This document shows, one piece after another, positions 1 to 37,721 of a DNA stretch of 37,721 nucleotides. The notes under the pieces were generated by a model, which saw nothing but the letters and a program-made list of their open reading frames with translations, was not told the origin of the DNA and made no database searches. The DNA is taken from positions 1 to 37,721 of the forward strand of contig NZ_FOCO01000030.1 of assembly GCF_900110135.1 (NCBI RefSeq). Direction: 5' to 3'. How positions within the stretch are numbered: position 1 is the stretch's first letter; each line of letters begins with the position of its first letter. Source of the DNA: Pseudorhodobacter antarcticus (GTDB taxonomy: Bacteria; Pseudomonadota; Alphaproteobacteria; Rhodobacterales; Rhodobacteraceae). Made by a program: the position numbers and the translations under genes.

Positions 1-346
1 GATCATTCCGCCGCGCAAGAACGCCAAGCCATGGAAACCCGACACTCCTGGCGCGATCGCGCGGAACGAGGCCCTCCGCGCGTCGAAACGCTTCGGCCGG
101 ACGATATGGCGACGATGGAGCGGCTATCACCGCCGAAGCCGCGTCGAAACAAAGATGCACTGTGTCAAACTGCTGGGTCAGCGCCTTATGGCGCGGGACT
201 TCGACCGTCAGGTCGCGGAGTTCCAAGTTCGTGTTGCCGTCCTGAACGGCTTCACCACTCTCGGCACGCCCATTACAGAAGTCGTGGGATAAGTCTGTCC
301 GGGGATAGGGGAACCCTCACCGTCAGACCATTTGTGCAACAGAGCC
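1..346 (+). mobile_element. IS5-family insertion sequence, 3' part (left copy)
   Basis: The end of the element is marked by GGCTCTGTTGCACAAA read inward on the minus strand, with its last base at 346, directly followed by a permease reading frame that lacks its beginning. The transposase 3' end lies inside (2-292). Bases 82-346 recur in reverse complement at 37457-37721 and read as identical. The other terminal repeat and the left target duplication are outside the window, so neither the full length nor the target-site duplication can be checked. The IS903-like subgroup is inferred from the transposase C-terminus. Confidence 0.9.
2..292 (+). CDS. IS5-family transposase, C-terminal part
   Basis: An open frame runs in from the window edge and ends at TAA 290-292, giving 96 residues of the C-terminal catalytic region. 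It contains the IS4/IS5-type Y(2)R(3)E(6)K signature, seen as YHRRSRVETKMHCVK, which carries the third acidic residue of the DDE triad. The following stretch (LLGQRLMARDF, then VAVLNGFTTLGTP) matches the usual end of IS903-like transposases. The protein would cut and rejoin the element ends. The first two acidic residues lie outside the window, so whether this copy is intact is unknown. Confidence 0.88.
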   Translation: MIPPRKNAKPWKPDTPGAIARNEALRASKRFGRTIWRRWSGYHRRSRVETKMHCVKLLGQRLMARDFDRQVAEFQVRVAVLNGFTTLGTPITEVVG

Positions 347-505
347 GGTGGCACCTCAAACATGATGCTGGCGGAAATGATCGCACAGCAGGTCCAAAGC
401 CTTGTGAACTGGGGTTTGGGGGGCGCTGCGGCTTTTGTGCTGCTGGTCGTGACGCTGGCAATTTACGCGCTGCAATTGCGCTTTGTTGATACGGAGGGCC
501 GGTGA
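347..505 (+). pseudogene. PotB/PotH-like ABC permease, 3' remnant cut by IS
   Basis: Immediately after the IS end an open frame codes for 52 residues (GGTSNMMLAEMIAQQ, then a hydrophobic last membrane helix ending RFVDTEGR) and stops at 503-505. This is the typical C-terminus of the first permease of spermidine/putrescine-type ABC importers, including the GG-S-NMMLAE motif after the EAA loop. The rest of the gene is missing to the left, replaced by the insertion sequence. The stop is directly followed by the ATG of the next permease, as in pot operons. Without this subunit the importer encoded downstream should be non-functional unless another locus supplies it. Confidence 0.8.
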
Positions 506-1306
506 ATGTTGTTGGATTTTGACAAGCTTGGCGCTTGGCGTTGGGCATTAGGGCTGATCTGCGGTTTGATGACGCTGTTCTTGTTGCTGCCCATTCTGTT
601 CATCATTGCGCTTTCGTTTGGCTCCTCACGCTGGCTGATCTTTCCGCCACCAAGCTGGACATTGAACTGGTATGTCGAGCTGTTTGCGGACCCGCGGTGG
701 CTTACAGCCGCGCTGACTTCGGCAAAAATTGGCCTGATTGTGATGGTGCTGTCGGTCATTCTAGGCTTGTTTGCGTCGCTTGCTTTGGTGCGCGGCACGT
801 TCAAAGGGCGGGCGGTCTTGCGGGCGTTTTTTCTGACCCCGATGATCTTGCCAGTGGTGATTGTGGCCGTTGCCCTTTACGCGCTGTTTTTGCGCCTTGG
901 TATGAACGGCACGCTGACCGGCTTTGTGATCGCGCATCTGGTTGTGGCCTTGCCGTTTGCGATCATCACCATTTCGGGCGCGCTGGAAAGTTTTGACACC
1001 GCGATCGAAGAGGCTGCGATTTTGTGTGGCGCCTCACCTTGGGAGGCCCGCTTTCGTGTGACCTTGCCAGCGATCAAACACGGGTTGTTTTCGGCTGCGA
1101 TCTTTTCCTTCCTGATCTCTTGGGATGAGGTGGTGCTGGCGATTTTCATGGCTTCGCCCACGCTGCAAACCTTGCCTGTCAAGGTGTGGACCACGCTGCG
1201 CCAAGATCTAACGCCTGTTGTTGCGGCAGCCTCTACTATTCTTGTTTTGCTGACGGTCCTTTTGATGATCGCGGCCGCACTTTTGCGCAAAGGAAAGTCG
1301 AAATGA
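506..1306 (+). CDS. PotC/PotI-like ABC transporter permease
   Basis: This 266-residue inner-membrane permease belongs to the spermidine/putrescine type. It has about six hydrophobic helices, the first near residues 13-35. The cytoplasmic EAA loop that contacts the ATPase is visible as EEAAILCGASPWEARFRVTLP near residues 168-188, with the conserved glycine and LP. Length and start fit the PotC family. The ATG follows the stop of the truncated first permease directly, and the stop overlaps the next start (ATGA), indicating translational coupling. The substrate could be a polyamine or a related amine/amino acid; the downstream semialdehyde dehydrogenase favours putrescine- or GABA-like compounds. 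Confidence 0.88.
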   Translation: MLLDFDKLGAWRWALGLICGLMTLFLLLPILFIIALSFGSSRWLIFPPPSWTLNWYVELFADPRWLTAALTSAKIGLIVMVLSVILGLFASLALVRGTFKGRAVLRAFFLTPMILPVVIVAVALYALFLRLGMNGTLTGFVIAHLVVALPFAIITISGALESFDTAIEEAAILCGASPWEARFRVTLPAIKHGLFSAAIFSFLISWDEVVLAIFMASPTLQTLPVKVWTTLRQDLTPVVAAASTILVLLTVLLMIAAALLRKGKSK

Positions 1307-2388
1307 CCCCCTATCTGCATATCAACGGCATTCGCAAAGTTTACGGAAATGTGGTGGCCAGCGATCATGTCGAACTGACGGTCGCCAAGGGAGAGTTCAT
1401 GACCTTTCTCGGGCCGTCGGGTTCGGGCAAAAGCACCACGCTTTATATCCTTGCCGGGTTTCAGGACCCAACCAAGGGCGATATTTTGATCGAGGGAAAA
1501 TCCATCCTATCGACGCCGTCGCACAAGCGAAATATCGGCATGGTGTTTCAGCGCTATACTTTGTTCCCGCATCTGAGCGTGGGTGAAAATGTCGCCTTTC
1601 CGCTGCGGGTGCGGCGGATGGGGCAATCCGAGATCACCGATAAAGTTCGCCGAGCCTTGGCGCTGGTGCGGTTGGAGGGTCTAGAGGACAGAATGCCAAC
1701 GCATATGTCAGGGGGGCAGCAACAGCGCGTCGCCTTGGCCCGCGCGTTGGTCTATGACCCACCGGTTTTGTTAATGGACGAGCCACTTTCCGCGCTGGAC
1801 AAGAAACTGCGTGAAGAAATCCAGCTTGAGATCCGCCGCATTCACCAAGAAACGGGCGTGACGATCCTGTATGTTACCCATGACCAAGAAGAGGCGCTTC
1901 GCCTTTCAGATCGGATTGCGGTGTTCAACGCAGGCAGGATTGAACAGGTCGGCACGGGGCCTGAACTATACGCCAATCCGCAAACCCATTTCGTGGCGGA
2001 TTTCATTGGCGACAGTGCTTTCCTTAAGGGTGAGATTGAAACGGTGCAAAACGGCCAAGCTTCCTTGCGGTTTGGCGATGGCAGTCTGATCGTGGGCGTG
2101 CCGTTACATGGCGATGTGAAATCCGGCAAAGGGGCCGAGTTGATGCTGCGCCCCGAACGTATTGATCTAAGTGCTGTGGCAGGGGAGCAGGGTGCATCCT
2201 TGCCCGTGCAAGTGCAGGATATGACATTTCTTGGCAATAACACGGCTGTCTCTGTCCGCACGGCTTGGGGCGATCCGCTGACCGTTCGGCTCGGTTTCGG
2301 GCATCCGCTGTCTGGCCGCGTGTCGCGCGGTGATCATTTACATATCAACTGGGCCGCCGAGTCGGCGCAGGCTTTTATCCAAGGATAG
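1303..2388 (+). CDS. PotA-like ABC transporter ATP-binding protein
   Basis: This 361-residue ATPase of the polyamine/iron/sugar importer type energises the permeases encoded upstream. The Walker A motif GPSGSGKST is at residues 37-45, the Q-loop glutamine near 83, the signature HMSGGQQQR at 134-142 (M replaces the usual L), Walker B VLLMDEP at 155-161 and the switch histidine near 193. The C-terminal third, about residue 240 onward, is a TOBE-like regulatory domain. I chose the ATG at 1303 because it overlaps the permease stop (ATGA) and gives the normal family length; an earlier in-frame start would overlap the permease by more than 100 bases. Confidence 0.9.
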   Translation: MTPYLHINGIRKVYGNVVASDHVELTVAKGEFMTFLGPSGSGKSTTLYILAGFQDPTKGDILIEGKSILSTPSHKRNIGMVFQRYTLFPHLSVGENVAFPLRVRRMGQSEITDKVRRALALVRLEGLEDRMPTHMSGGQQQRVALARALVYDPPVLLMDEPLSALDKKLREEIQLEIRRIHQETGVTILYVTHDQEEALRLSDRIAVFNAGRIEQVGTGPELYANPQTHFVADFIGDSAFLKGEIETVQNGQASLRFGDGSLIVGVPLHGDVKSGKGAELMLRPERIDLSAVAGEQGASLPVQVQDMTFLGNNTAVSVRTAWGDPLTVRLGFGHPLSGRVSRGDHLHINWAAESAQAFIQG

Positions 2389-2392
2389 ACCA

Positions 2393-3832
2393 TTGCATCT
2401 TAATGATACCAGCCTGCTGGAAACGCGTGCTTTCGTTGCAGGGGAATGGATAAGCACGACGGGCAAGCTTACAGTTGTAAACCCTGCCGACAGCACGATC
2501 TTGGTAGAAGTCGCTGATTGCGACCGCACTATTGCCGCGCGCAGCATTTCCTTTGCCGCATCCGCGCAGGTACTTTGGGCCAAGCGCACTGCCAAAGACC
2601 GCGCCAGCATTCTGCGCCGCTGGTATGATCTGGTGGTTGCCAATGCAGACGATCTTGCGATGATCTTGATGTCGGAAATGGGTAAGCCCTTAGCCGAGGC
2701 GCATGGCGAAGTGCTTTATGGGGCGTCCTATATCGAATGGTTCGCGGAAGAGGCCAAGCGGGTTTATGGCGAGACAATCCCCGGTCATGCCGAGGATAAG
2801 CGTCTGCTGGTCTTGCGCCAACCCGTCGGGGTGGTGGCCGCAATTACGCCTTGGAATTTTCCCAACGCGATGATCGCGCGCAAGATCGCGCCGGCGCTGG
2901 CGGCAGGCTGTGCAATCGTGGCAAAACCGGCTGCCGAAACGCCGCTGTCGGCGCTTGCGCTTGCTGTATTGGCCGAGCGGGCAGGCTTGCCCAAGGGGCT
3001 TCTGTCAATCTTGCCGTCTAGCGATGCGGTCGGCATGGGGCGCGAGTTTTGCGAAAATCCGACTGTGCGTAAAATCAGCTTTACCGGCTCCACCAATGTC
3101 GGGCGCATTCTGATGAAGCAGGGCGCGGATCAGATCAAAAAGCTATCGCTTGAGCTTGGCGGAAATGCACCCTTCATCGTCTTTGATGACGCGGATATCG
3201 ACGTCGCCGTTGATGGTTTGATCGCGTCGAAATTCCGCAATGCGGGCCAGACTTGTGTTTGCACCAACCGGATTTACGTTCAGGCAGATGTGGCAGACCA
3301 ATTTGCGACCAAACTTGCCCAAAAAGTGGCGACGCTTAAGGTTGGCGCGGGCAGTGATCCTGCAAGTCAAATCGGCCCGTTGATCAGTATGGCGGCGCTT
3401 GCCAAGGTAGAAGATCATGTTGCTGATGCGGTCAGTGGCGGGGCAAAACTGGTCTTGGGTGGGCATGGTGCAGGCGGCACATTTTACATGCCAACGGTGC
3501 TAGCTGGCTGCAATGCCACGATGAAAATCACGCGCGAAGAAACTTTCGGCCCTGTCGCAGGGTTGATCCGTTTTGAGTCAGAGGCGGAGGTAATTGCAGC
3601 GGCCAACGATACTGAATTTGGTTTGGCAGCTTACGTATTCACCCGCGACTTGGCGCGATCTTGGCGGATGATGGAGGCGTTGGAATGTGGTATGGTGGGC
3701 GTTAACACGGGCCATATTTCGACCGAGCTTGCGCCTTTTGGCGGTATCAAGCAATCGGGCATGGGCCGGGAAGGCTCACGCCACGGACTCGAGGATTATC
3801 TTGAGTTGAAATACTGCTGTATAAGCATGTGA
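2393..3832 (+). CDS. gabD: Succinate-semialdehyde dehydrogenase (GabD type)
   Basis: This aldehyde dehydrogenase superfamily enzyme oxidises succinate semialdehyde (or a near homologue) to succinate with NAD(P)+, the last step of GABA and putrescine breakdown. The protein has 479 residues and stays close to E. coli GabD throughout. The general-base Glu254 is in LELGGNAPFIVFDDAD and the nucleophile Cys288 in FRNAGQTCVC, with exactly the E. coli numbering. That numbering supports the TTG start at 2393, which is preceded by AAGGA at 2381-2385. The gene follows the transporter ATPase by four bases, so uptake and oxidation look co-transcribed. Glutarate-semialdehyde specificity cannot be excluded. 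Confidence 0.9.
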   Translation: MHLNDTSLLETRAFVAGEWISTTGKLTVVNPADSTILVEVADCDRTIAARSISFAASAQVLWAKRTAKDRASILRRWYDLVVANADDLAMILMSEMGKPLAEAHGEVLYGASYIEWFAEEAKRVYGETIPGHAEDKRLLVLRQPVGVVAAITPWNFPNAMIARKIAPALAAGCAIVAKPAAETPLSALALAVLAERAGLPKGLLSILPSSDAVGMGREFCENPTVRKISFTGSTNVGRILMKQGADQIKKLSLELGGNAPFIVFDDADIDVAVDGLIASKFRNAGQTCVCTNRIYVQADVADQFATKLAQKVATLKVGAGSDPASQIGPLISMAALAKVEDHVADAVSGGAKLVLGGHGAGGTFYMPTVLAGCNATMKITREETFGPVAGLIRFESEAEVIAAANDTEFGLAAYVFTRDLARSWRMMEALECGMVGVNTGHISTELAPFGGIKQSGMGREGSRHGLEDYLELKYCCISM

Positions 3833-3858
3833 TTGGTCAATTAGATAAGGAGATCCAT

Positions 3859-4266
3859 GTGAGTCAGTTCGACGAAGATTTGTTTCTGAAGGGTTTAGAG
3901 CAGCGCAAGGCGACCCTCGGCGCAGAATATGTGCAGAGCAATTTGGATGCGGCGGATGAATTCACCCGCCCTTTTCAAGAGGCGATGACGGCTTGGTGCT
4001 GGGGCTTTGGCTGGGGTGACGGTGCGATTGATGCTAAGACGCGCTCGATGATGAACCTTGCGATGCTGGGTGCATTGGGGCGTCTGCATGAATGGGAGGT
4101 GCATTGCAAAGGTGCGCTGACCAATGGTGTTACACCCGAACAAATTCGGGCGATAATCCATGTTGTCGCGATCTATTGCGGTGTGCCAATGGGTCTTGAA
4201 TGTTTCCGAGTTGCAAGAAAGGTCCTCGCGGAGGCGGAAATCGCAGGAACTCCACATTCATCCTGA
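3859..4266 (+). CDS. Carboxymuconolactone decarboxylase family protein
   Basis: This 135-residue small all-alpha protein belongs to the CMD/AhpD-like family. It aligns by eye with PcaC-type proteins: an N-terminal RKATLGAEYV block, FTRPFQEAMTAWCWG near residues 35-50, TRSMMNLAMLGALGR near 60-75, and IIHVVAIYCGVPMGLECF near 97-115. A single Cys lies in AIYCGVP, and no CxxC is seen, so peroxidase activity of AhpD type is unlikely. Its partner reaction in a GABA/polyamine operon is unclear; the true substrate is unknown. I chose the GTG at 3859 because AAGGAG lies at 3847-3852 at good spacing; the longer ATG at 3829 overlaps gabD. Confidence 0.85.
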   Translation: MSQFDEDLFLKGLEQRKATLGAEYVQSNLDAADEFTRPFQEAMTAWCWGFGWGDGAIDAKTRSMMNLAMLGALGRLHEWEVHCKGALTNGVTPEQIRAIIHVVAIYCGVPMGLECFRVARKVLAEAEIAGTPHSS

Positions 4267-4595
4267 CCGTCTGGATCGGTGACGGAGGGATTTGGGCACG
4301 ATTTGGCATTATTTTTCGGAGCAGTGAGACAGAATTTCGCTTAAACAAGAGTGTTCGAGACGGGGGCTCGGTTAAACATTGCAGCACAAATCTGGTAGGT
4401 TACGGCGGTTGCGGCCTCCCGCAACCAATGTTTCCGCCTTTAGCCTTTGGATCATCATAAGACGACTGCAATATAAACTGCTTGCGGTCTGGAGTTCAAA
4501 TACGGACTTATCAGCACAAGCCGCTATGAGCGGTTTGCGATTATGTATGACACATCTCAGCACTTCTCTAGTCCACCACAGGCCGAGTGTAAAAT
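4267..4595. other. Intergenic region between convergent operons
   Basis: About 330 bases between the 3' ends of two convergent operons. I see no convincing gene. It holds one copy of a dispersed palindromic repeat (4394-4428) and a small imperfect hairpin around 4520-4540 (AGCCGCT/AGCGGTT, loop ATG), which has no long T-run. No clear intrinsic terminator is visible for either operon. Confidence 0.6.
4394..4428. repeat. Dispersed palindromic repeat, copy A
   Basis: A 35-base unit that matches 32924-32958 with two differences, in the same orientation. Its core at 4407-4426 is a perfect hairpin with arms GGTTGCGG and CCGCAACC and a four-base loop. Position in a gap between genes and the hairpin core suggest a REP-like element of the host genome rather than part of a gene. 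Confidence 0.7.
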
Positions 4596-6191
4596 TCAAT
4601 AGCCGGCGGCAAGTCCGTCTTTGCGTGGGTCGGAGCCTGCGGCATAGCCGCCTTCGGGCAAGCGGCACACCAATTGCGCGCCGCCAAAACCGAAGGCGTT
4701 GTCTGGCGTTTCAAGCGAGATGACATGGCCAAGGGCGGTCAGCGCTTGGATCGTGCCGGGGGGCATCGTGTCTTCGCACGCCACCTCCAGCCCTTTGGTC
4801 ACGCGCCAGCGTGGGGCATCGACGGCCATCTGCGGGTCTTGCGCCCAAAGCTGGGTGCGCAAAACCATCTGGATATGGCCTTGTGCCTGCATCGGGCCAC
4901 CCATGACCCCAAAGCTCATCAATGGGCCATCACGACCCATCAAGAACCCCGGTATAATCGTGTGAAATGGCTTTTTGCCGGGGCCAACGCGGTTCGGGCT
5001 GTCAGGGTTCAGCGAAAATCCGGCGCCACGGTTTTGCATCGAGATGCTTGTGCCAGGGATAACGACGCCCGACCCGAAACCGGCATAGTTTGATTGGATG
5101 AAAGACACCATCATGCCCGACGCATCGCCCACCGCCAGATACACCGTGCCGCCGTGCTTTGGTGCGCCCGATTTGAAGTCTTGCGCGCGGTCCTTGTCGA
5201 TCATCGCCGCGCGGGCTTTCAGATAGGCCGGGTCCAACAGCGCCTCAGATGTGACATCGGTCATGTGGTCGGCGTCGGCCACAAATGCATCGGCGTCTGC
5301 AAGCGCCAGCTTCATCGCTTCGATTTGCAGATGCATGGCGGCCGGATCGTCGGGGCCGAGGTTGCGGACATCGGTGTGTGACAAGATACCCAAAGCCATC
5401 AACGCCACGATGCCCTGCCCATTAGGCGGGATTTCATGCAAGGAAACATCATCAAATTTTTGCGAAATTGTGCCGCACCACTCCACTTTATGCGCCGCCA
5501 TATCCGCCATGTTCAGCGCCGCCCCGTGTTGGCCCGCGAAATCGCAAATGGTTTGCGCCAAGGTGCCAGTGTAGAACGACGCGCCTTTGGTCTCTGCGAT
5601 GGATTGCAGCGTTTTGGCCAGTGCGGGGTTGGTGAATGTCTCGCCTGCTGCGGGGGCGCGACCACCGGGCAGGAAGGCTTCGGCAAAGCCGGGATAATCC
5701 TTCAGCGTTTCGGCCGCACGGCGCCACAGTTCCGCAATGATGGGCGACACGAAGAACCCGTTTTCCGCGTAACCAATCGCAGGCGCAAACAGATCGGCAA
5801 AGGGCAATTTGCCAAACCGCTCGGAGAGGGCAACCCAAGCTGACACGGCACCCGGCACCGTGACGCTTTCCCAGCCGCGAAACGGCATTTCTGTGTGGGC
5901 CGCAAACCGTTCGGGCGTCCACCCTGCGGGCGACCTGCCGGATGCGTTCAAGCCGTGCAAGGTGCTGCCGTCCCAGACGATTGCAAACGCATCAGACCCA
6001 AGGCCGTTTCCCGTAGGCTCCACCAAGGTCAGGGTGATGGCTGTGGCGATGGCTGCATCTACAGCGTTCCCGCCGCGCGCCAGCATCGACAACCCGGCCT
6101 GTGCGGCCAGCGGTTGGGATGTGGCGACGACATTATCCGCCAGAACCACTGAGCGACGAGAAGGGTAGGGGTGTGAAGCGCGAAATTTCAT
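4596..6191 (-). CDS. Gamma-glutamyltransferase family amidohydrolase
   Basis: This 531-residue Ntn-hydrolase of the Ggt family is normally a precursor that cleaves itself before a catalytic threonine to give two subunits. The likely nucleophile is Thr349 in HGGTVYLAVGD. The large-subunit motif GGNAVDAAIATAITLTLVEP is at about residues 40-60, and GGPMQAQGHIQ is near 435-445. No signal peptide is seen, so unlike classical periplasmic Ggt it should act in the cytoplasm. Family members include gamma-glutamyl peptidases, acylases and the oxamate amidohydrolase HpxW; the neighbouring acetamidase/formamidase favours an amide substrate. It is the last gene of a three-gene minus-strand operon. Confidence 0.88.
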   Translation of the reverse strand: MKFRASHPYPSRRSVVLADNVVATSQPLAAQAGLSMLARGGNAVDAAIATAITLTLVEPTGNGLGSDAFAIVWDGSTLHGLNASGRSPAGWTPERFAAHTEMPFRGWESVTVPGAVSAWVALSERFGKLPFADLFAPAIGYAENGFFVSPIIAELWRRAAETLKDYPGFAEAFLPGGRAPAAGETFTNPALAKTLQSIAETKGASFYTGTLAQTICDFAGQHGAALNMADMAAHKVEWCGTISQKFDDVSLHEIPPNGQGIVALMALGILSHTDVRNLGPDDPAAMHLQIEAMKLALADADAFVADADHMTDVTSEALLDPAYLKARAAMIDKDRAQDFKSGAPKHGGTVYLAVGDASGMMVSFIQSNYAGFGSGVVIPGTSISMQNRGAGFSLNPDSPNRVGPGKKPFHTIIPGFLMGRDGPLMSFGVMGGPMQAQGHIQMVLRTQLWAQDPQMAVDAPRWRVTKGLEVACEDTMPPGTIQALTALGHVISLETPDNAFGFGGAQLVCRLPEGGYAAGSDPRKDGLAAGY

Positions 6192-6229
6192 GGCACGGGT
6201 TCTTTCTTGGCGGTGTGACAGGGGCAGTT

Positions 6230-7168
6230 TCAGGTTCGGTCAATCAAGGCTTTGGACATCATCATATGCACACCCTTTTCACGGTTGACCGTCTGGGTGA
6301 TCCGCAAGTCTCCTGCAAGGCTGCACAGCATATAGGCATCTTGGCGGCTGATATTGGCGCGTTTGGACACAAGCGCAATCATATCGCGCAACGCCATTTC
6401 AACGCAGCGGTCCAGATCGGCGTGCAGGCCCATGGTGATCCAATGCGTCGGCGTTTCCGCCTGCGGAAAGGACAGGCCGTGGCCTTTAAGAACGCTGAGG
6501 CGAAAGCGCCCGCGCAATGCCGTTTCAATCGCCGTCACGCATACCTCTCCGTCGCCCTGCGCGCCGTGCCCGTCACCGCAGGAAAACAGAGCGCCCTTGG
6601 CGAACACCGGCAGGTAAAGCGTTGTGCCTGCCACCAGTTCCTTATTGTCAAGGTTGCCACCAAAGGCGCGCGGCTCTATGGTGGAAATCCGGCCCCAGTT
6701 CTGTGGCGGGGCCACGCCCATCACGCCAAAGAACGGCGACAGGGGCAACTCCAGCCCCCAAGGCAGCCGCGCTGTGCCCCGCGCGGCATCCAGCGGAATG
6801 ATGGTGTGGTAGGCATCGGGAAAATCATCGGGCAGGGTGCCTTTCAGCGGGCCGTGGTAATTGAACCCCCAGTCTTGGCGCAGCGCAACCTCCAGAATAT
6901 CGACCTGCAACACGTCGCCCGGCATGGCACCGCGCACCGCCACGGGGCCGGTCAGGATATGGCCGGGCATCTGCGGGGGCCCTGCGGCATGCAGCGCAAA
7001 AAGCTCTGGTGGGACATAGAATCCTGCGCAGGGAAGGTTTTGCGGCCCGCCCGATATTGTATCAATCCAGATCTCATCGCCGCTGTCGATTGTGATCGCG
7101 GGGGGCAGGGTCGCGTCGAAAAACCCCCAATGGCATGTCTGGGGTGACGCGTTGAGGGCAAGGGTCAT
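6230..7168 (-). CDS. Acetamidase/formamidase family protein (first copy)
   Basis: This 312-residue cytoplasmic protein of the FmdA/AmdA family hydrolyses short aliphatic amides to ammonia and the acid. Visible family features are PGHILTGPVAVRGAMPGDVLQVDI near residues 68-91, GGNLDNKELVAGTTLYLPV near 168-186, and the conserved GALFSCGDGHGAQGDGEV block near 190-207. The last of these includes the Asp/His/Gly-rich active-site loop. It lies 38 bases upstream of the Ggt-family gene, and its ATG overlaps the stop of the oxidoreductase gene (ATGA). It is clearly divergent from the second copy at 22110-23069, so the two are old paralogues or separate acquisitions rather than a recent duplication. Confidence 0.9.
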   Translation of the reverse strand: MTLALNASPQTCHWGFFDATLPPAITIDSGDEIWIDTISGGPQNLPCAGFYVPPELFALHAAGPPQMPGHILTGPVAVRGAMPGDVLQVDILEVALRQDWGFNYHGPLKGTLPDDFPDAYHTIIPLDAARGTARLPWGLELPLSPFFGVMGVAPPQNWGRISTIEPRAFGGNLDNKELVAGTTLYLPVFAKGALFSCGDGHGAQGDGEVCVTAIETALRGRFRLSVLKGHGLSFPQAETPTHWITMGLHADLDRCVEMALRDMIALVSKRANISRQDAYMLCSLAGDLRITQTVNREKGVHMMMSKALIDRT

Positions 7169-8136
7169 GGGCGTGCTGTCCCGGCCAATATGCCTTCAAT
7201 CAGGATTTGCACGCGCAAAGCCTCGGGCACCGTGGCAAGGCGGCTGGGTTTGCCTGCGATCAGCGCGGCCATATCATCCAACTGCGCGCCAAGGCTGGCC
7301 GCGCGGGGATCATCTGGGTCTGGCTGCACAGGCACGAAGTCGCCCCCGAAGGACACAGCATCGCGGTAGAAATCACTGATGCGCCGGCTGGATGTGCTGC
7401 CTTTGATCGTCACCTCTTGGCGGTCAGGTTGCACGCCGCCGACAGTGCCGAGGATCGAGACAGGAACCCCATGGGCATTGATCAGGCGCGAGGCAACATG
7501 GGTTTCGCACAGGTCCGCATCTTGCGGATAATCAGTTTGCGCCCAGATCAGTTCAAGCGGCCCCAAGATACGTTCGGTGAAAAACAAAAAATGCGAGATC
7601 ACCTCGCGGGTCATGCCACCTTCATCCCGAAACCTTAGCCAATCCGCACCTGCCTGCCATGCGCGCGGCCAGTTGGCATAGGTGACGATGATGTCGACCC
7701 CGGCAAGTTGCCCCAATGTGCCGTCTTTTGCCGCGACCGACACGCCTTGCAACGCAGGCCCGGCGGCTTGGGTAAAGTTCACGGCTGTGGGCACCCCGGA
7801 TGCGGCCAGGCGGTCAGCCAGATCGCGGCTTTCGGCGATATTGATGCCCAGCGGTTTTTCCAAGAACACAGCGCTGCCTTGCGCCGCCGCGGCAAGCGCA
7901 TAGGCCTTGCGCGGGACAGGCGGGCAGGCAAGATACACCAGATCGGCCCCCGCCATCGCGTCTTCGGCACTTTTTGCTACTGTCGCGTCTGGCGCAATAT
8001 CTTTTGCCGCGCGGCAGGCCTGTAGGTCCGGGTCCCACAGCGTGCATACGGTGTATTCGGGGTGACGCATCATTTGCGTGGCCATGCGCTGCCCCATGAT
8101 GCCCAACCCGATGATCGCCGTCTTGATCGCCACCAC
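7165..8136 (-). CDS. Gfo/Idh/MocA family oxidoreductase
   Basis: This 323-residue NAD(P)-dependent dehydrogenase has an N-terminal Rossmann fold (GLGIMG near residues 10-15), the family EKPLG motif near residue 93 and the usual alpha/beta C-terminal domain. It is the first gene of the operon that also encodes an acetamidase/formamidase and a Ggt-family enzyme, coupled to the former by ATGA. A likely role is oxidation of a sugar- or polyol-like part of the imported compound, but this is inference only. The start is GTG at 8136; the next codon is also GTG, and AAGGGA sits just upstream. Confidence 0.85.
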   Translation of the reverse strand: MVAIKTAIIGLGIMGQRMATQMMRHPEYTVCTLWDPDLQACRAAKDIAPDATVAKSAEDAMAGADLVYLACPPVPRKAYALAAAAQGSAVFLEKPLGINIAESRDLADRLAASGVPTAVNFTQAAGPALQGVSVAAKDGTLGQLAGVDIIVTYANWPRAWQAGADWLRFRDEGGMTREVISHFLFFTERILGPLELIWAQTDYPQDADLCETHVASRLINAHGVPVSILGTVGGVQPDRQEVTIKGSTSSRRISDFYRDAVSFGGDFVPVQPDPDDPRAASLGAQLDDMAALIAGKPSRLATVPEALRVQILIEGILAGTARP

Positions 8137-8153
8137 TCATCCCTTCACGTTTT

Positions 8154-8185
8154 GCCAATTTCATGGCCCGCCAATTTCATGGCCC
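8154..8185. repeat. Tandem 16-bp direct repeat in divergent promoter region
   Basis: GCCAATTTCATGGCCC occurs twice in direct succession (8154-8169 and 8170-8185), perfectly conserved. It lies in the leader of the minus-strand operon, between the likely promoter and the oxidoreductase start. It may be a replication-slippage duplication; a regulatory role is not shown. Confidence 0.8.
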
Positions 8186-8250
8186 CTTGTGCGCCTTGAC
8201 CGTTCCCGCAACCGGTTCTTGAACGGGGCGCTCACAGATGCGCTGCGCGC

Positions 8251-8282
8251 ACCAATATAGATTGGTTCTTGCACCAAAACAA
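8251..8282 (-). promoter_or_regulatory. Likely promoter and FadR/GntR-type operators of the minus operon
   Basis: On the minus strand TTGTTT (8277-8282) and TATATT (8254-8259) stand 17 bases apart, a plausible -35/-10 pair for the oxidoreductase-amidase-Ggt operon. Overlapping them are two inverted repeats: ACCAATATAGATTGGT (8251-8266) and TTGGTTCTTGCACCAA (8262-8277). The same half-sites recur at 9307-9325 before the importer operon. GntR-family operators commonly have GT...AC-type dyads, so the adjacent FadR-type protein is the likely ligand-responsive repressor. A further dyad (CCGTTC/GAACGG, centre AACCGGTT) lies at 8200-8226. Confidence 0.55.
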
Positions 8283-8385
8283 CTTGCAAATCCTAGGGGA
8301 TGATCGTGATTATAAGGGCCGGGCTGCGCGGTCATTGGGATCGGTCCGTCTTTGATCTGTGTGCTTTTGCGACGAGGTGACGTCT

Positions 8386-9123
8386 TTGACCCAATCTATT
8401 GAGATCACGAACGAAGCTGTCAAACAAAAGCTGTTGGCGCTTATTGCGGCGGGAAATTTGGGGGGGGATGGCAAGCTGCCCACGGAACGCGATTTGGCCG
8501 AGATTTTCAATGTGGGCCGCCGCAATGTGCGGGTGGCACTGGATGCCCTTGCGCGTGAAGGGCTGATTTGGCGCAAGCAGGGGTCCGGCAATTATCTTGG
8601 CCAACCGATCGACCCAACCGGTGCGCTTGCCGAAAAGATCACCGGGCAGACCAATGCGCTGGAGGTGATGGAGGCGCGTCAGTGTATCGAGCCGGAACTT
8701 GCTGCCCTATGCGCAAAACGCATGAAAAAGCATGAAATGACCCAGTTGCAAACATTGGTGGACCGCCAGATTGCCTCGTCCGACCCTGATGGAATCGAGC
8801 TGTGGGACAGCGCGTTTCACCGCCTTATCGCGCAATCGGCCGGGAACCGCCCCCTGCTGACGGCATCGGCCCTGCTGGATAAGATACGGTCAAACCCGCA
8901 TTGGATTACCATTCGGCAAACCGCGCGCAGCCCGGCCTCGTTGCAGGTGACCTTGCGCGAACATCAAAGCATTGCCGACGCGATTTTTGCCCGCAACCCG
9001 GTCGCTGCGCGCGCGGCGATGCAGTTGCACCTGTCCACCCGGTTCGATGCATTGCGCGCTCAATTGGCAAAAATGCCCGAACATAAGGACAACAAGTTTT
9101 TCGATCCTGAGGGGAAATCGTGA
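8386..9123 (+). CDS. FadR-family GntR transcriptional regulator
   Basis: This regulator has about 245 residues with an N-terminal winged helix (KLPTERDLAEIFNVGRRNVRVALDALAREGLIWRK region, about residues 26-60) and a C-terminal all-alpha FCD ligand domain from about residue 80. The FCD domain ends with EHQSIADAIFARNPVAARAAMQLHL. It sits between the divergent amidase operon and the importer-1 operon, and matching palindromes lie before both, so it probably controls both in response to an imported metabolite. The start is uncertain: TTG 8386 has GAGG at 8374-8377 at good spacing; GTG 8377 and GTG 8359 are in-frame alternatives. Confidence 0.88.
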   Translation: MTQSIEITNEAVKQKLLALIAAGNLGGDGKLPTERDLAEIFNVGRRNVRVALDALAREGLIWRKQGSGNYLGQPIDPTGALAEKITGQTNALEVMEARQCIEPELAALCAKRMKKHEMTQLQTLVDRQIASSDPDGIELWDSAFHRLIAQSAGNRPLLTASALLDKIRSNPHWITIRQTARSPASLQVTLREHQSIADAIFARNPVAARAAMQLHLSTRFDALRAQLAKMPEHKDNKFFDPEGKS

Positions 9124-9337
9124 GACGGATGTGATGCTGACGACCGGTCGGCCGTCAAGCATCTGGGGGTTGCGCGCCCTGCTCTGCGCGAACGCGTCCA
9201 GATTGTCCTGAACCCTTCAGCGGTCATCGGTGCATCTGTGGCGGCGTGGTTGAAAGCCAATCGGTGAACGCTGTCTCTGGTTGTTGACAGGCCGCATTGA
9301 ACATGTAACCAATCACTAATTGGTTCTTTCCGGAGGC
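9124..9337. other. Intergenic region with promoter of importer-1 operon and a coding remnant
   Basis: A 214-base gap. On the plus strand, in one frame ending at a TGA near 9265-9267, it can be read as about 45 residues ending IVLNPSAVIGASVAAWLKANR. This reads like the C-terminus of a real protein but has no start of its own, and I do not recognise the family. It may be the debris of a lost gene. The 3' part holds the promoter-like and operator-like sequences listed separately. Confidence 0.4.
9284..9325 (+). promoter_or_regulatory. Promoter-like -35 and perfect operator palindrome before importer 1
   Basis: A consensus TTGACA lies at 9284-9289. The -10 region expected 16-17 bases later is weak and falls into AACCAATCACTAATTGGTT (9307-9325), a perfect inverted repeat with 7-base arms and a 5-base spacer. 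The sequence ATTGGTTCTT is shared with 8261-8270 in front of the divergent operon. The operator ends 12 bases before the start codon at 9338, so a bound repressor would block initiation. Confidence 0.55.
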
Positions 9338-10333
9338 ATGGTGGCAGGTTCAGGATCGGCTCTTCTTTCCGTCTCAGGGCTTGGCCTTTCTCTTGGAGAG
9401 AAGGGGCCGCCCTTTTTGCGTGACGTTGCCTTTGATCTTCAAGGGGGGGAGACGCTGTGCATCGTGGGCGAATCCGGCTGTGGCAAAAGCATGACAGCAG
9501 TGGCCTTGATGGGGCTGCTTCCCCCCGCACTGTCGCGCAATTTGAAAGGCCGCATGGTTTTTGAAGGTGAAGATCTTTCGCTGCGCGACAATGATCGTTT
9601 GCGCGCGCTGCGGGGGCGGCGCATCGCGATGATCTTTCAAGAACCGATGAGTTCGTTGAACCCGGTTTTCCGCATCGGCGATCAGATTGGTGAGGCGTGG
9701 GAGTGTCACAACGGCAGCGGAGGGCGCGCAAAAGCGCTGGAGATGCTGGAGCGTGTGGGTATCCCAGACCCCGAGGGGCGTCTGAATGATTACCCGCATC
9801 AGCTTTCGGGTGGCATGCGCCAGCGTGTGATGATTGCCATGGCGCTGGTCAACGATCCCGCACTGGTGATCGCGGATGAGCCGACAACGGCGCTGGATGT
9901 GACCGTGCAATCGCAAATCCTCGATCTGATGCGCGACATGCAGCGGCGGCGTGGCATGGGCATGGTTTTGATCACCCATGATTTGGGGGTGGTGGCGCAA
10001 ATTGCGACGCGCGTGGCGGTGATGTATGCGGGCGAGATTGTGGAACACGGAACGGTTGAGGCCATCTTTTCTGATCCGCAGCACCCCTATACCATTGGTC
10101 TTATGGCCTCAGTGCCGCCGATTTCAGGCCCGCGACAGCGTTTGACTGTGATCCCCGGGCGGGTGCCCTTGCCAAGCGCGCTGCGGCCGGGATGCCGGTT
10201 TTCGGACCGCTGCCCCTTTGCAACACCCGTTTGCGCCACCCCGCCCCCCGCCCGCATATTCGACAACGGCCATGTGGCGCTGTGCCATCACACGCCTGTC
10301 GAATCCTTAGCGGAGGCTGCCGCATGGGCGTGA
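9338..10333 (+). CDS. Dpp/Opp-type ABC transporter ATP-binding protein (DppD-like)
   Basis: This ATPase of about 331 residues is the first gene of the importer-1 operon. Walker A GESGCGKS is near residues 43-50, the Q-loop is in [11 protein letters not shown], the signature LSGGMRQRV, Walker B LVIADEP and the switch His in [10 protein letters not shown]. The C-terminal oligopeptide-transporter extension carries the [14 protein letters not shown] cysteine cluster typical of DppD/OppD. GGAGG lies at 9332-9336, one base from ATG 9338 and four from GTG 9341, so translation may begin at either codon. Its stop lies inside the start of the second ATPase gene. Confidence 0.9.
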
Positions 10334-11419
10334 TCATTGAGGCCGTCGATTTGGTGCGCGAGTTTGACATTGATACCGGCTTGTTCCAGCCCGCGCGCAA
10401 GGTGCATGCTGTCAGCGGCGTGTCCTTCGCCGTGGCGCGGGGCGAAACCTTTGCCATTGTGGGCGAGTCTGGCTGCGGCAAGTCCACGCTTGCCCGCACG
10501 CTGGCGCGCCTGCTTGCCCCCACTTCGGGCGAGGTTTTGATCGAGGGGCAACCCGTGGGCAAGGTCAAGGGCGCGGAACTGGTCAAATTGCGCCGCAAGG
10601 TCCAGTTTATCTTTCAAGACCCGTTCTCGTCGTTGAACCCGCGCATGACGGTGGGCGCGCTGATTGGGGAACCGATCGAAATTCACCGTCCCGAATTGAA
10701 TGCCCCCCAACGCCGGGCCGAAGTGACGGCCCTTTTGCAGCGCGTCGGCCTGCGTGCCGCGCACATGGACCGCTACCCACATGAGTTTTCGGGCGGTCAG
10801 CGCCAGCGCATCGGCATTGCCCGCGCCTTGGCCGCACAGCCCGACATTTTGGTGGGCGACGAGCCGGTCTCGGCGCTGGATGTCAGTGTGCAGGCGCAAA
10901 TTATCAACCTGTTGGATGACCTGAAAACCGAATTTGGCCTGACCCTGATCATCGTTGCCCATGACCTTGCCGTGGTGCGGCAGATGAGCGACCGGGTTGC
11001 CGTGATGTATCTGGGCCGGATAGTTGAGATTGGGCCCGCCGACGCGATCACCGCCCATCCCCGCCACCCTTACCCAAGCCCTTATGAGCGCGGTGCCAGA
11101 GGCGCGCGTTGGCACCGCCAGGGTTCCGCTGCGCCTTGAGGGCGAAATACCGTCGCCGATGGACCCACCCTCGGGGTGCCGGTTCCGCACCCGCTGCCCC
11201 CACGCGCAGCCTTTATGCGCGCAAAAGGCACCCGCCCTTGCGCCCGGCCCCGGCGGGGTCGCGGTGGCCTGCCATTTCAGTGCGGAGATTCCGCCCATGG
11301 ATTTCAGCACCGGCAGCGCGCCGGTTTCCGCCGCAGCACAACGGCGTTTCGCACTGTTTCGCGACGTCATCACCGACCGAACCACCCCCAAAAAGCCAAA
11401 ACAGGGAGACGGACAATGA
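10324..11419 (+). pseudogene. Dpp/Opp-type ATP-binding protein (DppF-like), frameshifted near its end
   Basis: The reading frame opens at ATG 10324 ([14 protein letters not shown]) and encodes a full ATPase core: [49 protein letters not shown] and VAHDLAVVRQ. At about 11071-11076, inside the usual [12 protein letters not shown], the frame breaks: the text reads as if two bases of TACACC were lost (TACC). The original frame then runs out at 11139 with unrelated residues. The next frame continues correctly ([13 protein letters not shown], later [14 protein letters not shown]) to 11417-11419. The catalytic core would survive, but the C-terminal cysteine-cluster extension would be lost. It may be a real mutation or a read/assembly error. 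Confidence 0.85.
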
Positions 11420-12912
11420 AAAAGACCCTTCTGCTTACCGCCTTGCTCAGCGCGACTGCGCTGGGCGCACAGGCATCCGAATTGAAGATCGGATTGGAAA
11501 GCGACCCCGATGCGCTTGATCCCGATAAGTCGCGCACATTTGTGGGGCGGATCGTGTTCACCTCGCTGTGCGACAAGCTGGTGGACATCACGCCAGAGCT
11601 GTCCATCGTCCCGCAGCTTGCCACCGCTTGGGAAACGTCCGATGATGGCAAGGCGCTGACCATGACCTTGCGCGATGGCGTGACATTTCACGATGGAACC
11701 CCGTTCAATGCCGAAGCGGTTAAGGCCAACATCGAACGCTCCAAAACCTTTGACGAAAGTGTGCGCAAATCTGAATTGAGCAGCATCGACACCGTCGAAG
11801 TGGTGGACGCGCTGACCGTAAAGTTCAATCTGTCGGCGTCCGATGCCACGCTTTTGGCGCAGTTGGCCGACCGGGCGGGCATGATGATGGCCCCAAGCGC
11901 GCTGTCGCCGGATTTTGCCTCCAACCCTGTGTGTTCCGGCCCTTTCACGCTGACCGAGCGGGTTTCGCAGGATAAAATCGTTCTCGACAAATTCGCAGGC
12001 TATTGGAACGCCGATGCGATTTTGCTGGAGCGTGTTACCCTTGTGATGATCCCCGACAGCACCGTGCGTCTGGCCAACCTGCAATCGGGTGACATCCAGA
12101 TCGTCAATCAGTTGTCGGCAACCGATGCCGCAGCCGTGGAGGGTAACGCGCGCCTGCGCTTTGCCAACATCACCGGGCTTGGCTATCAAGGATTGACGTT
12201 TAACGGGGCCAATGGCGATAAATCCAACAATCCGTTGGGTCAGAATGCAAAACTGCGCGAAGCATTCGATCTTTCCATCGACCGTGATGCGATCAACCAA
12301 GTGGTGTTCAACGGCTTGTTCACCCCGGCCAGCCAGCCGTTCACGCCAGCCAGCCCTTACTACAACCCCGATTTCCCGGTGATCAAGCGCGACATCGAAG
12401 CCGCCAAGGCGATCTTGGCCGAAGCTGGGGTGCAAACGCCGGTCAAGGTGCAGGTGCAGGTGCCAAACACGCCGGTCACCCTGCAACTGATGCAGGTGAT
12501 CCAGTCTATGGTTGCCGAGGCCGGGTTCGAGGTTGAATTGGTGTCCAAGGAATTCGCCACCTTGATCGCTGATGCCAGTGTCGGTGATTTCCAAATCAGC
12601 CAGCAGGGTTGGTCGGGGCGGGTTGACCCGGACGGCAATATTTTTGGCTTTGTCACCACAGATGCCGGGTTCAACGATGGCAAATATTCCAACGCCGAAG
12701 TGGACCGCCTGTTGAGAGAGGCGCGCACCATTTCTGACCCCGCAGCCCGGGCAGAGCGTTACAAGGCGGCCACAGCCATTCTCGCTGTGGACCGCCCGCT
12801 GATCTATCTCTATCACCTCGGCTGGCTTTATGGGCTTGATGCAAAGGTGCAGGGATTGACCCTGTATCCAGACGGCATGCTGCGTCTGGAAGGCGTTTCT
12901 GTGACGGAGTAA
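11416..12912 (+). CDS. Extracellular solute-binding protein, family 5 (importer 1)
   Basis: This 498-residue periplasmic binding protein of the DppA/OppA type captures the substrate for importer 1. A Sec signal peptide ([20 protein letters not shown]) occupies residues 1-20. Family features follow: [25 protein letters not shown] near residues 84-108, and [20 protein letters not shown] near 280. There is no lipobox cysteine, so it should be soluble. The start at 11416 overlaps the end of the frameshifted ATPase gene (ATGA), and GGGAG lies at 11404-11408. The ligand is unknown; family members bind peptides, nickel, glutathione, opines and other amides. Confidence 0.9.
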
Positions 12913-12931
12913 CGCCGCCACCGCAAACCCG

Positions 12932-12956
12932 TCGGGGCCACCCCAATGTGGCCTCG
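12932..12956 (+). other. Stem-loop after the importer-1 binding-protein gene
   Basis: A ten-pair hairpin with one G-T wobble (arms TCGGGGCCAC and GTGGCCTCGA, loop CCCAAT) lies 20 bases after the binding-protein stop. There is no T-run. Such intercistronic hairpins protect the upstream message and raise binding-protein level over permeases. A comparable hairpin occupies the same place in importer 3 (28474-28499). Confidence 0.6.
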
Positions 12957-12990
12957 ATACAAAACCTTAACGCCATCAAAGGACGACGCC

Positions 12991-13938
12991 ATGTTCGTGT
13001 TCTTTCTGCGCCGTCTTTTGGTGGCGGTCCCGACGCTGATCCTGATTTCTATCTTTGTCTTTTTGCTGCAACAGCTTTTGCCCGGCGATCCTGTCTTGGC
13101 GATGGCGGGCGAAGACCGTGACCTTGCGACGCTGGCCGCGCTGCGCGAACGCTATGGCCTGAACGAAACCCTGCCAGTGCAATACTGGGTATGGATATCG
13201 GCGGTGTTGCAGGGCGATTTCGGCACATCCATCCGCAGCGGAGAGCCGATTTTGGACCTGATCTTGCAAAAGCTGCCAGTCACCTTGCAACTTGCGGCGA
13301 TGTCCTTGGCCTTTGCCATGCTCATCGGCATTCCCATGGGGATCGTCTCGGCGGTGAATAAGGGCACAAAGATTGACCTTGCCGCCAACGTGATCGCCCT
13401 ATCTGGCCTGTCGATCCCGAATTTCTGGCTGGGGATTATGCTGATCTTGCTGGTGTCCGTGCGCTGGCAACTGTTTCCCGCCAGCGGCTATGTGCCCCCG
13501 TCCGAGGATTTCTGGCAATCCATCCGCACCATGCTGATGCCATCTTTTGTGCTGGGCACCGGGCTTGCGGCGGCGCTGATGCGCCATACCCGCTCGTCGA
13601 TGCTGGAGGTGCTGCGCCAAGATTATGTCCGTACCGCGCGCGCCAAAGGGCTGACCGAGCGGCGCGTGGTGCTGCGCCATGCTTTTCGCAATGCCCTGAC
13701 CCCGATTGTCACTCTGACGGCGCTGCTGTTTGGTGAATTGGTGGCCGGTGCTGTACTGACCGAACAAATCTTTACCATTCCCGGTTTTGGCAAGCTGATC
13801 GTAGATGCCGTTTTCAACCGCGATTACGCCGTGGTGCAAGGCGTGGTTTTGGTCACCGCTTTTGGCTTTATCTTTATGAACCTGTTGGCCGACATGGCCT
13901 ATGTTCTGCTTAACCCAAGACTAAGGCACGCCAGATGA
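12991..13938 (+). CDS. DppB-like ABC transporter permease (importer 1)
   Basis: This 315-residue inner-membrane permease begins with the typical FLRRLLVAVPTLILISIFVFLL first helix, followed by LLPGDP. It has six predicted membrane segments and an EAA-type loop seen as YVRTARAKGLTERRVVLRHAFRNALTPIV near residues 210-240. I chose ATG 12991, with AAAGGA at 12978-12983, over the upstream GTG at 12946, which adds a non-hydrophobic, non-family extension and covers the intercistronic hairpin region. The gene overlaps the next permease by ATGA. Confidence 0.9.
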   Translation: MFVFFLRRLLVAVPTLILISIFVFLLQQLLPGDPVLAMAGEDRDLATLAALRERYGLNETLPVQYWVWISAVLQGDFGTSIRSGEPILDLILQKLPVTLQLAAMSLAFAMLIGIPMGIVSAVNKGTKIDLAANVIALSGLSIPNFWLGIMLILLVSVRWQLFPASGYVPPSEDFWQSIRTMLMPSFVLGTGLAAALMRHTRSSMLEVLRQDYVRTARAKGLTERRVVLRHAFRNALTPIVTLTALLFGELVAGAVLTEQIFTIPGFGKLIVDAVFNRDYAVVQGVVLVTAFGFIFMNLLADMAYVLLNPRLRHAR

Positions 13939-14810
13939 GCACTGTTTCCGACGCCCCCGACGCCGTTTTGGACCGCCCCGCGAAAAGCCGCGCTTGGGCC
14001 AAATTCCGCGCCCACCGCATCGGCATGTTTGGCGCTGGTCTTGTGGGGTTCTTCGTTATTCTTGCAATCCTTGCACCCATCCTGCCCATCCAAGACCCTA
14101 TCGCCACCGATTGGGGTGCTGTGCGCCAACCTCCCTCCTCCACCTATTGGCTGGGCGCGGATGAGATTGGCCGCGATCTGCTGTCGCGCATGATTTGGGG
14201 GGCGCAAGCCTCGCTTTTGGCGGGGGTGGTGTCGGTGGGCATTGCACTGGGTTTGGGTGTGCCGTTGGGCATCATTGCGGGATACTTCGGCGGCTGGACC
14301 GACGCTGTAATCTCGCGCTGCACCGAGGCGCTGCTGGCGATGCCGTTCTTGATCCTTGCCATTGCCCTTGCGGCGTTTCTGGGGCCATCGCTGACCAATG
14401 CAATGCTGGCGATTGGTATCGCCGCCACGCCGGTTTTCATCCGCATCACGCGCGGGCAGGTGCTATCAGTTGCGGCTGAGGATTATGTGGAAAGCGCGCG
14501 CGCCATAGGCCTGCCGACGCATCTGATTTTACGCCGCTATATCTTGCCCAACGTGTTGCCGCCCATTTTGGTGCAAGCCACGCTAACCATTGCCACCGCG
14601 ATCATCGCCGAGGCATCGCTCAGTTTTCTGGGTCTTGGCCAGCAACCGCCCGCGCCCTCATGGGGGTCTATGTTGAACACGGCCAAGAACTTTCTGGCGC
14701 AGGCGCCGTTGATGGCGCTGTGGCCCGGCATCGCGATTTTCGTCGTGGTTCTGGGGTTCAACCTTCTTGGCGACGGCTTGCGCGATGCGCTTGACCCGCG
14801 GTCTGACTGA
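13935..14810 (+). CDS. DppC-like ABC transporter permease (importer 1)
   Basis: This 291-residue second permease of importer 1 has the long N-terminal cytoplasmic part, first helix near residues 35-55, and the DppC hallmark WLGADEIGRDLLSRMIWGAQASLL near residues 73-96. The EAA loop is seen as YVESARAIGLPTHLILRRYILPNVLPPILVQ, and the C-terminus GDGLRDALDPR is characteristic of the family. It starts inside the stop of the DppB-like gene. The stop is 11 bases before the Ggt-family gene, with AGGAGAG between them, so the hydrolase is part of the same transcript. Confidence 0.9.
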   Translation: MSTVSDAPDAVLDRPAKSRAWAKFRAHRIGMFGAGLVGFFVILAILAPILPIQDPIATDWGAVRQPPSSTYWLGADEIGRDLLSRMIWGAQASLLAGVVSVGIALGLGVPLGIIAGYFGGWTDAVISRCTEALLAMPFLILAIALAAFLGPSLTNAMLAIGIAATPVFIRITRGQVLSVAAEDYVESARAIGLPTHLILRRYILPNVLPPILVQATLTIATAIIAEASLSFLGLGQQPPAPSWGSMLNTAKNFLAQAPLMALWPGIAIFVVVLGFNLLGDGLRDALDPRSD

Positions 14811-14821
14811 CAGGAGAGATC

Positions 14822-16620
14822 ATGGACACTTTCACCACACGCCCCGATATTCGCGGCACTTTCGGGGTTGTCACCTCGACCCATTGGATCGCCTCGGCGG
14901 CTGGGATGCGGATGCTGGAACTGGGCGGCAACGCGTTTGATGCCGCCGTCGCTTGCGGGCTGACGCTGCAAGTGGTGGAGCCACATCTGAACGGCCCGGC
15001 AGGCGATTTGCCCGCCATTGTCCATATCGCCGCGACCGGAGAGACGCGGGTGCTGTGCGCGCAAGGCGTGGCCCCCGCTGCCAGCACAATCGCGCATTTC
15101 CGGGGTCTTGGGTTGGATCTGGTGCCGGGTTCGGGCTTTTTGTCGGTGGTGGTGCCGGGTGCGTTCGATGGCTGGATGCTGATGTTGCGCGACCACGGCA
15201 GCCTTGATCTTGCAACGGTGATGGAGCCTGCAATCAGCTATGCCCGCGATGGCCACCCGATGCTGCCGCGCGTCGCCGCGACAATCGCCGGGCTGCATGA
15301 TTTCTTTGTCGCGCATTGGCCAACCAGCGCGCAAACATGGGCACCGGGCGGCACTTTGCCCAAGGATTGGGCCCTATTTCGCAACCCCGATCTTGCCGCC
15401 ACCTATCAGCGCTTGGTCGATGACAGCAGCGATGGCAGCAGCGATGGCGGCTGCGAGGCGCAAATCGACCACGCCCGCAAGCTGTGGCGTGAGGGCTTTG
15501 TGGCGGATGCAATTTTTGACTATACCGATGGTCGCAAGGTGATGGACGTGTCGGAAAACGCCCACGGCGCCGTGTTGGCCCGCGCCGACATGGCCAAATG
15601 GCGTGCCACTTGGGAGGCGCCTTTGACCGCCACCTATCACGGCTGGACCGTGGCCAAGACGCAAAGCTGGTCGCAAGGGCCGGTGCTGTTGCAAACGCTG
15701 AAATTGCTGGAGGGGATCGACCTTGCCGCAATGGACCCGCTGGGCGCGGAGTTCGTCCATACCGTGGTTGAGGCGATGAAACTGGCCTATGCCGACCGCG
15801 AAGCCTATTACGGCGATCCGGCGTTTTCTGATATTCCCATGGACCACTTGTTGTCTGACGCCTACGCCGCCGAACGTCGGGGCCTGATCGGCAAAAAGGC
15901 CAGTTTGGAGCAGCGCCCCGGACGGGTCGACGGTTTTGCCCATCTGGCCGACGCCGCCATTGCCCGCGCCGCGCGCGACTTCACTGCGGCCAGCGGTGTC
16001 AGCGCAGGCGAGCCGACAATGTCACATCTGACCGAACGGCGCGGCGACACGGTGCATATTGACGTGATTGACCGCTGGGGCAATATGGTTGCGGCAACGC
16101 CGTCGGGGGGGTGGCTGCAATCCAACCCGGTCATTCCGGGCCTTGGGTTTTCGCTGGGATCGCGCGCGCAGATGTTCTGGCTGGAGGAGGGGCTGCCAAC
16201 CTCGCTGATCCCCGGTGCCCGGCCCCGCACCACCCTTACCCCGACGATGGCCGAAAAAGACGGGCAGCGCATTGCGTTCGGCACGCCGGGGGGGACCAAC
16301 AGGACCAGTGGCAACTGATTTGGTTCCTGCGCTTTGTTCATCACGGCTATGGCTTGCAACAGGGTTTGGATGCGCCGTTGTTTCACACCGAGCATTTCCA
16401 AAGCAGCTTTTACCCCCGCGCAGCCCTGCCCGGAGAGATGACCATAGAGCCTTCGTTCGGCGAAGCGGTGATCGACGATTTGCGGGCGCGAGGCCACATT
16501 GTGACCGTGGCCCCGCCGATGACCGTAGGCCGCCTGACGGCAGCGATCCGAGACGCCGACGGCAGCTTGCTTGCCGGTGCCACGCCGCGCTTGATGCAGG
16601 CCTATGCCGTGGGTCGGTAG
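14822..16620 (+). pseudogene. Gamma-glutamyltransferase family protein (second copy), frameshifted in a G-tract
   Basis: This is a Ggt-family Ntn-hydrolase gene of about 600 codons if restored. The N-terminal GGNAFDAAVACGLTLQVVEPH is near residues 40-60, and the likely self-cleavage nucleophile is Thr410 in RRGDTVHIDVIDRWGN. At 16288-16294 there is a run of seven G. With seven, the frame ends at 16318 (GTPGGTNRTSGN). With eight, it continues as GTPGGDQQDQWQLIWFLRF and runs to TAG 16618-16620 with a normal family C-terminus. The truncated form lacks about 100 residues of the small subunit. No signal peptide is seen. A sequencing miscount, a true null allele or a reversible slippage switch are all possible. 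Confidence 0.85.
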
Positions 16621-16960
16621 ACTGCGGGCCGGTAACCTGCGGGCCCGTGACAATCGGAGGGCTGCGAAAGGTGTCGCAGCCTGTAAAGGGGGCCTTGTGG
16701 CTGCTTTTCGCGCGGGGGCGCAGGGGTTTTTTGCGGCCATAATGCCGCCCTTAGCCCTATATTGCGACACAGCCGGGCGCAGCTGCCCCGTTTTTAGGCG
16801 GTATCTGAGATTTGACGAAACTGCATAAAGCTTTTTATTGACGACTGGCATGCATTGCCCGACAGTTAATCAACATCTGGCGAAAAGCCGCGCGGCATCT
16901 GGGCCCTGATCGTAGACCTTTTGGTCTGCATCCGGGCTTTTTGCATTTTGGAGCATTGGC
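16621..16960 (+). promoter_or_regulatory. Leader region of the amiC-amiR-importer 2 operon
   Basis: A 340-base gap without a credible gene, lower in GC toward its 3' part. It ends in a strong intrinsic terminator (16904-16942) only 18 bases before the first start codon. It therefore looks like a transcribed attenuator leader for the ANTAR protein encoded at 18058. Promoter candidates are weak: TTGACG occurs at 16812-16817 and 16838-16843 without a good -10. A small stem GGCA/TGCC lies at 16847-16859. I did not find a clear pair of hexaloops with the A1/G4 pattern known from ANTAR target RNAs. Confidence 0.55.
16904..16942 (+). terminator. Intrinsic terminator (attenuator) in front of amiC
   Basis: The left arm is CCCTGATCGTAGACC (16904-16918), the loop TTTT (16919-16922) and the right arm GGTCTGCATCCGGG (16923-16936), with one or two non-canonical positions. 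It is followed directly by CTTTTT (16937-16942). This is a classic rho-independent terminator, placed upstream of the first gene of an operon rather than after the last one. The preceding Ggt-family gene ends about 280 bases earlier, so it could also serve that operon, but the position just before the GGAG and GTG start fits attenuation better. Confidence 0.75.
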
Positions 16961-18061
16961 GTGATCGAAAAGCGGCGCATTCCATTGGGGATCCTCTACT
17001 CCGCATCGGGGAGTTACGCTTTGATTTCGCAAGCCTGCCGTGTGGGTGTATCGTCGGCGATCAACGCCGTGAACGCGGACCCTGCGCTGGATCTGGCCTT
17101 TGTGCCGGTGGTGCGGGACCCTGCGGGCAACGTCGATCTTTATGGCCCGATGTGTGAGGATATCCTGCGCCATTCCGGTGCAAACCATGTTATTGGCTGT
17201 GTCACCTCATGGAGCCGCAAAGAGGTGATCCCGACCCTTGAAAAACACGGTGGATCGCTGTGGTATGCCGTGCCTTATGAGGGGTTCGAGGCGTCAGATC
17301 ATATCGTTTATACCCACGCTTGCTCGAACCAACATCTGCTACCGTTGTTGGCGTTTGTGATGCCCCGCTTTGGCGGCCGCGGGTTTCTGGCAGGGTCAAA
17401 TTACATCTGGGGCTGGGAGATGAGCCGCCTTGCGCGCGAGCGGATCATGCAGGCCGGGGGCGTGGTGCTTGGCGAGCGGTATTTGCCCATCGGCTCTGTG
17501 GATGTGGACCGGATGATCGAAGAGATCAGGCTGGCCCGGCCTGATTTTGTGCTGAACTCGTTGATCGGGCCTTCGTCTTATGCGTTCATGGTGGCCTATC
17601 GCGCGCTTGGGCTGTCGGACCCGCATTTTGCGCCCGCGCGGTGCCCGGTGCTGTCGTGCAATCTGACCGAATGTGAACTGCCCGCGCTTGGAGGTGCCGC
17701 CGAAGGGTTAATCGCTGCGGGCCCGTATTTTTGCGGGGCGGCAGGCTGGCCCCGCCAGCGGTGCGACTTTGGCTCCTCGCATGAAGCGGCTGCATTTGCC
17801 GCAGTAATGGAGCTGGCGCGGCTGCTTGCGCACCGTCCGGGGGGCGAACACCTAAGCCTTGCGCGATTGCTGGCCGAACATTCGGGCACGCCGGGCATCA
17901 TTGATGTGCAGACGCATCACACCGTTTTGCCGGTTATCATCGCGCAGGTGCGGGGTGGCGCGTTTCACCCCCTGCGCCGGATCGAAGGTGTGGCAGGTGA
18001 TCCCTATCTAACCCGGGGGTGTGACGTGCGGGCTGCCCCCTTGCTGCGGGTGGTGTCGTGA
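16961..18061 (+). CDS. amiC: AmiC-like amide-sensing regulator
   Basis: This 366-residue protein has a type-I periplasmic-binding fold without a signal peptide, so it is cytoplasmic. It follows Pseudomonas AmiC closely: GILYSASGSYALI at the N-terminus, GCVTSWSRKEVIPTLEKHGGSLWY near residues 78-100, PYEGFE near 104-109, AGSNYIWGWEMSRLARE near 145-160 and DVDRMIEEIRLARPDFVLNSLIG near 183-205. In the known system AmiC binds small aliphatic amides and holds AmiR inactive when inducer is absent. The start is GTG 16961 with GGAG at 16949-16952. Its stop overlaps the start of the ANTAR gene, fitting an AmiC-AmiR complex made in fixed ratio. Confidence 0.88.
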   Translation: MIEKRRIPLGILYSASGSYALISQACRVGVSSAINAVNADPALDLAFVPVVRDPAGNVDLYGPMCEDILRHSGANHVIGCVTSWSRKEVIPTLEKHGGSLWYAVPYEGFEASDHIVYTHACSNQHLLPLLAFVMPRFGGRGFLAGSNYIWGWEMSRLARERIMQAGGVVLGERYLPIGSVDVDRMIEEIRLARPDFVLNSLIGPSSYAFMVAYRALGLSDPHFAPARCPVLSCNLTECELPALGGAAEGLIAAGPYFCGAAGWPRQRCDFGSSHEAAAFAAVMELARLLAHRPGGEHLSLARLLAEHSGTPGIIDVQTHHTVLPVIIAQVRGGAFHPLRRIEGVAGDPYLTRGCDVRAAPLLRVVS

Positions 18062-18678
18062 AGCAGCCTATTCGCATTCAGAACCTTGGCGGCGCGCGGG
18101 CGTTGATTTTGCACCGCGCGCATCCGACAGTGGTGGCCCTGACCCGCCAGTTGACGGCCATCGGGCTAGAGGTGCGGCAGGCATGGCCCGAGGGTGACGC
18201 GGATGTGGCCGCCGATGCCAGCGGCGTGGACTTTGTGTTTTTTGATGCCGACATGGGCCATGATGGGATGTTCCCATGGCCCGCGCAGCAACCGCCGGTG
18301 CCGCTGATCGCCCTGATTGGGTCCGAGGCGCCGGGCCGGATTGAATGGGCGCTGCGGGCGGGCGCGCAGGCGCAATTGCTGAAGCCTGTGGGCGATAACG
18401 GGGCCTATTCGGCGCTGCTGATCGCGCGCGATGCCTTTGATGCGCAACGGGCCCTGTTTGCCGAGGTTGCCGATCTGCGCCGGCGCCTGAATGAGCGGCA
18501 GACCGTGGTGCGCGCCGTGACCATGCTGATGGCGCGCGGCAAACCCGAGGCCGAGGCTTACGGCCAGCTGCGCCAGATGGCGATGGCATGGCGCATCAGT
18601 CTAGAGGATGCCGCTGGGCGGATCGTTGGTCCAACTGACCAGACGGGGGGCCGCGATGACCGACGCGACTGGGGTTAG
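18058..18678 (+). CDS. amiR: AmiR-like ANTAR-domain antitermination regulator
   Basis: This 206-residue protein has an N-terminal receiver-like domain (about 10-125) and a short coiled-coil linker (EVADLRRRLNERQ, near 137-149). A C-terminal ANTAR RNA-binding domain follows, with the conserved pattern VVRAVTMLMARGKPEAEAYGQLRQMAMAWRISLEDAAGRIV (about 150-190). ANTAR proteins bind nascent leader RNA and prevent a terminator from forming. The gene starts in the stop of amiC (GTGA) and overlaps the next permease. The attenuator at 16904-16942, upstream of amiC itself, is the natural target, which would make the whole operon self-induced. About 23 residues at the C-terminus extend past the ANTAR core. 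Confidence 0.88.
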   Translation: MKQPIRIQNLGGARALILHRAHPTVVALTRQLTAIGLEVRQAWPEGDADVAADASGVDFVFFDADMGHDGMFPWPAQQPPVPLIALIGSEAPGRIEWALRAGAQAQLLKPVGDNGAYSALLIARDAFDAQRALFAEVADLRRRLNERQTVVRAVTMLMARGKPEAEAYGQLRQMAMAWRISLEDAAGRIVGPTDQTGGRDDRRDWG

Positions 18679-19540
18679 GGCCACACGCCCGCGCGGTGTG
18701 CTGTCGCGCCTTGCCCGGCGCAAACTGGCGGTGTTTGGCGCGGTCGTCATTGTGCTGATCGTGGGGGCGGCGCTGTTTGCACCGCTGATTGCGCCTTTCG
18801 CGCCTGACGACCAAATGTTTGACGGGCTGACGTTGCAGGGTGCGCCAATGCCGCCCGATGCCAAGTTTCTGATGGGCACCGACCTTTTGGGCCGCGATCT
18901 GTTCTCGCGCATTTTGTATGGTGCGCGCACATCGCTGGTGATCGGCGTGGTGGCCAATGGGCTGGCACTGCTGATTGGCACGCTGGTCGGGCTGACGGCA
19001 GGGTATTTTGGCGGCTGGCTGGGGGCGGCCCTGATGCGCTTCACCGATCTAATGATGGCCTTTCCGGCATTGTTGCTGGCGATTTGTTTGGCGGCGATTT
19101 TCCAACCCTCGCTGTGGATTGTGGCTTTGGTCATTGCGCTGGTGAACTGGGTGCAGACCGCCCGTGTGATCTATACCGAGACCACCGCCATCGCCGCGCG
19201 CGATTTTATCGCAGCCGAGCGGACATTGGGTGCGGGCACGGGGCGCATTTTGTTCCGCCATATCCTGCCGCACCTCATGCCGACGATCATTGTCTGGGGC
19301 ACTTTGGGGATATCGACCACGGTGCTGCTGGAGGCAACTTTGTCGTTTCTGGGCGTCGGGGTGCAGCCCCCCACACCCAGCTGGGGCAACATCATCTTTG
19401 AAAACCAGACCTATTTCCAATCGGCCCCTTGGCTTGTGTTCATTCCCGGTGTGGCGATCATTCTTTTGGCGCTGGCGTTCAATCTGGTGGGTGACGCCTT
19501 GCGCGATGAGCTGGACCCAACACAGCGGGGGCGAACCTGA
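18656..19540 (+). CDS. DppC-like ABC transporter permease (importer 2)
   Basis: This 294-residue inner-membrane permease has its first helix near residues 27-47, the hallmark FLMGTDLLGRDLFSRILYGARTSLV near residues 78-102 and the EAA loop FIAAERTLGAGTGRILFRHILPHLMPTII near 183-211. The C-terminus is GDALRDELDP. The ATG at 18656 (MTDATGVRATRPRG) is preferred; it overlaps the amiR end by 23 bases. In this operon the C-type permease precedes the B-type, the reverse of importers 1 and 3, so the operon was assembled separately. The stop overlaps the next start (TGATG). Confidence 0.9.
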   Translation: MTDATGVRATRPRGVLSRLARRKLAVFGAVVIVLIVGAALFAPLIAPFAPDDQMFDGLTLQGAPMPPDAKFLMGTDLLGRDLFSRILYGARTSLVIGVVANGLALLIGTLVGLTAGYFGGWLGAALMRFTDLMMAFPALLLAICLAAIFQPSLWIVALVIALVNWVQTARVIYTETTAIAARDFIAAERTLGAGTGRILFRHILPHLMPTIIVWGTLGISTTVLLEATLSFLGVGVQPPTPSWGNIIFENQTYFQSAPWLVFIPGVAIILLALAFNLVGDALRDELDPTQRGRT

Positions 19541-20460
19541 TGCTGGGCTATCTGACAAGGCGGCTGGTGCAATCGGCGCTGATCTTGCTGGGGGTCAGTT
19601 TCATCACTTTCATTCTGCTTTATGTCCTGCCCGCCGACCCCGTTCGCCAAATCGCGGGACGTGCGGCCACGCCCGAGACGGTCGAAAATATCCGCCGTCA
19701 GCTTGGCCTTGATCAGCCATTTTTTGTGCAATACGGACGGTATTTGTGGGGGCTCGTGCAGGGCGATATGGGCCGCAGCTATTTGCAAAAGACCGAAGTG
19801 ACCGAGTTGATCTTGTCACGCCTGCCCGCCACGCTTTTGTTGATGCTGGCGGCGATCACCGCCGAGTTGCTGATTGGTCTGGCCATGGGCATCATTGCCG
19901 CCGTGTGGCGTGGGCGCTGGCCGGATCAGCTGTTGATGATGGCTTCGTTCATCACGGTATCGGCACCGCAATTCGTGGTGAGCCTGCTGCTGCTTTATGT
20001 TTTCGCGGTGCAACTGCGTTGGTTTCCCATTGGCGGCTACGGCACGTTTGCGCATTTGGTGCTGCCTGCGCTGACCTTGGGTATCCTTGGGTCTGGCTGG
20101 TACGCGCGGATGATGCGTTCGTCGATGATCGACGTGTTGCGGACCGATTACATCCGCACCGCGCGCGCCAAGGGCCTTGGTCGCGCGCGCGTGGTGCTGC
20201 GCCATGCCCTGCCCAACGCTATATTGCCCGTGATTGCCATGATCGGCATCGACATCGGCATTTTTATGGGCGGCATTGTGGTGGTGGAATCGGTGTTTGG
20301 CTGGCCCGGCATTGGCCAGCTTGCTTGGCAGGCCATTCAGCGCGTCGACATTCCCATCATCATGGGCGTCACGCTGGTTTCGGCCTGCGCCATCGTGCTT
20401 GGAAATTTGCTGGCCGATCTCGTGGCCCCCTTTGTTGACCCCCGCATCAAGCTGCGCTGA
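19540..20460 (+). CDS. DppB-like ABC transporter permease (importer 2)
   Basis: This 306-residue permease begins MLGYLTRRLVQSALILLGVSFITFILL with the family LPADPVRQIAG after the first helix. The B-type EAA loop is seen as YIRTARAKGLGRARVVLRHALPNAILPVIA, near residues 204-233. It forms the membrane channel with the preceding DppC-like protein. The start overlaps the previous stop by one base, and the next gene begins 37 bases later with its own GGAG. Confidence 0.9.
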   Translation: MLGYLTRRLVQSALILLGVSFITFILLYVLPADPVRQIAGRAATPETVENIRRQLGLDQPFFVQYGRYLWGLVQGDMGRSYLQKTEVTELILSRLPATLLLMLAAITAELLIGLAMGIIAAVWRGRWPDQLLMMASFITVSAPQFVVSLLLLYVFAVQLRWFPIGGYGTFAHLVLPALTLGILGSGWYARMMRSSMIDVLRTDYIRTARAKGLGRARVVLRHALPNAILPVIAMIGIDIGIFMGGIVVVESVFGWPGIGQLAWQAIQRVDIPIIMGVTLVSACAIVLGNLLADLVAPFVDPRIKLR

Positions 20461-20497
20461 TGCGCCTTTTATTTGACCACCCAACAGGAGAAAAATC

Positions 20498-22108
20498 GTG
20501 AATAAATGGCTTCTCTCGACCGCACTGACCCTGTCGCTGGCCGCACCTGTGCTGGCGCAAGATTACACCCCCGATCCAAACGCCAAAAGTGGCGGGTCGA
20601 TCACAATCACCTATAAGGATGATGTGGCCACGCTGGACCCTGCCATCGGCTATGACTGGCAGAACTGGTCAATGATCAAATCCATCTTTGACAGCCTGAT
20701 GGATTATGTGCCCGGAACCACCACGCTGCGTCCCGGGCTTGCGGACAGTTACGAATTGTCGGCAGACGGCCTAGTTTACACCTTCAAGCTGCGTGCGGGT
20801 GTGAAGTTTCACAATGGCCGCGAGATGACGGCGGATGATGTAAAATATTCGCTGGACCGGGTGACCAACCCCGCCACCCAATCGCCGGGGGCAGGGTTCT
20901 TCGGCTCCATCGCCGGGTATGATGCGGCGGGCGACGCGGGGCTTTCGGGCGTGGAAGTGGTGGACCCATTGACGGTTAAAATCACGCTGTCGCGACCGGA
21001 TGCCACATTCCTGCATGTCATGGCCCTGAATTTTTCGTCGATTGTCCCAAAAGAGGCCGTTGATGCGGCGGCGGGCGATTTTGGCAAAATGCCCGTCGGC
21101 ACTGGGGCTTTCAAGCTGGCAGAATGGACGTTGGGCCAAAAGCTGGTGTTCGAGAAAAATGCTGATCATTGGCGCGCAGGTGTGCCCTACCTTGACAGCA
21201 TCGTGTTCGAGGTGGGCCAAGAGCCGGTTGTCGCCCTGTTGCGGCTGCAAAGCGGCGAGGTTGACGTGCCCGGTGACGGTATCCCACCCGCCAAGTTTGT
21301 CGAAGTGATGGCCGATCCTGTGCAAGCGGCGCAAGTCGTGATCGGGGGGCAATTGCAGACAGGATACATCACCCTGAACGTCACGGCCCCGCCTTTTGAC
21401 AAGCTAGAGGTCCGAAAGGCCGTCAATATGGCGATCAACAAAGACCGGATTGTGCAGATTATTAACGGCCGGGCGATCCCGGCCAACCAGCCGCTGCCGC
21501 CCTCGATGCCCGGATATACTGCGGGTTATACGGGCTTTGCCTTTGATGTGGAGGGTGCCAAGAAACTGCTGACGCAGGCCGGGCTGCCCGATGGGTTCGA
21601 GACCGACCTGTATGTGATGAACACCGACCCTAACCCCCGTATTGCCCAAGCGATGCAGCAAGATCTGGCGGCCATTGGGGTCAAGGTGAACATCCGAAGC
21701 CTCGCGCAGGCCAATGTGATCGAGGCGGGCGGTGCAGGCACAGCGCCCATGATCTGGTCGGGCGGTATGGCGTGGATTGCCGATTTTCCCGATCCGTCGA
21801 ACTTCTACGGCCCAATCCTTGGCTGTTCGGGGGCCGCTGAAGGGGGTTGGAACTGGTCGAAGTTCTGCGATGCAGGCCTTGATGCCAAAGCGGCGCAAGC
21901 TGACAGCATGGCCGACCCGGCCAAGGCTGCCGAGCGGATGGCGCTGTGGTCTGATGTCTACATGGGCGTGATGGAGCAGGCGCCTTGGGTGCCGGTGTTC
22001 AATGAGGAGCGCTATACGATGAAGTCCGACCGCATGGGCGGCGCGGATGCGCTTTACGTCGATCCGGTGTCGATCCCTGTCAACTATGACTATGTTTTCG
22101 TGAAATAA
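20498..22108 (+). CDS. Extracellular solute-binding protein, family 5 (importer 2)
   Basis: This 536-residue periplasmic binding protein has a Sec signal peptide ending near residue 21 (LSLAAPVLAQ). Family features include TFKLRAGVKFHNGREMTADDVKYSLDRV near residues 95-123 and KAVNMAINKDRIVQIINGRAIPANQPLPP near 307-335. The start is GTG 20498 behind AGGAG. It lies directly before an acetamidase/formamidase gene and in the same operon as the amide sensor, so its ligand is probably an amide-bearing compound that also induces through AmiC. This is inference from context. It is not closely similar to the binding proteins of importers 1 or 3. Confidence 0.9.
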   Translation: MNKWLLSTALTLSLAAPVLAQDYTPDPNAKSGGSITITYKDDVATLDPAIGYDWQNWSMIKSIFDSLMDYVPGTTTLRPGLADSYELSADGLVYTFKLRAGVKFHNGREMTADDVKYSLDRVTNPATQSPGAGFFGSIAGYDAAGDAGLSGVEVVDPLTVKITLSRPDATFLHVMALNFSSIVPKEAVDAAAGDFGKMPVGTGAFKLAEWTLGQKLVFEKNADHWRAGVPYLDSIVFEVGQEPVVALLRLQSGEVDVPGDGIPPAKFVEVMADPVQAAQVVIGGQLQTGYITLNVTAPPFDKLEVRKAVNMAINKDRIVQIINGRAIPANQPLPPSMPGYTAGYTGFAFDVEGAKKLLTQAGLPDGFETDLYVMNTDPNPRIAQAMQQDLAAIGVKVNIRSLAQANVIEAGGAGTAPMIWSGGMAWIADFPDPSNFYGPILGCSGAAEGGWNWSKFCDAGLDAKAAQADSMADPAKAAERMALWSDVYMGVMEQAPWVPVFNEERYTMKSDRMGGADALYVDPVSIPVNYDYVFVK

Positions 22109-22109
22109 T

Positions 22110-23069
22110 ATGTGCAAAGCCTGTAACTATACCATCCATGGCGCGCAGCATCATTTCGGCTGGGACAATTCCCTGGCCCCGGTGCTGCGCGCTGAACCGG
22201 GATCAACGATCCTGTTTCATTGCAATGACAGCTCGGCGGGCCAACTTGGCCCGTCGTCGACCGTCGCCGATATTGCCGCGCTGGATTTCGGCAAAATCAA
22301 CCCGGTGTCGGGCCCTGTGTATATTGAGGGCGCGATGCCCGGTGATGCGGTGAAAATTACCATCGAAAGCTTTGCCCCGCGTGAGATGGCGGGTGTAGGG
22401 TTTGGGTGGACCGCGAACATCCCCGGCTTTGGTCTTTTGGCCGACCAATTTCCCGACCCAGCGCTAAAGGTCTGGAAATATGACACGCGCACGATGGAGC
22501 CTGCCCTTTGGGACACCAACGCCCGCGTGCCGCTGAAACCCTTTGCCGGCACCATCGGCAATGCTTTGGCCGAGGCAGGGCTGCATTCGGTCGTGCCCCC
22601 GCGCCGGGTTGGTGGCAATCTGGACATCCGGGATCTGAACGCTGGGGTCACACTTTACCTGCCGGTCGAGGTGGCAGGGGCGCTGTTCAGCGTGGGTGAT
22701 ACCCATGCAGCCCAAGGGGATGGCGAGGTGTGTGGCACCGCCATCGAGTCGCCGATGGACGTGGTGCTGACCCTTGATCTTGTCAAAGGTGCCAACCTGA
22801 AAACCCCGCGCTTTACCACGCCGGGGCCGGTCACGCGGCATCTGGATGCCAAGGGCTATGAGGTGACGACCGGGATTGGGCCTGATCTGATGTCGGCGGC
22901 CCGCGATGCAGTGTCGGCCATGGTGGACCTGTTATCCGCGCAGCGCGGAATGGCGGCGGTGGATGCCTATATGCTGGTATCGACCTGCGGCGATCTGCGG
23001 ATATCCGAAATTGTGGATATGCCCAACTGGGTTGTCAGCTTCTACTTTCCGCGTTGCGTGTTTGAATGA
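22110..23069 (+). CDS. Acetamidase/formamidase family protein (second copy)
   Basis: This 319-residue FmdA/AmdA-family amidohydrolase is cytoplasmic. Motifs are GPVYIEGAMPGDAVKITIESFAP near residues 69-91, GGNLDIRDLNAGVTLYLPVEVAGALF near 169-194 and SVGDTHAAQGDGEVCGTAIESP near 195-216. The N-terminus MCKACNYTIHGAQHHFGWDN resembles formamidase-like members. It starts one base after the binding-protein stop and ends in ATGA overlap with the fused ATPase, so the enzyme is built into the importer operon. It probably releases ammonia from the imported amide. It shares only family motifs with the copy at 6230-7168. Confidence 0.9.
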   Translation: MCKACNYTIHGAQHHFGWDNSLAPVLRAEPGSTILFHCNDSSAGQLGPSSTVADIAALDFGKINPVSGPVYIEGAMPGDAVKITIESFAPREMAGVGFGWTANIPGFGLLADQFPDPALKVWKYDTRTMEPALWDTNARVPLKPFAGTIGNALAEAGLHSVVPPRRVGGNLDIRDLNAGVTLYLPVEVAGALFSVGDTHAAQGDGEVCGTAIESPMDVVLTLDLVKGANLKTPRFTTPGPVTRHLDAKGYEVTTGIGPDLMSAARDAVSAMVDLLSAQRGMAAVDAYMLVSTCGDLRISEIVDMPNWVVSFYFPRCVFE

Positions 23070-24856
23070 GCTTTGCATCTGAGCCAACCGTCGGGGCCGC
23101 GCTGGCCCCGACACCAGACCCCGTACTGCGGGTCGATGGGCTGTGCGTTTCAGTGCGAACTGACGCGGGGCTGAAACCGCTTGTCAGCGATCTGTCTTTT
23201 GCCCTGAACCGTGGCGAGACGCTTGCCATTGCGGGCGAAAGCGGGTCGGGCAAGTCGATCACCTCGCTGGCGATCATGGGGCTGCTGCCACCGCCTGCGG
23301 TGCATATCTCGGGCGGCAGCATCCATCTTGGGGCGGTCGGTTTGCACGATTTGCCCGAACATCAGATGCGCGCCATTCGCGGCGACCGTATCGCGATGAT
23401 TTTTCAAGAACCGATGACCAGCCTGAACCCGGTGCTGACCGTGGGCTTTCAACTGGCCGAGGCGATCCGCGCGCATCAAGATGTCAGCCGCGCCACCGCC
23501 CGCACCCGCGCAATTGAGGCGTTGCAGGCCGTGCGCCTGTCCGAACCTGCCCGCCGGTTCGACCAATACCCGCACGAGCTTTCTGGCGGAATGCGCCAGC
23601 GTGTGATGATCGCCATGGCGCTGGCCCTGCGCCCCGAGGTGTTGATTGCGGACGAGCCGACAACCGCGCTTGACGTGACCGTGCAGCGCGAGGTGCTGGA
23701 CCTTTTGCGCGATTTGCAGTGCGATCTGGGCACCGCGATTATCCTGATCACCCATGATATGGGCGTGGTTGCCGAAATGGCCGACCGGGTGATCGTGATG
23801 CAAAATGGCCGGATGGTGGAACAGGCCGCCACCCGCGACCTGTTTGCGCGACCCACGGAGCGCTACACCCGCGACCTGCTGGCCGCCGTGCCGCGCATGG
23901 GGCAGGGGGCGGCGCGTCATGCCCCCGTGCCTGCGGCTCTCGTCGCCAGCTTGCGCGATGTCAGCGTGCGCTTTGGTCTGAAAGGCGGGCTGCTGGGCCG
24001 CACGGTGCGCAATGTGCATGCGGTTGAGGCGGTCAGCTTTGACATTCGCCGCGCTGAAACATTCGCCTTGGTGGGCGAGTCTGGCTGCGGTAAATCGACC
24101 ATCGCCAAAGCGATGATGGGGCTGGTGGATCACGCGGGCAGCATTGCGATCGGCGACACTTCGCTAAAAGGTCTGGACAAACAGGGCCTTAAAAACATCC
24201 GCCGGCGCGTGCAGATGGTGTTTCAAGACCCGATGGCCGCGTTGAACCCCCGCATGCGGGTGGGCGATCTGATTGCGGAGCCGCTTGTCATTCACCGCAT
24301 CGGCACGCGCGAAACCCAATGCGCCCGCGCGGCGGATCTGATGGCCCGCGTGGGCCTGACCGCCGACCAATACGACCGATACCCGCATGAATTTTCGGGC
24401 GGGCAGCGCCAGCGCATCTGCATTGCCCGCGCTTTGTGCCTGAACCCTGAGTTGATCATCGCCGATGAAAGCGTGTCGGCGCTGGATGTCAGCGTGCAGG
24501 CGCGGGTGTTGGATTTGCTTGCCACCTTGCAGCGCGAATTTGGCGTGGCCTATCTGTTCATCAGCCATGATATGGCGGTGGTGGAAAACATCTGCGACCG
24601 GGTGGCGGTGATGTATCTGGGCCAGATTGTCGAGATGGGCACCAAGGCGCAGGTGTTTGGCAACTCGCAACACCCCTACACCCGGCGCTTGATCGACGCG
24701 GTGCCGGTGCCCGATCCTGCATTTGTGCGCCAACCGCAGCCACGCCTTGCGGGCGATGTGCCAAGCCCGGTTTTTGCAATTGGCGCGGGGCCGGTGCGGG
24801 TGGCGTTGACAGATATTGGCGGAGGGCATCTGGTGGCGCAAGGGTCAGGTGATTGA
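23066..24856 (+). CDS. Fused double ATP-binding protein of a Dpp/Opp-type importer (importer 2)
   Basis: This 596-residue protein joins a DppD-like and a DppF-like ATPase, as in GsiA-type proteins. The first domain has Walker A GESGSGKS at residues 57-64, LSGGMRQRV and LIADEP. The second begins near residue 290 and has GESGCGKST near 337-345, FSGGQRQRICIARAL and IIADESVSALDVS, with ES in place of the usual EP after Walker B. The catalytic glutamates are present in both halves. The cysteine-cluster extensions of separate DppD/DppF are reduced. It is the last gene of the amiC-amiR operon and faces the importer-3 ATPase gene tail to tail with a 25-base gap. Confidence 0.9.
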   Translation: MSFASEPTVGAALAPTPDPVLRVDGLCVSVRTDAGLKPLVSDLSFALNRGETLAIAGESGSGKSITSLAIMGLLPPPAVHISGGSIHLGAVGLHDLPEHQMRAIRGDRIAMIFQEPMTSLNPVLTVGFQLAEAIRAHQDVSRATARTRAIEALQAVRLSEPARRFDQYPHELSGGMRQRVMIAMALALRPEVLIADEPTTALDVTVQREVLDLLRDLQCDLGTAIILITHDMGVVAEMADRVIVMQNGRMVEQAATRDLFARPTERYTRDLLAAVPRMGQGAARHAPVPAALVASLRDVSVRFGLKGGLLGRTVRNVHAVEAVSFDIRRAETFALVGESGCGKSTIAKAMMGLVDHAGSIAIGDTSLKGLDKQGLKNIRRRVQMVFQDPMAALNPRMRVGDLIAEPLVIHRIGTRETQCARAADLMARVGLTADQYDRYPHEFSGGQRQRICIARALCLNPELIIADESVSALDVSVQARVLDLLATLQREFGVAYLFISHDMAVVENICDRVAVMYLGQIVEMGTKAQVFGNSQHPYTRRLIDAVPVPDPAFVRQPQPRLAGDVPSPVFAIGAGPVRVALTDIGGGHLVAQGSGD

Positions 24857-24881
24857 GGCCAGAGACGGCGCCAGTCCCGGC

Positions 24882-26693
24882 TCAGGATTGCAGGACCAGA
24901 TGGCCGGGGGCCACCTCGGTATAGACCGACGGGGCGGACTGATGACCAAGCGGAAAGATCGGCGAAGTGATTGGCTTGAAGCTTAGGTCATCGGCAAAGC
25001 GGCGGCGGCGCGGGTCGGCGATGGGCACCGCAGACAGCAGCTGTTGTGTATAGGGGTGTTGCGGGTTGTCGAACACCGCCGCGCGTGGCCCGATTTCGAC
25101 GATCCGCCCCAGATACATGACGCCGACGTGATGGGCGACCCGTTCCACTACGGCCATGTCATGGCTGATGAACAGGTAAGACAGCCCAAGGTCGGCCTGC
25201 AACTCCATCATCAGATTCAGCACTTGCGCCTGCACCGACACATCCAGCGCCGACACTGCCTCGTCTGCAACGATCAGTTTAGGGTTGACCGCCAGTGCCC
25301 GCGCGATCGCAACACGCTGGCGCTGACCGCCCGAAAGTTCGTGCGGGAAACGTGTCATGAACGCACGTGGCAATTGAACCCTGTCAAAGATTTCGGCCAC
25401 GCGGTCGCGCAGTGCCTGCCCTTGTGCGAGGCCAAAGTTCTGGATCGGTTCGGCCACCTGATCGCGCAGCCGCCGGTAAGGGTTAAGCGAGGCAAAAGGG
25501 TCTTGGAACACCATCTGCATATCGGCGCGCGCACGTCGCAGATCATGAGGGCCAAGCGCGCCGATATCGCGCCCATTGATCCACACCTCGCCGGATTGCG
25601 GCTCAATCAGCCGCAGGATCGACCGCCCGCACGAAGATTTGCCACAACCGGATTCGCCGACAAGCGCCAAGGTTTCGCCCACGTTCAGGGTAAAGCTGAC
25701 ATCCTCGACCGCATGAACCTGCGCTACGGTGCGACGCAGGATGCCGCCCTTAACCGGGAAACGGGTGGTCAGGTGGCGCACGTCCAGCAGCACCTCTGGC
25801 TTGCGCGCAGTAACGGGTTTGGCGGCGGCATAGGCGGCGTCATCCCCAAGGATACGCATCTTTTCGGGTGCAGGCTTGCCCTTCATCTCGCCCAGTTTTG
25901 GCACAGCGGCCAGCAGGGCGCGGGTGTAGTCCTGCTGGGGTGTCTCGAATATCTCGGTGACGGTGCCGGTCTCGACGATGCGTCCGCGATACATCACCAC
26001 AACCCGGTCAGCCATCTGCGCCACAACGGCCATATCATGCGTGATGAACAGCACGGCCATGCCTTGCTCGCGCTTCAGCCGGTTTATCAGGGCCAGAATC
26101 TCGGCCTGAATGGTCACGTCCAGCGCAGTTGTCGGCTCATCGGCGATCAGCAGGCGCGGCTCACAGGCCATGGCCATGGCGATCACGACACGCTGGCGCA
26201 TGCCACCCGAAAGCTCGTGCGGGTATTGGCGCAGGCGGCGTTCAGGTTCGGGGATACGAACCGAGCGCAGCAGGTCCAGCGCGCGGGTGCGGGCTTCGGT
26301 TTGGGAAAGGCCCTTGTGCAGGATCAGCCCGTCGGTCAACTGGCGTTCTATGGTGAAAACCGGGTTCAGCGCGGTCATCGGTTCTTGAAAGATCATCCCG
26401 ATCTCATTGCCACGGATCGCGGCCATCACCTGCGAATCGGCTGCGGCCACATCCAGAACCTGCCCATCCGGGCGGCGAAACGACAAAGCGCCGCCGGTTA
26501 TGGTGCCCCCGCCAAATTCCACCAGCCGCATCAGCGACAGAGCCGTCACCGATTTGCCCGACCCGCTTTCGCCCACCACACAAACCGTTTCGCCGGGGTT
26601 GATGGTGAAAGACACATCCTGCACCCCGATGATCGGGCCGCTGTCTGTGGCAAAGGCAACCTGCAAGGCATCGACGGTGACAAGAGCGTTCAT
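24882..26693 (-). CDS. Fused double ATP-binding protein of a Dpp/Opp-type importer (importer 3)
   Basis: This 603-residue GsiA-like double ATPase has Walker A GESGSGKS near residues 40-47 in the first domain, with [15 protein letters not shown] and [13 protein letters not shown]. The second half has [14 protein letters not shown] near 345, LSGGQRQRVAIARAL and LIVADEAVSALDVS, with EA replacing EP after Walker B. It is the last gene of the importer-3 operon, and its ATG overlaps the stop of the DppC-like gene (ATGA). It resembles the importer-2 fusion in architecture but differs throughout, so it is a paralogue rather than a recent copy. Confidence 0.9.
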   Translation of the reverse strand: MNALVTVDALQVAFATDSGPIIGVQDVSFTINPGETVCVVGESGSGKSVTALSLMRLVEFGGGTITGGALSFRRPDGQVLDVAAADSQVMAAIRGNEIGMIFQEPMTALNPVFTIERQLTDGLILHKGLSQTEARTRALDLLRSVRIPEPERRLRQYPHELSGGMRQRVVIAMAMACEPRLLIADEPTTALDVTIQAEILALINRLKREQGMAVLFITHDMAVVAQMADRVVVMYRGRIVETGTVTEIFETPQQDYTRALLAAVPKLGEMKGKPAPEKMRILGDDAAYAAAKPVTARKPEVLLDVRHLTTRFPVKGGILRRTVAQVHAVEDVSFTLNVGETLALVGESGCGKSSCGRSILRLIEPQSGEVWINGRDIGALGPHDLRRARADMQMVFQDPFASLNPYRRLRDQVAEPIQNFGLAQGQALRDRVAEIFDRVQLPRAFMTRFPHELSGGQRQRVAIARALAVNPKLIVADEAVSALDVSVQAQVLNLMMELQADLGLSYLFISHDMAVVERVAHHVGVMYLGRIVEIGPRAAVFDNPQHPYTQQLLSAVPIADPRRRRFADDLSFKPITSPIFPLGHQSAPSVYTEVAPGHLVLQS

Positions 26694-27505
26694 TTCGACC
26701 TCGGATCAAGAATATCGCGCAGCACATCGCCAAACATATTCAGCCCCAGCACGGTCAGGGCCACCGCAATGCCGGGCACAAGGGCTGTCCAAGGCGCGCG
26801 GTCCAGAAAATCGCGCGAGGCTTGGATCATCAACCCCCAACTGGCCGCAGGCGGCTGCGTGCCCAGACCCAGAAACGACAGGCCCGCCTCGGCCAGAATG
26901 GCAAAGGCGATGGAGATGGTTGCCTGCACAATCACGGCGGGCAAGATATTGGGCAGAATATGGCGCCACAATATCATCATATCTGTGGTGCCAGAGGCGC
27001 GGGCGGCCTCGACATAGGGCATTTGGGCCACGCGCAGCGCCTCGCCCCGCACGATCCGCGCAAGGAAGGGGGTAAAGGCCACACCAATGGCGATGATGGT
27101 GTTTTGCAGGTTGGGCCCCAGAATGGCCGAGATTGTCAGCGCTAGCAGCAGCGCCGGAAAGGCCAGCAGCGTGTCGACAAGCCGCATCAGCACATTGTCG
27201 GTGATCCCCCCGAAATAGCCCGATACCATGCCCAGCGGCAGGCCGATCAGAATGCTCATCATCACCGCCGTCACCGCGATTTCCAGCGACAGGCGGGTGC
27301 CCAGCAGCACGCGCACCATCAGATCGCGCCCCAGCTGGTCGGTGCCGAACGGATGCGCCCAAGATGGCGGCGATAGGCGCGAGGTCATGTCCATGGCGGT
27401 GCCGGCCTCGGGTGGGATCAGAATCGGCGCAAAAATACCGATCAGCACCATGCTGCCCACAAGGATCAGACCGATTAACCCTTTGACAGAAAGAAAGCGT
27501 TTCAT
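26690..27505 (-). CDS. DppC-like ABC transporter permease (importer 3)
   Basis: This 271-residue inner-membrane permease begins directly with the first helix (residues 9-30), shorter at the N-terminus than the other two C-type permeases in the window. Hallmarks are HPFGTDQLGRDLMVRVLLGTRLSLE near residues 51-75, the EAA loop YVEAARASGTTDMMILWRHILPNILPAVI near 163-191 and the end FGDVLRDILDPR. It lies one base after the DppB-like gene. Confidence 0.9.
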   Translation of the reverse strand: MKRFLSVKGLIGLILVGSMVLIGIFAPILIPPEAGTAMDMTSRLSPPSWAHPFGTDQLGRDLMVRVLLGTRLSLEIAVTAVMMSILIGLPLGMVSGYFGGITDNVLMRLVDTLLAFPALLLALTISAILGPNLQNTIIAIGVAFTPFLARIVRGEALRVAQMPYVEAARASGTTDMMILWRHILPNILPAVIVQATISIAFAILAEAGLSFLGLGTQPPAASWGLMIQASRDFLDRAPWTALVPGIAVALTVLGLNMFGDVLRDILDPRSK

Positions 27506-27506
27506 T

Positions 27507-28448
27507 TCAGTCCAGCCTTATCCGGGGGTCGATGGCCACATATAAAAGGTCCACCACCAGATTGGTCAGCATCACCACCGCCGCAATCACAAAGACGCTG
27601 GCCTGTATCAGCGGCATGTCACGGTTCAAAAGCGCCTGATAGGTCAGCCAGCCCATGCCTGTATAGTTAAACAGCGTCTCCATCACGATAATCGACCCGA
27701 ACAGATAGCCGATTTGCAGCCCCGCAATGGTGATAACCGGGCCAATCGCATTTGCCAGCGCATAGCGCCAGATCACCGTACGCTCCGACAGGCCCTTGGC
27801 GCGGGCAACGCGGATAAATTCTTGCCCCAGAATCCCGATCATGGTGGAGCGAGTCATCCGCGTCAGATGCGCCATCAGCCCCAGCCCCAGCGCCAGCGAG
27901 GGCAAAAAGGCATGGCGCAGCGCCCGCACAAAATTCTCGGACGGATCGACAAAGCCTGAGGAGGGAAACCAGCCCAGCCAGCGCGCAAAGACAAGGATCA
28001 TCACGATCCCCCAAAAGAAATCTGGCAGGCTGACCCCCAGAAGGGCTGTCGAGGAGCTGGCGGTGTCTTGCCATTTGTCGCGGTGAACGGCGGCCCAGAC
28101 ACCCAGTGGAATGGCCAGTGCCAGCGCGATGGTCATCGACATAACAACGATAATCGCCGATGCCACAATCTTTTGCGACAACAGCTCCGCAATCGGTTTT
28201 TTAAAAATCAGGCTGTCGCCCCAATCGCCGGTCAGCATACCGCCCACCCAGCGCCCGTATTGCACCAGCAATGGGTCGTTCAGCCCCAGCGATTGCCGCA
28301 GGCCTGCAAGCGCCTCGGGGTTGGACTGGGTGCCCATTATCATCATCGCCACATCCCCTGGCAGGATGTTGGTGATGGCAAATGTGATCAGCGTGATCAG
28401 GAACAGGGTCAGGATCACCGACAAAAGCCGGTTCAGCACATAGGTCAT
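27507..28448 (-). CDS. DppB-like ABC transporter permease (importer 3)
   Basis: This 313-residue permease begins MTYVLNRLLSVILTLFLITLITFAI, then NILPGDVAMMIMG. The B-type EAA loop FIRVARAKGLSERTVIWRYALANAIGPVITIAG is near residues 210-242. It pairs with the DppC-like protein encoded next. A strong hairpin (28474-28499) separates it from the binding-protein gene upstream on the minus strand. Confidence 0.9.
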   Translation of the reverse strand: MTYVLNRLLSVILTLFLITLITFAITNILPGDVAMMIMGTQSNPEALAGLRQSLGLNDPLLVQYGRWVGGMLTGDWGDSLIFKKPIAELLSQKIVASAIIVVMSMTIALALAIPLGVWAAVHRDKWQDTASSSTALLGVSLPDFFWGIVMILVFARWLGWFPSSGFVDPSENFVRALRHAFLPSLALGLGLMAHLTRMTRSTMIGILGQEFIRVARAKGLSERTVIWRYALANAIGPVITIAGLQIGYLFGSIIVMETLFNYTGMGWLTYQALLNRDMPLIQASVFVIAAVVMLTNLVVDLLYVAIDPRIRLD

Positions 28449-28473
28449 AAAGCGATGCTCGCGCCAAAGGTGT

Positions 28474-28499
28474 CCGGCGGGTCAGGGGCGACCCGCCGG
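28474..28499 (-). other. Stem-loop between binding-protein and permease genes of importer 3
   Basis: A perfect ten-pair GC-rich hairpin: arms CCGGCGGGTC and GACCCGCCGG, with a six-base loop, in the 61-base gap after the binding-protein stop. No T-run follows in the direction of transcription. It likely stabilises the binding-protein message and lowers read-through into the permease genes, so binding protein is made in excess. Confidence 0.7.
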
Positions 28500-28509
28500 G
28501 ATGCTGGCT

Positions 28510-30057
28510 TTAGGCCGCCAGCCAGACTTTGTGGAAGTTCAGGTTCGACCCGTTCGGATGCACCACGCTGTCAAGGCCCTTGACCGATGGCTGCGCCCCT
28601 ATGGTGCCATTGCGGAACCACAGGATGATGTCGTGGCTTTGGTCCCAGATTTGCTGCTGCACCTGTTTGTAGACATCGGCGCGGGCCGCATTATCCACGG
28701 TGATCCGTGCCTGTTCGGTCAGCTGGTCGATGATCGGATCATTGATCGCGCGGTAGTTATAGGCCCCTTTGGAGTTCCAGACGCTATAATACAGGAAATC
28801 AGATTCCCACAGCGTAAAGAAGTTCATCATCGTCATCTGATAATCTTTGTCGACCCAGCACTGGCTTAACCAATCGGCCCAGGTCAACTGCTCAATCGTC
28901 AGGTTTACACCTGCCATGCGGAACCATTCGACAAGGATTTGTGCGGTTTCAATGTGATAGGGATAGTTGGTGGTGGCCTTGAACACGATGTTAAGCGAGC
29001 CTTCGGGGTGGCCTGCCTCGGCCAGCAGGGCCTTGGCCCCCTCAATGTCCTGCGGGCGCTGCACCAGCGATTTGTTAAAGGCCGCACCCGTCGGAAAGCT
29101 GGCGCTGGGTGATGTGGCACCCTGACCCCAAAGCGCGCCCTGCATCAGCGCCTCCTTGTCGATGATCATGTCAAACGCGACCCGCACGCGGGCATCCTGG
29201 AACGGCGGGTAGGTGTGGTTCATGTTGATGAAATCAAAGTTCAGCGGGAACCATGTCTTGACCTGAAGGCTGGCGTCGCCCTGCAATTCCGACACCCGGT
29301 CCAGCGGAATATCGTTGATCATGTGCAACTCGCCCGTGCGCAGGCCGGTCAGGCGCGTGGTGGGTTCGGTAATTTCGCGGGCAAGCACGCCGTCCAAAAA
29401 GGCGGGGCCGTTCCAGTAATCATCAAACCGGGCCAGCTCCACCACGGTGCCCACCTCGTAGCGGACAAATTTGAACGGGCCTGCGCCCATGGGATTTGTG
29501 CCTTGGGTCGGGCCGGATTCCACCGGCATGATCGCCCCCGCGCCGTTTTCGGCCAGACGCGACAGGAAGGGCGCGTTGATGCTGCTCATGGTGATAACCA
29601 CCGTCAGATCATCTGGCGTGTCGATGGATGCAACATTGTTGAACACCTCAAAGTTCACCGCACCCGTGGCGGGATCCTTGCACCGCTCAAACGAGTATTT
29701 CACATCGGCGGAGGTCATGGCCGCGCCATTGTGAAACGTCACCCCCGGGCGCAGCTTGAAGGTGTAGGTTAGGCCATCGGTTGATACCTCAAAGCTTTCC
29801 GCAAGATCGGGGATCACGTTCAGATCGGCATCCACAGTCACAAGGCTTGAATGAACGTTCTGTAGCACCCGGCTGGACGATGCTGTGCCGGTTTGGTGGA
29901 TGTCCAAATTCTGGGTGGTTTCCGAATGGCCCCAGATCAGCGTGCCGCCTGTCACCGGTGTTTCTTGGGCCAGCACGGCCTGCGGGATGGCCGTGCCAAA
30001 TATGGCCATGGTTCCCATTATAGCAGTCGAATTACGAAGGAAATCGCGACGTTTCAT
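28510..30057 (-). CDS. Extracellular solute-binding protein, family 5, Tat-exported (importer 3)
   Basis: This 515-residue periplasmic binding protein has an N-terminus MKRRDFLRNSTAIMGTMAIFG that carries a twin-arginine signal (RRDFL), with cleavage expected after the AVLAQ region. It should therefore be exported folded, unlike the Sec-type binding proteins of importers 1 and 2. Family motifs include TFKLRPGVTFHNGAAMTSADVKYSFERC near residues 90-117 and VRVAFDMIIDKEALMQGALWG near 290-310. ATG 30057 is chosen because GGGAGAAA precedes it; a longer frame from 30165 would run into the amidase gene. It lies 64 bases downstream of the amidase gene. Confidence 0.9.
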   Translation of the reverse strand: MKRRDFLRNSTAIMGTMAIFGTAIPQAVLAQETPVTGGTLIWGHSETTQNLDIHQTGTASSSRVLQNVHSSLVTVDADLNVIPDLAESFEVSTDGLTYTFKLRPGVTFHNGAAMTSADVKYSFERCKDPATGAVNFEVFNNVASIDTPDDLTVVITMSSINAPFLSRLAENGAGAIMPVESGPTQGTNPMGAGPFKFVRYEVGTVVELARFDDYWNGPAFLDGVLAREITEPTTRLTGLRTGELHMINDIPLDRVSELQGDASLQVKTWFPLNFDFINMNHTYPPFQDARVRVAFDMIIDKEALMQGALWGQGATSPSASFPTGAAFNKSLVQRPQDIEGAKALLAEAGHPEGSLNIVFKATTNYPYHIETAQILVEWFRMAGVNLTIEQLTWADWLSQCWVDKDYQMTMMNFFTLWESDFLYYSVWNSKGAYNYRAINDPIIDQLTEQARITVDNAARADVYKQVQQQIWDQSHDIILWFRNGTIGAQPSVKGLDSVVHPNGSNLNFHKVWLAA

Positions 30058-30121
30058 CAATATTTCTCCCTGTGTTTGACCGAAAACCGGTTTTGTTATG
30101 CTGTGATAGGTGGAGCGGGCC
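30058..30121. promoter_or_regulatory. Gap with AAAACCGGTTTT palindrome before the importer-3 binding protein
   Basis: The 64-base gap between the amidase and binding-protein genes holds the 12-base perfect palindrome AAAACCGGTTTT (30083-30094), about 25 bases before the binding-protein start. The core AACCGGTT also occurs at 8210-8217 in the other divergent promoter region. It could be an operator for an internal promoter; no clear -35/-10 pair is seen. Confidence 0.35.
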
Positions 30122-31777
30122 TTAGGTAGGAAAACCGGGGCGCAGGTGGGCCACGCCCAACTCACGCTCCAGCGCCATGCCGATGTTCAGGATTGGCCCT
30201 TCGTCAAACAGCCGCCCCCAAAGGGATATGCCCTGCGGCACGGTAAAGCTGCGCCCGGACACGTCGGCATCACCCGTCGTCAACTTGCCTGACCCAAGCG
30301 AGGCCGGGCTGCGGGTGCCCAAATCCTGAAACCCGGCGCGCAGGTGCAGGCAGGGGTGGCCGGTGTAATTTGATGCAATCAGCATCGGGCCGGTCATAAA
30401 AGGCCCAATCAGCGCATCAACATCGCGAAACAGCCCGTCAAGCGCTTGCATCACCACATAGCGCAAGCGGTCCAGCTGCACATGATCGACCGCCGACAAA
30501 AACCGCGCCTTGCGCATGGTGTTGGGCCATGCCCCATCATCTTGCCACGTCAGCGTGTCATCGAGATTGCCCAGTGTCAGATCCTCGAAACTGGCCGCGG
30601 CTTCGGCGTAAAGAATGTTCATCAGCGCGCCGTAGGGCAGGTCTGGCAGTGCGACCTCGACCACCTCGACCCCCAGACGGCGGGCGGCGGCAAGGGCCGC
30701 GTGATCGACCGGGGTGGCCCCATCGCCAAAGGCATCGGGCAGATAGCCAAGCCGCAGGCCCGCGATAGGGCGGTTGGCATCAAACACAAAGGGTGCGGCA
30801 ATGCTGGAACGATCAGCACTGTCACCGCCATTCAGGGCCGCCAGAACAATGGCCGTATCCTCGACCGACCGACACATCGGCCCGACCTTATCCAGCGAAT
30901 TGCACAGCGCCATTGCCCCCGCCCGGCTGACCCGCCCAAAGGTGGGCCGCAGCCCTGTCGTGCCGCAGCGCTGGCTGGGCGAGGTAATGGAGCCCAGCGT
31001 TTCGGTGCCAATCGCAAAGGCGCACAGACCCGCAGCAGTGGCACTGGCCGATCCGGCGCTGGAGCCGCTTGACCCCTCATTCAGGTTCCACGGATTGCGA
31101 GTCACGCCGCCATACCAGATATCGTTATAGGCAAGTGCGCCCACGGTGGTCTTGCCCAGCAGCACCGCCCCCTTGGCGCGCAACAGCCCAACGATGGTCG
31201 CATCTTGGTCTGGCACTCGGTCACGAAACGGCTCGGCGCCCCAGCCGGTGACGATGCCTTTGGTGTCGAACAAATCCTTTAACCCATAGGGTATGCCGTG
31301 GAGTGGCCCCAGATTGACCCCCGCGCGGGTCAGGGCATCGGCAGCCTCGGCCTCGGCCATCGCCAGATCGGGGGTCACCATGGCCCAACATTCCAGCTTT
31401 GGGCCAAATTCGGCAATCCGGTCGAGATAGATTTTCGTCAGGCGGCGGCTGTCCAGCACGCCAGTCGCGATCCAATGCGCCAGATCGGTAATCGGGGCAA
31501 AGGCGATATCTGCATCTTCTTTAGGCAGGGTGGTGTGAACAGTCGACAGCGTCAGCGCATCGGCCCCATGTGGCATGGCAAAGCCGGGCAGTCGCGGGTC
31601 AAACTTGCTTGCCATCGGCACCGCATTGGCCAGCGGCACGGCACGCCGTTGCAACGCCTGCGCAATCTGACCTTCAAGATTGTCCACCATCTGCGCCCGT
31701 TCAGCATCTGTATAGCGCACGCCCATCAACCGTTCGGCGGCGGCGATTTCGCCAAGGGTGATGTCTGTGTCGGTCAT
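30122..31777 (-). CDS. Amidase (amidase-signature family)
   Basis: This 551-residue serine amidohydrolase has the Ser-cisSer-Lys triad: Lys167 in YGLKDLFD, cis-Ser240 in the GSSGSSAGSA loop and nucleophile Ser263 in GTETLGSITSPS (usual motif GTDTGGSIRxP, so one Gly is replaced by Leu). About 70 residues precede the catalytic core. No signal peptide is seen; it acts in the cytoplasm. It heads the importer-3 operon, so it presumably hydrolyses the imported amide. The specificity of this family ranges from acetamide to aryl amides and allophanate and cannot be read from the sequence. Its ATG overlaps the stop of the GntR remnant. Confidence 0.9.
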   Translation of the reverse strand: MTDTDITLGEIAAAERLMGVRYTDAERAQMVDNLEGQIAQALQRRAVPLANAVPMASKFDPRLPGFAMPHGADALTLSTVHTTLPKEDADIAFAPITDLAHWIATGVLDSRRLTKIYLDRIAEFGPKLECWAMVTPDLAMAEAEAADALTRAGVNLGPLHGIPYGLKDLFDTKGIVTGWGAEPFRDRVPDQDATIVGLLRAKGAVLLGKTTVGALAYNDIWYGGVTRNPWNLNEGSSGSSAGSASATAAGLCAFAIGTETLGSITSPSQRCGTTGLRPTFGRVSRAGAMALCNSLDKVGPMCRSVEDTAIVLAALNGGDSADRSSIAAPFVFDANRPIAGLRLGYLPDAFGDGATPVDHAALAAARRLGVEVVEVALPDLPYGALMNILYAEAAASFEDLTLGNLDDTLTWQDDGAWPNTMRKARFLSAVDHVQLDRLRYVVMQALDGLFRDVDALIGPFMTGPMLIASNYTGHPCLHLRAGFQDLGTRSPASLGSGKLTTGDADVSGRSFTVPQGISLWGRLFDEGPILNIGMALERELGVAHLRPGFPT

Positions 31778-32136
31778 GTCGGCACCTCTTCAAGCATTGG
31801 AAGGTCCAAAATTCTGTTAAGGTTGCACGCCGCTGGGGTAGAATGCATCTGCATCGCAGCGCTGGCCCCGGCGGCATCGCCAGCCTCGATCCGGTCGATG
31901 ATCTGGCCATGCTCAGTATCGCCGATCTGAAGGGTCTCAAAGGTTAGCGCTTTTGACCGCAAGTCCCGCCCCGCCTGCATCCGTGCTGCAAGGTCGCGCA
32001 CAGACGGTAATCGGCCGTTTGTTTCAAGTGTCCCGCGGGTCATCGTGGCACACAGACGTGTCTGCACCAAGACCCGTGCGTCTTGATCGTCTTGAACAGG
32101 GCTGTAAGGCAAGGCGTGAATCACTGTGCGAACCAA
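31774..32136 (-). pseudogene. FadR-type GntR regulator with internal deletion
   Basis: A 120-residue open frame. The N-terminal half keeps the start of a GntR winged helix (TRLCATMTRGTLETNGRLPSVRDLAARM, about residues 26-53). It is joined directly to the C-terminal end of an FCD ligand domain (EHGQIIDRIEAGDAAGASAAMQMH, about 74-97). The recognition helix and most of the FCD domain are missing, while such proteins normally have 220-250 residues. The deletion kept the frame, and the stop still overlaps the amidase start (ATGA). It is unlikely to bind DNA, so importer 3 may have lost its own regulator. The TTG start at 32136 is uncertain. Confidence 0.65.
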
Positions 32137-32395
32137 TCCGTAAGTTGTTCGCCATCCGACATGCGGACAGTTTCTATGTCAAGCGATCCGTTGGATACGG
32201 CACCTTGTTTTTCGCTTTTTTGCGCGTTGATCAGAAAACAGGCAGCTAATGGCCCCTTAATGGCCCTTTGCCGGAGGCGATGGCGCTTTTGGGAAAGGAT
32301 GGCGCTGGTCTCAGCGCGGCTGAACACTGATTTCAAACCCCGAGAGTGCCTTGCCAAAGCCAAAAGGCAGTGTTGCCATGCGAGTCCTATTTTAA

Positions 32396-32806
32396 AAGTG
32401 GTTCACGCTTGGCTATTGCCCCGAATGGAAAGTTGGTGATGTTACGGCGTCGCAATGCATCGCAGGGAATAACACTGACGGCAAATTTGTTGCTGCTCTC
32501 ACGCAGCCTTTAGCTCTTGGTGCGACCGATATCGTCGGCGCTGGAATTGAGGCAGTCTTGGGTGACATTGCGAACCAAGCCGGATGTCCCGCTTGTGGCA
32601 TCACGACCGCTGTGAGGCCGCCGTTCCCTGTTCCTTTAAAAGCAGATAAAACGCCAAGAAAGAGTGCTTGCCAACGGCATTGCATGATCATGAGAAAATT
32701 CTGCGCGGCGCAGTTTTCGGCGTTACGCTGTTTTAGGCGTTTTGAATGTGACATATCCCCTCAACTGCATCGCCGCGCGATACTGTGTAGCAAAAGGATC
32801 GCCTGA
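32396..32806 (+). pseudogene. Open frame of protein-like sequence without start, unknown family
   Basis: Following a TAA at 32393-32395 the frame stays open for 136 codons. Its first part (WKVGDVTASQCIAGNN, FVAALTQPLALGATDIVG, GIEAVLGDIANQAGCPACG) has the even composition of a real protein, including a CPAC motif. After about residue 90 it turns into low-likelihood sequence. There is no good start codon or ribosome-binding site near the beginning. I do not recognise the family. It is probably an internal gene fragment left by rearrangement. Confidence 0.35.
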
Positions 32807-32923
32807 TTTTGATTGTGTTGGTTTTTCTAAATTTGCCTGCCGTTTTAGAGGGTAAGCTCGATTCCAGAACCAAGAAATTGGCCAAAATTATGCCGAGCAT
32901 ATCATACAGAGCACTGCAAACCA

Positions 32924-32958
32924 GGTAGATTACAGCGGTTGCGGCCTCCCGCAACCAA
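32924..32958. repeat. Dispersed palindromic repeat, copy B
   Basis: This matches 4394-4428 at 33 of 35 positions, in the same orientation. The hairpin core GGTTGCGG...CCGCAACC is at 32937-32956. The flanks share only scattered identity (for example GCA...CAAA before the unit), so the repeat unit is short. Confidence 0.7.
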
Positions 32959-33159
32959 AATATGCGAATAAGTATTGTGCATCAAATGCTGTTTTTCGGG
33001 ACTTCTTAACACCAATGTAGAACATCGCCATATATTTTGGGGGTCGGAAATCTGACGCATGGGCAACCTGTTCGAAGCTCTGCTCTGCGAACTTATGCAC
33101 GAAAGCGCTCTTTTTGGCCTTTTCATAACCGTGATAGATGGCGAACTGGCCCGGTGGCC

Positions 33160-33232
33160 ATGGAATGCCCAGCCCTTTGCGTGGCATTCCATGCGCAGTT
33201 TCGAACGGCGGGCCAAGGGTGCTGACCCGCCG
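33160..33232 (-). other. Two stem-loops after the old-yellow-enzyme gene
   Basis: Two inverted repeats lie just beyond the stop at 33239-33241 of the minus-strand gene. The first has CGGCGGG (33206-33212) with CCCGCCG (33226-33232); the second has ATGGAATGCC (33160-33169) with GGCATTCCAT (33183-33192). Loops are 13 bases each. No T-run follows, so they may protect the 3' end or act as weak terminators. Confidence 0.5.
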
Positions 33233-33238
33233 ATAAGT

Positions 33239-34345
33239 TTATGACAGGGTCTGCAGATTTTCGGCTTTGAAGCCATGCAGCTCGTCCATGTGACCGCTAC
33301 GGACTTTCTTCGCCCACTGCGCATCTGACAGTAAGGCGCGGCCAACGGCGATCAGGTCGAACTCATCACGCTCCATCCGGGTGATGAGGCGGTCGAGAGG
33401 AGTGGTCTGCGACCCTTCACCCGCGAAGGCACCGCCAAAGTCGGAGTTTAGCCCAACCGATCCGACGCTGATTGTCGCAGCACCGGTCAGCTTTTTCGCC
33501 CACCCAGCAAAGTTCAGGCCGTCCGCGCCGTCGAGTTCGGGGAATTCAGGCTCCCAAAACCGACGCTGAGAGCAGTGCAGCATATCGACGCCTGCCTCGA
33601 CCAACGGCAAAAGCCAATCCATCATTTCGTCCGGGGTTGTCGCCAGCCGCGCAGTGTAGTCCTGCTGTTTCCATTGGCTAACGCGCAGGATCAGCGGGAA
33701 ATTCGGGCCGACGGCAGCGCGGATCGCTTTCACGATTTCTGCGGCAAAGCGTGAGCGTTCTTTGATCGTGGGGCCGTTCCAGCGATCATCGCGTTTGTTC
33801 GTGCCGGACCAGAAAAACTGGTCGATCAAGTAGCCGTGTGCGCCATGCACCTCCACGGCGTCAAAGCCTGCGTCGCGGGCCAGCTTGGCCGAGGATGCGA
33901 AGGCCGCGATGGTGTCTGCAACATCCGCCTCAGTCATCGCGCGGCCGCGGGGTTCGTCAGGCCCAACAAGGCCGGATGGGCTTTCGACTTCGGCCTCCGG
34001 CTCCCACTTACCGGCGCGAGTCGAGCCAGTGTGCCAAATCTGCGGCGCTATTTTGCCGCCTGCCGCATGTACTGCCGCGGCGACATCGGTCCAACCGGCC
34101 ATGGCCTTGTCTCCGTGAAAGAACGGAATGCCTGGCGTGTTGCGCGACGCGGGGCGGTCGATCACGGTGCCTTCGGTCAGGATCAGGCCGACGTCGGCGG
34201 CCGCGCGGCGTTCATAATAGTCCACCTGCGGCTGTCCAGGGATGCCCTCAGGGGCCATACTGCGGGTCATGGGGGCCATGACGATGCGGTTGCGTAGTTC
34301 CATCCCTTTAAGGGAGAAGGGGCGGAAGAGTGTGTCGGTTTTCAT
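33239..34345 (-). CDS. NADH:flavin oxidoreductase, old yellow enzyme family
   Basis: This 368-residue FMN-dependent TIM-barrel ene-reductase begins TLFRPFSLKGMELRNRIVMAPMTR, typical of the family. QIWHTGSTRA is near residues 102-111 and EVHGAHGYLIDQFF near 166-179, with the His-x-x-His pair that binds the substrate carbonyl or nitro group. ERSRFAAEIVKAIR, phosphate-loop residues and VGRALLSD are in the C-terminal part. Family members reduce activated C=C bonds, quinones and nitro compounds, protecting against electrophiles. It is divergent from an HxlR-type regulator, a common pairing for electrophile-responsive reductases. Confidence 0.9.
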   Translation of the reverse strand: MKTDTLFRPFSLKGMELRNRIVMAPMTRSMAPEGIPGQPQVDYYERRAAADVGLILTEGTVIDRPASRNTPGIPFFHGDKAMAGWTDVAAAVHAAGGKIAPQIWHTGSTRAGKWEPEAEVESPSGLVGPDEPRGRAMTEADVADTIAAFASSAKLARDAGFDAVEVHGAHGYLIDQFFWSGTNKRDDRWNGPTIKERSRFAAEIVKAIRAAVGPNFPLILRVSQWKQQDYTARLATTPDEMMDWLLPLVEAGVDMLHCSQRRFWEPEFPELDGADGLNFAGWAKKLTGAATISVGSVGLNSDFGGAFAGEGSQTTPLDRLITRMERDEFDLIAVGRALLSDAQWAKKVRSGHMDELHGFKAENLQTLS

Positions 34346-34448
34346 GTCGTATCCTAAGTCTCTTGTTTCGTGTCGAAGGCCTAGGTATACTTTTTACACC
34401 AAGTGTCCATAGCGCACTTGTGTTGCACTAAGTCACCCGGAGGAAACC
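34346..34448. promoter_or_regulatory. Divergent promoter region with inverted repeat (HxlR operator candidate)
   Basis: A 103-base gap between divergent starts. CAAGTG (34400-34405) and CACTTG (34415-34420) form an inverted repeat with a nine-base spacer, and ACAC/GTGT extends it imperfectly outward. GTATAC is at 34385-34390. A ribosome-binding site GGAGG (34439-34443) precedes the HxlR gene. The repeat is a reasonable binding site for the HxlR-type dimer. Confidence 0.5.
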
Positions 34449-34832
34449 ATGTCGCACAAAACTGACTGCAACGGATCCCGATTTTCGGTCGATTGCCCGT
34501 CACGCCTGCTGTTCGATCAGGTCGCCGACAAGTGGTCGATGATGATTATGACGGTCCTGAACGGCGGCGGCACCCGTTTTAATGATCTGAAGCGGCGGTT
34601 AGAAGGGGTTTCGCAAAAGTCGCTATCTATGACCCTTAAGCGGTTAGAGCGGAATGGGATTATCGCTCGCACTGTTGTCGCGAGCACGCCGCCGGGCGTG
34701 CTTTACGAGATGACGCCGCTGGGCATGACCTTGCTGCCGCCGTTTCAGGCGATCTATCTTTGGGCGAATAACAACATGGACGCGGTCGACGCGGCACGCG
34801 TCACCTATGACAAGGAGCATAGAGAAAGTTGA
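34449..34832 (+). CDS. HxlR-family transcriptional regulator
   Basis: This 127-residue winged-helix regulator shows the typical family run: CPSRLLFDQVADKWSMMIMTVL (residues 17-38), then TRFNDLKRRLEGVSQKSLSMTLKRLERNGII (about 43-73) and the wing VLYEMTPLGMTLLPPFQAIYLWA. Two cysteines at residues 8 and 17 lie before the first helix, where YodB/QorR-like redox sensors carry their reactive Cys. It therefore may sense electrophiles or oxidants and control the divergent ene-reductase. Whether the cysteines are used is inference. Confidence 0.9.
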   Translation: MSHKTDCNGSRFSVDCPSRLLFDQVADKWSMMIMTVLNGGGTRFNDLKRRLEGVSQKSLSMTLKRLERNGIIARTVVASTPPGVLYEMTPLGMTLLPPFQAIYLWANNNMDAVDAARVTYDKEHRES

Positions 34833-35103
34833 CGCTACTGGCTTAAATGTTGAACGTTTCGCTTGTGTATAAGCACACCCGTTTTACGTCAACGCCACGT
34901 CAACGTTTGACGAGCCTCCCCTTGAAAACAGTGGGGCTTTTTTAATCCTGGCATACCGTTCATCTCCACGACGAATAGGGCGACGGCCATGAATCATCGG
35001 CAGCAAAAGAAGTCTAAACCGGAGTTTTCACGCAGTCTGGAGAGTTTTTGGCGCGACCCTAAGGTTCTTTGTGCGGACTAAGCTTCGTTTATTACACTTC
35101 CGT
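34833..35103. other. Intergenic region with direct repeats and a possible 30-codon frame
   Basis: It contains the nine-base direct repeat ACGTCAACG twice around 34886-34904 with a two-base spacer, followed by TTTGACG. Next comes the terminator listed separately, and then an ATG-started frame of 30 codons (34989-35081, MNHRQQKKSKPEFSRS...). The small frame has a basic, protein-like composition but no clear ribosome-binding site and no family I recognise; it may be a leftover N-terminus. Confidence 0.4.
34912..34943 (+). terminator. Intrinsic terminator downstream of HxlR gene
   Basis: AGCCTCC (34913-34919) can pair with GGGGCT (34933-34938) with a bulged T, followed by a run of T to 34943. 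It lies about 80 bases after the HxlR stop, on the correct strand for that gene. Confidence 0.6.
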
Positions 35104-36033
35104 TTATGGCTCGTTTATTTCGAAACATTCGATGCTGGTTAACTCCGGCTCTCCGCCGCGCGCACCGCTGCCAGCAGCAATCCACAGCTTCCCGTCATAA
35201 ACGCAGCAATTCGTGGCGTGCCGTTCGCGGTTCAGGGATGGGCCAAACGACCAAACCCCTGCAGAGGTATCAAAAATCTGCATCTCTTTGTAGGCTTCCA
35301 GACGCCCAGATTCGCCGCCGACGTAATGAATTTTGTTGTTGACCACCCCCGTGCCGCCAGCGGCAGTTTCAATCGGTAAAGGTTCTTGATGAACCGACCA
35401 AGTCCCTGTTGTGAAATCATAGAAATCCACATCACCAATCGTGTGGCCAAACATGGCCTCGAAGTCCTGCCCATTGTGACGACCAGACTCACGCCCGCCA
35501 AAGAAATAAAGGGTATTACCAACGATCGCACAGGGCGCGTGATCCCGTTTGTTCGGGGCATCCGGCAATATTTGCCATTCGCCGGTAGCAGGATTGATCC
35601 GGTCAAACCAAGCCTGTGTCCCAGAATAATGACCATCGACGATCCCGCCGACAACATAAATCCAGCCATCACTGTGCATCGCACAGCCACTTGCCCCACG
35701 GCGACGCGCGACCGGAATTTCAGGGCCGGTTTTCCAAGTATCCGTGCCGGGTTCGTAAATCAGGACAGTGTCCAGCGGCGTTTCGCGTGGGAATAGCCCT
35801 TTCATCGTGCCAAGCATCCAGATCTCAGAACCGACGACCACGGGCTGAAAGTGATGAACCTCAATCGGCGGAGGGCTGCCGTGGGTCCACGCTTTGGTCT
35901 CTGGATCAAAAATATCAACGGGCTGCACACGGCGGCCCCCGAAAAGGTAGAACTTGCCTTCAAATTCCGCAAAGCCACATTCGTGCCGACAATGCGGCGC
36001 CCCAGTGCAAGCAACAGTTGTCCACTCGGTCAT
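35104..36033 (-). CDS. Kelch-repeat beta-propeller protein
   Basis: This 309-residue protein is built of kelch repeats. The paired glycines that mark each blade are at about residues 32-33 (FYLFGGR), 129-130 (IYVVGGI), 179-180 (LYFFGGR), 239-240 (IHYVGGE) and 288-290 (LWIAAGSG, degenerate). Blades end in TWKTGP/EWQILP/TWSVHQ/VWSFGP-type strands. No signal peptide or membrane helix is seen, so it is probably cytoplasmic. A role as epimerase, lactonase or scaffold cannot be decided. A ribosome-binding-like AAGGG precedes the start on the minus strand. Confidence 0.85.
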   Translation of the reverse strand: MTEWTTVACTGAPHCRHECGFAEFEGKFYLFGGRRVQPVDIFDPETKAWTHGSPPPIEVHHFQPVVVGSEIWMLGTMKGLFPRETPLDTVLIYEPGTDTWKTGPEIPVARRRGASGCAMHSDGWIYVVGGIVDGHYSGTQAWFDRINPATGEWQILPDAPNKRDHAPCAIVGNTLYFFGGRESGRHNGQDFEAMFGHTIGDVDFYDFTTGTWSVHQEPLPIETAAGGTGVVNNKIHYVGGESGRLEAYKEMQIFDTSAGVWSFGPSLNRERHATNCCVYDGKLWIAAGSGARGGEPELTSIECFEINEP

Positions 36034-36352
36034 TTGGCACCCTTAATTATATCGATCGCGAGAAATTTGATATTCGCTGATCGAGGAGAAATTGATCGAA
36101 AAACCTTACCGACATCGACACTGAATTCAATCGTCCATTCTTAACAAAGGGCTATGAACATCGAGCCCCACAAGTGCTGCATCGGGCAAAGCTGGCTGAG
36201 TGTGCTCAATCGCCAATTCTCATGGTTTTGGAGCAAGTCAGGGCGGTCACTCTTGGGCTCGGGGCCGCCGTTAAATCCCTCTCCAAAACCACGGTTTTGA
36301 AACGTTCACAATCGAGCGTTTTTGACGCTCCTCAAATTGCTTTATCTCGTCG
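36034..36352. other. Intergenic region with several hairpins
   Basis: About 320 bases without a credible gene. TGGTTTTGGAG (36223-36233) and CTCCAAAACCA (36281-36291) are perfect inverted repeats 47 bases apart. AAAACCACGGTTTT (36285-36298) overlaps the right arm with its own dyad. GAGCGT/ACGCTC (36314-36319, 36325-36330) forms a short hairpin just after the transporter stop. Their function is unknown. Confidence 0.5.
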
Positions 36353-37261
36353 TTATAAACGCAGAGCCACTGCGATCCATAGCGGCAGTGTTATACAACT
36401 CAACAGCGTAGATTGCGCGATCAGCATGGAGGGAACTCGACGGTCCGCGCCGAAAGCACCTGCCAGAATATGCGCAGCCGATGCCGTCGGTAGCGCAGCA
36501 AAGACGATCATTAAAGCGACAAGCGCTGGATCATCGGTCAAATGCGGTGCCACGATCCATACGGTAAATGGCAAAATTATCAGCTTGATAGCGTTTAACC
36601 CGCTACAGAACCTGTCCAGACGGAGGACCGCCTTCCAATCCATCGTGGCCCCTATGGACAAAAGTGCCATGGGCACGGCTGCCTCAGACAGGCGTGACAG
36701 CGCTTGCACGGGGACTTTCGGCAAGGCGACACCAGATAGACCGACAGAAATACCAGCAAGACTGGCCAGTAAGAATGGGTTGGTGGCGATGGCGATGAGC
36801 CGTGATTTCCCCCCCCCGCGTCCGCGAGACAAAGCACCGACAGCCAAGACATTCGCCACCGGAACGGCGAGGCCAATTGCGACAGACATTAATCCGGAAA
36901 CGGCAGCGGGCATTGCTGACGCCGCGACAAAGGCAATCGCCGTGTTGAAACGCCATGCGGTCTGCCACGTACCTGCGAAGTCTAGAAAAGAGGGGGGTCC
37001 CCAAGAACGCAAGAGGAGTCCCAAGCCAAATCCTAACCCCATGACGCTCCAGACACCGACACCGACTGACGCGATCTCAGAGATGGCAATCGGGCGTACA
37101 GATGCTGATACGAACAAGAGCGCGGGAAAAAGCACAAGAAAGTTCAGGCGGTCGATGCCAGCCCAGATATCAGGTGTTAGCCGTTTGCTGATTACCCCAC
37201 CCAGCCCAATAAGGATGAGGTCAGGCAGCAGCGACAGGATAATAGAGAGCAGGCTATCCAT
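36353..37261 (-). CDS. AEC (auxin efflux carrier) family transporter
   Basis: This 302-residue integral membrane protein has about eight to ten hydrophobic segments. It begins SLLPDLILIGLGGVISKRL, and LNFLVLFPALLFVSAS at residues 39-54 is typical of AEC/MdcF-like proteins. RFNTAIAFVAASAMPAAV near 104-121 and the C-terminal TASAAHILAGAFGADRRVPSMLIAQSTLLSCITLPLW carry the conserved small-residue helices. Bacterial members move malate, malonate or other carboxylates. The upstream region faces a possible LysR-type gene that is cut by the right IS. Confidence 0.88.
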   Translation of the reverse strand: MDSLLSIILSLLPDLILIGLGGVISKRLTPDIWAGIDRLNFLVLFPALLFVSASVRPIAISEIASVGVGVWSVMGLGFGLGLLLRSWGPPSFLDFAGTWQTAWRFNTAIAFVAASAMPAAVSGLMSVAIGLAVPVANVLAVGALSRGRGGGKSRLIAIATNPFLLASLAGISVGLSGVALPKVPVQALSRLSEAAVPMALLSIGATMDWKAVLRLDRFCSGLNAIKLIILPFTVWIVAPHLTDDPALVALMIVFAALPTASAAHILAGAFGADRRVPSMLIAQSTLLSCITLPLWIAVALRL

Positions 37262-37413
37262 GTCTGATGGAACTTTTCTGCCGTATCGCGGAAGCGTTTA
37301 GGCTTTTATGAACATGTGAAAGCATCGTGGCCTGTATCCTTGGCTGGCGTTAAACCTCAAATACGCGCATAGTTTTGCATATTGAAATAACCGCAGGTTA
37401 TAGCGAGGGTGGA

Positions 37414-37456
37414 ATGACTTTGGATGATGTGCCCGTATTGGCGCTGCGTGCTTTGC
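37414..37456 (+). pseudogene. 5' remnant of a gene cut by the right IS, possibly LysR-type
   Basis: ATG 37414 follows GAGGGTGGA and opens a frame of 14 codons (MTLDDVPVLALRAL) before the insertion-sequence end at 37457. The beginning resembles the N-terminus of LysR-type regulators (short lead, then xxLRAF). The divergent position next to an AEC transporter fits a regulator. Too little remains for certainty. Confidence 0.35.
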
Positions 37457-37721
37457 GGCTCTGTTGCACAAATGGTCTGACGGTGAGGGTTCCCCTATCC
37501 CCGGACAGACTTATCCCACGACTTCTGTAATGGGCGTGCCGAGAGTGGTGAAGCCGTTCAGGACGGCAACACGAACTTGGAACTCCGCGACCTGACGGTC
37601 GAAGTCCCGCGCCATAAGGCGCTGACCCAGCAGTTTGACACAGTGCATCTTTGTTTCGACGCGGCTTCGGCGGTGATAGCCGCTCCATCGTCGCCATATC
37701 GTCCGGCCGAAGCGTTTCGAC
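37457..37721 (-). mobile_element. IS5-family insertion sequence, 3' part (right copy, inverted)
   Basis: It begins with GGCTCTGTTGCACAAA and is the reverse complement of 82-346 without visible difference. It runs off the window end inside the transposase gene. It interrupts the short frame starting at 37414. Confidence 0.9.
37511..37721 (-). CDS. IS5-family transposase, C-terminal part (right copy)
   Basis: The last 69 codons and stop (complement 37511-37513) of the same transposase as at 2-292, including the Y(2)R(3)E(6)K signature region. The start and the first catalytic Asp residues are outside the window. It points toward the left copy, so the two elements are convergent. Confidence 0.87.
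   Translation of the reverse strand, partial: SKRFGRTIWRRWSGYHRRSRVETKMHCVKLLGQRLMARDFDRQVAEFQVRVAVLNGFTTLGTPITEVVG

Follow-up and report, generated by a model that had tools for sequence, protein, structure and literature searches.

ANTAR recognition has been described in terms of two RNA hexaloops with A at loop position 1 and G at loop position 4 (A1 and G4). Both hexaloops of the published amiE leader carry A1 and G4, the published covariance search kept these two bases, and EutV is switched by phosphorylation (PMC3369931). PMC8934654 places EutV Lys149 in contact with loop base G4, redefines the ANTAR minimum as one hexaloop and asks how widely single hexaloops occur in nature. In Pseudomonas aeruginosa the regulators sit inside the operon that they control (PMC3795266).

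The locus described here lies in a window of 37,721 nucleotides (the whole stretch of DNA analysed) from Pseudorhodobacter antarcticus, contig NZ_FOCO01000030.1. As in the amiE system of P. aeruginosa, an AmiC-like sensor is combined with an AmiR_N/ANTAR protein, the terminator overlaps the second hairpin (P2) and the regulators lie within the controlled operon. It differs from amiE in that base 4 of the loop is mostly not G, the first hairpin (P1) mostly has no hexaloop or is missing, the Lys149 position is occupied by Val, and the attenuator precedes amiC and a Dpp-type importer. NasS-NasT control of nas in the window's bacterial family likewise involves an ANTAR protein, a sensor-like gene (with the ANTAR gene first in L218 and L224) and, downstream, leader hairpins. 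EutV control of eut shares ANTAR antitermination, loop A1 and the equivalents of Arg142, Glu160, Tyr164 and Met172, all retained in the window AmiR, whereas both G4 and its contact Lys149 are changed here.

Table 1. Coordinates of the leader elements and operon genes within the window
Feature	Position	Strand	Basis or detail
Probable promoter	16838-16866	+	TTGACG (16838-16843), 17-nt spacer, GACAGT (16861-16866)
Probable leader RNA	16873-16942	+	start inferred from promoter position, about +/-3 nt
P1 hairpin UGGC-GAAAA-GCCG, pentaloop	16878-16890	+	hairpin at most 4 nt before P2 in 51/65 long leaders
P2 hairpin GGC-AUCUGG-GCC, proposed AmiR-binding antiterminator	16894-16905	+	91/91 leaders
Intrinsic terminator	16903-16937, U-run to 16942	+	sequence, minimum-energy folds, covariation
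amiC-like sensor, 366 aa, without hydrophobic N-terminal stretch	16961-18061	+	PF13433, PDB matches, sequence
amiR-like ANTAR antiterminator, 206 aa, Val at EutV Lys149 position	18058-18678	+	PF03861, PF21332, 1QO0_D
dppC-type permease	18656-19540	+	PF00528, PF12911
dppB-type permease	19540-20460	+	PF00528, PF19300
SBP_bac_5 solute-binding protein (dppA), close relative of PDB 8UPI	20498-22108	+	897 bits, residues 24-536
Short FmdA_AmdA amidase, 319 aa (fmdA)	22110-23069	+	PF03069; closest PDB matches 5UBU, 2II1
Fused DppD-DppF ATPase, 596 aa (dppDF)	23066-24856	+	two ABC_tran stretches

Gene content of the operon

The gene content proposed in a first-pass annotation, made from the sequence alone, was borne out by domain matches to Peripla_BP_5, AmiR_N with ANTAR, two BPD_transp_1 proteins, SBP_bac_5, FmdA_AmdA and a two-ABC_tran protein (Table 1). 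The first product is of the Peripla_BP_5 type (234.5 bits), and its closest PDB matches are P. aeruginosa AmiC (1PEA/1QO0) and 1QNL. Its N-terminus, (V/M)IEKRRIPLG, has no hydrophobic stretch as judged by eye. The sensor type, the apparent lack of an export signal and the position next to amiR place the product in the AmiC sensor family; at residue 106, Thr in 1PEA, the alignment gives Val. The AmiR-like protein, which carries AmiR_N and ANTAR domains, scored 44.8 bits against PF03861 (cut-off 27.3) and 37.2 against PF21332 (cut-off 27), with 1QO0_D as its top PDB match. AmiC and AmiR are the likely controllers of the operon; one ANTAR gene was found in the genome.

The order amiC-amiR-dppC-dppB-dppA-fmdA-dppDF is kept in 72 of 73 testable close relatives, and the binding protein is closely related to 8UPI, which we take to be an L-amino-acid-amide binder; the earlier description of the coupling to a Dpp/Opp-type importer as unusual was therefore overstated. 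A 2024 Biochemistry paper reportedly described an L-amino-acid-amide ABC importer (8UPI) with an FmdA_AmdA amidase neighbour. The present locus resembles that type in having a related binding protein that adjoins FmdA_AmdA and Dpp-type importer genes, and differs from it in the addition of a variant AmiC/AmiR leader. The label of built-in formamidase holds at the level of the protein family, as the NCBIfam formamidase (FmdA equivalog) model gave 121.7 bits against a cut-off of 500. The operon probably imports and breaks down amides.

A conserved terminator and hairpin before amiC

The intrinsic terminator placed by the first-pass annotation 18 bases before amiC agrees with the sequence, in which a base of GCCC (16903-16906) and GGGC (16934-16937) flanks the hairpin AGACC-UUUU-GGUCU and is followed by the run T16938-16942, 18 bases from the GTG start codon at 16961. 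The window alone was insufficient to establish it, as 11 terminator-like sites in 16301-24960 against 9.2 expected are not above chance; the terminator is taken as real because it is conserved in 91 leaders. Folding gave z-scores of -1.53 for 331 nt and -2.55 for 111 nt. When 36 of the 91 leaders were aligned, seven of the ten predicted terminator pairs showed two-sided changes, and two of the ten were broken or gapped, in 8/36 and 12/36 sequences.

The interval first assigned to the regulatory region began too early, at 16621; the probable leader spans about 16873-16942. Upstream of P2, TTGAC was found at a distance of 43-63 nt in 87/119 leaders; the -10 box of the window is poor, and its register is shifted by one base relative to its relatives. 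A model built from 36 leaders (R1), the window leader among them, matched 16872-16942 with 64.2 bits. Its search of the genome gave this one strong match and no further strong AmiR target among the 150 of 2512 candidates scored, the next best reaching 19.5 bits (E 0.2).

Comparison of leaders across relatives, proposed in the first-pass annotation, revealed a conserved leader structure. The motif GGC-A-N5-GCC was present in 91/91 distinct leaders of the family against 11/273 shuffles, and its GCC (16903-16905 in the window) is common to the 3' arm of P2 and the 5' arm of the terminator, so that P2 and the terminator base, which overlap in these bases, are mutually exclusive. A strict detector of P2 plus terminator recognised 83/91 family leaders against 14/273 shuffles; it missed eight of the 91, the window's own included, where the terminator stem is interrupted, and 24/58 leaders outside the family. 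P2 has 3 bp that are invariant within the family, where no covariation is obtainable; in L204 and L157-L159 both arms of the stem change together, to AGC/GCT.

The minimum-energy fold of the leader is the terminator form, at -29.3 kcal/mol, compared with -25.0 kcal/mol when P2 was forced and -21.7 kcal/mol when P1 and P2 were forced. With the nascent RNA ending at 16906 or 16912, the predicted folds contained a different small hairpin and no P2. Formation of P2 would require protein, because both the predicted energies and these folds disfavour it.

A hairpin ending at most 4 nt before P2 was found in 51/65 long leaders against 234/1300 shuffles, and 46 of the 65 have P1 at that position when the best-scoring hairpin alone is counted. 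The loop of these 51 hairpins has 5 nt in 28, 6 nt in 10, 7 nt in 8 and 4 nt in 5, and the GAAAA loop of the window is not the hexaloop that the canonical ANTAR motif demands. In 22/87 leaders the presumed promoter leaves no space for P1.

Loop bases and the AmiR contact residue

Base 1 of the P2 loop is A by selection in the 91-leader motif, in which GGCA was demanded; it is A in 81/81 matches when no letter was demanded. Base 4 is G in 1/91 family leaders (U in the window loop AUCUGG) and base 5 is a purine in 90/91. The 91 family AmiRs have Val at the position of EutV Lys149 in 89 cases (Val154 in the window AmiR), Ile in one and a gap in one. Across the 120 non-Lys leaders whose stem is GGC or AGC, base 4 is likewise not G in 114, and six have G4. 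The 120 exclude L172, L173 and L196, three non-Lys rows in which the stem differs; L173 and L196 had G4, which stands also in the GGC-ACCGGC-GCC of L196.

NasT-like proteins, whose name is inferred, differ from these AmiRs in keeping Lys149 (20/20), and their loci have an A1/G4 loop in 20/20, for example gagc-AAAGCC-gctc, among hairpins picked by hand; the choice, from A1 hexaloops with a stem of at least 4, followed position and likeness, not G4. Among the picked hairpins, only those of L218, L219 and L231 also received a simple terminator mark, and few NasT leaders were found by detectors that required either a terminator overlap or two hairpins close together. G4 was present in all 27 Lys cases counted, each loop having been chosen among several hairpins and 5 further Lys cases excluded. 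The change between Lys and non-Lys occurs once on the tree, giving one independent pair, and a statistical association of Lys149 with G4 was rejected as proof. Because of this single switch, the coupling of Lys149 loss to the loop change is suggestive only.

It is possible, though in our view doubtful, that the two changes are unrelated, the usual contacts being sufficient while base 4 drifted. The single switch, the six non-Lys leaders with G4 and the retention of three of the four G4 contacts in the window AmiR are consistent with this, and ANTAR-RNA contacts vary anyway, because P. aeruginosa AmiR, which keeps Lys149, has no equivalents of Arg142 and Tyr164. However, the loop is not drifting freely, because purines occupy base 5 in 114 of the 120 leaders but base 2 in 56, base 3 in 28 and base 6 in 63, and the 27 hand-chosen Lys cases also argue against unrelated changes. 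We lean towards the reading that an alphaproteobacterial AmiR clade switched its RNA code from AxxGxx to A-x-x-H-R-x (H, not G; R, purine) with loss of the lysine, some lineages being P1-less, natural single-hairpin antiterminators. This clade seems to read the variant loop, with A1, non-G4 and purine 5, instead of AxxGxx.

Canonical control by two AxxGxx hexaloops, the mode known from eut, nas and amiE, with recognition unchanged, is highly improbable. In its favour, the protein families are the same, P2 overlaps the terminator, A1 is conserved, the C:G closing pair matches the NasR SELEX consensus (PMC7496416), and a hairpin at 16659-16682 bears a hexaloop with A1 and G4. About 190 nt separate that hairpin from the conserved leader downstream of it, and it is the single canonical match (at 16668) in 16600-16965. 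Hexaloops with A1 and G4 and a stem of at least 4 showed no excess in the 350 nt before amiC among relatives (28/90 loci against 157/450 shuffles, one locus with less than 300 nt upstream being omitted), and both G4 (1/91) and a P1 hexaloop (10/51) are rare. Of the dual-hexaloop features for which the first-pass annotation had proposed a search, A1 and the overlap of P2 with the terminator are present, and G4 and the P1 hexaloop are not.

Proposed regulation of the operon

The leader is most probably an AmiC/AmiR-controlled attenuator, with a variant loop, of an operon for amide uptake and hydrolysis. AmiR binding, the ligand, the release of AmiR and the direction of regulation are modelled on P. 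aeruginosa. When ligand is absent, AmiC would hold AmiR, and a leader of about 70 nt would be made in which the terminator at 16903-16942 forms. Once AmiC binds its ligand, which is probably an amide, either small or derived from an amino acid, it would release AmiR, which could then bind P2 and keep GCC 16903-16905 from pairing with GGC 16935-16937. The terminator base would be unable to close and the seven-gene operon would be transcribed, including amiC and amiR themselves, which would create a positive loop, while the Dpp-type importer would take up the amide and the FmdA-type amidase would hydrolyse it. The sequence supports the earlier proposal of an AmiC/AmiR attenuator over the whole operon, amiC and amiR included, but not the canonical dual hexaloop.

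It is very unlikely that GGCA-N5-GCC is instead read by a factor other than AmiR, such as another protein, a metabolite or a leader peptide. AmiR binding to P2 is itself a prediction, Rfam returned no match at gathering scores, and the motif is missing ahead of amiC at some amiC-amiR loci outside the family. Nevertheless, amiC with amiR after it lies downstream of the motif in 91/91 family loci, the motif shares bases with the terminator in the manner of ANTAR sites, and NasT-like loci of the same bacterial family show A1 hexaloop hairpins at the leader position. That the terminator belongs to the upstream unit, with an amiC promoter downstream of it and no attenuation, would look alike in one genome and fits a generic scan that listed no promoter at the leader, ahead of the terminator, but is the least probable reading, as P2 and the terminator stay with amiC in 91 leaders while the ggt-like neighbour does not (it was matched in two other loci, L090 and L093, not directly before amiC), TTGAC keeps a set distance from P2, and the U-run ends just 18 nt short of the start codon.

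The AmiC/AmiR attenuator is an already known type, and the new part is the variant loop with the changed contact residue and the apparent absence of P1 in some leaders; no report describing either the variant loop or single-hairpin ANTAR leaders was recognised in the literature searched, which included few subscription papers. Searches restricted to A1/G4 would probably miss much of this leader group. The occurrence of P1-bearing and P1-less leaders, the latter exemplified by Paracoccus ravus (L098), under related regulators makes the single-hexaloop question testable, and the loop change beside a contact-residue change makes recognition testable by a swap of one residue or one base. The amide-uptake operon also gains a suggested regulator. 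Among 394 genomes of the bacterial family to which the window belongs, 35 carry the amiC-like sensor gene.

Operon organisation and distribution

A terminator had been proposed ahead of an operon joining amiC and amiR to a Dpp-type importer, and this is borne out: it ends 18 bases before the GTG start codon of amiC, and gene calls agree on seven genes, amiC to the fused DppDF ATPase, lying almost without gaps on a single strand. In PDB comparisons, the closest solved proteins to the AmiC-like and AmiR-like products were P. aeruginosa AmiC and the AmiR of its AmiC complex, respectively, and amiR was the sole ANTAR gene found in a genome search. Over its residues 24-536, the binding protein scored 897 bits against the solute-binding protein 8UPI. 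We take 8UPI to be a Mesorhizobium binder of L-amino-acid amides; a 2024 study in Biochemistry reportedly covered this protein together with many FmdA_AmdA-linked operons. Where dppB meets dppA there is a hairpin resembling a terminator, with CCTTTTATTT after it, which may modulate binding-protein expression.

Features of the operon, its leader and neighbouring regions
Feature	Position	Strand	Basis or remark
second gamma-glutamyltranspeptidase	4596-6191	-	within 4596-7168
second short FmdA_AmdA protein	6230-7168	-	within 4596-7168
apparently split gamma-glutamyltranspeptidase gene	14822-16318 and 16111-16620	+	two frames; PF01019 in first part
hairpin, hexaloop AAGGUG (A1, G4)	16659-16682	+	9 bp
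P1	16878-16890		first leader hairpin
P2	16894-16905		GGC-AUCUGG-GCC
terminator	16903-16937		U-run to 16942
amiC	16961-18061	+	sequence, ORFs, domains
amiR	18058-18678	+	ORFs, domains
dppC	18656-19540	+	ORFs, domains
dppB	19540-20460	+	ORFs, domains
terminator-like hairpin	20443-20464	+	dppB-dppA junction
family-5 binding protein	20498-22108	+	ORFs, domains
short FmdA_AmdA amidase	22110-23069	+	ORFs, domains
fused DppDF ATPase	23066-24856	+	ORFs, domains
Amidase-family protein	30122-31777	-	within 24882-31777

Among the matches listed, AmiC at 56% identity or more occurred in 35 of the 394 genomes of the window's bacterial family, the window's own included; one of the 35 (G216) has it fragmented and interrupted by a stop. 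Scanning species genomes yielded 191 relatives, and the best 80 were retained, all from records named Rhodobacteraceae and kin. The seven genes stand in the window's order at 72 of the 73 loci with at least 7 kb after amiC; at the exception, L106, amiC-amiR-fmdA precedes Dpp-type genes of lower similarity in another order. The operon recurs outside the family of close AmiC relatives (L162, L163, L182, L183, L185-L187, L189-L191). The importer coupling is therefore a stable arrangement among relatives, and has probably been described already. Remaining amiC-amiR pairs precede urea-type transporter genes or other, non-assigned genes.

A conserved leader hairpin overlapping the terminator

The leader hairpin P2, the proposed AmiR-binding antiterminator, was found as GGC-A-N5-GCC 55-126 nt 5' of amiC in all 91 distinct family leaders (after removal of 19 duplicates and one truncated locus) and in 11 of 273 dinucleotide shuffles; loop base 1 was A in 81/81 hits where no loop letter was required. 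A strict detector, requiring the hairpin and an overlapping terminator, was positive in 83/91 family leaders versus 14/273 shuffles. Outside the family it picked out 34 of 58 loci. The window leader escapes it because the terminator stem there is interrupted. In an alignment of 36 of the 91 leaders, two-sided changes affect 7 of 10 predicted terminator pairs, and two pairs are broken or gapped (8/36 and 12/36). Outside the family, both arms of the P2 stem switch together to AGC/GCT (L204, L157-L159). An RNA model built from 36 sequences, the window leader among them, and used to score 150 of 2512 genomic candidates gave one strong site, the window's own leader, the next reaching 19.5 bits (E 0.2).

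The GCC arm pairs either with the upstream GGC, forming P2, or with the terminator 3' arm, the two being mutually exclusive. The full window leader is predicted to fold as the terminator (-29.3 kcal/mol), compared with -25.0 kcal/mol with P2 forced and -21.7 kcal/mol with both P1, the hairpin preceding it, and P2 forced. In window-leader prefixes ending at 16906 and 16912, another small hairpin was predicted instead of P2.

The promoter survey took in 119 leaders carrying the GGC-A motif, 91 from the family and 28 from elsewhere; TTGAC lies 43-93 nt 5' of P2 in 93 of them, a variant word occurs in 13 and neither in 13. Distances fell into short (43-48 nt; 22 leaders, 21 of them family), long (51-63 nt; 65) and 87-93 nt (6) classes. 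A hairpin ending at most 4 nt before P2 was present in 51/65 long leaders (shuffles 234/1300) and 2/22 short ones (shuffles 53/440), or 46/65 and 2/22 under a narrower rule; P1 loops were of 5 nt (28/51), 6 nt (10/51), 7 nt (8/51) or 4 nt (5/51). In the long class the -10 element follows TAnnnT, its three fixed bases occurring in 42 (T), 41 (A) and 40 (T) of 65 leaders; short-class leaders show it less clearly, and the window has a poor one. Should the promoter assignment be correct, short leaders would start about 7-13 nt before P2, leaving no room for P1. Class membership changes three times on a quick unrooted tree of 74 family AmiC proteins (21 short).

Altered loop and contact residue

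Published accounts define an ANTAR site by hexaloop bases A1 and G4 (PMC3369931; PMC8934654). The first-pass annotation was right in kind to propose an AmiC/AmiR attenuator, but its canonical dual-hexaloop form does not hold, as P2 loop base 4 is G in 1 of 91 family leaders (C 74, A 9, T 7) and A1/G4 hexaloops are not enriched 5' of amiC (28/90 loci versus 157/450 shuffles). Base 5 is G in 66, A in 24 and T in one. Among 120 leaders with a GGC or AGC stem and a non-Lys AmiR (one a gap) at the EutV Lys149 position, 114 have a base other than G at position 4 and 114 a purine at position 5, against purines at bases 2, 3 and 6 in 56, 28 and 63; three non-Lys rows with another hairpin stem, two of them G4, were left out.

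In EutV, G4 is stacked on Tyr164 and receives hydrogen bonds from Arg142, Lys149 and Glu160 (PMC8934654). The Lys149 column of the 91 family AmiRs reads V 89, I 1, gap 1, and four further columns are retained (Arg142, R 90; Tyr164, Y 85, F 5; Arg168, R 89; Met172, M 90). NasR Lys347 is taken to be the same position, and its change to Arg weakens binding about tenfold (PMC7496416). As a control, 20/20 NasT-like proteins from the window's bacterial family retain Lys, and all 20 loci carry an A1 hexaloop hairpin with G4, picked by position and likeness, about 1.2-1.5 kb 3' of the NasT-like gene; at two loci checked, a sensor-like gene directly 3' of it stops some 1.17 kb further along, short of the hairpin. 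By eye, 14 of these 20 loci (L217-L236) have two A1/G4 hexaloop hairpins 44-51 nt apart.

Lys is present in 12 of 149 AmiR-family proteins. Seven cases (L157-L161, L178, L179) have terminator-linked G4 hexaloops (AGGGCA, AAGGAT, ATGGAA, AACGAA, AACGGA), with extra A4 (AATACG; L178, L179) and C4 (AGCCAC; L160) loops. Five were excluded from the comparison: L166, L168 and L169, where no terminator-linked hexaloop was found, and L211 and L212, whose hits all lacked G4 and lay in unlikely positions. When the Lys149 column is left out of tree building, the Lys/non-Lys state switches once and G4 six times, giving a single independent pair; the apparent Lys149-G4 link is striking, if statistically not proven. 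At the seven Lys loci with G4 hexaloops, the amiC-amiR unit encodes a second UrtA-like protein further downstream, and the terminator-linked A1/G4 hexaloops lie 3' of amiR, roughly 2 kb from the start of the unit, with another 5' of amiC at L157-L159. Separately, the AmiR-like proteins of L167, L170-L175, L177, L209 and L210 have Thr at the Met172 position, and no clear leader hairpin was found 5' of amiC there; M172A abolished EutV binding (PMC8934654).

The best reading is that AmiR, released on ligand binding, would bind P2 and block the terminator, creating a positive loop via amiC-amiR. The ligand is likely an amide, and since AmiC residue 106, Thr in P. aeruginosa, aligns with Val in the window, the inducer may differ from acetamide. 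A variant with an altered loop, an altered contact residue and one-hairpin leaders looks new.

Neighbouring features

The gamma-glutamyltranspeptidase gene that appears split over two frames would reflect sequencing error or decay. Part of the AAGGUG hairpin 3' of it could pair instead with a GGCUGC further downstream that UUUU follows; this hairpin may therefore be an alternatively folding terminator. Two further Dpp/Opp-type importers were recognised by eye from ORFs, and the regions concerned (4596-7168, -; 9320-14810, +; 24882-31777, -), with their extra amidases, are called a putative amide/peptide uptake island from gene content.
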